Assembly: GCA_934437985.1 (NCBI GenBank)
Contig: CAKSBI010000013.1
Span: 1-52,221, forward strand
DNA: 52,221 nucleotides
Direction: 5' to 3'
Origin: an uncultured Lachnospiraceae bacterium
GTDB taxonomy: Bacteria; Bacillota; Clostridia; Lachnospirales; Lachnospiraceae
A model generated the notes under the pieces. That model worked only from the letters and a program-made list of their open reading frames with translations, had not been told where the DNA came from and did not search any database. Both the position numbers and the translations under genes were made by a program. Shown in pieces: positions 1-52,221 of the stretch; positions within the stretch are counted from its first letter, which is position 1, and each line of letters begins with the position of its first letter.

Positions 1-46
1 AGTAATGTATGGAGCTGACTGTTACTAATAGGTCGAAGGCTTGACC
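1..46 (+). rRNA. 23S rRNA, 3' end (partial)
   Basis: The first bases contain the highly conserved 23S 3'-terminal segment (GGAGCTGACTG, then TACTAATAGGTCG and GCTTGACC). Only the last ~46 bases are in the window; the exact mature end is approximate. No 5S rRNA is recognisable in the following 200 bases, so 5S is either elsewhere in the genome or upstream. Confidence 0.9.
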
Positions 47-203
47 AGGGACGGAAGTTCTTGGACATGGACGGATGAAAGTGGTTCTGGTTCAGTGTGT
101 AGTTTTGAAGGTACATTGGTAATGTGGTCTGTGTTGTATGGCATGGGCTTTTTTGCTTTATGGCAGGCCATATGGTATGGTGCAGGGAGAAGCCATAATG
201 TAC

Positions 204-232
204 TTGACAAATGGAAAGATACTTGTTACTAT
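204..232 (+). promoter_or_regulatory. Sigma-70-type promoter of the tRNA-Arg gene
   Basis: TTGACA (204-209), a 17-base spacer and TACTAT (227-232). The predicted start lies around 239, only a few bases before the mature tRNA 5' end at 243, so the tRNA appears to have its own promoter downstream of the rRNA. Confidence 0.75.
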
Positions 233-242
233 AAGAAATGAT

Positions 243-316
243 GTGTGTGTAGCTCAGCTGGATAGAGCACTTGGCTACGGACCAAGGTGTCGGGGGTTCG
301 AATCCTCTCACGCACG
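243..316 (+). tRNA. tRNA-Arg (anticodon ACG)
   Basis: A full cloverleaf can be drawn: acceptor stem GTGTGTG (243-249) with CACGCAC (309-315, one G-T pair), D arm GCTC/GAGC, anticodon stem CTTGG/CCAAG with loop CTACGGA (anticodon ACG), and T loop TTCGAAT. The discriminator base is G at 316. CCA is not encoded. The 3' end is duplicated at 450-462, consistent with use as an integration site. Confidence 0.95.
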
Positions 317-326
317 CTGGTTAACC

Positions 327-358
327 AAAAGGGATAGGCTTGATGGCCTATCCCTTTT
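327..358 (+). terminator. Rho-independent terminator of tRNA-Arg
   Basis: A perfect 13-bp stem (327-339 with 346-358) and 6-base loop, with A4 on the 5' side and T4 on the 3' side, directly after the tRNA. Confidence 0.85.
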
Positions 359-362
359 GATT

Positions 363-508
363 GTCCGTGTCCGGGTCGGACACGGACGGGTTCGGGTCTG
401 CGTTCCACTACGGTCGGCGCAAAGCGAATGTCCACCGGACATTCTGCGCCCTCTCACGCACGTTAAGTGTTTTTGGCGGCAGGCCTTGATATATAAGGGT
501 TTGCCGCC
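363..508. other. Stacked hairpins between tRNA end and integrase remnant; no gene
   Basis: This gene-free stretch holds three further hairpins: a perfect 10-bp stem at 363-387, a two-part stem at 416-450 (6 bp plus 8 bp around a 3-base loop), and a 7-bp stem at 475-481 / 502-508 with a shorter inner helix. The GC content is higher than the surroundings. The second hairpin abuts the duplicated tRNA end at 450-462. Function is unknown; the context suggests attachment-site or mobile-element end structure. Confidence 0.6.
450..462. repeat. 13-bp copy of the tRNA-Arg 3' end (att-like)
   Basis: CCTCTCACGCACG here is identical to 304-316, the last 13 bases of the tRNA-Arg gene, 146 bp upstream. Short tRNA-3'-end duplications next to a tyrosine integrase are the usual trace of element integration. 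An integrase remnant reads toward this site from 896. Confidence 0.65.
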
Positions 509-530
509 TGTTATTATCCTTAAAATTTTT

Positions 531-549
531 GTTCACATTGGTTCACATT
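531..549. repeat. Tandem GTTCACATT repeats
   Basis: GTTCACATT occurs at 531-539 and 541-549, separated by one base, between the att-like site and the integrase remnant. This would be a plausible place for arm-type integrase or excisionase binding sites; that role is inference only. Confidence 0.35.
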
Positions 550-605
550 ACGGAATAGCCCGGTTTGCCTATGTTCCAGCCGTTTTCCTGCGTGTAATGC
601 AGGGG

Positions 606-896
606 CTAAAGCATTTCAAGATAGTTTTGTATATCGTCACCGTCATTGACAACCCTTATGTATTCCATGGTCTGTTTTAAGGAAGAGTGCCCTGCATATT
701 CCTGGATCTTCTTTAATGGCATACCATTCATATACAGGTTCGTCAGCACGCCTTTATATTCCCTTATGAAGATAAAATTATGCATTCCCATCGGGTAATG
801 CATGCTGGTGTTAATATCCATGATCTCACCAAATATCCGGACGGCTTTTGAGTTTAACAGAAGTTTTCTGTTGCCGGCGGGTGTCTTTGGTTCTAT
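606..896 (-). pseudogene. Tyrosine recombinase (phage/ICE integrase), C-terminal remnant
   Basis: The translated minus strand matches the C-terminal part of tyrosine site-specific recombinases: PKTPAGNRKL, then LTNLYMNGMPLKKIQEYAGH and SSLKQTMEYI, i.e. the GH box and the nucleophilic Tyr helix. The HxxR box appears disturbed (His and Arg are separated by about five residues near MHNFIFIR), and the core-binding and N-terminal domains are absent. Homology stops at about 896, exactly where an IS3 transposase tail ends. It is therefore a truncated, inactive gene. Its C-terminus points to the tRNA-Arg attachment-like site, the normal arrangement for tRNA-integrating elements. Confidence 0.75.
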
Positions 897-897
897 A

Positions 898-1080
898 TCA
901 AGAAAAAGTACAAGTTTTTTTCCAATACCTCTTTTCATATTCATTAGGTGAAATATATTCGCAATGACTATATATCGTCGTAGTGTTATAAAACGCCTCT
1001 ATATATTCAAATATAAGTCGGTAATCATGTTTATAATCTGTTATCTTGAATCTGTTAATCCATTCTCTTTTTAATAATGA
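898..1080 (-). pseudogene. IS3-family transposase (OrfB), C-terminal fragment
   Basis: Minus-strand translation gives SLLKREWINRFKI, then FEYIEAFYNTTTIYSH and YISPNEYEKRY, the typical end of IS3-family OrfB (integrase core, last Glu region and C-terminal tail). Upstream of the SLLKREW segment the match stops abruptly at about 1080, where the IS200-type element begins. The rest of the transposase is not found on the far side of that element, so the copy is a fragment. Confidence 0.75.
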
Positions 1081-1124
1081 GAATGGTGTCGCAAGCCATA
1101 TTTCATCGTAAAGGAGGCGTCCAT

Positions 1125-1553
1125 ATGGACAGTAAAAGTTTATCACATACAAGATGGAAATGCCAATACCATATTGTATTCATACCAAAATATCGCAAAA
1201 AACAATTGTATGGAAGATTGCGAGAAGATGTTAGGAGTATAATAAAATCGTTATGTGCTTATAAAAATGTTGAGATAGTTGAAGGAGCAGTGTGCAGTGA
1301 TCATGTTCATTTATGTGTATGTATTCCGCCTAAAATGAGTGTTTCAAGTTTTATGGGATATTTAAAGGGTAAAAGTGCATTGATGATATATGATAAGCAT
1401 CCTGAACTTCAAAGTAAGTGGAGTAAAGCCTTTTGGGCAAGAGGGTATTATGTTGCAACTGTCGGCAATATAACCGAGGATGCAATTAAGAAATATATAA
1501 GCGAGCAATCAGAAGAGTCCCGAAAAGAAGATAGTGACGGAGCTGCTTTTTAG
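1125..1553 (+). CDS. tnpA: IS200-family Y1 (HUH) transposase TnpA
   Basis: The protein has 142 residues, the normal length for IS200 TnpA. Start ATG 1125 is preceded by AAAGGAGG. It carries the HUH metal/nuclease motif H60-V-H62 and a C-terminal helix with Y124 and Q128 (KKYISEQ), matching the catalytic Tyr position of the family. TnpA cuts and joins single-stranded DNA at hairpin ends for strand-specific transposition. The reading frame is intact, so the element could still be active. It lies inside the IS3 transposase remnant. Confidence 0.93.
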   Translation: MDSKSLSHTRWKCQYHIVFIPKYRKKQLYGRLREDVRSIIKSLCAYKNVEIVEGAVCSDHVHLCVCIPPKMSVSSFMGYLKGKSALMIYDKHPELQSKWSKAFWARGYYVATVGNITEDAIKKYISEQSEESRKEDSDGAAF

Positions 1554-1624
1554 CAGCTGCCAGTAATAGTGCTTACGATACCCGCCTTTTAGGCGAGCGG
1601 TAACATAGCCCTTATAGGGCTAAT

Positions 1625-1654
1625 AGCAAACCACCACTTGAAGTGGTGGTTGCT
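1625..1654. repeat. Right-end hairpin of the IS200-type element
   Basis: AACCACCACTT (629-639 of the 1-kb block) pairs with AAGTGGTGGTT (1641-1651), extended by AGC/GCT across a one-base bulge. Its position just after tnpA fits the TnpA-recognised right-end hairpin. Confidence 0.6.
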
Positions 1655-1803
1655 GACTTATGTAAAAAATGTGTTATTCGTCAGGAAAATATGCTGTTTA
1701 TCAGAAAATAATAAATATTAATACAATTTATAATATTATAAGCCTGCATATAAGATGCAGATGGGCATAGCTCAAAAAAACTTAAAGAAAGAGGGTAAAA
1801 GGT

Positions 1804-3018
1804 ATGAAGAAGCAGTTATTAATTATTCTTGCTCTTGTCATGGTGCTTACAGTGGCGGGAGCAGGTAAAGGAAAAACAGTTCAGGCAGCGGAAGTGGATG
1901 CCAGAAATACGGCGGAAACATTGGCTTTTAGCGACAGCTGGGGAAGTGAACGGTGGTTCACGAATGATAATTCGGAGCATTGGTATAAGCTTATTATACC
2001 ATCAGATGGCTGTGTAGAGCTAAAGATAATGTCTTATATCAGTGGTACATACTATGAGCTGTATGATCAGGACTTATCAAAGGAGTTATATAGTGAGCGC
2101 ATATATGACGGAAGTGAGGTGCAGCCGGGTACAAAGTACACAGATTATGTATTGAGCCAGGGTATTTATTATATGAAAATTAGTTCTGGTAATAGCGGAA
2201 GATATAAGCTCAGTGCAGGATATAAAAGCTATGGAACTAATGACGGCTCTGCCCTGTCTTATGATTCTCCGCAGAATTATGAATTAGGCAGTCAGATTGT
2301 GGGTGCAATTACGGCAACTGATGGCGAAGACTGGTATAGGCTTGTGATTCCACAAGCCGGCTATTATATCATGAATATAAAATCATATATTGGTTACTGC
2401 ATGCACTATGATTTGTATAATCAGGACTTATCAACGGAGTTATATTCGCATGAATTATATAGAGGAAGTGAGCTGCAGCCAAAAACAGATAATACAGAAT
2501 ATATATTGAATGAAGGCATTTATTATTTGAAAATTAGTCAAGATAGTTCTAATGCTTCAAATCGTGGGAAATATATTTATACCCTATCCGGGCTTTCGGA
2601 GGAAAATTGTAATCATGATTACACTGAAACCCTGCATCAGAGTACATATCTGACAAAAGGATATACGCTCCATGTATGTAAGAAATGTGGAAAATCTTAT
2701 AAGGATAATTACCAATCTAAGAAGGTACTGTCTCAGGGCTATATCTGGTCATGCGTCTTTTCACCTGAAAAGAAAAGGATTACAGTATCTTATCATACTA
2801 TCTCTGATGTAAGCGGTTACCAGATCCGTTATAGTACAAGTAAGAAGTTCAGGACATCTGTTAAAACCGTAAGGGCAGGTAAAAGTACTACGGCTAAGAT
2901 ATTGAAGGGAATGAAGAAAGGTAAAAGATATTATGTACAGGTAAGGGGATATAAAAAGGTCAGGGGAAGAACCATCTATGGAAAATGGTCTGCAAAGAGA
3001 AATGTAAAAACTTATTGA
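1804..3018 (+). CDS. Secreted protein with two PPC-like repeats and an Fn3-like tail
   Basis: A 404-residue exported protein. Residues 1-29 form a Sec signal peptide (KK, hydrophobic core, VQAA). Two related beta-rich repeats follow at about 40-140 and 155-265; each contains a DxW/HWY element, a 'YYELYDQDLS'-type strand and 'GIYYxKIS', resembling bacterial pre-peptidase C-terminal-like domains. Next is a short Cys-pair module (CNHDY ... CKKC), then a basic fibronectin-III-like domain (about 305-404: SGYQIRYSTSKKF ... YYVQVRGYKK) common at the end of Lachnospiraceae exoproteins. No catalytic domain is visible; a cell-surface or matrix-binding role is inference. Confidence 0.75.
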   Translation: MKKQLLIILALVMVLTVAGAGKGKTVQAAEVDARNTAETLAFSDSWGSERWFTNDNSEHWYKLIIPSDGCVELKIMSYISGTYYELYDQDLSKELYSERIYDGSEVQPGTKYTDYVLSQGIYYMKISSGNSGRYKLSAGYKSYGTNDGSALSYDSPQNYELGSQIVGAITATDGEDWYRLVIPQAGYYIMNIKSYIGYCMHYDLYNQDLSTELYSHELYRGSELQPKTDNTEYILNEGIYYLKISQDSSNASNRGKYIYTLSGLSEENCNHDYTETLHQSTYLTKGYTLHVCKKCGKSYKDNYQSKKVLSQGYIWSCVFSPEKKRITVSYHTISDVSGYQIRYSTSKKFRTSVKTVRAGKSTTAKILKGMKKGKRYYVQVRGYKKVRGRTIYGKWSAKRNVKTY

Positions 3019-3073
3019 TGCCTTACAGGTAATACCGGATACATGGCTGTATTTACGAGGGAGGTTGATTATT

Positions 3074-5890
3074 ATGGGAAGGATAAGGTTGAAAAAAGCT
3101 GTCAGGGCATTATGCTGTTTGTTGACAGCAATGGCAGTTATATTGGCGGATGCCGGCATACCGCTGTTTCGGATGGCTAATGTTGCCAAAGCGGCTTCGC
3201 CCATTGTAGAAAGGGCTATTTCATGGGCAATATCAATTGCAAATGATAATTCTCATGGATACAGCCGGAGCAACAGGTGGGGACCGGATTATGATTGCTC
3301 ATCTTTTGTTATTTCTGCATTCAGGAACGCGGGAGTAAATGTGGGGGCGGCTACATATACGGGCAATATGCGTGCCCAATTTACCCAGCATGGCTTCCGG
3401 TGGATTCCATGGAGCCAGCTTGGAGGGGCTTCAAACCTGCAGCGTGGGGATATTTTATTGAATGAAGTCCAGCATACAGAGATATATCTTGGCAATAATC
3501 AAAATGTGGGCGCACATTCTAACAGGGGTTACCCGCAGACAGGGGATCAGACCGGAACGGAGATTTCAGTATCAGGTTATTATTATCATCCATGGAATGG
3601 TGTATTACGCTACACAGGAAGCAGCGGGTGTAACTGTTCTACAGATTATGCCGGGGATTATTATGTATCGACGAACAGCCTGCCATTAACAATGCGTAGT
3701 GGCCATGGTACCGGATATTCGGTGGTAACATCCATTCCAAAAGGCTCTAAGGTATATGTCAGCAGGGCAGATGGCAGCTGGGCACATGTTCAATGGAACG
3801 GTTATAGCGGATATTGCAGCATGGGTTATCTGACAAAGATTACGGAAAAAAGCTACAGGCTTCACGTCTGGGTATCCGACACCAAGATGGGTGATATTCC
3901 ATCCGAATACGTTAAGGGGAGAACATATTATATATGCTATGAATTGATAGACGAGTCCACGGGAAAAAGGGCAAATGAAACCGGTAATATTAATTATGAT
4001 GCAACAGAATCAATTAAATATCCTGATGGAAGGGTCTGGGAGTATACTTATAATAACAGTGATAATAACTGGATCAGAGCAGAATGCAGTTCTGAAGGTA
4101 CATATACCGGTACAGTAACGATCAGTGGAGATGTGGGGATTACCTGCACCGTATCATTTGATATTAAAGCAGACACCTGGCCGCAGATGGATGTGTGGAC
4201 GTGGAATGACGTATATACAAAAGAAATAACTACGGCATATGTAGGGGAAAAGGTGTATTGCAGCTGTAAGCTTATAGACAAGTATACCGGGGATTATTTG
4301 AATAAAGTTAATTCTATCTTTGCGCAGAGTGGGGATGGTTACACTGTCACCATAAAGGTGTATGATCCAAGCAATTCGCTGATAGAAACCGGATCGTATA
4401 AGAATAATGATTACATGTGGTTAACATTCGTTCCCGATAAAATTGGGGATTATAAAATAAAGGCGGATATCACGGGTAATCTGACAGGCGGCATGGACAT
4501 AACATTAAAGGCTGTAGAAAAGGAGCATAAATATGGTTCATGGTCAATAACTGAAAATGCCACCTGTACACAGGCAGGCACAAGAACAAGAACATGTTCC
4601 ATATGCGGCACCAGACAGAGTGAAACAATTCCCGCAGCCGGACATAAGTCTGTAACGGATAAGGCTGTTGAGCCAACTGAGACAAGAACAGGCTGGACAG
4701 AAGGAGCGCATTGTTCCGTATGCGGAAAGGTTATTATACCGCAGATGATTATTCCGAGGATAAGCCCGAAGCCAAGCCCGACACCAAGTTTAACGCCGGT
4801 TCCGACAGCAACGGCAGACCCGACAGCGAAGCCGACCGTGAAACCGACAGCAACGGCAGGCCCGACAGCGAAGCCAACCGTGAAACCGACGGCAACGGCA
4901 GGCCCGACAGCGAAGCCGACCGTGAAACCGACGGCAAAGGCAGGACCGACAGCGAAGCCGACCGTGAAACCGACGGCAACGGCAGGCCCGACAGCGAAGC
5001 CGACCGTGAAACCGACGGCAACGGCAGGTCCGACAGCGAAGCCGACCGTGAAACCGACAGCAACGGCAGGCCCGACAGCGAAGCCGACCGTGAAACCGAC
5101 GGCAACGGCAGGTCCGACAGCAGACCCAATGGTAAGCCCGGCAGCGAAGCCAACCATGGAACCGGTGCCGACACCAGCCATGACGGCAATCCCGGCAGTA
5201 AGACCTACAGGAAAGCCGGGAACTGTGAATACGCCTGCTGTGGCACCGACTGAGGCACCATCCTCCTCATCCGCCGTACCGGATGCTGTGTCAACAGGTA
5301 ATCCTGCGGAGGCAGAGCTCAGGGACATTGAAGAATATTCTAATACATATGATGACAGTGAGCTGGATGAGGAACATGAACCGGTAAAAGGAACGATACT
5401 GTATAGCAGAAAAAGCGGAGTGTCTTATAAGGTACTTAAACAGGGCGAAACGGTTGAGTTTTACAGAGTTAATAATAAAAAGGTGGAGAAGGCTGCCGTT
5501 CCTGATATGATCTCAGTGGATGGTGTAAAGTATAAGGTGACAGCCATATCAGGTAACGCATTTAATGGCTGTAAGAACCTGAAGTACGCATTTATAGGCA
5601 GGAATGTGTCTGTGATTGGAAACAAGGCATTCTACCAATGCAGGCTGTTAAAAGAGATAACGATACCGGATGCCGTTGTTAAGATAGGAAGAAAAGCTTT
5701 TTGTGGCTGCAAAAAGCTGGAAAAGGTCGTGATTAAGTCCGGGCAGCTGGAGGGCTATGCGGTCGGAGCACAGGCATTTGGACATACGTATAGAAAAATG
5801 ACGATTAAAGTGCCAAAAGACCGTAGAAAAGCATATGCCAAATGGTTACGGAAAAAAGGTGTTTCCAAAATGGCGAAGGTGGAAGCCTGA
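3074..5890 (+). CDS. Large secreted NlpC/P60- or CHAP-like peptidase with SH3, Pro-Thr repeat and BspA LRR
   Basis: 938 residues from ATG 3074, chosen because GAGGGAGG (3057-3064) is correctly spaced from it and not from the in-frame TTG at 3065. Order: signal peptide (1-41); cysteine-peptidase-like domain (about 42-195) with DYDCSSFV (C75) and H134/H148 as likely catalytic residues, probably acting on cell-wall peptides; SH3b-like wall-binding domain (about 205-262); two beta-sandwich-like segments; a paired CxxC module (CSICG, CSVCG at about 510-560); a Pro/Thr/Ala-rich linker with seven 14-residue repeats (583-680); and a C-terminal BspA-type leucine-rich repeat (about 790-938: GNAFNGCKNL, GNKAFYQCRLL, GRKAFCGCKKL). 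A surface adhesin/hydrolase is likely; the peptidase assignment is by motif only. Confidence 0.75.
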   Translation: MGRIRLKKAVRALCCLLTAMAVILADAGIPLFRMANVAKAASPIVERAISWAISIANDNSHGYSRSNRWGPDYDCSSFVISAFRNAGVNVGAATYTGNMRAQFTQHGFRWIPWSQLGGASNLQRGDILLNEVQHTEIYLGNNQNVGAHSNRGYPQTGDQTGTEISVSGYYYHPWNGVLRYTGSSGCNCSTDYAGDYYVSTNSLPLTMRSGHGTGYSVVTSIPKGSKVYVSRADGSWAHVQWNGYSGYCSMGYLTKITEKSYRLHVWVSDTKMGDIPSEYVKGRTYYICYELIDESTGKRANETGNINYDATESIKYPDGRVWEYTYNNSDNNWIRAECSSEGTYTGTVTISGDVGITCTVSFDIKADTWPQMDVWTWNDVYTKEITTAYVGEKVYCSCKLIDKYTGDYLNKVNSIFAQSGDGYTVTIKVYDPSNSLIETGSYKNNDYMWLTFVPDKIGDYKIKADITGNLTGGMDITLKAVEKEHKYGSWSITENATCTQAGTRTRTCSICGTRQSETIPAAGHKSVTDKAVEPTETRTGWTEGAHCSVCGKVIIPQMIIPRISPKPSPTPSLTPVPTATADPTAKPTVKPTATAGPTAKPTVKPTATAGPTAKPTVKPTAKAGPTAKPTVKPTATAGPTAKPTVKPTATAGPTAKPTVKPTATAGPTAKPTVKPTATAGPTADPMVSPAAKPTMEPVPTPAMTAIPAVRPTGKPGTVNTPAVAPTEAPSSSSAVPDAVSTGNPAEAELRDIEEYSNTYDDSELDEEHEPVKGTILYSRKSGVSYKVLKQGETVEFYRVNNKKVEKAAVPDMISVDGVKYKVTAISGNAFNGCKNLKYAFIGRNVSVIGNKAFYQCRLLKEITIPDAVVKIGRKAFCGCKKLEKVVIKSGQLEGYAVGAQAFGHTYRKMTIKVPKDRRKAYAKWLRKKGVSKMAKVEA
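4820..5113. repeat. Seven tandem 42-bp units inside the secreted peptidase gene
   Basis: Each unit encodes PTAKPTVKPTATAG (one copy has AKAG). Because 42 is a multiple of 3, copy number can change without a frameshift. Other frames on both strands stay open through the array, which creates long but meaningless overlapping frames. Confidence 0.95.
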
Positions 5891-5976
5891 CTTTTCTGCA
5901 ATAAAATACCGTCTTATTCAGTAAGCAACGGCTGTGGAAGAAAAATGTATAGATAAAAGGACGGCAAAAAAAAGAT

Positions 5977-6009
5977 AAAAATGCTTGTTAATTGTTGACA
6001 AGCATTTTT
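5977..6009 (+). terminator. Rho-independent terminator overlapping the cysK promoter
   Basis: AAAAATGCTTGT (5977-5988) pairs perfectly with ACAAGCATTTTT (5998-6009) around a 9-base loop and ends in a T run. It closes the secreted-protein unit. The right arm shares bases with the -35 box at 5995-6000. Confidence 0.8.
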
Positions 6010-6023
6010 CTTTGTGGTATTAT
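5995..6023 (+). promoter_or_regulatory. Promoter of the cysK / sulfur cluster
   Basis: Consensus TTGACA (5995-6000), a 17-base spacer and TATTAT (6018-6023). The operator-like 17-mer follows the -10 box immediately, covering the expected transcription start. Confidence 0.85.
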
Positions 6024-6040
6024 CCTACTAAATCGATAGG
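6024..6040. promoter_or_regulatory. Operator-like 17-mer at cysK, shared with metY
   Basis: CCTACTAAATCGATAGG; its reverse complement CCTATCGATTTAGTAGG matches the metY site (11862-11878) at 15 of 17 positions. It is an imperfect palindrome (CCTA...TAGG). Its position over the start site predicts repression. The two Rrf2-family regulators in the same cluster are the natural candidates to bind it; this is inference. Confidence 0.7.
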
Positions 6041-6111
6041 AAAGGTAGGAAGAAAAACAGAAAGCCTGGTAGCAGATAAGATATGGAGTAAAAGATATGG
6101 AGGGATATAAC

Positions 6112-7047
6112 ATGGCAGACATTAAAGAGAGCGCAACAGAGTTAATTGGTAACACACCACTTTTGAAGCTGAATAATTATCAGAAAAACGCAGGGGCTTC
6201 GGAGGCAGCGATTCTTGCAAAGCTGGAATATCTGAATCCGGCAGGTTCAGTTAAGGACAGGATTGCCCTTGCGATGATAGAGGATGCTGAGAGGAAAGGC
6301 CTGATAAAGCCGGGAGCAACAATCATAGAGCCTACGAGCGGTAATACCGGAATAGGGCTTGCATCGGTTGCAGCAGCCAAGGGCTACAAGGCAGTGCTTA
6401 CACTTCCTGATACAATGAGTATTGAAAGACGTAACCTGTTAAAGGCATATGGAGCACAGATTGTACTTACTGAAGGTGCTAAGGGAATGAAGGGTGCCAT
6501 TGCAAAGGCAGAGGAGATACAGAAGGAGACACCGGGTTCATACATTCTTGGACAGTTTATTAATCCAGCCAATCCTAAGATGCACAGGGAGACTACGGGT
6601 CCTGAGATATGGAACCAGACTGATGGAAAAGTAGATATATTTGTAGCAGGTGTTGGAACCGGTGGAACGGTCACAGGGATAGGTGAGTATCTGAAGTCAC
6701 AGAACCCGGATGTGAAGATAGTTGCAGTAGAGCCGGCCGGAAGCCCTGTTTTATCAAAGGGTACAGCGGGATCGCATAAGCTTCAGGGAATAGGTGCCGG
6801 ATTCGTACCGGAGGTTCTTAATACCAGGATATATGATGAAGTAATAACAATTGAAAATGATGATGCATTTGAAGAGGGAAGAAGATTCGCAGTATCAGAA
6901 GGAATTCTGGTTGGTATATCTTCAGGTGCAGCACTTAAGGCTGCCGTGATACTTGCATCCAGACCAGAGAATAAGGGTAAGACAATTGTTGCCTTATTAC
7001 CGGATTCAGGTGACAGATACTTATCAACATCACTGTTTTCAAAGTAA
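6112..7047 (+). CDS. cysK: Cysteine synthase A (O-acetylserine sulfhydrylase)
   Basis: 311 residues from ATG 6112; GGAGGG at 6099-6104 favours this start over ATG 6097. A fold-type II PLP enzyme that makes cysteine from O-acetylserine and sulfide. Visible motifs: NPAGSVKDR with the PLP lysine K48, TSGNTG (75-80) substrate loop, GTGGT (182-186) phosphate loop, and the C-terminal [10 protein letters not shown]. The length is typical. It is the first gene of the sulfate-assimilation cluster, behind a strong promoter with an operator-like site. CysM or cystathionine beta-synthase are less likely because of the length and motif spelling. No cysE is seen in the window. Confidence 0.95.
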
Positions 7048-7194
7048 ATGAACAATAACCTATTATAATGGCAGGGTAACGCTGTAAAGATACTTGATAA
7101 TTATGTGCTGCCTGGGGATGAGGTTTTCATGTAATGAACGGATGTGCAGATGAAAGGCTGATAACAGTAATAATATGACAGAAGAGGTGTCGGG

Positions 7195-8928
7195 ATGAGT
7201 GATATACAGATTGAGAAGATAGAGACTGACGTGCTGATAATAGGTGGCGGAACAGCTGGCTGCTACGCTGCGTATGTGCTGGGACAGAGTGGAAGGTATA
7301 ATGTCCTGATAGCAGAAAAAGCTAATATTAAAAGAAGCGGATGTCTTGCGGCAGGTGTGAATGCAATTAATGCGTACATCACAGATGGCAGGGTTCCTAT
7401 GGACTATGTGAACTATGCGAAGCAGGATGCAAAAGGGATAGTAAGGGAAGACTTACTTTTATCAATGTCCGAGGAACTTAATGAAGTGACAGGGGTGCTT
7501 GAGGATAATGGACTTGTTATTTTAAAGGATAAAAATGGAAAATACGTTACAAGGGGCGACCGTAACATTAAGATAAATGGTGAAAATATCAAACCTGTTC
7601 TTGCAGATATGGCGGCAAGGCATGGGAATGTCCGGGTTTTGAATCATGTGAATATTACAGATTACATAGTAGATAATAACCGGATACTTGGAGCTGTCGG
7701 ATTTGATGTCAATGAGAGAAAGGCCTATGCGGTATATGCAGGGGCGGTCCTGGCAGCAACCGGGGGGGCAGCAGGTCTTTACCGGCCGAATAATCCGGGA
7801 TTCTCAAGACATAAGATGTGGTACTCCCCGTTTAATACCGGAGCCGGATATGCAATGGGAATTAATGCCGGGGCTGAGATGACAACATTTGAGATGCGCT
7901 TCATTGCGCTGCGCTGTAAGGACACTATTGCTCCGATAGGCACGATTGCACAGGGTGTCCATGCCAAGCAGATGAATGGCTTTGGGGAGATATATGAGAC
8001 CAGATATGGCACGGCAACGTGTGAGAGGGTATATGGAACGACAAGGGAGATCCTGGAGGGAAGAGGACCATGTTACCTGAAAACAGATGAGATCAGTAAG
8101 GAGCAGGAGGAAGACTTGTATAAGGCATATCTTAATATGGCACCAAGTCAGACTTTAAAATGGCTTGAGGGCGGTCAGGGACCTGCAAGACAAAATGTTG
8201 AGATTGAAGGAACCGAGCCGTATATCGTCGGGGGGCATACCGCCAGCGGATACTGGATTGACAATAACCGTTCAACAACAGTAAGGGGTCTGTATGCAGC
8301 CGGTGATGTTGCAGGGGGCGCACCGCAAAAATATGTGACAGGTGCTATTGTTGAAGGAAAGATAGCAGGTGAAAGCATTGAAAGGTTTCTGGATGAAAAA
8401 GGATTGGAAGAAAATAAGCAAGGCTTTGATTCCATGGCACGGCAGTATATAGAGTCTTATAATCATTATTTTTCAAATGAGGGTTCATTTATCACGATAG
8501 AACAGGTTGAGGAGACTATGCAAAAGATAATGGACGCATATGCGGGCGGAATTGGAAGTAATTATCAATATAATGAAGCCGGGCTTGACCTTGCCAGGGA
8601 GAAGCTGGAAGGCCTGATTCCCGTTATCGAAGCATTAAGGGCAGACGATATGGATGAGCTTTTACAGATATATGAGGTAAAAGAAAGAGTTACGGTATGT
8701 TTTTCGGTAATAGAGCATCTGAAAGCAAGGAAGGAAACAAGATGGCACAGCTTTGCCGAGAATATGAATTATCCGGACGAGAGCAGCAGCTTTAACGAAT
8801 ATGTGAATTCATATAAGGAAAATGGTGAGATACATATCGTTGAGAGGGAACTTGTTGATGCAGCCCATAAGCTGGTATTTAAGTTTGATGATAATAACAG
8901 AATAATAACAGGGGGTGGGACAAGGTGA
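7195..8928 (+). CDS. aprA: Adenylylsulfate (APS) reductase, alpha subunit, AprA-type flavoprotein
   Basis: 577 residues, somewhat shorter than dissimilatory AprA. It belongs to the fumarate reductase/AprA flavoprotein family: N-terminal FAD dinucleotide motif GGGTAG (17-22), RSGCLAAGVNAIN, a central capping domain, and the C-terminal FAD segment GLYAAGDVAGG. It should reduce APS to sulfite and AMP, with electrons from the ferredoxin-like AprB encoded next. The start follows GAGGTGTCGGG. Stop overlaps the aprB GTG start by four bases, so the two are translationally coupled. Flanking cysD and cysN and the absence of dissimilatory dsrAB/qmo genes point to an assimilatory role. L-aspartate oxidase or fumarate reductase are rejected on context. 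Confidence 0.85.
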   Translation: MSDIQIEKIETDVLIIGGGTAGCYAAYVLGQSGRYNVLIAEKANIKRSGCLAAGVNAINAYITDGRVPMDYVNYAKQDAKGIVREDLLLSMSEELNEVTGVLEDNGLVILKDKNGKYVTRGDRNIKINGENIKPVLADMAARHGNVRVLNHVNITDYIVDNNRILGAVGFDVNERKAYAVYAGAVLAATGGAAGLYRPNNPGFSRHKMWYSPFNTGAGYAMGINAGAEMTTFEMRFIALRCKDTIAPIGTIAQGVHAKQMNGFGEIYETRYGTATCERVYGTTREILEGRGPCYLKTDEISKEQEEDLYKAYLNMAPSQTLKWLEGGQGPARQNVEIEGTEPYIVGGHTASGYWIDNNRSTTVRGLYAAGDVAGGAPQKYVTGAIVEGKIAGESIERFLDEKGLEENKQGFDSMARQYIESYNHYFSNEGSFITIEQVEETMQKIMDAYAGGIGSNYQYNEAGLDLAREKLEGLIPVIEALRADDMDELLQIYEVKERVTVCFSVIEHLKARKETRWHSFAENMNYPDESSSFNEYVNSYKENGEIHIVERELVDAAHKLVFKFDDNNRIITGGGTR

Positions 8929-9236
8929 GTATAGCAATTAATGGTAACAAATGCGCCGGCTGCGGAAGGTGCGTCCAGGTCTGTCCCGGCAGCCTTATCA
9001 GGATTCAGGATGGCAGGGCGGTCATTAAAAGGGAAAAGGACTGCTGGGGTTGTACCTCCTGTCTTAAGGAATGTAAGGTGCAGGCAATATCATTTTTTCT
9101 TGGGGCAGATATGGGTGGAAAAGGTTCTGTCCTTTTTGTAGAAGAAAACGGTGATGAAAGGATCTGGACGGTGACGACCCCGGATGGCGGCAGGAAGGCA
9201 ATCGTGGTTAATACAAAGGAGTCTAATAAGTATTAA
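8925..9236 (+). CDS. aprB: APS reductase beta subunit, AprB-like 2[4Fe-4S] ferredoxin
   Basis: 103 residues, starting at GTG 8925 with a G-rich Shine-Dalgarno. Two CxxCxxCxxxC clusters are visible: C10/C13/C16/C20 (followed by Pro) and C40/C43/C46/C50. A beta-rich tail follows, as in AprB, where the tail wraps around AprA. It should carry electrons to the FAD of AprA. The tail is short compared with dissimilatory AprB (~150-165 residues). It overlaps aprA by four bases. A generic ferredoxin is the alternative, but the partner makes AprB the better call. Confidence 0.8.
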   Translation: MSIAINGNKCAGCGRCVQVCPGSLIRIQDGRAVIKREKDCWGCTSCLKECKVQAISFFLGADMGGKGSVLFVEENGDERIWTVTTPDGGRKAIVVNTKESNKY

Positions 9237-9285
9237 AATATCAGATGAGTAATGAAGATCAAATAAAAAATGAGGAGAGATTTTT

Positions 9286-10191
9286 ATGAGGACAAAGACA
9301 CATTTAGACGAATTAGAGGCAGAAGCAATATACATAATGAGAGAAGTTGCGGCAGAATGTGAGAAGCCTGTAATGCTCTATTCTATCGGCAAGGACAGTT
9401 CGGTAATGCTTCATCTTGCATTAAAGGCATTCTACCCGGAAAAGCCGCCATTTCCATTTTTGCATGTCAACACAACATGGAAATTTAAGGAGATGATTGA
9501 ATTCAGGGACCATGTGGCAGAAAAATATGGGTTTGAAATGCTTGAGTACATCAATGAGGATGGCGTAAAAAAAGGTATTAATCCATTTGACCACGGCTCA
9601 GCATATACAGATATCATGAAGACGCAGGCATTAAAGCAGGCACTTGACAAATATGGTTTTACGGCTGCATTTGGCGGTGGAAGACGTGATGAAGAAAAGT
9701 CAAGAGCAAAAGAGAGGATATTTTCTTTCAGGAATTCAGCCCATGCATGGGATCCTAAGAACCAGAGACCTGAAATGTGGAAGCTATTCAACACAAAGCT
9801 GTTCAAGGGTGAAGAGGTTCGTGTATTCCCGCTTTCAAACTGGACTGAAAAAGATATCTGGCAGTATATCCAGAGAGAGAATATTGAGATACCATCTCTT
9901 TATTTTGCAAAGGAAAGACCGGTTGTGGAGCGTGACGGCAATATTATTATGGTTGATGATGACCGTATGAAGGAACGCCTTCTTCCCGGCGAAAAGATTG
10001 TTAATAAGAAGGTCAGGTTCAGGACGCTTGGCTGCTATCCGCTTACCGGTGGTGTTGAGTCTGATGCGGACACACTTGAGGCAATTATTGAAGAGACGCT
10101 CAGTGCGGTATCATCAGAGCGGACAACCAGGGTTATTGATAACGAGGCGGCAGGCTCTATGGAACGAAGAAAAAGAGAAGGATATTTCTAG
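9286..10191 (+). CDS. cysD: Sulfate adenylyltransferase subunit 2 (ATP sulfurylase small subunit)
   Basis: 301 residues, the usual CysD length. It is an N-type ATP pyrophosphatase with the PP-loop SIGKDSS (33-39), [15 protein letters not shown] (131-145) and the conserved [11 protein letters not shown] segment. With the GTPase CysN it forms APS from sulfate and ATP. ATG 9286 follows GAGGAGAG. cysN starts 12 bp downstream with its own AGGAGG site. Confidence 0.96.
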
Positions 10192-10203
10192 GAGGTACTT
10201 AAT

Positions 10204-11838
10204 ATGCAGTTACTTAAATTCATTACATGCGGAAGTGTTGATGACGGTAAATCAACCTTGATCGGACACATTTTATATGATTCAAAATTATTATATGCAG
10301 ACCAGGAAAAGGCACTGGAGTTAGATTCCAGGGTCGGAAGCAGGGAAGGGGCAATTGATTATTCACTGTTATTAGATGGACTTATGGCAGAGCGTGAGCA
10401 GGGTATTACAATTGATGTTGCCTACAGATACTTTACGACCGACAACAGGAGCTTCATCGTTGCCGACACCCCGGGACATGAAGAGTATACAAGAAATATG
10501 GCTGTCGGGGCATCATTTGCAGACCTTGCCGTCATCCTTATAGATGCAAAGCAGGGAGTACTTACACAGACAAGAAGACATGCAAGGATATGCTCACTGA
10601 TGGGTATTAAATACTTTGTATTCGCAGTTAATAAGATGGATCTTGTTAACTATGATGAGAACAGGTTTAAAGAGATAGAAGCGCAGATTGAAGAGTTAAA
10701 GAATGAATTAGGGCTTGAAAATGATGTGATAATTCCGGTATCAGCTACAGAAGGTGACAATGTTACGGCTAAGAGTGGGAATACACCATGGTACACCGGT
10801 CCGTCACTTCTTCAGTACCTTGAGCAGGTTGACATTCAGGAGAGCCGCAGGGAACAGGGCTTTTATATGCCTGTCCAGAGGGTGTGCCGTCCCAATCATA
10901 CATTCCGTGGCTTCCAGGGACAGATTGAAGCAGGAACCATAAAGGTCGGGGATGAGGTCACTACTTATCCAAGCAATGAAAAGGCTCATGTCAAGAGCAT
11001 ATATTTTGCAGATGAGAAGGTAGATTACGGACAGACAAGGGAGCCTGTTACAATCCAGTTAGACCGTGAAGTGGATGTGTCAAGGGGCTGTGTCCTTTCC
11101 GTAGATTCCAATATTTCAGTTACATCCTCAGTAGAGGCAACGCTGCTCTGGATGGATGATGTGGAGGTAGAGGAAGGAAAGAACTACTTTGTCAAGCTTG
11201 GAACCAAGCTTATCCCGGGTGTCCTTAAGAATATCAAGTATACTATTGATGTTAATACAGGCGAAAAGAAGGACGCTGACATATTGAAGAAAAATGAGAT
11301 TGCTGTATGTGAGATTGTTTTTGCAGATGCGATAGTAGTTGACCTGTTTGAAAAGCATAAAACACTCGGGGAACTTATCCTGATCGACCGTATTACCAAT
11401 ATGACTTCTGCGTGCGGTGTCGTAACAGCACTCCTTGCAGATTCCAATGATTCGGCAGACAGTGTTATTGACCGTGAGGCAAGAAGTAACTTCAAGGGCC
11501 AGCGTGCGATTACGATAGAATTCAATGCAGGAGAATATGACAACACATTAGAATATGTGCAGAAGGTTGAAAAGGAACTAGCAATACTTGGAAGACACAC
11601 ATATCTGTATGCACCAAAGAAAGGTGAAGATATTAAAAATGTTATAAAACATCTTAATAATGCCGGCATATTGGTTCTCTTATATGCCGATGGTGTGGAC
11701 ACATCTGTTTTCAATGAGAACCGTTCTTATATAAGTAACTGGCAGAATGAAAAGCTTACGGCAGGTGAAGCGGCACAACGTATATATAAGTATTCAGGAA
11801 TACACAGTGAAGAGGTTATGGGTGGAGCCTTTATCTGA
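10204..11838 (+). CDS. cysN: Sulfate adenylyltransferase GTPase subunit with an APS-kinase-like tail
   Basis: 544 residues, about 70 longer than E. coli CysN. EF-Tu-type GTPase motifs: P-loop GSVDDGKST (10-18), DTPGH (88-92), NKMD (143-146), then two beta-barrel domains to about residue 410. Residues ~430-500 read like the APS kinase (CysC) domain (KGQRAITIEF ... VEKELAILGRHTYLY ... LNNAGILVLLYADG), but the Walker A sequence GLSGSGKS expected between the first two segments is replaced by NAGEYDNTLE. It is therefore probably a catalytically dead CysC remnant. This agrees with a pathway that reduces APS directly and needs no PAPS. GTP hydrolysis here drives APS formation by CysD. Confidence 0.93.
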   Translation: MQLLKFITCGSVDDGKSTLIGHILYDSKLLYADQEKALELDSRVGSREGAIDYSLLLDGLMAEREQGITIDVAYRYFTTDNRSFIVADTPGHEEYTRNMAVGASFADLAVILIDAKQGVLTQTRRHARICSLMGIKYFVFAVNKMDLVNYDENRFKEIEAQIEELKNELGLENDVIIPVSATEGDNVTAKSGNTPWYTGPSLLQYLEQVDIQESRREQGFYMPVQRVCRPNHTFRGFQGQIEAGTIKVGDEVTTYPSNEKAHVKSIYFADEKVDYGQTREPVTIQLDREVDVSRGCVLSVDSNISVTSSVEATLLWMDDVEVEEGKNYFVKLGTKLIPGVLKNIKYTIDVNTGEKKDADILKKNEIAVCEIVFADAIVVDLFEKHKTLGELILIDRITNMTSACGVVTALLADSNDSADSVIDREARSNFKGQRAITIEFNAGEYDNTLEYVQKVEKELAILGRHTYLYAPKKGEDIKNVIKHLNNAGILVLLYADGVDTSVFNENRSYISNWQNEKLTAGEAAQRIYKYSGIHSEEVMGGAFI

Positions 11839-11861
11839 TTATTTAATATTAACATATAAAA

Positions 11862-11894
11862 CCTATTGACTTAGTAGGTTAAGAGTGGTATTAT
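11862..11894 (+). promoter_or_regulatory. metY promoter with overlapping operator-like 17-mer
   Basis: CCTATTGACTTAGTAGG (11862-11878) is the second copy of the cysK-type operator (15/17 identical to its reverse complement). The -35 box TTGACT (11866-11871) lies inside it; after 17 bases comes the -10 box TATTAT (11889-11894). A protein bound here would block RNA polymerase at the -35. This defines a second transcription unit start within the cluster. Confidence 0.75.
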
Positions 11895-11969
11895 AAGTCC
11901 AACAGGCGGTCAGATAGGCGGCTGCATGAAATGACCATTTATATACTGTACAGGATTAGAGGTGTACAT

Positions 11970-13214
11970 ATGACAGACAGAGGGTACGGTTTTAATACAG
12001 CATTATTACATAGTGCAGATGATGATAATCCATATGGGGCAACGCTGGCTCCGATATATCAGAGCAGCTCATTTAAGCAGGCTGACGCTGAGACACTGGA
12101 GAAGATCTTTAATAACAAGGCAATGGGATTTTCGTATACAAGAATTAACAATCCTACGATAGAGGCATTTGAGAAGAGAGTGAATAAGCTGGAAGGCGGT
12201 ATGTCTTCGGTAGCATGTGCATCAGGAATGGCTGCTATATTTAATGCGATGGTCAATATATTACAGGCAGGTGATGAGATCGTTGCTGCGGCAGGGCTTT
12301 ATGGCGGTACGGTAGAGCTGTTTGATGACCTTGAGGGCCTTGGTATTACAACAAGATATGTTCTTGATAATGAGCCTTCTGATTATGAAGCACTGATCAA
12401 TGATAAGACAAAGCTTATTTTTGCTGAAACAATAGGCAATCCCAAGCTTGACGTTACAGATATAGAAGCTGTGGCAAAGCTTGCACATTCACATAACATA
12501 CCTCTTATTATTGATAACACGGTTGCCACTCCGTATCTTGTAAGGCCGATTGGGCTTGGTGCAGATATTGTTGTGAATTCCTCATCAAAATATATGAATG
12601 GACACAGCAATTCAATTAGTGGTATCCTTACATGGAGCGGTAAGTTTGCATGGGATTATGAGAGATATCCGGGTCTGAAACCATACAGGAAGTTTGGGGC
12701 AATGTCCTACATCGTTAAGCTTCGGAATGGGTTGTTCAGAAATACGGGCGGGTGTCTTTCACCACAGAATGCCTTTTATAACACATTAGGCCTTGAGACA
12801 CTCGGTATCAGGATGGAACGTGAGTGTGGTAATGCGCTGGAGCTTGCGGTTTTTTTGAGGGATGAGATGAAGCTTGATGTCAATTACCCGGGACTTCCTG
12901 ACAGTAAGTACCATGAGGTAGCGGGCAGGCTGCTTGAACATGGATATGGAGCAATAATTACTGTAAGGGTAGGCTCTAAGGAAAGGGCATTTAAGATAAT
13001 TAATGCACTTAAGATTCCATACATACTAGCCAATATCGGAGATACCAAGACACTTGTAATACATCCGGCATCAACAATCGCGGCACATTTGTCTGATGAA
13101 GAAAAGGAGCTGTCAGGTGTATATGATGACCTGATAAGGATAAGTCTTGGAATCGAGGATATTGAAGATTTAAAAGAAGACTTTAGACAGGCAATACAGA
13201 GTACGGAGGGATAG
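11970..13214 (+). CDS. metY: O-acetylhomoserine sulfhydrylase (homocysteine synthase)
   Basis: 414 residues from ATG 11970, chosen for the TTAGAGGTG site just upstream; an in-frame ATG at 11931 lacks one. Cys/Met-metabolism PLP family (fold type I): SYTRINNPT (55-63), YGGT (111-114), D182 (IIDNT) and the PLP lysine K207 in SSSKYMNGHS. It makes homocysteine from O-acetylhomoserine and sulfide or a protein thiocarboxylate. Methionine gamma-lyase or cystathionine synthase are alternatives, but the long MetY-type insert (GKFAWDYERYPGLKPYRKFG) and the neighbours support MetY. It has its own promoter with the shared operator. Confidence 0.9.
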   Translation: MTDRGYGFNTALLHSADDDNPYGATLAPIYQSSSFKQADAETLEKIFNNKAMGFSYTRINNPTIEAFEKRVNKLEGGMSSVACASGMAAIFNAMVNILQAGDEIVAAAGLYGGTVELFDDLEGLGITTRYVLDNEPSDYEALINDKTKLIFAETIGNPKLDVTDIEAVAKLAHSHNIPLIIDNTVATPYLVRPIGLGADIVVNSSSKYMNGHSNSISGILTWSGKFAWDYERYPGLKPYRKFGAMSYIVKLRNGLFRNTGGCLSPQNAFYNTLGLETLGIRMERECGNALELAVFLRDEMKLDVNYPGLPDSKYHEVAGRLLEHGYGAIITVRVGSKERAFKIINALKIPYILANIGDTKTLVIHPASTIAAHLSDEEKELSGVYDDLIRISLGIEDIEDLKEDFRQAIQSTEG

Positions 13215-13217
13215 AGA

Positions 13218-14078
13218 ATGGCAGTAGATTACAAAACACTTAAAAAAGGCGGCTTCATGAGACAGAAGCAAAAGAACAACTTTTCACTTAGGTTAGCAGT
13301 TGTCGGCGGAAAGCTGACAGCCGGGAATCTTGCCAAGATTGCAGAAGTTGCAGAAAAATATGGTGACGGATATGTCCACCTGACTTCCAGACAGGGAGTT
13401 GAGATACCATTCATTAAACTTGATGACATTGATGCAGTAAAAGATGCACTTGCAGAGGGCGGATGCCGCCCGGGCGTATGCGGACCAAGGGTACGTACTG
13501 TTACAGCCTGTCAGGGCAGCCAGATATGTCCAAGCGGCAATATTGATTCATATGATATTGCAGTTAAGCTTGATGAGAGATATTTTGGAAGGGAATTACC
13601 GCATAAGTTCAAGTTTGGGGTAACAGGATGCCGCAACAACTGTCTGAAGGCGGAAGAGAATGATGTTGGAATCAAGGGTGCAATGGATGTTAAGTGGAAA
13701 AAGGAAGCCTGTATTAACTGTGGACTTTGTGCAAAGGTCTGCAGAGAAGGCGCGATATCAATAGAAGCCGGGGAGGTAGATGTCGATTATGATAAATGCA
13801 ACTATTGCGGACGCTGTGTAAAGAGCTGCCCGACAGATGCATGGGATGCGGAAAGTGCTTATGAGGTATCATTTGGAGGAACATTTGGTAATCATATTGA
13901 AGCAGGGTATACACCGCTTCCACTCATCAGATCAGAGGAACAGCTGTTCAGGGTAACAGATGCTGCAATTCAGTTCTTTGAGGATAATGCAGATGCAGGG
14001 GAACGTTTTAAGTTTACACTTGACCGTGTAGGAAGAGACAAGTTAGAAGAGGTATTAAAGGAGGCATATGATGGCTGA
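13218..14078 (+). CDS. Compact siroheme sulfite reductase with inserted 2[4Fe-4S] ferredoxin domain
   Basis: 286 residues. The siroheme/[4Fe-4S] ligand pattern is C98-x5-C104 ... C138-x3-C142. An 8-Fe ferredoxin module follows (C165/168/171/175 and C194/197/200/204; the first cluster has Arg instead of the usual Pro). An N-terminal ferrodoxin-like half-domain precedes (TSRQGVEIPF). It should reduce sulfite to sulfide with six electrons. It has one half-repeat instead of the two of CysI, like AsrC or the low-molecular-weight assimilatory sulfite reductase. Start ATG 13218 has GGAGGG within the end of metY. A nitrite reductase role is possible by family, but all neighbours are sulfur genes. Confidence 0.85.
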   Translation: MAVDYKTLKKGGFMRQKQKNNFSLRLAVVGGKLTAGNLAKIAEVAEKYGDGYVHLTSRQGVEIPFIKLDDIDAVKDALAEGGCRPGVCGPRVRTVTACQGSQICPSGNIDSYDIAVKLDERYFGRELPHKFKFGVTGCRNNCLKAEENDVGIKGAMDVKWKKEACINCGLCAKVCREGAISIEAGEVDVDYDKCNYCGRCVKSCPTDAWDAESAYEVSFGGTFGNHIEAGYTPLPLIRSEEQLFRVTDAAIQFFEDNADAGERFKFTLDRVGRDKLEEVLKEAYDG

Positions 14079-14316
14079 TATTAAGATTGATGATAAAGTA
14101 GATATTACGGATGTTGTCTGCCCGGTAACATTTGTTAAAGCAAAGGTAGCTTTAGAGGAATTAGAAGATGGTGAGATTCTTGCAGTCCGTATGAATGACG
14201 GCGAACCGGTACAGAATGTTCCAAGGAGCATTAAGGAAGAAGGACACCAGATTCTTAAGCTTGAGGATAACGAAGATGGTACTTATACATTAATTGTTAA
14301 GAAGGTGGAGGAGTAA
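14071..14316 (+). CDS. TusA/SirA-family sulfur-transfer protein
   Basis: 81 residues from ATG 14071 (six bases after AAAGGAGG; an ATG three bases earlier is too close). The sulfur-accepting cysteine is C17 in VVCPVTFVKAK. The usual TusA CPxP is here CPVT. The rest fits the family (ALEELEDGEILAV, DGEPVQNVPRS, KEEGHQILK). It overlaps the sulfite reductase gene by eight bases, so it is probably coupled. Likely it binds or relays sulfite-derived sulfur as a persulfide; the exact partner is unknown. Confidence 0.8.
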   Translation: MADIKIDDKVDITDVVCPVTFVKAKVALEELEDGEILAVRMNDGEPVQNVPRSIKEEGHQILKLEDNEDGTYTLIVKKVEE

Positions 14317-14317
14317 T

Positions 14318-14635
14318 ATGGCAGTAAGGGTTAATGCAGAAAACTTTGAAGAGCTTGTTTTGCAGGCAGAGCTTCCTGTGCTGGTAGACTTTTACTCTGA
14401 TACATGTATTCCATGCAAAAAGTTAAACGGACCACTTGGAGATATTGAGGATGATAACGAAGGCAGGTTACTTGTGTATAAGGTGAACGTCAACTATGAT
14501 GAAGCACTTGCAAAGCAGTATGATGTGTCATCAGTTCCAACATTGGTTTTAATAAAGGATGGCAGGGAGGCTGCACGTACTATTGGAGCTGTGGATTATG
14601 GACAGATAGATGAAATGATTGTTAGACACCTGTAG
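14318..14635 (+). CDS. Thioredoxin-like protein with CIPC active site
   Basis: 105 residues from ATG 14318 behind GGAGGAG. Thioredoxin fold with active site C30-I-P-C33 rather than CGPC and the cis-Pro loop SVPT (P74). The usual WC is DTC here, as Trp is replaced by Thr. It begins one base after the tusA stop. Given the thioredoxin reductase at 17302, it could serve as reductant in sulfur transfer or APS reduction. The altered motif suggests a dedicated rather than general thioredoxin. Confidence 0.85.
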   Translation: MAVRVNAENFEELVLQAELPVLVDFYSDTCIPCKKLNGPLGDIEDDNEGRLLVYKVNVNYDEALAKQYDVSSVPTLVLIKDGREAARTIGAVDYGQIDEMIVRHL

Positions 14636-14748
14636 AATAAATATGTCTGTTAAGACAGATAATTCCGGTCTGATATGCCGGATGATACATAATGTAAGTT
14701 AACAATATAAGCGGAAGATTAATAAAATGATGACGGAGGTAAGATAAT

Positions 14749-14958
14749 ATGATTATCAGCATTGCTGGAGAAAAAAAAGAATATGCTGAAGGAACTACGG
14801 TTACAGAATTAATTGAGAGAGAAAACGTTGATAATCCTGAATATGTAACAGTAACTGTTAATGATGAATTTGTAGACCGTGAGACATTTTCAGCCACAGT
14901 ATTAAAAGAAGGTGACGAAGTAGAATTCCTGTATTTCATGGGAGGGGGAGCAAGATAA
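14749..14958 (+). CDS. ThiS/HcyS-like sulfur carrier protein with masked C-terminus
   Basis: 69 residues with a ubiquitin-like beta-grasp fold pattern (EYAEGTTVTELI, VTVNDEFVDRE, LKEGDEVEFLYFM). It ends GGGAR, so the functional Gly-Gly is followed by extra residues instead of being terminal as in ThiS or MoaD. ATG 14749 has GACGGAGG upstream. The stop overlaps the E1-like gene start (TAATG). With the next two genes it forms a carrier/activator/protease set like the Wolinella HcyS-HcyF-HcyD and mycobacterial CysO-Mec+ systems, in which a JAMM protease exposes or regenerates the GG end. Sulfur destination is inferred to be homocysteine via MetY. Confidence 0.82.
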   Translation: MIISIAGEKKEYAEGTTVTELIERENVDNPEYVTVTVNDEFVDRETFSATVLKEGDEVEFLYFMGGGAR

Positions 14959-15764
14959 TGGCATTTACAAATGAACAGCTAGAAAGATATTCCAGACATA
15001 TAATTCTGAAAGAGGTCGGCGTGAAAGGTCAGAAAAAGCTCCTTAATGCAAAGGTTCTGATCATCGGGGCCGGAGGACTTGGGGCACCGGCTGCATTATA
15101 CCTTGCAGCTGCCGGAGTTGGTACAATCGGTATTGCAGATGCTGACGAGGTAGACCTGTCTAACCTTCAGCGGCAGATTATCCATTCTACTAATGACCTT
15201 GGAAAAGCAAAGGTGAAATCTGCCAAAGAATCAATAGAGGCGATTAATCCGGATGTTACGGTAAAGACATACCGCATGTTTGTTGATTCAACTAACATCA
15301 TGGAGCTGATCAGTGAGTATGATTTTATCTTAGATGGAACAGACAACTTCCCTGCCAAGTTTTTAATTAATGATGCCTGTGTAATGGCCGGAAAACCATT
15401 CTGCCACGCAGGGATCATAAGATTCCGGGGACAGCTTATGACCTATGTTCCGGGAGAAGGACCATGCTACAGGTGTGTATTCAAGAATCCGCCGCCAAAG
15501 GATGCGGTTCCTACATGTAAGCAGGCCGGTGTAATTGGAGCAATGGCAGGTGTTATAGGATGCTTACAGGCAATGGAAGCTATCAAATACATTATCGGCC
15601 AGGGAGAGCTGCTGACAGGAAGACTTCTGACTTACGATTCACTTAAAATGAATTTCAGGACAATTAAGGTTCCAAGAGACTGCAATTGTGCAATATGCTC
15701 AGAACACAGGACAATTACACAATTGATAGATTATGAGCAGGCTGAGTGCGATATGAAGCACTAA
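14958..15764 (+). CDS. ThiF/MoeB/HesA-family E1-like activating enzyme (HcyF-like)
   Basis: 268 residues. N-terminal nucleotide-binding GAGGLG (37-42), DADEVDLSNLQRQ (61-73, with the adenylation Arg), DGTDNF (126-131), a zinc site C170/C173 and C244/C247, and a mobile-loop cysteine C187 (PTCKQ). It would adenylate the carrier's C-terminal glycine so that a thiocarboxylate can form. It overlaps the carrier gene by one base. ThiF and MoeB share this architecture; no thiamine or molybdopterin genes are nearby, so a role in sulfur assimilation is favoured. Confidence 0.9.
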   Translation: MAFTNEQLERYSRHIILKEVGVKGQKKLLNAKVLIIGAGGLGAPAALYLAAAGVGTIGIADADEVDLSNLQRQIIHSTNDLGKAKVKSAKESIEAINPDVTVKTYRMFVDSTNIMELISEYDFILDGTDNFPAKFLINDACVMAGKPFCHAGIIRFRGQLMTYVPGEGPCYRCVFKNPPPKDAVPTCKQAGVIGAMAGVIGCLQAMEAIKYIIGQGELLTGRLLTYDSLKMNFRTIKVPRDCNCAICSEHRTITQLIDYEQAECDMKH

Positions 15765-15777
15765 GGAGGGTAAAGAA

Positions 15778-16230
15778 GTGGCAGCGATTATTGTTCCATA
15801 TCCTGAAACCGGAGAAAAGATTATTATAAAAAAAGAAGATTATGAGCTGATTCTGAAGCACTGTACAGAAGGAATGCCGGAGGAATCCTGCGGCCTGATC
15901 GCCGGACGCAGGGAAGGCAGTGATAACATTATTGAAAAGGTATATCTGCTTACCAATGAGGATCATTCTAATGAACATTTTACAATGAATCCCAGGGAAC
16001 AGCTTGCGGCAGTTAAGGATGCAAGGGCTGGTAACCTTAAAATGTTAGGGAACTTTCATTCACATCCTGAATCACCGTCAAGACCATCCGGGGAGGATAA
16101 AAAGCTGGCGTATGATCCGGGGGCAATATACATGATTCTGTCACTGATGGAGCCCGGTGAGCCGGTACTCAGGGGATTTCGTATAGACAGGGACAGAAAT
16201 GTTACTGTTCATGAGTTAGAGATAGTGTAG
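15778..16230 (+). CDS. JAMM/MPN+ metalloprotease (Mec+/HcyD-like)
   Basis: 150 residues, GTG start 15778 with AAGGAGGG seven bases upstream. All zinc-site elements are present: a Glu in PEESCGL (E35/E36), H94-S-H96-P, S104 and D107 (HSHP-x6-S-xx-D). Bacterial JAMM proteins of this size trim residues after the diglycine of sulfur carriers or release an amino acid from a carrier conjugate. The preceding carrier ends GGGAR, an obvious substrate. It is probably expressed with the carrier and E1 genes. Confidence 0.88.
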   Translation: MAAIIVPYPETGEKIIIKKEDYELILKHCTEGMPEESCGLIAGRREGSDNIIEKVYLLTNEDHSNEHFTMNPREQLAAVKDARAGNLKMLGNFHSHPESPSRPSGEDKKLAYDPGAIYMILSLMEPGEPVLRGFRIDRDRNVTVHELEIV

Positions 16231-16245
16231 TACAGGAGTAAGATC

Positions 16246-16863
16246 ATGTCATATTTTCCTTTTATGATAGATATTAAAGATAAGGACTGTCTTGTAGCAG
16301 GCGGTGGACAGACAGCAAAGCGGAAGGTTATGGAGCTGCTGCGGTTTGGTGCGCATGTGACTGTGATAGCGCCGGATGTATGCCGGGAGCTTAAGACTGT
16401 ACGTGAAATAGATATTGCAGAAAAAGAATATGAAAAAAAAGATATTGATGGCAGATTCTTAGTGGTTGCCGCAACTGATAATGGTGAATTAAACCGCAGG
16501 ATATCAGCAGATTGTAATGAACGGCAGATTCTTGTTAATGCAGTGGATATAAGGGATGCCTGTTCATTTATTTTCCCGGCTATAATTAAAAGGGACGAGC
16601 TGGTGGTGAGTATATCTACCGGCGGTAACTCTCCTGCAGGAGCAGCGTATCTGAAAGAGAAGCTCAGACAGGGCATTCCTGACAATTACGAAAAGAATTT
16701 GGAGATACTTGGACATTACAGAAGCGAAATTATGGAAATGATTACGGAACCATCGTTACGTAAAAAAGTGTATTACAGCCTGCTTGAGACTGCATATAAA
16801 GAGAACAGGATTCTTAACAGTAAGGATATACGCAGTTATATTGAAAAGTATTCCGGTATGTAG
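16246..16863 (+). CDS. Precorrin-2 dehydrogenase / sirohydrochlorin ferrochelatase (Met8/CysG-N type)
   Basis: 205 residues. N-terminal NAD-binding segment with GGGQTAKRKV (19-28), VVAATDNGELN (73-83), VNAVDIRDACSFIFPA (97-112, with the likely catalytic Asp) and STGGNSPAGA. A C-terminal helical dimerisation part follows. It completes siroheme from precorrin-2, the cofactor of the sulfite reductase two kilobases upstream. The methyltransferase step is supplied by the cobA-hemD gene. It starts 15 bases after the JAMM gene. Confidence 0.9.
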   Translation: MSYFPFMIDIKDKDCLVAGGGQTAKRKVMELLRFGAHVTVIAPDVCRELKTVREIDIAEKEYEKKDIDGRFLVVAATDNGELNRRISADCNERQILVNAVDIRDACSFIFPAIIKRDELVVSISTGGNSPAGAAYLKEKLRQGIPDNYEKNLEILGHYRSEIMEMITEPSLRKKVYYSLLETAYKENRILNSKDIRSYIEKYSGM

Positions 16864-16877
16864 AAAGGGTGTACGGT

Positions 16878-17291
16878 ATGAAGATTTCGTCAAAATCAAG
16901 AGGGGCAATTTTATTTATGGTTGATTTGGCTAAATATAATACAGGGGAACCGATACGGCTGAAGGAGGTAGCTAAGAGAAGGCACATTTCTGAAAAGTTT
17001 CTGGAGCAGATAATCAGTGTCCTCAATTCTTCGGGGCTTGTGCGCTCGGTAAGGGGGCCGCATGGCGGTTATATATTAAATGGTGATCCGGCGGAGCTTA
17101 CGGTTGGAATAATACTCAGGAAGATGGAGAGTAATATGTTTGTCAGCGAGTACGTGCCTGCGGATGACTACGATGTTACGGTAAAGATATGTGAAAAGCT
17201 TGAGGATGCTATAAATGGCGTGATAGATGGGATAAGTCTTCAGGACCTTGTGGAATGGGAAGAAAGCATGGTCTTGAATTATTGTATTTGA
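16878..17291 (+). CDS. Rrf2-family regulator without Fe-S cysteines (CymR-like)
   Basis: 137 residues from ATG 16878 behind AGAAAGGG; an in-frame GTG at 16869 overlaps that site. N-terminal winged helix (SSKSRGAILFMVDLAK ... HISEKFLEQIISVLN ... GPHGGY). The IscR-type cysteine cluster is missing: only two scattered Cys remain. In Firmicutes the Cys-less CymR controls cysteine and sulfur genes by binding CysK. A similar role at the shared 17-mer operator is a reasonable inference. It begins 14 bases after the Met8-like gene. Confidence 0.88.
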   Translation: MKISSKSRGAILFMVDLAKYNTGEPIRLKEVAKRRHISEKFLEQIISVLNSSGLVRSVRGPHGGYILNGDPAELTVGIILRKMESNMFVSEYVPADDYDVTVKICEKLEDAINGVIDGISLQDLVEWEESMVLNYCI

Positions 17292-17301
17292 GGTGGCCGG
17301 A

Positions 17302-18264
17302 ATGTATGATATAATAATAATCGGCAGTGGTTCTGCAGGACTTACTGCAGCAATATATGGAATAAGGGCAGGTAAAAAAGTCCTTGTTATAGAAAAAGAA
17401 TATGAAGGAACAGGGCAGATAGCACTAAGCAGTAAGGTTGACAACTACCCTGGTTACTATAATATAGATGGATATACACTTGGGGAGCATTTCAGGGAGC
17501 ACGCACTTTCCCTTGGTGCAGAGATTAAAAATGGAACAGTTTTGTCGATCAGGAAAGTATGCAGCAATAAGATATCTGACACCGGGATATCCGGTTCAGG
17601 TATAGAAGCTGACGGCTTAGGGGAAGTATTTGAGGTGGCAATAAAGGTCCGCAGGAATGAGATACTATACAGGGCAGCTGACATAGTATACTGTGCTGGG
17701 GCACATCACCGTATGTTGAATGTAGATGGTGAAGAGAGGCTGCAGGGAAAAGGTGTATCATACTGTGCAACATGTGATGGCAGCTTCTTTAAGGGTATGG
17801 CTGTAGCCGTTGTAGGTGGCGGTGACACGGCCTTAGATGATGCACTGTACCTGTCGGACATAGCAAAGCATGTGACACTGATACACAGGAGGGACAGCTT
17901 CCGGGGCGCATATACGACACTGGAAAAGCTGCGTGGCAGAGAAAATGTAACCATAATTACAGGTGTTAATGTTAAGGCGGTTGCCGGTAAGGATAAGGTG
18001 GAAAAGCTTGTCCTTGATAATGATAATGAGATTGATGTGGATGGCGTTTTCATTGCAGTAGGAATGGTGCCGGAATCCGGGCTGGTAAAAGGACTGGCAG
18101 AGTGTGACGCTGCCGGGTATGTAAAAGCAGGAGAGGATGGAAGGACAGACTGTAAGGGCTTATACGTTGCAGGAGATGTGAGGACCAAGGAGCTGAGGCA
18201 GGTAATCACAGCGGCAGCTGACGGTGCTAATGTCATTAATTCAATAATACAGGATGACAGATAA
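17302..18264 (+). CDS. trxB: Thioredoxin reductase-like flavoprotein
   Basis: 320 residues from ATG 17302 (GAGGTGG at 17290-17296; an in-frame GTG at 17293 lies within that site). FAD motif GSGSAG (8-13), redox pair C155-A-T-C158 followed by DGSFF, NAD(P)H motif VGGGDTA (171-177), and a C-terminal AGDVR FAD segment. It should recycle a thioredoxin, most simply the CIPC thioredoxin at 14318. A low-identity insertion lies at about residues 88-115. Ferredoxin-dependent or flavodoxin-type variants cannot be excluded by eye. Confidence 0.87.
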   Translation: MYDIIIIGSGSAGLTAAIYGIRAGKKVLVIEKEYEGTGQIALSSKVDNYPGYYNIDGYTLGEHFREHALSLGAEIKNGTVLSIRKVCSNKISDTGISGSGIEADGLGEVFEVAIKVRRNEILYRAADIVYCAGAHHRMLNVDGEERLQGKGVSYCATCDGSFFKGMAVAVVGGGDTALDDALYLSDIAKHVTLIHRRDSFRGAYTTLEKLRGRENVTIITGVNVKAVAGKDKVEKLVLDNDNEIDVDGVFIAVGMVPESGLVKGLAECDAAGYVKAGEDGRTDCKGLYVAGDVRTKELRQVITAAADGANVINSIIQDDR

Positions 18265-18283
18265 TATGTGAGGATTATATAAT

Positions 18284-19180
18284 ATGCATTATGTGATAGG
18301 AACGAGAGGTTCTAAGCTTGCACTTGCACAGACGGAGAAGGTTAAGAGAACTCTTGAATCAGCATATCCGGAGGATACATTCGGGATTAAGATAATACGT
18401 ACGGCCGGAGATAAGAATCCTGCCAGTGCACTGGAGATGATAGGGACAAAAGGGATATTTACGGATGAGATAGAAAGAGAACTGTTGTCCGGGGAGATTG
18501 CAATGGCAGTACATTCTATGAAGGACATGCCGGGTGATATAGATGAACGTCTGGTGTTTTCAAGGGCATGGACAAGGGAGGATCCCAGGGATGTATTAAT
18601 ACTAAAGGCTGCGGATAGTCTTAAAGAACTGCCGGAGGGTGCCGTTATAGGGACAGGAAGCAAAAGAAGGGAATATCAGCTAAAGAAGCTGAGGCCTGAT
18701 ATCAGGGTAGTCGGTATCCGTGGTAACGTAGACACCAGAATTAATAAGCTGTATGACCCGGAACAGGGGCTTGACGGTATTATTATTGCCGCTGCGGGGA
18801 TAAAAAGGCTTAAGCGTGAGGCTGAGATTACGGAATATATGCCGTGTGATGATATTATCCCGGCACCGGCACAGGGTATACTAGCCATTGAAGTGAGAAA
18901 GGACAATACAGAATTACTTGATAAGCTAAATGCGTTTGCTGATAGGGAGGCTGATTATGCAGCAGGGATAGAAAGACAATTCCTTGCAAAAATTGGTGGT
19001 GACTGCCATTATCCTATCGGTGCATATTATGATTCAAAAGGTATATTTTATGCGCTTTTTGGCAGACAGGATGGAAGTAAGCTTGTGTCTGTTAAGAGAG
19101 TTATAGTAGACAAAAAAGCTGATATTGATAAGATTACAGATGAGGTTGTGGCAGAGATACTATCGAAGCTTAAGGATTGA
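18284..19180 (+). CDS. hemC: Porphobilinogen deaminase (hydroxymethylbilane synthase)
   Basis: 298 residues. TRGSKLALAQT (7-17), catalytic Asp in HSMKDMP (D81), RGNVDTR, and the dipyrromethane-cofactor cysteine C241 in GGDCHYPIGAY. It joins four porphobilinogen units. In this cluster it feeds uroporphyrinogen III to siroheme. It lies 19 bases after trxB. Confidence 0.96.
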   Translation: MHYVIGTRGSKLALAQTEKVKRTLESAYPEDTFGIKIIRTAGDKNPASALEMIGTKGIFTDEIERELLSGEIAMAVHSMKDMPGDIDERLVFSRAWTREDPRDVLILKAADSLKELPEGAVIGTGSKRREYQLKKLRPDIRVVGIRGNVDTRINKLYDPEQGLDGIIIAAAGIKRLKREAEITEYMPCDDIIPAPAQGILAIEVRKDNTELLDKLNAFADREADYAAGIERQFLAKIGGDCHYPIGAYYDSKGIFYALFGRQDGSKLVSVKRVIVDKKADIDKITDEVVAEILSKLKD

Positions 19181-19241
19181 CTGATAAGCTGATTGATGAA
19201 AATGCCTGTCTGGATAACAGGAATTGACCGGGGAACAGAAT

Positions 19242-20849
19242 ATGAGTGGAAAAGTTATATTAATTGGGGCGGGTCCAGGGGATCCGCTGTTAATTACATT
19301 AAGGGGAAAACAGTATATTGGGCAGGCTGACTGCATAGTGTATGACAGGCTTGCTTCAAGTGAGCTTTTAGCTTACGCAAGGTCTGACTGTGAATTAATA
19401 TATGTTGGAAAAGAGAATCATCATCATACGATGAAGCAGGATGATATTAACGGGCTGCTTGCAAAAAAAGCAGGGGAATATAATATGGTCGTGCGTCTTA
19501 AAGGCGGAGACCCTTACGTCTTTGGCAGGGGTGGGGAAGAAGCACTGTATCTGAAGGAGAGACAGGTTGAAGTTGAGGTTGTGCCGGGAATCAGTTCGGT
19601 TATTGCAACTCTTACGGATGCAGGGATTCCAATAACCCACAGAGGCTTATCAAAGGGCTTTCAGGTTGTGACTGCACATAGCAAAAGAGATGAAATGGCA
19701 GATATTGATTATGCCGGACTGCTTGATGATTCTGTTACGTATCTGTTTCTGATGGGATTATCACATACAGAAGAGATAGCAAATGGACTGATGGCAGCCG
19801 GAAAGCCGGCAGATACCCCTGCGGCAGTTATATCTAACGGAACAACTGCCAGACAGAAAAAAGTGGTCGGTAACCTTAGTAACATTTATCAGATGGTACT
19901 GGATGCAGGACTTGTATCACCGGCTATAATTGTAGTTGGAAATGTGGTGACACTTGCAGGCAGCCTTGATTTCTTTGAATCAAGACCATTATTTGGCAGA
20001 AAATACATTGTTCCATATATTGAGAGATTCTGTTTTTCATATGACAAAGGAATTATTCCTGTTAAAAGACAGGGACATTTTGATTCTGAATTAGAACAGG
20101 AGCTCAGGGAACAGGGCGCAGAGATATGTTCAGTTAAGGTAGGTGCAATTGTTCCCGTAGAGGTGCCGGAAGCTGCATTTTTTAACAGCTTTAAGTCAGA
20201 CTGGATAGTATTCACAAGCCAGAATGGTGTTAATACATTTTTGTGGAACCTGAAGAAAAGAGGGCTTGACATAAGGGCTGTATCAAATGCGAGGATAGCC
20301 TGTGTCGGCAAAAAGACGGCAGAGACCCTGGAAAAGGCTGCCCTGCAGGCAGACCTTATACCTGAGATACAAAACAGCAGGGAATTGTACAGAAGTCTTA
20401 TTGATGAGATTGAAAGCTCCGGGAATACTGTTAATACAGAGCATTCTGATGAAGCATCCGGTGTGGTCAGGGTTACCTTATTCGGAGCCGGAGGGGCAGA
20501 TGAAGAACCCGGTGGATATCTGGGTGGAAAATGCAGCTTTGAAAAGCTTGTATGTTATGAGAATGCCGCAAACGATGATTTTGCCGGTGAAGACGGTGAA
20601 AACAGATGTAAAAGCTATGATAAGGCTGACTGGAGTGACTTTGATGGTATAATATTCACCAGTGGCTCATCAGTAAGGAGATTTGTAAAGTTGTCAGAAG
20701 GCGTACTTCCTGATAAAATATATTCTATTGGGCCAACGTGTTCAGAAGCAATAAAAGAAGAGACAGATAGGCCGTTTGAAGAAGCAGAAACCGCAAGCTA
20801 TAAGGGCTTATTGCAGCTGATAAACGGTAACCGGCAGATGGACATGTGA
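19242..20849 (+). CDS. Uroporphyrinogen-III C-methyltransferase / uroporphyrinogen-III synthase fusion
   Basis: 535 residues from ATG 19242 (ACCGGGGA upstream; an in-frame TTG at 19224 is less likely). Residues 1-245 are SUMT (CobA): GAGPGD (9-14) and RLKGGDPYVFGRGGEE (85-100). The rest is HemD: a hinge, FTSQNGVNTF, KTAETL and FTSGSSVRRF. A low-complexity acidic insertion (about 395-460) interrupts HemD. The fusion does both ring closure and the two methylations leading to precorrin-2, a common arrangement in Clostridia. Confidence 0.93.
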   Translation: MSGKVILIGAGPGDPLLITLRGKQYIGQADCIVYDRLASSELLAYARSDCELIYVGKENHHHTMKQDDINGLLAKKAGEYNMVVRLKGGDPYVFGRGGEEALYLKERQVEVEVVPGISSVIATLTDAGIPITHRGLSKGFQVVTAHSKRDEMADIDYAGLLDDSVTYLFLMGLSHTEEIANGLMAAGKPADTPAAVISNGTTARQKKVVGNLSNIYQMVLDAGLVSPAIIVVGNVVTLAGSLDFFESRPLFGRKYIVPYIERFCFSYDKGIIPVKRQGHFDSELEQELREQGAEICSVKVGAIVPVEVPEAAFFNSFKSDWIVFTSQNGVNTFLWNLKKRGLDIRAVSNARIACVGKKTAETLEKAALQADLIPEIQNSRELYRSLIDEIESSGNTVNTEHSDEASGVVRVTLFGAGGADEEPGGYLGGKCSFEKLVCYENAANDDFAGEDGENRCKSYDKADWSDFDGIIFTSGSSVRRFVKLSEGVLPDKIYSIGPTCSEAIKEETDRPFEEAETASYKGLLQLINGNRQMDM

Positions 20850-20918
20850 CATATAGTCATAAGTGTAAAAAAATGAGATTACTAATTGCCAATAAAAGAA
20901 TAATAAAAGAGGAAAATA

Positions 20919-21881
20919 ATGGATAGAACAAGAAGATTACGAAAAAATGAAAATATGAGAAGTCTTGTCAGGGAAAATTCTATATCTGTAGAACAGTTGA
21001 TATATCCCATATTTGTGACAGAGGAAAAAAACGTAAAAAATCCTGTTGCATCAATGCCGGGTATATACCAGTTTTCACTGGAATGCTTAATTGATGAGGT
21101 GAAGAAAGCTGCAGACCTTGGTATAAATGCCCTGCTTTTATTCGGGATACCGGAGCACAAGGATGAGACCGGAAGCGGTGCATATGCCGTGGATGGAATA
21201 ATTCCAAGGGCAATAAAGCTGATCAGGAAGGAATATCCCGATATTATTATAATTGCAGATGTATGCCTGTGTGAATATACGGCGCATGGACATTGCGGGC
21301 TTGTCAGGAATGGTGAGGTTTTAAATGACGAGACACTGCCGCTGCTTGCAAAAGCTTCTGTATGCTATGCAGAGGCAGGAGCGGATATTATTGCACCAAG
21401 TGATATGATGGATCTGCGTGTTGCGGCAATCCGTGAGGCACTGGACAGGGAGGGCTTCACCAATATTCCAATATTGTCATACAGTGCAAAGTTTGCATCA
21501 GGTTATTATGGCCCATTCCGTGATGCAGCACATTCGGCACCGGGATTTGGTGACAGGAAGAGCTACCAGATGGATCCTGCTAACGGAAGGGAAGCGCTAC
21601 GTGAAGTTGAAGAGGACATACTTGAGGGGGCAGACTTTGTTATTGCGAAGCCTGCGCTGGCTTATATGGATATTATCAGGGATATTTACCTTAACTACAA
21701 TATTCCGATAATAGCATACAATGTAAGCGGTGAGTATGCTATGGTAAAGGCAGCAGCGTCAAACGGATGGATTGATGAAAAGAAGATTGTTATGGAGAAT
21801 ATGATAGGCTTAAAACGTGCGGGGGCTGCTGCGATCATAACTTATCATGCTTTGGATGTTGCCAGGTGGCTGCTGGAATAA
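20919..21881 (+). CDS. hemB: Delta-aminolevulinic acid dehydratase (porphobilinogen synthase)
   Basis: 320 residues. Zinc cysteines C116/C118/C126 (DVCLCEYTAHGHCG), Schiff-base lysines K191 (SYSAKFASG) and K244 (VIAKPA). It condenses two ALA to porphobilinogen, the first step of the tetrapyrrole branch here. ATG 20919 follows AAAGAGGA. The ALA-forming genes hemA and hemL are not in the window. Confidence 0.96.
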   Translation: MDRTRRLRKNENMRSLVRENSISVEQLIYPIFVTEEKNVKNPVASMPGIYQFSLECLIDEVKKAADLGINALLLFGIPEHKDETGSGAYAVDGIIPRAIKLIRKEYPDIIIIADVCLCEYTAHGHCGLVRNGEVLNDETLPLLAKASVCYAEAGADIIAPSDMMDLRVAAIREALDREGFTNIPILSYSAKFASGYYGPFRDAAHSAPGFGDRKSYQMDPANGREALREVEEDILEGADFVIAKPALAYMDIIRDIYLNYNIPIIAYNVSGEYAMVKAAASNGWIDEKKIVMENMIGLKRAGAAAIITYHALDVARWLLE

Positions 21882-21926
21882 CTGTCAGCCGGAATGTATT
21901 AATTAATTGCTTTGAAGGGGAATTAT

Positions 21927-23126
21927 ATGTCGTTGATTGGTTCGGGGGAAACGTGGATACTGCTGTTTGTCATGACAGGCTGCGTGGCATTTGGCGTGTG
22001 GCTGGAAAGCAGATTCAGATGGGCAGCCAGGATATCTGCGCTTGTTATTATATTGCTGCTGGCGATCATCCTTGCAAATATACGCATAATACCGGCGGAA
22101 GCACCTGTATATGATTTTGTATGGGATTACTGCCTGCCATTATCACTGCCACTGTTGTTATTTAAGTCAGATATCAGAAAAATATGCAGTGAATCCGGGC
22201 AGCTGCTTGCAGCCTTTTTAATCGGGGCAGCCGGAACTGTAGTGGGTGCGCTGGTATCGTATCTGATATTTAAAGGTGCCATCAATGAACTTCCTGGGCT
22301 TGCTGCCATGATGACCGGAACGTATATTGGCGGAAGTGTTAATTTTGCGGTGCTTGGTTCTGTTTTCGGGGTATCATGTGAAAGTGTGTCTGCGGCAACG
22401 ATTGCAGATAATCTCAATATGGCGGTATACTTTCTGGTTCTTTTAGCCATACCTGTTAATTCAAAGACCGCAGGCAATACAATAAAGAATGTTGATACGG
22501 CATGTGCTGAAATAAGTGATTCAGGAAAACCGGGCTCCGGATGCGGTGTCACAGGGCAAAAGAAGTTGTCAGTAAAAGCCTTTTCTGTTGGAATTGCGGT
22601 TTCAGTTTTTATAATTGCAATATCGGATATGATATCAGGTTTTTTAGGAAAAAGTATTCCGGATTCAAATGGGGTGCTGATGGCGCTGAATTCATTAGGT
22701 GGTAACAGATATCTGTGGATCACAACATTTTCTGTTGTATTTTCAACAGTTTTTTCAGAAAAGATCAGACAGCTGGCAGGGCTGCAGGAAATAGGGACAT
22801 TTTTTATATATTGCTTTATATTCGTGATCGGGGCACCGGCATCAGTAATGGGTATTATTAAAAATTCTCCGTTAATGCTATTGTTTGCACTTGTAATTGT
22901 TGCTTTTAATATGCTGTTCACCTTTGTTTTTGGATTTATTTTTCATATGGACAGAAAGACGCTTATTATTGCATCGAACGCAAATGTCGGGGGACCGACA
23001 ACAGCAGCGGGAATGGCAATTGCCAAAGGCTGGGATGAGCTTGTAGGTCCGGCACTTCTGGTCGGCTGCCTAGGTTATGTCATTGGTAATTATATGGGTA
23101 TAATTGTTGGAAATATGCTATTGTAG
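21927..23126 (+). CDS. DUF819 family membrane protein (candidate sulfur-compound transporter)
   Basis: 399 residues from ATG 21927 behind AAGGGGA. About ten to eleven transmembrane segments in two inverted-looking halves, with a soluble loop at about 190-215. Conserved family features seen are the GTYIGGSVNF element after the fourth segment and ASNANVGGPTTAAGMA near the end. DUF819/YjcL proteins have no settled function. No known sulfate importer (CysPTWA, SulP, CysP/PiT) is in the cluster, so this protein is a reasonable candidate for sulfate or another sulfur anion. The next Rrf2 gene starts 13 bases later. Confidence 0.8.
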   Translation: MSLIGSGETWILLFVMTGCVAFGVWLESRFRWAARISALVIILLLAIILANIRIIPAEAPVYDFVWDYCLPLSLPLLLFKSDIRKICSESGQLLAAFLIGAAGTVVGALVSYLIFKGAINELPGLAAMMTGTYIGGSVNFAVLGSVFGVSCESVSAATIADNLNMAVYFLVLLAIPVNSKTAGNTIKNVDTACAEISDSGKPGSGCGVTGQKKLSVKAFSVGIAVSVFIIAISDMISGFLGKSIPDSNGVLMALNSLGGNRYLWITTFSVVFSTVFSEKIRQLAGLQEIGTFFIYCFIFVIGAPASVMGIIKNSPLMLLFALVIVAFNMLFTFVFGFIFHMDRKTLIIASNANVGGPTTAAGMAIAKGWDELVGPALLVGCLGYVIGNYMGIIVGNMLL

Positions 23127-23139
23127 AGGAGATGTTTGT

Positions 23140-23559
23140 ATGAAGATATCGACAAGAGGACGTTATTCGTTAAGATTACTTGTAGATCTGGCAGAGAATT
23201 CTGATGGGTTTGTTACACTTAAGGAAGTGTCAGAGAGGCAGGATATTTCAAGAAAATATCTTGAACAGATCATTCCTTTCCTGAACCGGAGTAAGCTGCT
23301 TATCTCAAACAAGGGGCATGGCGGTGGATATAAGCTTGCAAGACCGGCATCAGAGATCACAGTGAGGGAAGTACTTGAAAGTGCTGAGGGGAGTCTTGCA
23401 CCGGTAAGCTGTATGGAAGATGATATTAATCAGTGTGATAAATGTGAAATATGTAAAACCTTACCGGTATATAAAGGGTTATATAAGGTAGTTACTGATT
23501 ATCTGGGCAGTATTACCATACAGGATGTATCTGATGGTAAGGATATTATGCAGGTATAG
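23140..23559 (+). CDS. Rrf2-family regulator with a four-cysteine cluster (IscR-like)
   Basis: 139 residues from ATG 23140 after GAGGAGAT. The winged-helix part (STRGRYSLRLLVDLA ... DISRKYLEQII ... GHGGGYKLARP) is followed by C91-x7-C99-x2-C102-x2-C105, which could bind an Fe-S cluster. It is clearly distinct from the Cys-poor Rrf2 protein at 16878. It is the last gene of the sulfur cluster and is followed by a terminator. It might sense Fe-S or redox status and share control of the cluster. Confidence 0.9.
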   Translation: MKISTRGRYSLRLLVDLAENSDGFVTLKEVSERQDISRKYLEQIIPFLNRSKLLISNKGHGGGYKLARPASEITVREVLESAEGSLAPVSCMEDDINQCDKCEICKTLPVYKGLYKVVTDYLGSITIQDVSDGKDIMQV

Positions 23560-23564
23560 ATAAG

Positions 23565-23601
23565 AAAAACTGCTGCGAGGTGTACTTCGCAGCAGTTTTT
23601 T
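23565..23601 (+). terminator. Terminator at the end of the sulfur cluster
   Basis: A 14-bp perfect stem (23565-23578 with 23587-23600), 8-base loop and T6, six bases after the Rrf2 stop. It marks the end of the ~17.5-kb one-direction unit. Confidence 0.92.
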
Positions 23602-23740
23602 AAATAGAATTTACTTAAAATGGGAATAGTAATCAGGTAACTATATTTCAGTGAACATCTAAATATAAAAATGTTATTGCAGGCAGTAATTTAAGGGCTG
23701 GCCATATTAAAAAGACAGTGACATCATCAAGAGAAAGGAA

Positions 23741-25375
23741 ATGGGTGTTTTTATGGAGAAATATACCGGAAAAGCTGTATATAAAGGAATTGCGATGGGT
23801 GAGATCATTGTATTCAGAAAGGATGATGACCAGGTAAAAAGGTACAGGACAGAAGACAGTGATGCAGAGCTTAAACGTTTCAACAAGGCAAAGGAGGAAG
23901 CCATGGGGCAGCTGGGGGAGTTGTATGAAAAGGCCGTAAAAGAAGTGGGTGAATCAAGTGCAGCGATATTTGAAATACACCAGATGCTGCTAGAGGATGA
24001 GGATTATCTTGATGCAATCCACAATATGATTTTGATTGAGCACGTTAATGCTGAATATGCTGTTGCCAAGACCGGTGAAAACTTTGCTTCGATGTTTGCC
24101 GGAATGGATGACGACTATATGCAGTCAAGGGCTGTTGATGTCCGGGATATATCTAACCGTGTTGTCCGGCTGCTTGGAGGAAAAGGCGGTGGGGATGCTA
24201 AGCTTAATAAACCTTCTATCATTATAGCTGATGACCTTACTCCGAGTGAAACAGTGCAGATGGATAAAAGTAATATTCTTGCATTCGTTACAGTTCATGG
24301 TTCTACCAACTCACATACAGCGATTCTTGCACGGATGATGAATATACCGGCAATGGTGGGTGTGGATATGAAGCCGGATGGGCTTGAGGATGGTACCCTG
24401 GCGGTCGTAGACAGTATTAATGAACAGATCATTATAGCTCCCACCGCAGAGGTTCAGAAGGAGGCAGAAGCCAGGATAGAGGAGGAAGCCGAAAAACATA
24501 AGCTGTTAGAAACCTTAAAGGGGCAGGAGGATGTTACCATTGGTGGAAAACGGATCAGTATCTTTGCCAATATAGGGAATGTCAGTGACCTTGGCTATGT
24601 AATAGAAAATGATGCTGGCGGAATCGGACTTTTTAGAAGTGAGTTCTTATATCTTGGGCGTGATGATTTTCCAACGGAGGAAGAGCAGCTTGCAGCGTAT
24701 CGTATGGTTCTGCAGACAATGGGACAGAAAAAGGTTATCATCCGCACACTTGATATAGGTGCCGACAAAAAGGTGGATTATTTTAAGCTTGGCCGGGAAG
24801 AAAATCCGGCAATGGGTTACCGGGCAATACGTATATGCCTTACAAAAAAAGATATATTTAAATCGCAGCTTCGTGCATTGCTCCGTGCTTCTGTAAGTGG
24901 TAATCTTTCTATAATGTATCCAATGATCATTTCTGTTGAAGAGGTAATGCAGATCAGGGATATCGTTAATGAAGTAAGTTCAGAACTGGAGGATGAGGGA
25001 ATTCCATACAGACTGCCGGAGCAGGGAATCATGATTGAGACACCGGCAGCAGTTATGATCAGTGATGAGCTGGCACCGCTTGTTGATTTCTTCAGTATCG
25101 GTACTAATGATCTGACGCAGTACACACTGGCAATTGACCGCCAGAATGAAAAGCTTGATGCATTTTACAACCCACATCATAAGGCAATACTAAAGATGAT
25201 AAAGATGGTTGTTGACAATTCACACAGGTTCGGGAAATGGACCGGTATCTGTGGAGAGCTTGGTGCAGATCTGGAGCTTACCCGGGCATTTGTTGAGATG
25301 GGTGTTGATGAATTATCGGTGGCACCATCGATGGTGTTGAAGGTAAGAAAAGAAGTCAGGGGGCTGGATATATAG
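23741..25375 (+). CDS. ptsI: PTS enzyme I (phosphoenolpyruvate-protein phosphotransferase)
   Basis: 544 residues. N-terminal HPr-binding/phosphohistidine half with the active-site H192 in GSTNSHTAILAR, then a PEP-binding TIM barrel (GIGLFRSEFLYLGR, MYPMI, SIGTNDLTQYTLAIDR, TGICGELG with the catalytic Cys). It passes phosphate from PEP to HPr. Start is uncertain: ATG 23741 has AAAGGA only two bases away, ATG 23753 has it 14 bases away. No ptsH is adjacent, which is less usual. Possible own promoter in the 140-base gap was not identified. Confidence 0.96.
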   Translation: MGVFMEKYTGKAVYKGIAMGEIIVFRKDDDQVKRYRTEDSDAELKRFNKAKEEAMGQLGELYEKAVKEVGESSAAIFEIHQMLLEDEDYLDAIHNMILIEHVNAEYAVAKTGENFASMFAGMDDDYMQSRAVDVRDISNRVVRLLGGKGGGDAKLNKPSIIIADDLTPSETVQMDKSNILAFVTVHGSTNSHTAILARMMNIPAMVGVDMKPDGLEDGTLAVVDSINEQIIIAPTAEVQKEAEARIEEEAEKHKLLETLKGQEDVTIGGKRISIFANIGNVSDLGYVIENDAGGIGLFRSEFLYLGRDDFPTEEEQLAAYRMVLQTMGQKKVIIRTLDIGADKKVDYFKLGREENPAMGYRAIRICLTKKDIFKSQLRALLRASVSGNLSIMYPMIISVEEVMQIRDIVNEVSSELEDEGIPYRLPEQGIMIETPAAVMISDELAPLVDFFSIGTNDLTQYTLAIDRQNEKLDAFYNPHHKAILKMIKMVVDNSHRFGKWTGICGELGADLELTRAFVEMGVDELSVAPSMVLKVRKEVRGLDI

Positions 25376-25595
25376 GAGAATGCCACACAGGTATATTTAT
25401 TATTTATGTATACAGACATTAGTATCTGAAGATTAAGCAATATTGGTGGATATTCTGACAGATAAGGTATGGATAAATGGTATATGTTAGTGTATAATGA
25501 AATAGTATTGTGATATGCATGGAACATAATATCCACGCATAGTATGGAGTAAATGTGGGCAACACATAGAATACATTTTGGAGGAAGAAGATGTT

Positions 25596-26519
25596 ATGAA
25601 GAGCAAGAACCCGATTATTACATCGAAATATACCGCTGATCCTGCACCAATGGTCTACGGAGATACATTGTATCTCTATACATCCCATGATGAGGATGAG
25701 CTGATAAATGATTTTTATACTATGTTTGACTGGCACTGTTTTTCAACAAAAGACATGGTAAACTGGACCGACCACGGAAAGGTATTCTCATTAGATGATA
25801 TTACCTGGGCAGAAGACAGGGCGTGGGCTCCGCAGGCGGTTGAACGTAATGGTAAGTTCTATCTTTATTGTCCGGTCCATAAAAAGGATGGTGGAATGGC
25901 AATAGCAGTCGGCGTATCTGACAGCCCTACGGGGCCATTCAGGGATCTTGGGTATCCACTGCTTGATGAGGGAGACTGGAACGATATTGACCCAACGGTA
26001 TATATAGATGATGATGGACAGGCTTATCTGTACTTTGGTAATCCGGAACTCAGATACATTCTTCTTAATGAAGATATGATTTCATATAATGAAGAAGTCG
26101 GAGTTGTAAAGGTTCCAATGACAGAAGAAGCATTTGGTAAGGGCGGTCACATGACCGGGACATCATACGCCGAAGGACCATGGTTCTACAAGCGTGGTGA
26201 CCTGTATTACATGGTGTACGCTGCATTTGCAATACAGCCTGACGAGAATAAGCGCAAAGAACATCTTGCGTATTCAACATCAGCATCACCAACAGGACCA
26301 TGGGTATATGGTGGGGTCCTGATGACAGAGGAGGGAGGTACATTTACCAATCATCCGGGAATTGCCGACTTCAAAGGACATTCATACCTGTTCTACCACA
26401 CAGCCGGGCTTCCTGGTGGAAGCCTGTTCCACAGGTCAGTGTGCGTTGCTGAGTTTAAATATAATGAGGATGGTTCAATTGATACTATCGCCATGTGTGA
26501 TGGCGTTGAGGGAATATAA
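25596..26519 (+). CDS. Glycoside hydrolase family 43 (beta-xylosidase / arabinofuranosidase type), cytoplasmic
   Basis: 307 residues from ATG 25596 behind GGAGGAAG. Five-bladed beta-propeller features with the GH43 triad: base D15 (ADPAPMVYG), pKa-tuning D132 (NDIDPTVYID) and acid E193 (SYAEGPW). No signal peptide, so it should cleave imported xylo- or arabino-oligosaccharides inside the cell. No transporter or regulator is adjacent. Exact substrate cannot be read from sequence. Confidence 0.88.
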   Translation: MKSKNPIITSKYTADPAPMVYGDTLYLYTSHDEDELINDFYTMFDWHCFSTKDMVNWTDHGKVFSLDDITWAEDRAWAPQAVERNGKFYLYCPVHKKDGGMAIAVGVSDSPTGPFRDLGYPLLDEGDWNDIDPTVYIDDDGQAYLYFGNPELRYILLNEDMISYNEEVGVVKVPMTEEAFGKGGHMTGTSYAEGPWFYKRGDLYYMVYAAFAIQPDENKRKEHLAYSTSASPTGPWVYGGVLMTEEGGTFTNHPGIADFKGHSYLFYHTAGLPGGSLFHRSVCVAEFKYNEDGSIDTIAMCDGVEGI

Positions 26520-26554
26520 AAAAAGATAATTCCACGATATGCGAATATTGGGTA

Positions 26555-26617
26555 GGATTGTGGGAGTGCGAAGCACGGAACAATCCGCAGGCATCAAGGC
26601 GGGGGCTTTTGACCCCG
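26555..26617. other. Structured intergenic element, unidentified
   Basis: Two neighbouring hairpins: a two-part stem at 26555-26586 (GGATTGT / ACAATCC enclosing GTGC-GAA-GCAC) and a GC-rich 5-bp stem at 26600-26617 (CGGGG / CCCCG). It lacks a T tail and so is not a clear terminator. It could be a small RNA, a repeat-family copy (REP-like) or a 3' end structure of the GH43 transcript. Confidence 0.4.
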
Positions 26618-26646
26618 ATACCATAATATACGAAAAACCCTTTTTA

Positions 26647-26675
26647 TAGACATATTTAACAAAGAATGTTAGAAT
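26647..26675 (+). promoter_or_regulatory. Promoter for the PocR chemoreceptor gene
   Basis: TAGACA (26647-26652), 17 bases, TAGAAT (26670-26675), about 45 bases before the ATG. Confidence 0.6.
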
Positions 26676-26726
26676 ATATAAAAAGATATGGTAATGGGTG
26701 CGGCTTACTACGAGAGGAGAATATAT

Positions 26727-27512
26727 ATGAAGATACAAGACTTTACTGACATGAATAAGTTCCATGAGATTATGCATAATTGGGCAAAAGCAACAGGACT
26801 TGCAACAGTCGCGGTAGATATAGACGGTAACTATATATCTGATTGTTATAATTTTACTGATTTCTGTATGAAATATACACGTAAGAGCCCTGAAGGAAAA
26901 AAGCGTTGTGAAAAATGCGATAAGGAATGTAGTGGAGTTTATCATTGTCATGCAGGGTTGATTGATTTCAGTATAGATTTGATGTTAAATGATGTAAAGC
27001 TGGGTGCTGTTATTGGTGGACAGGTACTTCCTGCTAATCCGGATGAGGAAAAGTTCCGTGAGGTTGCAAGAGAACTGGATATCAATGAGGATGAGTATAT
27101 AGATGCATTAAGAAAGGTTAATGTCTTCACTGAAGAAGGTATCCATGCTGCGGCATATCTTCTTGGTGATGCATTGAATAACTGTATCAATGCAGGCTAC
27201 AATGAAAAGTATCGTAACAACCTTCTTGATAACCTGTCAGATGGTATTGCAAGCTGTGAAAGTCTTGTGAAGAAGATAGAATCTAATGTAGATCAGCTTA
27301 ACCGGATTCAGAATAAGCAGAAGATACTTGCGCTTAATGCAAGCATTGAGGCAGCAAGAGCCGGGGAGGCCGGACGTGGTTTTACTATTGTTGCGAATGA
27401 GGTAGAGCATCTTTCCAGGGACAGCAGTGTATTAAACAGTAATATTTCAGAGACTGTTAAATTGATTGCAGATGTAATTCGTGAACTTATGGATGCACAG
27501 CAGGTCAGATAG
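26727..27512 (+). CDS. Small soluble chemoreceptor: PocR sensor plus minimal MCP signalling hairpin
   Basis: 261 residues from ATG 26727 after GAGAGGAG. Residues ~5-175 match the PocR ligand-binding domain, with C61/C64/C68/C74 (RCEKCDKEC ... YHCHAGL) and GAVIGGQVL. The C-terminus (about 195-261) holds only the tip of a methyl-accepting domain ([20 protein letters not shown] ... VANEVEHLS). There are no membrane segments or HAMP. PocR domains often sense small polyols or hydrocarbon derivatives; the ligand here is unknown. It resembles the cytoplasmic mini-receptors frequent in Lachnospiraceae. Confidence 0.85.
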   Translation: MKIQDFTDMNKFHEIMHNWAKATGLATVAVDIDGNYISDCYNFTDFCMKYTRKSPEGKKRCEKCDKECSGVYHCHAGLIDFSIDLMLNDVKLGAVIGGQVLPANPDEEKFREVARELDINEDEYIDALRKVNVFTEEGIHAAAYLLGDALNNCINAGYNEKYRNNLLDNLSDGIASCESLVKKIESNVDQLNRIQNKQKILALNASIEAARAGEAGRGFTIVANEVEHLSRDSSVLNSNISETVKLIADVIRELMDAQQVR

Positions 27513-27588
27513 CATTTATATCATATAAAAAAGCTTGCAGCAGGTAAAAAGGCTTGTTGCAGGAAGCAGCATTCAGTATGTAAGCTGG

Positions 27589-28467
27589 CTATAGTGGAGT
27601 AAATTCCCTGAACCTAAGAGGCATATTCTGCTTCTGCAGGTCAGGATTGTGGCGTTCCTTTATCTCTATTGAGGCGATAAAGTTATGCCACAATTTTTTT
27701 AACAGCTCTTCATTCGCAGAGACTGGCAATGCGATATTCTCAAAGTCAATATCGGTTATGGCATAGCGGATAATGCTGCTCTTGCTGATTGCTACAATAT
27801 GTCTGGATACGTCGGTGATCATAACATTTTCTTCGGGAAACCTGTCAGCAAAGTGGGAAATTACTTTGCTGATTATATTGTTATGGGGTCTGAATCTGGC
27901 AAATAATGTTCCGTCCCGTAATTCTTCAAATCTTATGAAACCAAGATAATGGTGGTATTCATTCCATACATTTTTCTGAATCTTCATTATACGCCGGATA
28001 GATGGAAAAGCAAGGTATGAGACGGCAGACGGACCGACTGCAAAACCCAGTATAATAAGTCTGTATATATCATCTGCCCGTGTCTTTTCATTAGACATAA
28101 GACAATCTTCCACAAGGCTATAAAAACCGCCGGAAATCTTTTGACGGATTGCCGAGGCAATGTTCTGTGCTTTGGCAAGGTCTGGGCTGGTTTCAATATA
28201 TTCATAAAACATATTAATGTCTCCGGAGGAATAAAGCTGTATATAATTGTGTGAGTGGCCATACCTTCCTGTCCATGCATCATATATGGCAGAGAGAATT
28301 CCCTCAGGGCTGTCATCGCACAGGTATACCCTGCGTGGTTTGTCTGCAGGATTCTCATAAGGTGTTATTGCTGCTGATATAATACCGCTGTCAGCTGTAC
28401 CGATATATGCTGTGAGTTTCTGTACTGTAGTGTTATGTGGTGTGTTATTATCTGGATTATTGTTCAT
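27589..28467 (-). CDS. TIGR03915/DUF4130-family protein, partner of the DNA-repair radical SAM enzyme
   Basis: 292 residues. After an Asn-rich, poorly conserved N-terminus (1-45) it has RVYLCDDSPEGILSAIYDAW, then RFEELRDGTLFARFRPHNNI (about 195-215) and a C-terminal KLWHNFIASIEIKERHN, typical of the 'probable DNA metabolism protein' family that accompanies a radical SAM protein in many genomes. It lies 22 bases downstream of that gene. The molecular activity is unknown; the C-terminal half recalls uracil-DNA-glycosylase-associated proteins. Confidence 0.8.
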   Translation of the reverse strand: MNNNPDNNTPHNTTVQKLTAYIGTADSGIISAAITPYENPADKPRRVYLCDDSPEGILSAIYDAWTGRYGHSHNYIQLYSSGDINMFYEYIETSPDLAKAQNIASAIRQKISGGFYSLVEDCLMSNEKTRADDIYRLIILGFAVGPSAVSYLAFPSIRRIMKIQKNVWNEYHHYLGFIRFEELRDGTLFARFRPHNNIISKVISHFADRFPEENVMITDVSRHIVAISKSSIIRYAITDIDFENIALPVSANEELLKKLWHNFIASIEIKERHNPDLQKQNMPLRFREFTPL

Positions 28468-28489
28468 TGTAATATTATTTTCCTTGTTG

Positions 28490-30058
28490 TTATCTTGTTG
28501 CTGTCAGTTGTTCAATACTGCTGTCAACTATGTCTGTGACGTCAAACAGTGACAGCTGCGTATATATCTCTTCTGCTGTCAGGTTCTTTGGAATGGAATC
28601 CTGTAATCCAACAATATTGGCTAATATAAAGCTCTGCGTAAGCTTTAGTGGTATCATGCTTTTGCCGCTGCAGGTTATAAAATACTGGGCGCGTTTGAGC
28701 ACAATACCAAGCTTCTTAAGATCAGTAAATGTCAGTCTGCCGGATGGGGCATGGTTTCTTGCAGCTATAATCCTTCTTGCAGAGGTTACCCCTATACCCG
28801 GAACACGTAACAATGTATGGTAAGAAGCTGTTGTAACTTCTACCGGAAACAGACCAAGATTGTTAAGCGCATAGTTGCATTTGGGGTCTATTAGTGTATT
28901 GAGTACAGGATGTTCAGGTGTAAGAATCTCATCGGCACTGAACCGGTAGAAGCGAAGCAGCCAGTCAGCCTGGTATAACCTGTGCTCACGGAGCAGTTCC
29001 GGTCCCTTCTCTGTATCAGGAAGGGCAGGATCATGATTGACATTCATGAATGCTGAGTAAAATACTCTCTTAAGGTCAAAACGTTCATACAGTGATTCAC
29101 TTACCTTGATGATCTGATAGTCAGTATCATCTGTCGCACCAATTATCATCTGTGTACTCTGTCCGGACGGAACAAACCGCTTATCACCGGCACGCATAAC
29201 GGCAGGCTTTGTAAACCGTCTGCGTGAATTGGCAGCCGGTGGCTGCCGGTCTGCTGTGGCAGGTGATATAGTGTGGGCAGAAGAGGATAGTGCATGGTCT
29301 GTGGTGGATGTTGAACAGCATGTCTGGACGGCTGTGTGGGCATCCGGGGCAGCTTCCAAAGCAGTGCCGGTGGTTTCAATCTTCATGGTTCTGTCCCGGC
29401 TTCCATCATATGAAGGATGCCCGATCATAAGCTCTCCGTGATATTCTCTGTCATGGTCTCTGAGCAGCTGGATACTGCGCATGGGTGTGAGAATATTCTT
29501 ACGGTTCTTATGAGGGGCAAGCTCATTCAGACTGTCAGCCGTAGGAAACTCAAGATTAATACTCATCCTGTCAGCAAGCCAGCCTGTTCTCTCAATAATG
29601 GCTTCATCCGCACCGGGGATAGTCTTTACATGGATGTATCCGTGAAACTGGTACTTGCTGCGCAGAAGCAGAATAGTCTGATATATCTTGTCCATTGTCT
29701 CATCAGGAGAATGCGTAATACCTGAGCTTAAAAACAATCCTTCTATATAATTCCTTTTATAAAAGGAGATAGTAAGGTCAGCAAGCTCCTCAGGGGTAAA
29801 TGAGGTTCTTGGAACATCATTGGAACGTCTGTTAATACAATACCTGCAGTCGAATACACATTCATTGGTAAAAAGTACCTTGAGCAGGGATATGCATCTT
29901 CCATCACCTGAAAAGCAGTGACAGATACCGGCACTTATTGAGTTGCCAATGCCTGTTCCGATGCCGGATCTTGCTACACCGCTTGATGTGCAGGCAACAT
30001 CATACCTAGCGGCTGCTGACAATATGTTGAGCTTACTAATAGTTGTTTCAGTGACCAT
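28490..30058 (-). CDS. Putative DNA modification/repair radical SAM protein (TIGR03916 type)
   Basis: 522 residues from ATG 30058 (minus strand GGAAGGA six bases upstream; an in-frame ATG at 30136 would lie upstream of the inferred -10 box). DVACTSSG at the start, the radical SAM triad C67-x3-C71-x2-C74 (NECVFDCRYC), further Cys at 46/48/55, and a helix-hairpin-helix DNA-binding motif (LLRVPGIGVTSARRIIAAR) near residue 425. An Ala/Thr/Ser-rich insertion (about 230-280) interrupts the barrel region. It is expected to act on DNA; the reaction is not established. The promoter carries LexA-like boxes. Confidence 0.85.
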   Translation of the reverse strand: MVTETTISKLNILSAAARYDVACTSSGVARSGIGTGIGNSISAGICHCFSGDGRCISLLKVLFTNECVFDCRYCINRRSNDVPRTSFTPEELADLTISFYKRNYIEGLFLSSGITHSPDETMDKIYQTILLLRSKYQFHGYIHVKTIPGADEAIIERTGWLADRMSINLEFPTADSLNELAPHKNRKNILTPMRSIQLLRDHDREYHGELMIGHPSYDGSRDRTMKIETTGTALEAAPDAHTAVQTCCSTSTTDHALSSSAHTISPATADRQPPAANSRRRFTKPAVMRAGDKRFVPSGQSTQMIIGATDDTDYQIIKVSESLYERFDLKRVFYSAFMNVNHDPALPDTEKGPELLREHRLYQADWLLRFYRFSADEILTPEHPVLNTLIDPKCNYALNNLGLFPVEVTTASYHTLLRVPGIGVTSARRIIAARNHAPSGRLTFTDLKKLGIVLKRAQYFITCSGKSMIPLKLTQSFILANIVGLQDSIPKNLTAEEIYTQLSLFDVTDIVDSSIEQLTATR

Positions 30059-30106
30059 AATAATCCTTCCATCGTTAATTGAAAATAAAGTATCTTCAAT
30101 TGATTG

Positions 30107-30120
30107 CAAACATATGTTCT
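30107..30120. promoter_or_regulatory. LexA (SOS) box 1 of the radical SAM module
   Basis: CAAACATATGTTCT, 12 of 14 positions of the Gram-positive LexA consensus form CGAACATATGTTCG. It lies just downstream of the -10 box in transcription direction, at the expected start site. Confidence 0.6.
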
Positions 30121-30126
30121 GATTAG

Positions 30127-30155
30127 ATAATAGCACATATGTTCGGGTGTGTCAA
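30127..30155 (-). promoter_or_regulatory. Promoter of the radical SAM / DUF4130 operon
   Basis: On the minus strand TTGACA (30155-30150), 17 bases, TATTAT (30132-30127), a near-consensus promoter between two LexA-like boxes. Confidence 0.8.
30132..30145. promoter_or_regulatory. LexA (SOS) box 2 of the radical SAM module
   Basis: AGCACATATGTTCG, 12 of 14 positions of the LexA consensus form, lying between the -35 and -10 boxes. Centre-to-centre distance to box 1 is about 25 bp. Confidence 0.6.
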
Positions 30156-30166
30156 CAGGTAAAATA

Positions 30167-30230
30167 AGACAGCATCAGACATATGCTGCACTCTGTGTAT
30201 GCAGCGGATAGAAAATGTCTGATGCTGTCT
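30167..30230 (-). terminator. Long branched stem, probable terminator between units
   Basis: A 16-bp perfect outer stem (30167-30182 with 30215-30230) encloses a second hairpin (30185-30190 with 30200-30205). On the minus strand it is followed by TTATTTT, so it could end transcription from the small gene at 30296 before the radical SAM promoter. Confidence 0.55.
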
Positions 30231-30295
30231 ATAATATACGGCACGTTTTACGGTAACCGAAACCGGGTTGTTTTCTTTGATTGTTTTAATGATTA

Positions 30296-30439
30296 TTAAT
30301 CGTAAAGTGATACTCCGTATTTTGCTTTTCTATATATTTTATAAAATATAGTTCCCAAAAATGTAAGTACAAATGCCAGTATTGAACCTCCGCCTACTAT
30401 TACGTCAAGTATCATAAATATTATTACAAAAAGATTCAT
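30296..30439 (-). CDS. 47-residue membrane protein
   Basis: ATG 30439 (minus strand) is preceded by GGAGGAAAAATATA, a strong ribosome binding site, which is the main support for a real gene. The peptide is a hydrophobic stretch (about residues 3-33: FVIIFMILDVIVGGGSILAF) with a basic tail (KIYRKAKYG) and ends SLYD. One or two membrane passes, cytoplasmic tail by positive-inside rule. No family is recognised. It follows the chemoreceptor and the 142-residue gene on the same strand. Confidence 0.6.
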   Translation of the reverse strand: MNLFVIIFMILDVIVGGGSILAFVLTFLGTIFYKIYRKAKYGVSLYD

Positions 30440-30518
30440 TATATTTTTCCTCCGATATCTATTAAAAAGTGTACACAAATAAGCCTATCTGTATATAGGC
30501 CATACTGATTAATAAATA

Positions 30519-30947
30519 TCAGATCTTTTTTTTACCGTCCTTATCGTGGATATACTGCAGGATATCAGTAACATTTGAAATGTCTGACAGATTAAAATGA
30601 CAGACAGATGTATAGAAATAAAGTGGTGACGGCAGTGTCTTTGCATTATAATGCAGTGAGAAGCCGGAACCAGATTTATCCTGTTTTCTTTGAGAATTAT
30701 TACGTAATAGTGAGGTCTGGTTATTCTGGTTAAGCTGGTTTATGTATGAGCTGCTTAACATGTCAAGAGTGCATGCATCCTCATCTGTGATGCTGCATGA
30801 ACTGGATATGCAGGTGGAAGAAGCCGGATAAACGGTATCATTAACAGATGACATGTTGTTAATCCTGATATTATCAAGACTGATGCATGTCATTATTAAG
30901 CATAATATAATGAATATACAATTGTATTTACGCTGTATTTTATGCAA
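30519..30947 (-). CDS. Hypothetical exported protein downstream of the chemoreceptor
   Basis: 142 residues with TTG start 30947, five bases after AAGGTGG. The N-terminus (KYNCIFIILCLIMTCISL) looks like a signal peptide or membrane anchor. The remainder is Ser/Asn-rich, has five cysteines and no recognised domain. It starts 13 bases after the chemoreceptor stop and is probably co-transcribed. A periplasmic-side helper of the receptor is conceivable but unsupported. The gene itself is likely but not certain. Confidence 0.5.
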   Translation of the reverse strand: MHKIQRKYNCIFIILCLIMTCISLDNIRINNMSSVNDTVYPASSTCISSSCSITDEDACTLDMLSSSYINQLNQNNQTSLLRNNSQRKQDKSGSGFSLHYNAKTLPSPLYFYTSVCHFNLSDISNVTDILQYIHDKDGKKKI

Positions 30948-30960
30948 TTAAACCACCTTT

Positions 30961-32907
30961 TTAATTTAATCTATATTTCTCAACGTTACTCTTAAGTGTA
31001 TCAGAGCATGACATAAGCTTGTCAGTGTATGTGTGATATTCATTGGTAAGTGCCGCGTTACCGTCACTGCATTTTGCCGAATTATTCAGTGCGGAGTCAA
31101 TGTCTGAAAGCTTCTCTGATAAGGAAATAAGAGTGGAAGATATCTCTTTCATCTGTGCTGCCATGCGGGTATTGTCTTCAAGGGACTGAAGCAGCGTCTG
31201 CCGTGTTTTCTCAACCGTGGCTATTCCTTCATTAATATATGTATTATTAGTCTTAATTGTCTGTTCAATTTCATGATTGACTTTCATCGTATCTTCACTG
31301 AGCTTACTTATCTCTTCAGCTACTACAGCAAAACCCCTTCCGGATTCACCGGCCCGGGCAGCCTCAATGGAAGCATTAAGTGAAAGAAGCTGTGTCTGGG
31401 AGGATATATCACCGATCATCTCTATAAACCCTGAAATACGTGAGCCGCTGTCATTAATATTCTGCATTCCTTCTGAAAGATTTTTCATTTCGGTTTCGCC
31501 AATCTGATTTAGTGCTTCACTGTTTTCTGTAATTGCATTTCCGGCTGCAATTATTGTCTCATTTATCCGTTCCATTTCATTGCTGAACCTGATGAAGCTT
31601 TCACGCAATTCGTTGATTGAATCTGACTGTTCAAGGTTGTTTTTCGCCATCTCATCAGCAGTAACAACTATCTGCTCAGAGGAGTGGTTAAGACTGGTGG
31701 ATACTGAGTTGATCTCTGAAAGTATACTCCGGACCTTATCGATTATATTGTTAATCGAGTCCTGGATTGCAACAAAGTCACCATGGTATTCAATATTACT
31801 TTTAATACCCAGATTGTTGGCAGATATCTCAGAAAGGATTGTGTCTATATCGTGTATATAGCTTCTGAGCGTAACAGCCATATTGTTAAGGGAATCCTGA
31901 AGCTCCTTGATATCTGATATATTGGTTTCGTCATCGAACGTCATATCAAGATTACATTCTGCAAGACGTAGTATTTTCTTTTTAATATTCTCAAATGGTA
32001 CAAAGCCCTTTGTGACAATTGAGGCAATCTTTTTTTTCATAATGATTATAGTCAGGATAATGATCACTACGTATACTGCCAGGAGAATCAGCAGTTCTAT
32101 ACAGATATTGCCTGTGCTTGTGCCGCAGTAGAGACTGTATGGGATATTACTAAGCTTTTGTACTGATGAAAGAGAAAAGCTGATACCCGAAGTACGGATA
32201 AGCCTGCTGCCTGTCTCACTGGCCCTGCCAAACGGTGTAGCTGCAAATTCAGTTGAGCTTTTATCTGAAAGTGTGTATTCCTCATAAGGGGAGGTTACGA
32301 TCACGCCGTCTGTTGATACGAGCATAACACTTTGGAGCCCTGTGCAGAATGAATCAATAGTCTGCTGAAGTGTTGTAAGGTCGATATCGATTGAAATAAC
32401 AGCGTCAGTTCCATCGATTGGTTTTGCAATTGATATACAAAGTATATTGTAAGTGGCATCAACATAAGGCTCTGAAATAAATACCCCATTAGCAGCCATG
32501 GCACCCTGATACCAGTCACGGTCTTCAACAACATAATCATCCTCCGGAATCCATCCGTCGCTGCATATCATCTTAGATGGAAATGATGGTGAGCCGATAT
32601 ATGCGGACAGAATGGTGTCTTTTCCGGCAGCATTTTTTTCAAGATACTTCCGGGTGGCATCATAATTGTTAAGTACATCTGTATCGTAGGTTATTCCGGA
32701 AGTTATTGAGTCAAGAATATGTATCTGGTCACTGAACCATGAATTAACATTATTATAGCTGACTGATTCAAGCATGGAATTCTCAACCATGAATCTGTCA
32801 ATCTCAAGCCATGCTGCAAGAAGCAGGGACAAAGTCAGTATTATTATGACAATCAGCCGCAGCGGTCCTGTTATTTCTTTTTGAAACTTGTCACTATAAC
32901 TCTCCAT
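30961..32907 (-). CDS. Methyl-accepting chemotaxis protein with extracellular Cache domain
   Basis: 648 residues; ATG 32907 follows AAAGGGGAC on the minus strand. TM1 (about 17-37), double-Cache sensor (about 40-270, with [12 protein letters not shown] and [10 protein letters not shown]), TM2 (about 275-298), HAMP-like region and a methyl-accepting signalling domain whose tip is [25 protein letters not shown]. It should sense an extracellular small molecule, often an amino or carboxylic acid for this sensor type, and control CheA. No che genes are in the window. Confidence 0.93.
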
Positions 32908-33060
32908 GATAGTGTCCCCTTTCGTCTGGTATAGATTATAACATATAACATATAATCATATTCTATCACTTTTTTTATATTATTACAAATTAATAATTAT
33001 ATGATGCCGGGGACCTTTGCCGCTCCTTATGTCCGGTATATGAAGGATGGTATTTGTAAC

Positions 33061-33089
33061 TTGCTATGTTATTTTATATGTGATAGAAT
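33061..33089 (+). promoter_or_regulatory. Promoter of icd
   Basis: TTGCTA (33061-33066), 17 bases, TAGAAT (33084-33089), about 47 bases before the start codon. The rest of the 229-base gap (32908-33136) shows no gene. Confidence 0.6.
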
Positions 33090-33136
33090 TAACAGCGGAA
33101 ATTGTGTGTTGAGAAGACAGATTGGAGGATAATTAC

Positions 33137-34345
33137 ATGGCTAAAATTAAGATGACAACACCACTCGTAGAGATGGACGGAGATGAGATGACACGTATTC
33201 TCTGGAAGATGATCAAGGATGAGCTGCTTATTCCGTTTATTGATCTTAAGACAGAGTATTATGATCTTGGACTTGAGCACCGTAATGAAACTGACGATCA
33301 GGTTACAATAGACTCTGCGGAAGCAACTAAGAAGTATGGCGTTGCTGTAAAATGTGCAACAATTACACCTAATGCGGCCCGTATGACAGAGTATAATCTG
33401 AAGGAAATGTGGAAGTCACCTAACGGAACGATCAGGGCTGCACTTGACGGAACGGTATTCCGTGCCCCGATTCAGGTTAAGGGAATCGAGCCATGTGTTA
33501 AGAACTGGGAGAAGCCTATTACACTTGCACGTCATGCATATGGTGATGTATATAAGAATACTGAGATTAAGGTTCCGGGTCCCGGGAAGGCTGAACTGGT
33601 GTTCACTGATGAGGACGGCAATGAGACACGGAAGACTATCATGGAATTTGACGGCCCGGGAATCATTCAGGGAATACATAACAAGGACAAGTCAATTGCA
33701 AGCTTCGCAAGGGCATGCTTTAATTATGCATTAGATACTGACCAGGATCTCTGGTTTGCAACAAAGGATACTATTTCAAAAATATATGACCATAATTTCA
33801 AGGATATCTTCCAGGAGATATATGATGCTGAATATAAGGATAAGTTTGAAGCAGCAGGCATTGAATATTTCTATACTTTAATAGATGATGCTGTTGCGCG
33901 TGTTATGAAAGCAAAGGGTGGATTTATCTGGGCATGTAAGAACTATGACGGAGACGTTATGAGTGATATGGTATCTTCAGCATGTGGTTCACTTGCGATG
34001 ATGACTTCAGTTCTTGTATCACCAACAGGTGTGTATGAGTACGAAGCAGCACACGGAACAGTACAGAGACACTATTATAAGTATCTTAAGGGAGAAGAGA
34101 CATCTACTAACTCTGTTGCGACTATATTTGCATGGACAGGCGCACTGCGTAAGCGTGGTGAGTTAGATAACATTCCGGAGCTTAAGACTTTCGCTGATAA
34201 GCTTGAGGGTGCAACACTTGGAACAATTGAGTCAGGTAAGATGACAAAGGATCTTGCCCTTATTACAAGCCTTGATAATGTAACAGTTCTTAACAGTGGG
34301 GATTTTATTAAGGCAGTACGTGAGACATTAGAAGCATCGCTTTAA
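33137..34345 (+). CDS. icd: NADP-dependent isocitrate dehydrogenase
   Basis: 402 residues from ATG 33137 behind TTGGAGGA. It belongs to the homodimeric IDH group similar to mitochondrial/cytosolic eukaryotic enzymes: [18 protein letters not shown] (substrate-binding Ser/Asn), [18 protein letters not shown] (metal Asp), and [11 protein letters not shown] with an NADP-type signature. It forms 2-oxoglutarate for glutamate synthesis. It stands alone, with its own promoter and a shared terminator downstream. Confidence 0.96.
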
Positions 34346-34401
34346 TTATACTATAACAATAATAGAGATACCGCTTTATTCCGGCGGCTGCACACAAAAA
34401 T

Positions 34402-34443
34402 AAAGCTGTGGGTACACGATTGATATAATGTACCCACAGCTTT
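34402..34443. terminator. Bidirectional terminator between icd and the ABC importer
   Basis: A 15-bp stem (34402-34416 with 34429-34443) with A on the left and T on the right, so it can stop convergent transcripts from both sides. Confidence 0.88.
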
Positions 34444-34459
34444 TGCTTACGAAAATACG

Positions 34460-35194
34460 TTACTCGCTCAGTTTTCCCAAGAATTCATTCATTCTTTCGT
34501 TATCGGAATTAAAAACATATTCAGGTGTTCCCTCAACTGCAATCACGCCTTTATCCATGAAGATGATATGGTCGGCAACATTTTTGGCGAAGTTCATCTC
34601 ATGTGTTACAATAACCATTGTCATATGCTCTGCGGCAAGGTCTTTTATTACCTTGAGAATCTCGCCTGTGAGTTCCGGGTCAAGTGCCGATGTTGGTTCA
34701 TCAAAGAAGAGTATCTTTGGGTGGAGGGCCAGGGCCCTTGCAATAGATACACGTTGCTGCTGGCCGCCTGATAATTGCTGTGGGTAGGCTGATGCTTTGT
34801 CGGCCAGACCCATTTTACCGAGCAGCAGCATTGCTTCTTCCATTGCCTTTTCCTTTGGAATTCCTTTAGTTCTTACCGGTGCATCCATAACGTTCTGTAG
34901 TACAGAGCGGTGTGGAAACAGGTTAAAATTCTGGAATACAAGACCGAAATATTCACGTATCTTTTTTTTCTCTGCCTTATCTGCCGTAACTGCATCAGGA
35001 AGGCCGTCATATATGATTTCACCACTGTCTGCTGTCTCAAGCATTGTTGCGATGCGCAGGAGGGTAGACTTGCCGGAACCGGATGGACCGATGATGGCAA
35101 GTACCTCACCTTCGTCTACCTTAAGTGATATATCCTTAAGAACCTCAAGCTTATCAAAGCTTTTTTTGATGTTATTGATCTCAAGTAAACTCAT
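34460..35194 (-). CDS. Polar amino acid ABC transporter, ATP-binding protein
   Basis: 244 residues. Walker A GPSGSGKST (36-44), signature LSGGQQQR, Walker B ILFFDEPTSALDPE, H-loop VTHEMNFA. The sequence is of the GlnQ/HisP type that powers amino acid import. It is last of a three-gene operon (binding protein, permease, ATPase), 13 bases after the permease. Confidence 0.93.
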   Translation of the reverse strand: MSLLEINNIKKSFDKLEVLKDISLKVDEGEVLAIIGPSGSGKSTLLRIATMLETADSGEIIYDGLPDAVTADKAEKKKIREYFGLVFQNFNLFPHRSVLQNVMDAPVRTKGIPKEKAMEEAMLLLGKMGLADKASAYPQQLSGGQQQRVSIARALALHPKILFFDEPTSALDPELTGEILKVIKDLAAEHMTMVIVTHEMNFAKNVADHIIFMDKGVIAVEGTPEYVFNSDNERMNEFLGKLSE

Positions 35195-35207
35195 ATCAGC
35201 GGACCCC

Positions 35208-35858
35208 CTATCTGTAATAGCTCATACGTTTCTCTAGTTTTGAAAAGACGCCGGCAACGATGAGGTTGAATATATAGTAGAATATACCGGCAATTATAAA
35301 TGCGGTTACTGTCCTGTCTGCTGCAGCAATCTGCTTTGCCATTGTAAACATCTCGGCAACTGACAGTGTGAAAGCAAGGGAAGTATCTTTTATAAGTGTG
35401 ATTGTTTCGTTAGTTACAGGCGGTATGATGCGTTTTACCACCTGTGGCATAACAATATATCTGTAAGTCTGCAACCTGCTGTATCCCAGCAGCTTGGCAG
35501 CTTCATATTGTCCGACCGGGATGCTCTCGATTCCTGAACGGTATATCTCTGCAAAATATGCAGCATAATTCAGGACGAATCCTATGAATACTGCAATAAG
35601 GGTGTAAGAAGGAGGCATTGCTATTCCGAATATGTAATATGGACCAAAATTAACTACTAACAGCTGAAGCATAAGGGGTGTTCCCCTCATGACTGATATG
35701 TAAGCCTTGGCAAGCAGCCTCACTACAAAAAATCCTGACATCCGCACAAAGCACAGTAACAGTCCGAGTATCAGTGAACCAACAAGTGTTACTACGAAGA
35801 TTTCGAGCGATACAAGTGCTCCATCCAGTAATTTCTGGATTATCAATGAAATATCCAT
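35208..35858 (-). CDS. Polar amino acid ABC transporter, permease
   Basis: 216 residues, His/Glu/Gln/Arg/opine-type permease: about five membrane segments, MRGTPLMLQLL, and the EAA loop (EIYRSGIESIPVGQYEAAKLLG) that contacts the ATPase. A single permease gene suggests a homodimer. Gap of 45 bases to the binding-protein gene. Confidence 0.93.
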   Translation of the reverse strand: MDISLIIQKLLDGALVSLEIFVVTLVGSLILGLLLCFVRMSGFFVVRLLAKAYISVMRGTPLMLQLLVVNFGPYYIFGIAMPPSYTLIAVFIGFVLNYAAYFAEIYRSGIESIPVGQYEAAKLLGYSRLQTYRYIVMPQVVKRIIPPVTNETITLIKDTSLAFTLSVAEMFTMAKQIAAADRTVTAFIIAGIFYYIFNLIVAGVFSKLEKRMSYYR

Positions 35859-35903
35859 TTGAAATGACTCCTCCTCAGGTAAAAAAAATCATATATGCAG
35901 TTA

Positions 35904-36752
35904 TTATTTTCCGAGACAGATTACATCCTGCTGGTCCCATTTTTTAGCGATATCTTCAAATGCACCATCATTTACCATATCCATAAGTACTGCCTGTACT
36001 TCATCACGAAGGGCTTCGTTGCCTTTTTTGAAGCCGATACCATACTGTTCTGAAGAAAGCTCTTCATCTAATACAGTAAATGTATCTTCCTTATCTTTTA
36101 CATAGAAGGCAGCCACTACCTTGTCAAGTGCAACAGCATCAGCTCCGCCGCTTTCAAGTGTCATAAGGGCTGTATTGTAGTTGGCAACCTGCTTAAGCTC
36201 TGCAAATGAAGCTGTGAGCTCCTTGTGGTCATCTGATTCAAGTGCGCTGAGGGCTGCTGAATCAGCCTGTACAAGAACTGTCTTGTCTGCAAGGTCTGAA
36301 AGGGAAGCAATACCTGAGTTATTTTTTACGATAACAACCTGTGAGTTGTCTACATATGGCTCTGACCATGTGTAATCGTCCTCACGGCCATTAATCGTGA
36401 AGCCGTTCCAGATACAGTCGATAGAACCTGAGTTAAGCTGCATATCCTTTGTGTCCCAGTCAATAGGAGTTTTAACTAACTCCCAGCCTTTTCTTGAACA
36501 TACCTCTGCAGCAAGGTCAAGGTCAAATCCGACATATTCCCCGGTCTCTTCGTCCATATATCCATATGGTGGGTATTCAGCATCAAAACCAACAGTAAGC
36601 TTTGTCCTTGCAGCTGTGTCGGAATTATCCGATGTATCAGCTGTTTCGGCATCTGTCTTTCCTGCATTGTCGTCCTTTGATCCACATCCTGTAAATGATG
36701 TTAATACACATGTAACGGCAAGTCCGAGTGCAATAAGTTTTTTCATTTTCAT
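35904..36752 (-). CDS. Amino acid ABC transporter, substrate-binding lipoprotein
   Basis: 282 residues, ATG 36752 with GGAGGAAA upstream. Lipoprotein signal with C23 (SFTGC), then a bacterial extracellular solute-binding family 3 fold: TVGFDAEYPPYGY, GFDLDLAAEV, WNGFTINGRE. Ligand is probably a polar amino acid or cystine-like compound; the sequence does not decide. First gene of the importer operon. Confidence 0.92.
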   Translation of the reverse strand: MKMKKLIALGLAVTCVLTSFTGCGSKDDNAGKTDAETADTSDNSDTAARTKLTVGFDAEYPPYGYMDEETGEYVGFDLDLAAEVCSRKGWELVKTPIDWDTKDMQLNSGSIDCIWNGFTINGREDDYTWSEPYVDNSQVVIVKNNSGIASLSDLADKTVLVQADSAALSALESDDHKELTASFAELKQVANYNTALMTLESGGADAVALDKVVAAFYVKDKEDTFTVLDEELSSEQYGIGFKKGNEALRDEVQAVLMDMVNDGAFEDIAKKWDQQDVICLGK

Positions 36753-36800
36753 ACGATTTTCCTCCGTTTATTCTTATTATGTATTTGCACATACTTATTT

Positions 36801-36830
36801 ATTATAGCATATATTGTTTAAAGTATGCAA
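36801..36830 (-). promoter_or_regulatory. Promoter of the amino acid importer operon
   Basis: Minus strand TTGCAT (36830-36825), 18 bases, TATAAT (36806-36801). Confidence 0.6.
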
Positions 36831-36834
36831 TGTA

Positions 36835-36863
36835 TTGTTTTACAAGTTATATCACGTTATAAT
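36835..36863 (+). promoter_or_regulatory. Divergent promoter toward the isochorismatase-like gene
   Basis: TTGTTT (36835-36840), 17 bases, TATAAT (36858-36863). It is back-to-back with the importer promoter, four bases apart at the -35 boxes. Confidence 0.5.
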
Positions 36864-36983
36864 ATGATGTAAATGACATAATGCCGGACACTGGCAGGAA
36901 GCAAACGGCCTTCAGGATATGTGGAACCGGAGGTTATATATGCTGCATATTGAGGGGCTGTGGAATAAGATGGAGGTTTTTTT

Positions 36984-37484
36984 ATGGTTAAGACACTGAT
37001 CGTGGTAGATGTACAGAATGATTTTATTGATGGTTCACTTGGAACAAAAGAGGCTGCCGCTATTGTAAATAATGTAAAGAATAAGATAGAGGAGTATAAG
37101 GCAGCCGGTAATGAGATTATATTTACAAGGGATACACATGGGGCAGATTATCTGAATACATATGAAGGAAAGCATCTGCCGGTAGAGCACTGTATAAAGG
37201 GGACAAAGGGCTGGATGATACCGGAAGAACTTGATATTCCGGATGCTGTCCATATTGACAAGACATCCTTTGGGTATATGGGCTGGAAGGATTATAATCT
37301 GGAGGAGGTTGAGATAATTGGCCTGTGTACAGATATATGTGTTGTCTCAAATGCGTTGATCATAAAGGCAGCATTTCCCGGGATTAATGTCTGTGTTGAT
37401 TCAAAGTGCTGTGCAGGAGTTACGCCTGAAAGCCATGAGGCGGCGCTCACAACGATGAAGATGTGCCAGATTGAAGTAAGGTAA
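36984..37484 (+). CDS. Isochorismatase-family cysteine hydrolase (nicotinamidase-like)
   Basis: 166 residues; ATG 36984 behind GGAGG. Catalytic triad D9 (VVDVQNDF), K93 and C119 (GLCTDICVVSNA), with a metal-ligand segment RDTHGADYL. Pyrazinamidase/nicotinamidases have the metal set D-x-H-x(n)-H; here D50-T-H52 is visible, with H64 or H69 possible third. Cleaves an amide such as nicotinamide; exact substrate is not certain. Confidence 0.85.
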   Translation: MVKTLIVVDVQNDFIDGSLGTKEAAAIVNNVKNKIEEYKAAGNEIIFTRDTHGADYLNTYEGKHLPVEHCIKGTKGWMIPEELDIPDAVHIDKTSFGYMGWKDYNLEEVEIIGLCTDICVVSNALIIKAAFPGINVCVDSKCCAGVTPESHEAALTTMKMCQIEVR

Positions 37485-37579
37485 AATAGTGCGTTTTTTT
37501 AATTTTTTATAGAATTGTGTTGCTTTTTGTAATACTGTGTGTTACAATCTGTTTACAATTAATTATGTGGGAGGACAAT

Positions 37580-39331
37580 ATGGATAATAATGTTAATAAT
37601 AACGGCAATGGCGGCATGAATAATAACAACATGTACAATAATTATGGGAATGGTGCAGATAACAGTGGCATGGATAATAATTATGGCATGAATAATATCC
37701 CGCCACAAAAGAAGTCTTCAAAGTTAATGAAGATTCTGATCCCGGTGATAGCGGCAGCTGCAGTCCTGGCTGTAGTATGCGTGGCTAATGCATCGGGTAT
37801 TAAGAGGTTTTTTACAAAAATATTTGGTTCAGGGACAGAATATTATAAGTCCATTGAGCGTGATAACCTTGAAATGATTGCTGACAGGAGCGCAATGGCA
37901 TACGACAATATTAAGTATGTACTGGGTGACCTTAGTAATAAGACATATTCATACAATATGGATGTCAGGCTTGAAGATGGTGCACAGCCATACATGGGCA
38001 TGCTCGGCTCATATACCGGTTATGATTTTGGATGGGCTGAGCAGGCAGGTATTACCGCTGATATCATTTCAGATAATGGTGTGTATGGTATTAATGGCAG
38101 GATTAATATTAATGATGTGGACATTGCATCTGTTAATGCTGTTTATTCATCCGACAACAGGGAGGCTTATTTTGGGATTCCTGAATTATCAGATAAGCAG
38201 GCAGTAGTTCCTGCAGATGCAGGGGTTGATGTTAAAGGTGTTGTGGATACAATTGACTCACTTTTCAATGAGCTGCCTGAGGATAGTACTGTAAGGGAGC
38301 TTATTGTAAGATATGGTACTGCTATTCTTGACAGTGTAGAAGAAGTTAATACCGAAGATACGGAGCTGGCTGCAGAGGGTATTTCACAGGCATGTACAGC
38401 TTATACTATTGAACTTGATAATGATACACTTACCGGAATGTGCCTTGATGTCTTTAACACCCTTAAGACTGATAAGGATGTTGAGCTTATACTCACTAAG
38501 AATGTTGATGCGGTACAGAAGATACTTGCCGGTGCAGATGCTTCGGTATTTGGTGATCTGTCAGAATCAATGAAGGGTATTTCGGGTGCAGAGGTATATA
38601 ATAATTTTATATCATCACTTGATGAGCTTATAAAGGCTCTTGAGGAAAAAGATGGAGATAACGAAGTTCAGGGGAAAATAGTAACTTATATCAATAGTGA
38701 TGGGGCAATTACCGGAAGAACTATTGATGTTGCGGATATAAAGGTTGAATATGCTATGCCGCTTGATGGTAAGGACTTTGGTCTTGAGTTTGCAATGTAT
38801 ACATCGGATACAGGAATGGATACTCCGCTTATGAAGGTAACCGGGAAAGGTACAATTTCGGATGGTATAATGGATTGCGAGTGTGAAGTCTCAGGCACCG
38901 GGATGACTGCAGTAGCTTATTCCATGAAAGATATTGATCTTAATGCGGCTGCAAAGGGTGAGACTAAAGGAACAATAAGTTATGACCTTGGCAGTATTAT
39001 GAGTGAAGCCGGTGTATCAGGAATGGAAGGTCTTGGTGTAGACCTTGTTATGGATTGCAACAGGGAGAAGTACAATACAGATGTTGTAATACATCTCAAC
39101 AGTACTTCCCTTGCAACTGTCAGCATATCGTGCGGGATAGGAGCTGCTAAGAAGCTGGAAGTTCCTGCATCAGATGATACGGTTACACTTAATTCTGAAG
39201 AAGAGATCATGGAATGGGTATCAGCAATGAAGTTTGATGAAGTTACTGCTTCTCTTGAGAAGGCTGGAGTTGACAGTAAGATAATGGATGTTATTAATCA
39301 GTATACTGCGCTGCTTTCAATGGGAATGTAG
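37580..39331 (+). CDS. Asn-rich, membrane-anchored extracellular protein of unknown function
   Basis: 583 residues from ATG 37580 behind GGGAGGAC. Residues 1-45 are an Asn/Met/Gly-rich cytoplasmic segment, then KKSSK, one transmembrane helix (about 52-72), and a ~500-residue extracellular domain with many Asp/Gly and no catalytic motif. Architecture resembles Lachnospiraceae membrane proteins of uncharacterised DUF families. Sixteen bases separate it from the ABC ATPase gene, suggesting that it works with the transporter that follows. Confidence 0.7.
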   Translation: MDNNVNNNGNGGMNNNNMYNNYGNGADNSGMDNNYGMNNIPPQKKSSKLMKILIPVIAAAAVLAVVCVANASGIKRFFTKIFGSGTEYYKSIERDNLEMIADRSAMAYDNIKYVLGDLSNKTYSYNMDVRLEDGAQPYMGMLGSYTGYDFGWAEQAGITADIISDNGVYGINGRININDVDIASVNAVYSSDNREAYFGIPELSDKQAVVPADAGVDVKGVVDTIDSLFNELPEDSTVRELIVRYGTAILDSVEEVNTEDTELAAEGISQACTAYTIELDNDTLTGMCLDVFNTLKTDKDVELILTKNVDAVQKILAGADASVFGDLSESMKGISGAEVYNNFISSLDELIKALEEKDGDNEVQGKIVTYINSDGAITGRTIDVADIKVEYAMPLDGKDFGLEFAMYTSDTGMDTPLMKVTGKGTISDGIMDCECEVSGTGMTAVAYSMKDIDLNAAAKGETKGTISYDLGSIMSEAGVSGMEGLGVDLVMDCNREKYNTDVVIHLNSTSLATVSISCGIGAAKKLEVPASDDTVTLNSEEEIMEWVSAMKFDEVTASLEKAGVDSKIMDVINQYTALLSMGM

Positions 39332-39346
39332 CATGAATAAAATAAT

Positions 39347-40021
39347 ATGAATGTGGATTTAAGTGTTGAAAATGTGTGCAAAAGCTACAGGCACAAAGAG
39401 GTATTAAATAATATATGTTTTTCGGCTAAAAAAGGGGATATTATCGGAATCATTGGCAGCAATGGTTCCGGTAAGTCTACTTTATTGTCTGTTTTATCAG
39501 GTGTTCTTAGTGCAGATTCGGGTTTGTTTTCTTATAATGGCTGTAATCTGTTCGCTGATTCTAAAATCCGTACTGATATAATCGGATATGTTCCACAGGG
39601 TAACCCCCTGATAGAGGAGCTTACGGCTTGGGATAATCTGTTACTGTGGGCTGACAGGAGAATGGTTCTTGGGGAGCTTGAATCCGGGGTGCTTGGGATG
39701 CTGGGGATTAATGAATTTATTAAAGTTCCGGTGAGAAAAATGTCAGGTGGAATGAAGAAGAGGCTCTCCATAGGATGTACTGTTATTAATAGTCCAAAGG
39801 TACTGCTTCTTGATGAGCCGTGTGCAGCCCTTGATATAGTCTGCAGGGAAAAGATATATGATTACTACAGGGCTTATACAGGTAGTGGGGGCATAATTAT
39901 TATGGTAACACATGAGCTGAGTGAGATTGCGATGTGTGATACATGTTATATTCTGCGCTCAGGGGAATTGAAAGAATATCAGTATGATGGTGATGGCCAC
40001 AGGCTTGCAGGTATGTTGTAA
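39347..40021 (+). CDS. ABC transporter ATP-binding protein
   Basis: 224 residues. Walker A GSNGSGKST (about 36-44), signature MSGGMKKR, Walker B VLLLDEPCAALD, H-loop VTHELSE. ABC-2/exporter type. No strong Shine-Dalgarno; a 5-codon frame (ATG 39333) ends overlapping this start, so coupling to upstream translation is likely. The two membrane genes that follow are its probable partners. Confidence 0.9.
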   Translation: MNVDLSVENVCKSYRHKEVLNNICFSAKKGDIIGIIGSNGSGKSTLLSVLSGVLSADSGLFSYNGCNLFADSKIRTDIIGYVPQGNPLIEELTAWDNLLLWADRRMVLGELESGVLGMLGINEFIKVPVRKMSGGMKKRLSIGCTVINSPKVLLLDEPCAALDIVCREKIYDYYRAYTGSGGIIIMVTHELSEIAMCDTCYILRSGELKEYQYDGDGHRLAGML

Positions 40022-40089
40022 CCCATAATAGAAGATGTATCTCTCATTTTTTTAAGCGGGGTAGATGAATTGTTTCCGGAAAGGGTATC

Positions 40090-41331
40090 ATGGAAGGTTT
40101 ATATCGTTATTATCTGATCAATATGAAACGGATGTTGAAGCTGCTGCCTGCTATTATTGCAGGTGTCATTCTCTTATGCTGCTGTGTGCTGTCCGGGATA
40201 TATGTATTGGTTCAAAACAACTCAGCCGAACATACTAAGCTTAAGATAGGTGTTGTTGGGGAGATTGGGAATTCTTACCTTGAATATGGTATTACAGCAT
40301 TGCAGTCAATGGATTCCACAAGATATATTGTCGAGCTTACAGAGGTGAATGAAGATGAAGCAGCTTCAATGGTAAAAAAAGGAGAGCTTACTGCATATAT
40401 GGTAATTCCCGATGGCTTTGTGGATTCTGTGATGTATGGCAGCAATGATATCAGGGTGGATTATGTATGTGGTGAGGGGGATTCCGGTCTTATTGGTATG
40501 GTTATGGAGGAGATTGTTGATTCTTACTCCGGTTATGTTACAGGCTCACAGTCTGTTATATATGCAGCAGAAGCTGTTAACAGGAGTGTTAATGGTAAAA
40601 ATCATCTTTCAAAGGAACAGCTTGTTGATATTAATGCAAGATGTATTAATTCTGTTCTGACACGCGAAAGGCTCTCCAGGCTTGAGTTTTCAGGTATAAG
40701 CTATAATTTGTCTGCTGCTGCATATTATCTGTGCGGTATATTCGTTGTATTTCTTTTGTTATCAGGGATTAACAGCTGTATGTATTTTAATGGGAGAAAC
40801 AGGGATTTTCAGAGGATAAGCTTATCACGGAATGGTAAAATATGGTGGCAGATACTTGGAGAATATATTCCATTTTTATTATTGTCATTATGTACAACAT
40901 TATGTGTATGGATATCACTGACCTTTGCATTCTTACTGAAAATAATGTATATAGACGAGTGGTCCGGTGATGCAATTTTAAAACTCTGGGGGATGTTTTT
41001 TTATATAATTCCTGTTGTTGTATTTATTACTGTCATTCAGATGCTTATATATGAAATTGCAGATAATCTGATTGGAAGCATATTGCTTCAGTTTATTTTA
41101 GGTATATGCATCGGATATGTGTCAGGATGCTTCTATCCGGAGCAGTATTTCCCGGAATCAGTCAGGAATATCAGTAGTGTGATGCCACCTAAGATGGCAG
41201 TAAAATATATGGCATCTTTTTTTTCAGGAAAGACAGATATGGTCAACAGTATTGGGATGCTGTTATATGCAATATTATGTGTAGCAATAATATATCTGGT
41301 CAGAGGACACCGGCTAAAAAAACAGCCGTAG
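40090..41331 (+). CDS. ABC-2-type membrane subunit (first of two)
   Basis: 413 residues; GGAAAGGG before ATG 40090. TM1 at about 18-40, a large extracellular domain (about 45-215) and five further membrane segments in the C-terminal half, the layout of ABC-2/YhgE-like exporter permeases. Starts 68 bases after the ATPase gene. Substrate unknown. Confidence 0.8.
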   Translation: MEGLYRYYLINMKRMLKLLPAIIAGVILLCCCVLSGIYVLVQNNSAEHTKLKIGVVGEIGNSYLEYGITALQSMDSTRYIVELTEVNEDEAASMVKKGELTAYMVIPDGFVDSVMYGSNDIRVDYVCGEGDSGLIGMVMEEIVDSYSGYVTGSQSVIYAAEAVNRSVNGKNHLSKEQLVDINARCINSVLTRERLSRLEFSGISYNLSAAAYYLCGIFVVFLLLSGINSCMYFNGRNRDFQRISLSRNGKIWWQILGEYIPFLLLSLCTTLCVWISLTFAFLLKIMYIDEWSGDAILKLWGMFFYIIPVVVFITVIQMLIYEIADNLIGSILLQFILGICIGYVSGCFYPEQYFPESVRNISSVMPPKMAVKYMASFFSGKTDMVNSIGMLLYAILCVAIIYLVRGHRLKKQP

Positions 41332-41341
41332 GAGAGTATGT

Positions 41342-42481
41342 ATGGAAATAAGGAGATTACCGGTATGGTATATAATGCTTAACAGGAGGCTTCTGAGAAA
41401 ATGGAGCTTTGTTCTTGTACTGTTTGCTGCACCATTAATGGTAATAGCAATGAATGCTTTATCGGGTGGCAGCAAGGGTGTGCTGCGTATTATATTATGT
41501 AATGCTGCCGGAACGGAGATATCATCGCAGATAATTAATGACCTGCTTGGCAGTGAGACTGTCATTCAGTATGAGAAGGCTGAATCGGAAAATGCTGCAA
41601 GGGATATCCTGGAGCATGGAAATGCGGATGCAATATGGATATTTGATGAAGATATTGGTAATGTGCTGTCCGAAGCCGCGGCTTCCCACAGGGTTAAGCC
41701 GGTTGTAAATGTGGTTGAGAGAGAAGATTCCATACCGCTTATGCTGGCAAGGGAACGTTTATACAGTGTCATATATCCTTATTACAATTATCAGATATAT
41801 GTTAATTATGTACATGATGAGATAGCAGGAAATGATATTACTGACGATGCCCTGTATAAAACATATGAGGGTAATAAGGCAGAAGAGAAGCTGTTCCGGA
41901 GAAAGTATATTGATGGTCAGGACGCAGAGGGGAATAGTGATTATCTCCTTGCGCCGATAAGGGGAATGCTTGCGGTGTGGCTTGTGCTGTGTGGACTGGT
42001 AAACTGCATGTATTACATGCTCGACAGGAGGAATGGGATATTTGACAGGGTAAGCAACAGGCATGGGGTCTTAATTGAGCTGGGATATCATATGGTTGTT
42101 ATCATTATTGCAGCTGTTATTATGATGGCAGGGTTAATCTTTTCGGGCATAACCACATCATTTATTAATGAACTGGTATGTATGCTCGCATTTATGTATG
42201 TTACGGCAGCATACTGCTGTCTGGTAAGGCGTTTATGCAGGACACCCGGGCTCATGGCAGTTGTTACCCCATGTCTTATTATCATGATGCTTGGGCTGAG
42301 TTCAGCATTTATAAGTCTCAGGGTATTTTCATATTTCAGGTTTTTACATCCGGTATATCTGTATTTAACAGCTGTATATTCCTCTGAAAAAATAATCGAA
42401 ATGCTTGTGTTTGGAACGGTATTGAATATTATATGTTATGTTATTGATTGTTCACATTTTCCCCACAAAGTTAATATATAG
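41342..42481 (+). CDS. ABC-2-type membrane subunit (second of two)
   Basis: 379 residues with the same layout as the preceding gene: TM1 (about 22-40), extracellular domain to ~205, and about five membrane helices. The two similar, non-identical subunits probably form a heterodimeric exporter with the 39347 ATPase. Gap of ten bases. Confidence 0.78.
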   Translation: MEIRRLPVWYIMLNRRLLRKWSFVLVLFAAPLMVIAMNALSGGSKGVLRIILCNAAGTEISSQIINDLLGSETVIQYEKAESENAARDILEHGNADAIWIFDEDIGNVLSEAAASHRVKPVVNVVEREDSIPLMLARERLYSVIYPYYNYQIYVNYVHDEIAGNDITDDALYKTYEGNKAEEKLFRRKYIDGQDAEGNSDYLLAPIRGMLAVWLVLCGLVNCMYYMLDRRNGIFDRVSNRHGVLIELGYHMVVIIIAAVIMMAGLIFSGITTSFINELVCMLAFMYVTAAYCCLVRRLCRTPGLMAVVTPCLIIMMLGLSSAFISLRVFSYFRFLHPVYLYLTAVYSSEKIIEMLVFGTVLNIICYVIDCSHFPHKVNI

Positions 42482-42527
42482 TATGGTATTAGAGCGTGGA
42501 CTCAAATGTTAAAAGGAGGACTAAAAA

Positions 42528-43520
42528 GTGATTGAAGTAAGAAATCTTGTTAAAGATTATTTTGGACATGTCGCAGTTAATGACCTGTCCTTTACGGTAG
42601 AAGCCGGTGAAGTTGTGGGCTTCCTCGGACCTAATGGTGCCGGTAAGTCTACAACAATGAATATTATAACAGGTTATATATCCGCAACTTCAGGCCAGGC
42701 AATCATCAATGGGCATGACATATTTGATGAGCCTGAAAAGGCTAAGAAAAGCATTGGATATCTTCCGGAGCAGCCGCCGCTTTATCCTGATATGACGGTA
42801 GCTGAATATCTGAAGTTTGTTGCAGAGCTTAAAAAGGTTAAGAAGTCTGAACGTGCAAAGATGATAAGTGATATTATGGAGCTTACAAAGGTTGATAATG
42901 TTAAGGACAGACTTATTAAGTTCCTTTCAAAAGGATATAAGCAGAGAGTTGGTCTTGCAGGTGCGATCATGGGTTACCCGGAGGTGCTTATTCTTGATGA
43001 GCCGACAGTCGGACTTGACCCTAACCAGATTATTGAGATAAGGGAGCTTATCAAAAGCCTGAGTACAAAACATACTATATTACTGAGTTCACATATTATG
43101 CAGGAGATAAGTGCGGTTTGTGATAAGATTATCATTATTAACAATGGCCGGCTTATGGCATATGATACACCGGACAACATTGCAAGGGTTATGGAGGAGT
43201 CAAAGGAGCTTTATGTGACAGTTAAAGGAGATATGGACAGAGTAAGGGAGTCAGTAGAAGCAATCTCGGGAATCAGCTCTGTAGAGTATGAACCGGGAGA
43301 GAATGATTCGGAGATACGGATGGTTATAAAGACGCATGACAATCTTGATGTGAGAGAGCAGTTATTTAATAAGATGGCTCTTATGAATACCCCTATTATA
43401 GAGATGAGATATCATGAGGTTTCACTGGAGGAGATATTCCTGTCGCTTACAAAAGGCGGAAGTAACCAGAATATAAGACGTAAGACACTGAATAAGGAAT
43501 TAAAGGAGAGTGTTGAATAA
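42528..43520 (+). CDS. ABC-2 ATP-binding protein (GldA/NatA-like)
   Basis: 330 residues, GTG start 42528 with AAAAGGAGG eight bases upstream. Walker A GPNGAGKST, signature LSKGYKQR, Walker B VLILDEPTVGLDP, H-loop LSSHIMQE, and a C-terminal ~100-residue domain typical of ABC-2 export ATPases. Stop overlaps the next start (TAATG). Together with the next three genes it matches the gliding-type (GldA-GldF-GldG) ABC arrangement plus a DUF4340 gene, widespread in non-gliding bacteria. Confidence 0.92.
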   Translation: MIEVRNLVKDYFGHVAVNDLSFTVEAGEVVGFLGPNGAGKSTTMNIITGYISATSGQAIINGHDIFDEPEKAKKSIGYLPEQPPLYPDMTVAEYLKFVAELKKVKKSERAKMISDIMELTKVDNVKDRLIKFLSKGYKQRVGLAGAIMGYPEVLILDEPTVGLDPNQIIEIRELIKSLSTKHTILLSSHIMQEISAVCDKIIIINNGRLMAYDTPDNIARVMEESKELYVTVKGDMDRVRESVEAISGISSVEYEPGENDSEIRMVIKTHDNLDVREQLFNKMALMNTPIIEMRYHEVSLEEIFLSLTKGGSNQNIRRKTLNKELKESVE

Positions 43521-44383
43521 TGGGAGCAATATATAAGAAAGAATTAAAAGCTTATTTTTCATCGATGATTGGCTGTGTGTTTCTTGCAATCATATTGTTT
43601 ATTACGGGAATATATTTTTTCGTTGTGAACCTGCTTAATATGGTTGCAGATTTTTCATCAGTACTTAGTTCAATATCATTTCTTGTTATACTTATAATCC
43701 CGATTATTACTATGAGAATAATCGCAGAGGAAAACAGACAGAAGACAGATCAGCTTTTGCTGACTGCACCAATATCCATAACAAAAGTTGTTTTGGGAAA
43801 ATACCTTGCGCTTCTTACATTATTTGGAATTGATATTGCCGTGATGTGCGTATATCCGCTTATTATGTCGCTTTATGGTGATGCTGAGGTTGTCCGTTCA
43901 TACAGCTCTATTGCAGGCTTTTTCCTGATGGGCGCTGCTTATATTTCCATCGGATTATTTATCTCATCACTTACAGAAAGCCAGGTAATTGCAGCGGTTA
44001 TTTCATTTATCGTAATGATACTGACTTATATTATGACAAGTGTTACGAGTATCCTGCCAAATGATAACCTTTCCGTATGCATTATTATGGGAGTTATTGT
44101 ATTGCTGATCGGAGTTATTGCACATTTTATGATGCATAATTTTGTAGTAACTGCCGTTATTGTCGCAGCCGGTGAGGCTGCATGTGCACTTGTTTATTTC
44201 CTGAAACCATCACTTTATGACGGATTGATCGGTAGTATTGCCGGCTGGTTTTCGGTTGTAGACCGGTTCAAGAGCTTTTATTATGGAATTATGGATATAT
44301 CTGCCATGGTATATTATATCAGCGTTATATTCGTATTTTTGTTCCTTACTGTTATGAGAATCAAAAAGAAGAGATGGAGTTAA
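43520..44383 (+). CDS. ABC-2 permease (GldF-like)
   Basis: 287 residues, about six membrane segments with a RIIAEENRQKTDQLLLTAPIS motif after TM2, characteristic of GldF/NosY-type permeases. Overlaps the ATPase gene by one base. Confidence 0.88.
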   Translation: MGAIYKKELKAYFSSMIGCVFLAIILFITGIYFFVVNLLNMVADFSSVLSSISFLVILIIPIITMRIIAEENRQKTDQLLLTAPISITKVVLGKYLALLTLFGIDIAVMCVYPLIMSLYGDAEVVRSYSSIAGFFLMGAAYISIGLFISSLTESQVIAAVISFIVMILTYIMTSVTSILPNDNLSVCIIMGVIVLLIGVIAHFMMHNFVVTAVIVAAGEAACALVYFLKPSLYDGLIGSIAGWFSVVDRFKSFYYGIMDISAMVYYISVIFVFLFLTVMRIKKKRWS

Positions 44384-44404
44384 TATAGAAAGGAGTTGGC
44401 CAGG

Positions 44405-45847
44405 TTGGAAGATAATAAGAAAGTGAAAAGGTCTTTGGGCAGGAATTTTAAACAGGGTATGTATTATTCAATAGTAACTGTTTTTGTAATAGCAATGGTT
44501 ATTATAATCAATATGTTTGTGACAAAGATGGATATTAAGCTTGATTTTACAAAGCAGGATTTATATACGCTGACAGACGCAACGAAGGAATATGTATCAA
44601 CATTAGAGGATGATATTACAATATATTTTCTTGCAAAAGAAAATGATAAGTATGAGGTACTTCAGAACGTTATTAACCAATATGGTAAGCTTTCGCATAT
44701 ATCGGTTGTCTGGAAAGATCCTGAATTGTATCCGCAGTTTGCTGCGCAGTATACGGACAGCGAGGTTACGGGTAATGACGTTATAGTTGTTAATGAAACT
44801 AAGAAGACAAGTAAGTTTATTGCATTTAGTGATATGTACATTGAAGATTATTCAATGAATTATTCGACTTATAATTATGATTACAGTACAACACTTGATG
44901 CAGAGGGACAGATTACTTCAGCTATACAGTATGTTACAACCGGTGTACTGTCGAAGATATATACCATATCTGTTCATGGAGAGACTGCTATTGATGATGA
45001 GGTTGAGGAGCTTATCAAAAAAGGTAACTATGAGCTTGTAGAGTTTGATGCAAGGACAGAGACTGCGGTTCCTGATGATTGTGATGTCCTGTTAATTAAC
45101 GGACCTACAGCAGACATCAGTGAGGATGAGCTTAATATGTATAAGTCATATCTTGATAATGGCGGTAAGGCAATTTTTACAGTTGCATATACGACTAATG
45201 ATATGACTAATTATTATAAACTGATTGAGTATTATGGAGTAAATGTTGAGAATGCCATTGTATGTGAGCCTAAGCAGTTTATCATGAATTATCCGACATA
45301 TATTATGTCTACTTATGAGTCAGTTGATTCAGAAGGAATCTCGGCTGATTTTGAGCTTAATGATTTTGTAATTGCCCCGGTATCACTTCCGTTGACAATC
45401 CAGGATTCATCTGAATACAGAAGTACATTAACGGTTAATCCAATTGTAAGATCAACAGAGGATTCGTATGCAAAGGTTAATCCGGAATCAGAAGTGGTTG
45501 ATAAAGAGGATGGGGATCTTTCAGGTCCGTTTGATGTTGTTATACAGGCTTCAGATACTTATAAGGATAAGTCATCAAAGGTAGTTATCTGTTCAAGTCC
45601 GTTCATGTTTAAGAAAGACTGGATTGATTTTTATAATAATACTAATATTGACCTTCTTATAGACACAGTTGACTGGATGAGCGATAAGGAACAGTCAGTT
45701 ACTATCCCTAAGAGAAGCCTTGATTCGGTTCTTCTTAATGTAGATACAAAAGAGGCGACAATGTGGGGCGTCCTTGTAATATTTGTCCTGCCGGTTACAG
45801 TGCTTGGAATTGGAATCGTATTATGGATTCTCAGGAGGAGACATTAA
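44405..45847 (+). CDS. GldG-like ABC transporter auxiliary component
   Basis: 480 residues. TTG 44405 is preferred: AAAGGAG (44389-44395) is nine bases away, while TTG 44396 touches it. TM near residues 18-40, large extracellular domain (GldG-type: YTLTDATKEYVSTLEDDITIYFL, then a second Rossmann-like half), C-terminal TM. The function of GldG proteins outside gliding is unknown. Stop overlaps next start (TAATG). Confidence 0.85.
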   Translation: MEDNKKVKRSLGRNFKQGMYYSIVTVFVIAMVIIINMFVTKMDIKLDFTKQDLYTLTDATKEYVSTLEDDITIYFLAKENDKYEVLQNVINQYGKLSHISVVWKDPELYPQFAAQYTDSEVTGNDVIVVNETKKTSKFIAFSDMYIEDYSMNYSTYNYDYSTTLDAEGQITSAIQYVTTGVLSKIYTISVHGETAIDDEVEELIKKGNYELVEFDARTETAVPDDCDVLLINGPTADISEDELNMYKSYLDNGGKAIFTVAYTTNDMTNYYKLIEYYGVNVENAIVCEPKQFIMNYPTYIMSTYESVDSEGISADFELNDFVIAPVSLPLTIQDSSEYRSTLTVNPIVRSTEDSYAKVNPESEVVDKEDGDLSGPFDVVIQASDTYKDKSSKVVICSSPFMFKKDWIDFYNNTNIDLLIDTVDWMSDKEQSVTIPKRSLDSVLLNVDTKEATMWGVLVIFVLPVTVLGIGIVLWILRRRH

Positions 45848-47394
45848 TGAAGAAAAAGCAGATTATCACTATGGCACTTATGGCCGTACTTCTTATTGCC
45901 ATGGCAGCAGGCTATATGTTATTTAAAGGATACCAGGAGGATAAGCTTGCCATGGAAGAAGAGCAGGAAGAAAAGGAAGATACGATTCCTTTGTTTGAGA
46001 TGAATTCTGATGATATTAATGAGATTTCATACACATATAATGGTGAGACGACAGACATGGTATCAAAGGATGATATCTGGATAATGAAGGGTACAGACAG
46101 GCCGATGAACAGCGGTTATATCGACGATATAAAAAGTGCAATGTCATCTGTTGTTGCAATAAAGGTGATTACTGAGGATACATCAAATCCTGCAGAGTAC
46201 GGACTTGATGATGAGTCTGTTACGCTCAGCTACAGGGTCAGCTGTTCTGACGGAACTGCACATACATTGAAATTCGGTATTAAAGTCACAACTGAAGATT
46301 CAGCGTATTATGCGATGGTTGATGATGATAAAAAGATATATTCAATGTCAGCAAACTATTATGATATTTTGGAGTACTCCCTTGCAGAGATGACAGAGAT
46401 CGTAGATGAAGTAGGTATCAACTCTGATTATATTACAGAGGTTGATGTTAAGTCTAAAGACAATGGAGAGTTTTCAGCACGTTATTTTGGGGATAATGCT
46501 GACAATGGTTATTATACATGGGAGATAACCAGGCCATATAAAAATGTGCTTGCAGATACCGATAAGTGGAAGGCAATGCTTACCAAGTATGGTTCAATGG
46601 AATTAAAAAAATGTGTTGCATTTGGAACTGACGATTATTCAGAGTATGGTCTTGATGATCCGGAAGCAACAATCAGAATTAAGTATTACACCGTTACCGG
46701 TGTGGAGGAAGAGGATTCCGGTGATACGGATGACGCCTCGTCAGAGGATAGTTCGGCTTCGTCAACACCTGTGCCTGAGGAGCAGCGTGAATATGACGAA
46801 TTAACATTATATATAAGCGAACCCCAGACAGAAGGTGAAGAAACATTTTTCTACGTACGGCCTGAAGGCTCATCCAATGTATATACTATGGATTCTGATG
46901 CGCAGGGATTATATGCATTTACCCCGTTTGAAGTAGCTGATGTATGTATATACTCCAAGCTTATTGACCAGATTAAGGGATATGATGTTGAGTTTGGGGA
47001 TAAAAAGCTTGTAATTGAGCGCAGGGATGAAGAGCCGGAGGCAACGGCAGAACCGGGTTCTGTGCCAAAGAAAAAGGATACCATTAATGTATATTATGCG
47101 AATGGCAAAAAAGTTGAAGAGGATGATGCACTTAATCTGTATTCATTTGCATACCTTTTAACTTACTCCGGGGAAGCTGATAAGAATAAAGCTGATGATT
47201 CAGATATTCCGGCACTTACAATAACATATCATCCTGTAGAGGGTGAGGATGTAGTTGTAAAATATATGCCATATGATGGTGCAAACTTCTACCATGTAGA
47301 TAAGAATGGTATGAATTATTTCCTTACTGATAAGAGAGGAATAGATACACTTATTAAGAATTATGAGGAGTTTATTGAGAAAAACTCACTGTAG
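45847..47394 (+). CDS. DUF4340-domain membrane-anchored protein
   Basis: 515 residues from ATG 45847, with AGGAGGAG upstream in the gldG-like gene. One N-terminal TM (about 8-26), acidic linker, repeated DUF4340-like units (YGLDDESVTLSYR, YGLDDPEATIRIKYY), and a Ser/Asp-rich insertion at about 292-312. Frequently encoded with Gld-type ABC systems; role unknown. Confidence 0.82.
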   Translation: MKKKQIITMALMAVLLIAMAAGYMLFKGYQEDKLAMEEEQEEKEDTIPLFEMNSDDINEISYTYNGETTDMVSKDDIWIMKGTDRPMNSGYIDDIKSAMSSVVAIKVITEDTSNPAEYGLDDESVTLSYRVSCSDGTAHTLKFGIKVTTEDSAYYAMVDDDKKIYSMSANYYDILEYSLAEMTEIVDEVGINSDYITEVDVKSKDNGEFSARYFGDNADNGYYTWEITRPYKNVLADTDKWKAMLTKYGSMELKKCVAFGTDDYSEYGLDDPEATIRIKYYTVTGVEEEDSGDTDDASSEDSSASSTPVPEEQREYDELTLYISEPQTEGEETFFYVRPEGSSNVYTMDSDAQGLYAFTPFEVADVCIYSKLIDQIKGYDVEFGDKKLVIERRDEEPEATAEPGSVPKKKDTINVYYANGKKVEEDDALNLYSFAYLLTYSGEADKNKADDSDIPALTITYHPVEGEDVVVKYMPYDGANFYHVDKNGMNYFLTDKRGIDTLIKNYEEFIEKNSL

Positions 47395-47412
47395 AAAGAA
47401 GAGGGATGGTAT

Positions 47413-49095
47413 ATGCTGACATATCTTCATGTTAAGAACCTTGCTGTAGTTGAGGATGTAGAGGTTGAGTTTGGGGATGGACTTAATATTCTTACCGGTG
47501 AGACAGGTGTTGGCAAGTCTGTTATCATAGGTTCAATAAACATGGCTCTTGGTGCCAGGATGGGGCCGGATATGATACGTGCAGGTGAATCATACGCACT
47601 TGTAGAGATGGCTTTTACACCGGGGACGCAGGAATGGGAATTACTTAAGGAGTTTGATATAATTCCTGAAGATGGTCAGCTTATTATATCCAGAAAGCTT
47701 GTTAATGGGCGGAGTACATGCCGGGTTAATGGTGAGACTGTAACCGTAGGTGTTCTGAAAAAGATAGCAGGTATTCTTATTGATATCCACGGACAGCATG
47801 ATAACCAGTCACTGTTATATCCTGATAAACATCTGGATATAGTAGACAGATATGCAGGCAGCGAGGCCCGGTCAGTCAGGTCTGAGGTTGCGTGTCTGTA
47901 TAATGAATTTTGTAAAACAAAGCGTGAATATGAGAATATGTCAATATCAGGTGATGACAGGCAGCGTGAACTTGATTTTCTTGAGTATGAAATAAGTGAA
48001 ATTGAGAATGCTAATCTTGTGGAGGGCGAAGAGGAACGTCTTGAAGAAGAGTACAAAAGGTTAAGTAACTCAGAACGTATTCTTGGTTCGATGGGTAAGG
48101 TGTATGCCCTTACGGGAAATGATAATAACGCTGCGGCAGGTCTTATCGGAGAGGCAATGATGTATATTAATGAAGTTGCTTCACTTGATGATAAAATGAG
48201 CCAGTACCAGCGTGCGCTTACTGATATTGACAGCATTCTTGCAGACTTTAACAGAGATGTATCAGATTATGTGAATGATTATTCATTCGATGAAGAGGAA
48301 TACAGGCGTATTGAAGAGAGGCTTGATGCGGTGCGGCGTCTGTACGCTAAGTACGGTGGGACATATGAGCTTACTATGAAGCATTATGAGGAAATATGTG
48401 AGAAGCGTGACAGGTATATATATTATGAAACTAATATGTCTGCACTTAAAAGGCAGCTTGACACATCCGGGGAAAGGCTGGCTGCAGCTTCAGGACAGCT
48501 TTCAGATATCAGAAAAAAAGCCGTTGATTCATTAGTTGTGCTTATCAACAAAGCACTTGAAGAGCTTAATTTTCCGTCTGACTGTTTTGATATTGCTATG
48601 GAAGCAGATGGTGATTATTCTGCCAATGGAATGGATTACATTGAGTTTATGATATCTGCCAATCAGGGTGAACAGGCAAGACCTCTTGCAAAGGTAGCAT
48701 CAGGCGGTGAATTATCAAGGATAATGCTGGCAATTAAGTCTGTTCTTGCGGAATCTGACTCAATACATACCCTTGTATTTGATGAAATTGATACAGGAAT
48801 AAGTGGAAGAACCGCACAGAAGGTATCAGAGAAGCTTGCACAGATTTCAAAGACCCATCAGGTAATATGTATAACTCATCTCGCACAGATAGCTTCAATG
48901 GCAGATGATCATTTTATCATTGAGAAAACTGTAAATGAAGGACGTACAAGAACGGATATCAGGCTGCTTGAGGAGTCACAGATAACCGGAGAACTTGCAA
49001 GGATACTTGGCGGTGCTGTAATTACAGATGCAGTTCTTGACAGCGCATGTGAAATGAAACAACTTGCCATAAAATGGAAAGAAGAGAATCTTTAA
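47413..49095 (+). CDS. recN: DNA repair protein RecN
   Basis: 560 residues, normal length. SMC-like ATPase: Walker A GETGVGKS (about 30-37), long central coiled coil (about 160-365), signature LAKVASGGELSR, Walker B TLVFDEIDTGISG. It acts in double-strand-break repair. ATG 47413 follows AGAGGGA, only 18 bases after the DUF4340 gene, so transcription may be shared. In clostridia recN is followed by spoIVB, as here. No LexA box is seen directly in front. Confidence 0.96.
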   Translation: MLTYLHVKNLAVVEDVEVEFGDGLNILTGETGVGKSVIIGSINMALGARMGPDMIRAGESYALVEMAFTPGTQEWELLKEFDIIPEDGQLIISRKLVNGRSTCRVNGETVTVGVLKKIAGILIDIHGQHDNQSLLYPDKHLDIVDRYAGSEARSVRSEVACLYNEFCKTKREYENMSISGDDRQRELDFLEYEISEIENANLVEGEEERLEEEYKRLSNSERILGSMGKVYALTGNDNNAAAGLIGEAMMYINEVASLDDKMSQYQRALTDIDSILADFNRDVSDYVNDYSFDEEEYRRIEERLDAVRRLYAKYGGTYELTMKHYEEICEKRDRYIYYETNMSALKRQLDTSGERLAAASGQLSDIRKKAVDSLVVLINKALEELNFPSDCFDIAMEADGDYSANGMDYIEFMISANQGEQARPLAKVASGGELSRIMLAIKSVLAESDSIHTLVFDEIDTGISGRTAQKVSEKLAQISKTHQVICITHLAQIASMADDHFIIEKTVNEGRTRTDIRLLEESQITGELARILGGAVITDAVLDSACEMKQLAIKWKEENL

Positions 49096-49161
49096 TTTTA
49101 CTATTGGTATCTGACTTAACAGGTACAGATATTTATACGATGAATACATAATCACCTATAA

Positions 49162-49189
49162 GGGCATAATATTGAAGATTATTATGCCC
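49162..49189. promoter_or_regulatory. Hairpin directly upstream of the spoIVB ribosome binding site
   Basis: A perfect 10-bp stem, GGGCATAATA (49162-49171) with TATTATGCCC (49180-49189), 8-base loop, ending two bases before AAAGGTGAG. No T run, so a terminator is unlikely; it may affect translation or be a protein-binding palindrome. Confidence 0.45.
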
Positions 49190-49206
49190 GAAAGGTGAGA
49201 TGGTTC

Positions 49207-50487
49207 ATGGACCGACTTAAAATATATCGTCGAACACTGATTGTTGTTCTGATAATTAATCTTATATTTCTAGGATATTTTTATATCTATAGTATTACAT
49301 CAGAAATTCCCGATTCGATTAAGGTATACGTTGATGATGAAAATAAGCTGGATCTGGATGTTCCGGCCACAGCAGAGATTAACTGCCCAAAAGAGGTTAT
49401 TAATATCAGTAATGCGCGTAATGCAGATAATAAGAAAATACATTTTTCACTTATGGAGCCGTTTACGGTACAGTCAGATACTAAGGGCAGCTATGAGATG
49501 TCATTGAAGCTGTTTGGGTTGTTTGATGTCAAAAAGGTATCGCTTGATGTTATTGATTCAACTTACCTGTCACCATGTGGCAACGCTATTGGAATAAGGC
49601 TTGACACTAATGGGCTTCTTGTTCTTGGTACAGGTACTGTAGAAGGGATTGATGGTCTTGAATACGAACCGGCCAGTCAGATTATCCGTACAGGTGACTA
49701 CATTGTTGCGGTCGACGGTAAAGAAGTGGATTCAATAAAGAAGATGCAGCAGCTGCTGCAGAAGGTAAAAAAAGATGAAGTTGTCATAAAAATACGACGT
49801 AATGACGTTGAGAGCAGGATAAAGCTTCCGATAGTGAAATCAGAGGATGGCAGCAATATGCTTGGCGTGTGGGTGCGAGAGAATACGCAGGGCATAGGAA
49901 CGCTTACCTATATTGCAAAAGACAATACTTATGGGGCACTCGGGCATGGGGTGACAGATTCTGATACAGGTGTACTTATGACGCTTGGAGAGGGTAACAT
50001 ATACAATACTGAAATCCTGAAGATAATAAAAGGACAGAATGGTGCGCCCGGCGAACTAATGGGAATGATCCTTGAGACTTCAGCACAGCGTATAGGAAGT
50101 ATAGATAAGAATACAGAGCTTGGGATATACGGCAGGATCAGTGAGGATTGTGACACAGCGGAATTTGCCGGAAAGCCAATACCTGTGGCACTCCGCCAGG
50201 AGATAAAAAAAGGAAAGGCATCAATTATATGCCAGCTGGAAGACGAGATATCTGAATATGATGCGGAGATTATTGATATAGACCGTGGAAGCAATGATAA
50301 TAAAGGGCTTATTATTAAGATAACGGACAAAGAGCTGTTAGAGCGTACCGGAGGGATAATACAGGGAATGAGCGGCAGCCCGATCATTCAGGGAGGAAAG
50401 CTTATTGGCGCTGTTACACATGTATTCGTAAATGATCCGACAAGAGGGTATGGGATATTTATAGAAAACATGCTGGAGCAAAAATAA
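49207..50487 (+). CDS. spoIVB: SpoIVB serine peptidase (sporulation, sigma-K checkpoint)
   Basis: 426 residues from ATG 49207 (AAAGGTGAG seven bases upstream; GTG 49195 lies within that site). TM (about 9-29), PDZ domain (about 115-205, GTGTVEGI, RTGDYIVAVDG), and the S55 peptidase: H247 (GALGHGVTD) and a catalytic Ser in GMSGSP (389-391). SpoIVB cleaves SpoIVFA in the forespore-to-mother-cell signal. The gene appears intact, but spo0A, its usual downstream neighbour, is missing from the window and its 3' end is duplicated ~0.4 kb downstream. Confidence 0.95.
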   Translation: MDRLKIYRRTLIVVLIINLIFLGYFYIYSITSEIPDSIKVYVDDENKLDLDVPATAEINCPKEVINISNARNADNKKIHFSLMEPFTVQSDTKGSYEMSLKLFGLFDVKKVSLDVIDSTYLSPCGNAIGIRLDTNGLLVLGTGTVEGIDGLEYEPASQIIRTGDYIVAVDGKEVDSIKKMQQLLQKVKKDEVVIKIRRNDVESRIKLPIVKSEDGSNMLGVWVRENTQGIGTLTYIAKDNTYGALGHGVTDSDTGVLMTLGEGNIYNTEILKIIKGQNGAPGELMGMILETSAQRIGSIDKNTELGIYGRISEDCDTAEFAGKPIPVALRQEIKKGKASIICQLEDEISEYDAEIIDIDRGSNDNKGLIIKITDKELLERTGGIIQGMSGSPIIQGGKLIGAVTHVFVNDPTRGYGIFIENMLEQK

Positions 50488-50786
50488 GAGATAATTACAA
50501 ATGTAAAAATGGTTGGTAATGCGGATAAAGAAATTGCCTCCATTGACGAAAAATAAATTAAGGAAAAATTCCCTAAAAAAGAGTTCTTATGCATCAAATA
50601 GGATAGAGGAAAATCCACTTACGGAAGAACAGGCAGACTTATGTCCGGATATATACTTGAAATCCGGGTAAATTACTTTCTGCGTATGGTGGAACTGTAC
50701 TCAAAAAAAGTCTGTGAATTGTCAAAGGGAGTGGCAACGGATAATTTAGAAGAATAAAAAAGTGTTGCTCCTTACCTGACACATGA
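50488..50786. other. Gene-poor decayed stretch after spoIVB
   Basis: Only short frames exist here: 50 codons from ATG 50519 (basic, MRIKKLPPLTKNKLRK start, no good Shine-Dalgarno) and 38 codons from ATG 50641. Neither resembles a protein I know. Most likely degenerate coding DNA between the two spoIVB tails. Confidence 0.4.
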
Positions 50787-50906
50787 TTGAGCGGCAACCA
50801 GGTCATTCAGGGAGGAAAGCTTATTGGCACTGTAACGCATGTATTCGTAAATGATCCGACAAGAGGGTATAGGATATTTATAGAAAACATATATATGTTA
50901 TATTGA
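50787..50906 (+). pseudogene. Partial duplicate of the spoIVB 3' end
   Basis: Bases 50788-50890 align without gaps to 50369-50471 in spoIVB, with seven mismatches in 103 by eye (about 93% identity). The frame gives [20 protein letters not shown] and stops at 50904. The catalytic MSGSP has become LSGNQ. Only this C-terminal piece exists, so it is a remnant, not a second gene. Confidence 0.9.
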
Positions 50907-50975
50907 ACTCATCAGGTGGAATTGCTGCAATTATATTCTACAAATATGTATGGAAGAAAACTAACCATAATAATT

Positions 50976-51038
50976 GCAGGGTTTTTGACAAAATAAATCA
51001 TAAATCTTCAGATAATGTGTAGGGTTTTTGACTTTATA
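50976..51038. repeat. Two direct copies of a TGYAGGGTTTTTGAC sequence
   Basis: AGGGTTTTTGAC at 50978-50989 and 51021-51032 (43 bp apart), with flanking bases also similar. Each contains TTGAC(A/T), so they might be promoter parts or binding sites, or traces of a duplication. Confidence 0.5.
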
Positions 51039-51159
51039 ATTGTTGTATATATTGTAACATTGTTTTTTGAATAAGTTGTTTTATTACAAAATCAAGATCA
51101 TCAATGGGACTGGCTACATTGGCACTTGTTTTAGCCACAGCAATAGCTGGTTCCAACAT
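51034..51159 (-). CDS. Possible 41-residue peptide or gene fragment
   Basis: ATG 51159 on the minus strand, 41 codons (begins MLEPAIAVAKTSANVASP). The composition is protein-like and amphipathic, but the upstream AAAAGAAG is weak and stops precede it immediately. The adjacent MITE-like element starts 27 bases upstream, so it could be the tail of a gene broken by that insertion. Existence is doubtful. Confidence 0.2.
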   Translation of the reverse strand: MLEPAIAVAKTSANVASPIDDLDFVIKQLIQKTMLQYIQQL

Positions 51160-51185
51160 ACTTCTTTTATTTTCTTATCAGAGCC

Positions 51186-51349
51186 TAGTATAACGATTTT
51201 TAATTAACTGGACTTTATTACTTGTCTATTTTCGCGATTGTACTATCCTAAAAGCCTCAGCGTAGCCCGCTACGCCTGCGTTTTTAGAATAGCACACTCA
51301 CAAAAATATTCAGCGTAAAAAGTCCGGTTATTAAGAAATCGTTATACTA
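51186..51349. mobile_element. MITE-like palindromic element (~160 bp)
   Basis: The ends TAGTATAACGATTT (51186-51199) and AAATCGTTATACTA (51336-51349) are perfect 14-bp inverted repeats. The similarity continues inward with few changes (TTAATTAACTGGACTTT against its partner TTAATAACCGGACTTT). A second inverted pair lies around the centre at about 51240-51295 (GCGTAGC-CC-GCTACGC core). A TA dinucleotide flanks both ends, the target typical of IS630/Tc1-mariner-type elements. No coding capacity, so it would depend on a transposase elsewhere. Confidence 0.8.
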
Positions 51350-51775
51350 AGGTTTCAGAAAAACTGTTAAGAAAATAAGATGATTACTTTGGTCATTGTT
51401 GTCTCATGATTGTATGCAGGAGGATTTCGCGTAAAAAATATTTTTAAATGTATATTGTTATGCTTGGTATTACAGTTATTGAAGCATTAGTATTTTCTGA
51501 ACTGTGAGAGTATGCATGTATGCTTGTTATAATAATATCTTTTGTAATATTAAAGCTGATAGCATTAATAGAGAATGAGAATAAACTATTATTCGAGTTA
51601 TTCTATTATTCAGGCTATTCTATTAATAATGTATATCGTTCTATATATTAATAGTTTTACATTTTATTTTTCTATATGTTATTATGCTTAGCTTTCAGTT
51701 TGTCTGAAAAGAGCATAACAATAATAATAGCATAACATGAATTATAAAATAGTGATAAAGGGAGAGAACTAAAAT
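51350..51775. other. AT-rich intergenic region, no gene found
   Basis: No convincing coding frame. One hairpin at 51682-51718 (TTATGCT/AGCATAA with TTTCAG/CTGAAA inside). It probably holds the promoter for the secreted-peptide/protease pair, but none is clear enough to call. Confidence 0.4.
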
Positions 51776-51937
51776 ATGAGGAAATAAATTAAGAAAGCAT
51801 CTAAGGGAACAATGATGTTAGTGGTGGCAATGGCAGTTGCAGCGGCACCTGTTGCTTCAGAGTTTTGCAGTGGAATATTTTATGAGGAAAAGAAGCCTGA
51901 AGGAATAAGTAAGTTGAGTGAAAGAAAGGGGAAATAG
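51776..51937 (+). pseudogene. Short secreted peptide gene with a stop at codon 4
   Basis: ATG 51776 has a good site (GGGAGAG), but codon 4 is TAA. Read through, the 53-residue product would have a signal peptide (KKASKGTMMLVVAMAVAAAP) and a short charged tail (FYEEKKPEGISKL). One base change (AAA to TAA) explains the stop. An in-frame ATG at 51812 could restart translation but would lose the basic N-region. It ends four bases before the protease gene, so the two were probably an operon. Confidence 0.55.
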
Positions 51938-51940
51938 TAC

Positions 51941-52221
51941 ATGAAGATGAAGATGATTACTAAAGCAATAGCTTTAACATTATGTGCATCAATGATTATG
52001 GGCACGCCTACAGAAAATTTTGCTAAAGCGCAGGGTAGTGCAGCAGAAACTAAACAGGATGAGAAGAAATATGGTGCAGAGGTTACATGGAATCTTAAGG
52101 CTATTGAAGCTGATAGTACAGATAAGACAGACGGCAATCTGGCCGGTCAGGGTAACAAAATCAGGATTGCAATATTAGATTCTGGAGTTGATTACTCGGA
52201 AAGTGTTAATGTTGTTGAAAG
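51941..52221 (+). CDS. Subtilisin-like (S8) serine peptidase, N-terminal part; runs off the window
   Basis: ATG 51941 with AAAGGGG upstream. Signal peptide (MKMKMITKAIALTLCASMIM to about residue 28), a short pro-region with acidic/Lys-rich character, then IRIAILDSGVDYS, the strand carrying the catalytic Asp of S8 proteases. His and Ser motifs lie beyond the window end, so activity cannot be judged. Secreted or wall-associated. Confidence 0.8.
   Translation, partial: MKMKMITKAIALTLCASMIMGTPTENFAKAQGSAAETKQDEKKYGAEVTWNLKAIEADSTDKTDGNLAGQGNKIRIAILDSGVDYSESVNVVE

Follow-up and report, generated by a model that had tools for sequence, protein, structure and literature searches.

A ThiS-like sulfur carrier whose C-terminal glycines are followed by further residues, encoded with an adenylating enzyme and a JAMM protease inside a sulfate-assimilation cluster, raises the question of which product its sulfur is destined for. 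We analyzed such a locus in a 52,221-nt stretch of an uncultured Lachnospiraceae bacterium (contig CAKSBI010000013.1, hereafter the window), in which all features described below lie on the forward (+) strand. The carrier (14749..14958, 69 aa, HcyS type; Pfam ThiS, 1.3e-13) ends in YFMGGGAR in the ORF translation, and the last A of its TAA stop codon is the first base of the ATG of an E1-like adenylating enzyme without a rhodanese domain (14958..15764, 268 aa, HcyF type; Pfam ThiF, 2.1e-89). A GTG start codon 13 bases past the E1 stop opens the ORF of the JAMM/JAB metalloprotease (15778..16230, 150 aa, HcyD type; Pfam Prok-JAB, 6.8e-22), which carries the complete motif (PEESCGL and HSH-x10-D). 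Across the related loci, HSHx10D was found in 80/80 JAMM proteins and P-x-E-S/A-CGL in 77/80. The order carrier, E1, JAMM was kept in 65 of the 67 related loci whose sequence extends 4.6 kb or more upstream of JAMM, which argues against a chance arrangement. An initial annotation had described a carrier ending in GGGAR, an E1 overlapping it by one base, an intact JAMM 13 bases later, and MetY and a sulfite reductase upstream of this trio; the ORFs, the full JAMM motif with its Pfam match, and the coordinates of the upstream genes agree with all of this.

The trio is embedded in genes for sulfate reduction. Upstream are the cysteine synthase CysK, a possible alternative sulfur acceptor (6097..7047; TIGR01139, 1.4e-137); the APS reductase AprA and AprB (7195..9236; AprA 2.9e-261, AprB assigned by position and its ferredoxin-like sequence, with no NCBIfam match); the sulfate adenylyltransferase CysD, CysN (9286..11838; family-model match); MetY of a loopless, carrier-linked type (11931..13214; assigned by sequence comparison and tree); a small sulfite reductase with a 4Fe-4S ferredoxin insert (13218..14078; NIR_SIR 7e-27, NIR_SIR_ferr 4.5e-22, Fer4); TusA with the conserved Cys-Pro (14068..14316; SirA/CCD1, Pfam 5.6e-21), whose ORF overlaps that of the sulfite reductase by 11 bases; and a thioredoxin-like protein with CIPC (14294..14635; Pfam 1.8e-21). 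Downstream, family models identified the precorrin-2 dehydrogenase part of siroheme synthase (Met8/CysG-N, 16246..16863), an Rrf2-family regulator closest to the CymR model but below its cut-off (16869..17291), and a thioredoxin-reductase-like protein below the family cut-off (17293..18264). These are followed by HemC, CobA-HemD, and HemB for the tetrapyrrole supply of siroheme (18284..21881; the HemD half is assigned only from its position and length). The full order MetY-Sir-TusA-carrier-E1-JAMM recurred in 50/67 loci. MetY was present in 58/67, with none of at least 45% identity within 6.5 kb of JAMM in the other 9/67; TusA lay within 6.5 kb in 62/67, with Cys-Pro in 70/70 readable cluster TusA sequences. 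The thioredoxin-like protein, found in only 45/67 loci, is regarded as accessory for that reason. No SAM riboswitch or T-box reached the Rfam gathering score in the window or in 7 related loci, so regulation gives no confirmation of the end product. The sole Rfam match across these 7 loci was TwoAYGGAY.

We consider it likely that this cluster leads from sulfate to homocysteine, with JAMM trimming the GGGAR carrier to Gly-Gly-Gly, E1 charging it with sulfur, and MetY converting O-acetylhomoserine. In the predicted route, CysD/CysN and AprA/AprB would convert sulfate to sulfite, which the small siroheme sulfite reductase would reduce to sulfide, perhaps passed on via TusA. JAMM would clip Ala-Arg off the carrier, and E1 would adenylate the exposed glycine, from which sulfide or a TusA persulfide would form the thiocarboxylate. 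The loopless MetY would then join the carrier thiocarboxylate to O-acetylhomoserine, and JAMM would cleave the carrier-homocysteine adduct to yield homocysteine and the carrier.

After removal of fragment L012 and the 34% match L042, we compared 60 cluster MetY sequences, one from the window and 59 from related loci, with clostridial MetYs not linked to such a cluster. A loop, typically SYHG, was absent from all 60 and from the Wolinella MetY (3ri6), whereas the loop region was filled in 79/79 unlinked MetYs. The first 59 of the unlinked set were the top-scoring matches to the canonical model, and because this choice is biased, 20 lower-scoring ones were also read; in three of these 20, other residues replaced the YHG motif. 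Whether the region is filled or missing thus provides a one-loop sequence test separating carrier-linked from canonical MetY. In a tree of 52 hand-thinned rows, the branch separating cluster MetY and 3ri6 from canonical MetY had support of 100/99. At 2.1 changes per column, the branch leading to the Wolinella MetY is very long, and only the larger quick tree supported grouping it with the cluster sequences (SH-aLRT 85). The AlphaFold model of the window MetY had a mean pLDDT of 71.3, with residues 1-60 below 50. From the deletion shared with 3ri6 and the tree position, we infer that the window MetY is of the kind that accepts a protein thiocarboxylate, and the loop may be what decides the sulfur donor. 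A canonical MetY, above the canonical family cut-off, was also found in all of 24 related genomes (the window's own genome is not among them). The carrier route is therefore probably not the sole source of homocysteine.

Other destinations of the sulfur have to be weighed against homocysteine. The carrier could serve cysteine, donating its thiocarboxylate to O-acetylserine via the upstream CysK as CysO does for CysM in mycobacteria. In the window, 4.9 kb separate CysK from the MetY gene downstream of it, and 16/67 loci have a CysK with 50% identity or more within 6.5 kb. MetY, however, is present in 58/67 loci, directly precedes the sulfite reductase of the window, and has the Wolinella-type deletion. 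In addition, published neighbourhoods with cysteine synthase have an E1 with a rhodanese domain (PMC1779556), which the window E1 lacks. With MetY as the nearer PLP enzyme, a CysO-type route was rejected, and we regard cysteine as an improbable product of the carrier. Alternatively, MetY could use free sulfide while the trio serves something else, for example thiamin synthesis or tRNA thiolation. The carrier does score above the TIGR01683 cut-off for thiamin ThiS (66.2 vs 37.45 bits), and in some relatives thiamin ThiS seems to be a client of E1 and JAMM, but many relatives have a distinct ThiS adjoining ThiG, the trio sits among sulfate reduction genes, and the cluster MetY departs from canonical MetY in precisely the loop missing in Wolinella. 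A thiamin ThiS would be encoded beside ThiG/ThiF and end exactly in Gly-Gly; given the tail of the carrier, and with no ThiG among the 20 window proteins scanned around it, its identification as thiamin ThiS was rejected in spite of the TIGR01683 score. A function of the trio apart from MetY thus appears unlikely, if slightly less so than a role in cysteine synthesis. The least probable reading, with hardly any weight in our view, makes the carrier a ubiquitin-like protein modifier and JAMM its deconjugase. The resemblance of E1 and JAMM to SAMP-system proteins that prompts it (a UbaA-like E1 and desampylase matches) stays below the cut-offs, and it was rejected because the trio sits among sulfur-assimilation genes, with MetY and sulfite reductase accompanying it in most loci and no E2 or E3 among the 20 window proteins scanned.

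A further alternative concerns the sulfur donor. DsrAB is the enzyme that loads DsrC, and the sulfite reductase might load TusA in the same way, in which case a TusA persulfide, in place of free sulfide, would bring sulfur to the carrier. TusA is near-constant in the loci, its Cys-Pro is invariant, and its ORF overlaps that of the sulfite reductase. On the other hand, bisulfide itself reportedly acted as the nucleophile in the Wolinella work, and the comparison with DsrC is an analogy. A rhodanese-like role for TusA was also taken up by Iyer et al. (PMC1779556). We view the persulfide as possible but rather doubtful; homocysteine synthesis by way of the carrier thiocarboxylate, as described above, allows for either donor.

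The same carrier-based homocysteine route calls for removal of a tail, and the initial annotation had proposed a comparison of carrier C-termini. Among 80 related loci, 7 of which had no readable carrier, residues beyond the glycines were present in 73/73 readable carriers; residues also followed Gly-Gly in 120/120 carrier homologs among the matches listed (of 2237 found). The commonest tail has one or two residues and begins with Ala, Ser, or Cys. The tail is hence general among these carriers, but the Ala-Arg of the window has no diagnostic value, since the letters differ between carriers while the length is steady, with 2 residues in 58/73. In genome G041, which has the tailed carrier L228, no such JAMM was found; the contig starts just before that carrier.

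In the window, a stretch at 14941..14960, assigned from the sequence and the pattern across loci, comprises the Gly-Gly-Gly codons as the probable ribosome-binding site for E1 (GGAGG, 14941-14945), the codons of the two tail residues, and TAATG, where stop and start overlap. In 57/73 carriers, the last base of the stop codon is part of the E1 ATG, and within the 20 bases preceding that ATG the best match to a Shine-Dalgarno falls in the Gly codons in 56 of these 57, ending 9 bases ahead of the ATG in 42 of the overlapping carriers. AGGAGG lies within the Gly codons of 45/73 carriers vs 29/122 thiamin ThiS genes (four ThiS-ThiG fusions omitted). As the Gly codons appear to form the Shine-Dalgarno for E1, the tail may owe its presence to spacing as much as to masking. 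It could even be a spacer and nothing else, setting the distance from the Gly codons to the E1 start and tolerated since JAMM cuts it, without any purposeful masking. The constancy of tail length with variable letters would fit this. Yet Gly codons favour a Shine-Dalgarno-like match in any case, and that of the window, GGAGG at 12 bases ahead of the ATG, is weaker. Moreover, tailed thiamin ThiS genes sit in genomes without a detected ThiF (with one exception, G143), so E1 spacing cannot account for the tails of thiamin ThiS. We therefore hold the pure spacer only tentatively, somewhat short of an even chance. If the codon pattern has the suggested role, carrier and E1 are translationally coupled through the same glycines that carry sulfur.

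The thiamin ThiS tails bear on a wider role of the protease. Among 126 genomes, ThiS was tailed or fused to ThiG in 18/27 genomes with JAMM but without a dedicated ThiF and in 1/20 with both JAMM and ThiF, which amounts to 19/47 genomes with JAMM vs 0/79 without it and argues that the cluster JAMM removes such tails. Seven genomes with an unreadable ThiS (G041, G141, G168, G166, G161, G333, and G279) are excluded from this count, and the ThiG search took 70 genomes, with ten of the 80 JAMM loci outside it. Fisher values take related genomes as independent and so overstate the association between tail and JAMM. In a phylogenetically paired test on the ThiG tree of the 126 genomes, only 5 pairs lay on supported branches; for JAMM present and ThiF absent versus tail, 2.4 pairs went the same way, 0 the opposite way, and 2.6 showed no difference (median p 0.25). 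On 91 of the 126 genomes the values were 4.3, 0, and 0.7 (median p 0.125). The pattern suggests a shared trimming hub, with a paired test too small for significance, and the trimming enzymes of the sulfate cluster may also serve vitamin B1 synthesis in relatives. In its full form, the proposal is that JAMM and E1 act as a trimming-and-loading hub for two pathways, processing tailed or ThiG-fused thiamin ThiS in relatives without ThiF, so that B1 synthesis would depend on the sulfate-assimilation protease, and that the GGG codons are the E1 ribosome-binding site and the tail a spacer that JAMM must remove. We give this combined proposal an even chance. Were the hub reading correct, some gut anaerobes could not make vitamin B1 without a sulfate-assimilation protease.

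The window gene set is a further case of an already known arrangement, which was listed for Firmicutes in 2006 (PMC1779556). That neighbourhood, row 4e of Iyer, Burroughs and Aravind (PMC1779556), is described in Wolinella and Firmicutes and listed for low-GC Gram-positives; like the window, it combines ThiS/MoaD, JAB, an E1 without rhodanese, SirA (TusA), sulfite reductase, and O-acetylhomoserine sulfhydrylase. SirA/TusA, described there as always present, occurs in the window together with the rhodanese-less E1, but its frequency of 62/67 means that 'always present' is not strictly true across the related loci. In place of AprA/AprB, row 4e lists PAPS reductase, and the passages describing it (PMC1779556) make no mention of tails, the MetY loop, or tailed thiamin ThiS. 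Three comparative results appear to go beyond what is known: the MetY loop, the universal carrier tail with its Gly-codon Shine-Dalgarno, and the thiamin ThiS tail pattern. As weak evidence of novelty, neither tailed thiamin ThiS nor the MetY loop was mentioned in titles and abstract starts of the open-licence literature searched. The protein-thiocarboxylate route to homocysteine that had been proposed at the outset for a Firmicute is upheld by the row 4e gene set and by a MetY with the deletion and tree position of Wolinella, with the qualification that it is not new for Firmicutes and likely not the sole route. On this evidence it would be placed firmly in Lachnospiraceae and other Clostridia.

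In Wolinella, Krishnamoorthy and Begley in 2011 reportedly described a tailed carrier, E1, and JAMM accompanied by MetY and genes for sulfate reduction, and the HcyS tail is said to be a single Ala, in contrast to Ala-Arg in the window. The gene kinds are the same: the window has a tailed carrier, an adjacent rhodanese-less E1, an adjacent intact JAMM, and sulfate-to-sulfide genes in the same cluster, and its MetY, lacking the SYHG loop as 3ri6 does, appears to be of the thiocarboxylate type, judging by deletion and tree. The window's relatives also keep canonical MetYs, a comparison that Wolinella lies outside. In mycobacteria, the CysO system, with CysM and Mec+ as partners, has cysteine as its product, whereas the window route is predicted to make homocysteine; the window has neither an adjacent cysteine synthase nor an E1 with rhodanese. 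The Wolinella succinogenes HcyS/HcyF/HcyD/MetY methionine pathway is cited in PMC6225789 and PMC6271081. Because the neighbourhood was described in 2006 and the Wolinella system supplied the chemistry, the window system is not new in kind. Mycobacterial CysO is loaded with sulfur by an E1, MoeZR, as predicted for the window carrier, and MoeZR serves carriers of two pathways (PMC3227635), a precedent for the shared hub. Deinococcus DRJAMM frees the terminal Gly of the carrier from a MoaD-MoaE fusion (PMC8832034), which resembles the step needed for the ThiS-ThiG fusions of the relatives, although it belongs to the molybdenum cofactor pathway and not to sulfate assimilation. The 2-thiosugar pathway of Amycolatopsis BE-7585A (Sasaki 2014, cited in PMC6225789) serves antibiotic synthesis, unlike the window, but carriers are likewise borrowed between pathways.

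The ThiS-like carrier (69 aa, ending in YFMGGGAR; 14749-14958), E1 (268 aa; 14958-15764), and JAMM protease (150 aa; 15778-16230) described in the initial annotation were all recovered as ORFs at those positions, with Pfam matches to ThiS, ThiF, and Prok-JAB, respectively. The one-base overlap it reported is real, the last A of the carrier TAA being the first base of the E1 ATG, and metY and the sulfite reductase do lie upstream of the trio. The genes 5' of the trio encode CysK, AprA, AprB, CysD, CysN, MetY, sulfite reductase, TusA, and thioredoxin, the sulfite reductase being small, of the siroheme type, and equipped with a ferredoxin insert; those 3' encode part of a siroheme synthase, an Rrf2 regulator, a protein resembling thioredoxin reductase, HemC, CobA-HemD, and HemB. 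Pfam detected no rhodanese domain on the E1. The carrier scored 66.2 bits against the NCBIfam thiamin ThiS model TIGR01683 (cut-off 37.45), so automatic annotation will likely name it thiamin ThiS, which is misleading. AprA/AprB are mainly associated with sulfate respiration; in the window they (7195-9236) occur together with CysD/CysN in an apparently assimilatory cluster. A match to the Rfam Clostridiales-1 RNA was found at 26444-26596 (49.9 bits; gathering score 48).

To collect relatives, the JAMM alignment was scanned against one genome per species, and the best 80 of 316 loci were taken. By their labels, most come from Clostridia, Lachnospiraceae among them; a few are from Veillonellaceae and one is from Synergistaceae. 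The JAMM motif HSHx10D was complete in 80/80 loci and P-x-E-(S/A)-CGL was present in 77/80; the TusA Cys-Pro was kept in 70/70. Gene order was counted in the 67 loci whose sequence extends 4.6 kb or more upstream of JAMM: carrier-E1-JAMM in 65, and the full order MetY-sulfite reductase-TusA-carrier-E1-JAMM in 50. Within 6.5 kb, MetY was found in 58, sulfite reductase in 60, TusA in 62, thioredoxin in 45, and CysK in 16 of these 67 loci. These frequencies and the motif conservation define a core that comprises the trio together with MetY, sulfite reductase, and TusA, with thioredoxin as an accessory. In one related locus, a TwoAYGGAY RNA element lies 3' of JAMM and 5' of AprA (L021:10651-10816).

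Comparison of carrier C-termini in related genomes, as the initial annotation had proposed, revealed residues after Gly-Gly-Gly in all 73 readable cluster carriers (none was readable in 7 of the 80 loci). Tails of two residues were the most frequent (58), followed by single residues (12), and lengths of three, seven, and ten each occurred once; the tails began with Ala (34), Ser (14), Cys (10), Gln (6), Arg (5), or Thr (4). Ala-Arg is the commonest tail, yet it is no signature. Among carrier protein homologs, the best 120 of 2237 all had a tail. At L228, a tailed cluster carrier lies at the contig start, and JAMM was not found in that genome (G041).

The last base of the carrier stop is shared with the E1 ATG in 57/73 loci, and in 56 of these 57 the best Shine-Dalgarno match within 20 bases 5' of the ATG is formed by the three Gly codons. 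This match ends 9 bases before the ATG in 42 of the overlapping loci, exactly the spacing that a two-codon tail yields; in the window it is the weaker GGAGG, 12 bases 5' of the ATG. AGGAGG lay inside the Gly codons of 45/73 cluster carriers versus 29/122 thiamin ThiS genes (Fisher p 1.7e-7, with related genomes not independent). The tail may have originated as a spacer that was rendered harmless by JAMM.

When the cluster MetY profile was compared with solved structures, a PDPSYHG stretch present in 7kb0 and 8sf5 was missing from cluster MetYs and from the Wolinella structure 3ri6. With spurious rows set aside, this loop region was empty in 60/60 cluster MetYs, including that of the window, and in 3ri6, and was filled in 59/59 unlinked MetYs of Clostridia genomes (YHG in 57) and in 20/20 lower-scoring unlinked ones (YHG in 17, other residues in 3). 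In a careful tree built from 52 rows thinned by hand, cluster MetY plus 3ri6 split from canonical MetY with support 100/99, and cluster MetY on its own had 97/85; in a quick tree of 122 rows, 3ri6, whose branch is long, joined the cluster group with support 85. TIGR01326 scores divide MetYs along the same line as the loop and the tree: each of the 24 JAMM-positive genomes examined had MetYs over the cut-off (at least 530 bits), and in 23 of them a further match, full-length or nearly so, fell under it (383 to 464 bits). Judged by sequence, the window MetY is of the Wolinella type, and canonical MetY is retained in relatives besides the cluster MetY. Homocysteine routes are likely redundant, so if the carrier genes proved dispensable for growth on sulfate, this alone would not refute the mechanism. 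We infer that the loop may determine the sulfur donor. In the MetY-like proteins of G237 (L379), G104 (L380), and G019 (L378), the SYHG loop region is occupied by different residues; those of G237 and G104 score under the canonical cut-off.

In a first survey of 20 JAMM-positive genomes, some ThiG-adjacent thiamin ThiS genes also had tails. We examined ThiS beside ThiG in 133 ThiG-positive genomes (readable in 126): 43 of 120 genomes from the family of G006 (labelled Roseburia hominis), 42 further JAMM-locus genomes (45/70 searched were ThiG-positive), and 48 further genomes from a 156-genome class sample around a Clostridium. JAMM was called by the initial locus scan plus A1-profile searches at E up to 1e-8, and ThiF by TIGR02354 at E up to 1e-30, plus the thiamin-region E1 for G144 and G066. 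In JAMM-positive, ThiF-negative genomes, thiamin ThiS was tailed in 14, fused to ThiG in 4, and untailed in 9; with both JAMM and ThiF, it was tailed in 1 (G143) and untailed in 19; in JAMM-negative genomes, it was tailed in 0/79 (71 with ThiF, 8 without). With kinship ignored, the tail was associated with JAMM among ThiF-negative genomes (Fisher p 0.001) and with ThiF absence among JAMM-positive ones (p 1.6e-5). Tail state changes at least 12 times across the ThiG tree, with 5 of these changes forced by supported branches; a paired test gave no change against prediction, with supported pairs too few for significance. In the simplest interpretation, this JAMM is able to strip tails from ThiS-type carriers, and JAMM/E1 replaced ThiF in several relatives. 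A Deinococcus JAMM is described as freeing MoaD from a MoaD-MoaE fusion (PMC8832034), and mycobacterial MoeZR as one protein for two pathways (PMC3227635).

An exception comes from G127, where JAMM was not found: this genome has a second ThiS-like gene, and that gene carries an LSN tail (L298:7282-7722). The ThiS-ThiG fusions, with a short linker after GGG, are at L189 (G164), L193 (G013), L198 (G148), and L216 (G017), all in JAMM-positive genomes with no ThiF found. In JAMM-positive G003, a 163-aa ORF between untailed ThiS and ThiG (L212:4774-5265, minus strand) matches the ThiF model by its second half only, and is perhaps a decaying ThiF.

Several related loci (L005:16207-19530, L056:10710-14596, L072:12957-16718; also L016, L018, L063, L233, and L305) encode a second sulfur system, in which ThiS, ThiF, and rhodanese are fused into one protein of ~490 aa, with the carrier part ending in IAGG followed by further protein. 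The fusion adjoins a type 2A encapsulin-family shell protein (Pfam PF19307, 7e-93 in L005), and several of these loci also have a JAMM and a cysteine-synthase-like gene in the vicinity. A JAMM could release the carrier part from the E1 to which it is fused. None of the words ThiF, MoeB, or JAB occurs in the main texts of two encapsulin papers.

The genes, motifs, gene order, tails, loop deletion, and thiamin pattern were observed directly. In the proposed mechanism, the carrier would be trimmed, thiocarboxylated with either sulfide or TusA persulfide as donor, and would pass its sulfur to O-acetylhomoserine, with release by JAMM. Searches of open-licence papers brought up no prior mention of the loop in MetY, of the probable ribosome-binding site in the Gly codons, or of tailed thiamin ThiS. 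The chemistry of the Wolinella pathway was reportedly described by Krishnamoorthy and Begley in 2011. In Wsuc (taken as Wolinella) and six low-GC Gram-positives, Iyer, Burroughs and Aravind (2006; PMC1779556) described the same neighbourhood, where an E1 without rhodanese occurs with SirA, sulfite reductase, and O-acetylhomoserine sulfhydrylase, among others; they proposed the carrier as a possible end point of sulfur. Given that neighbourhood and the Wolinella chemistry, the window cluster belongs to an already known kind.
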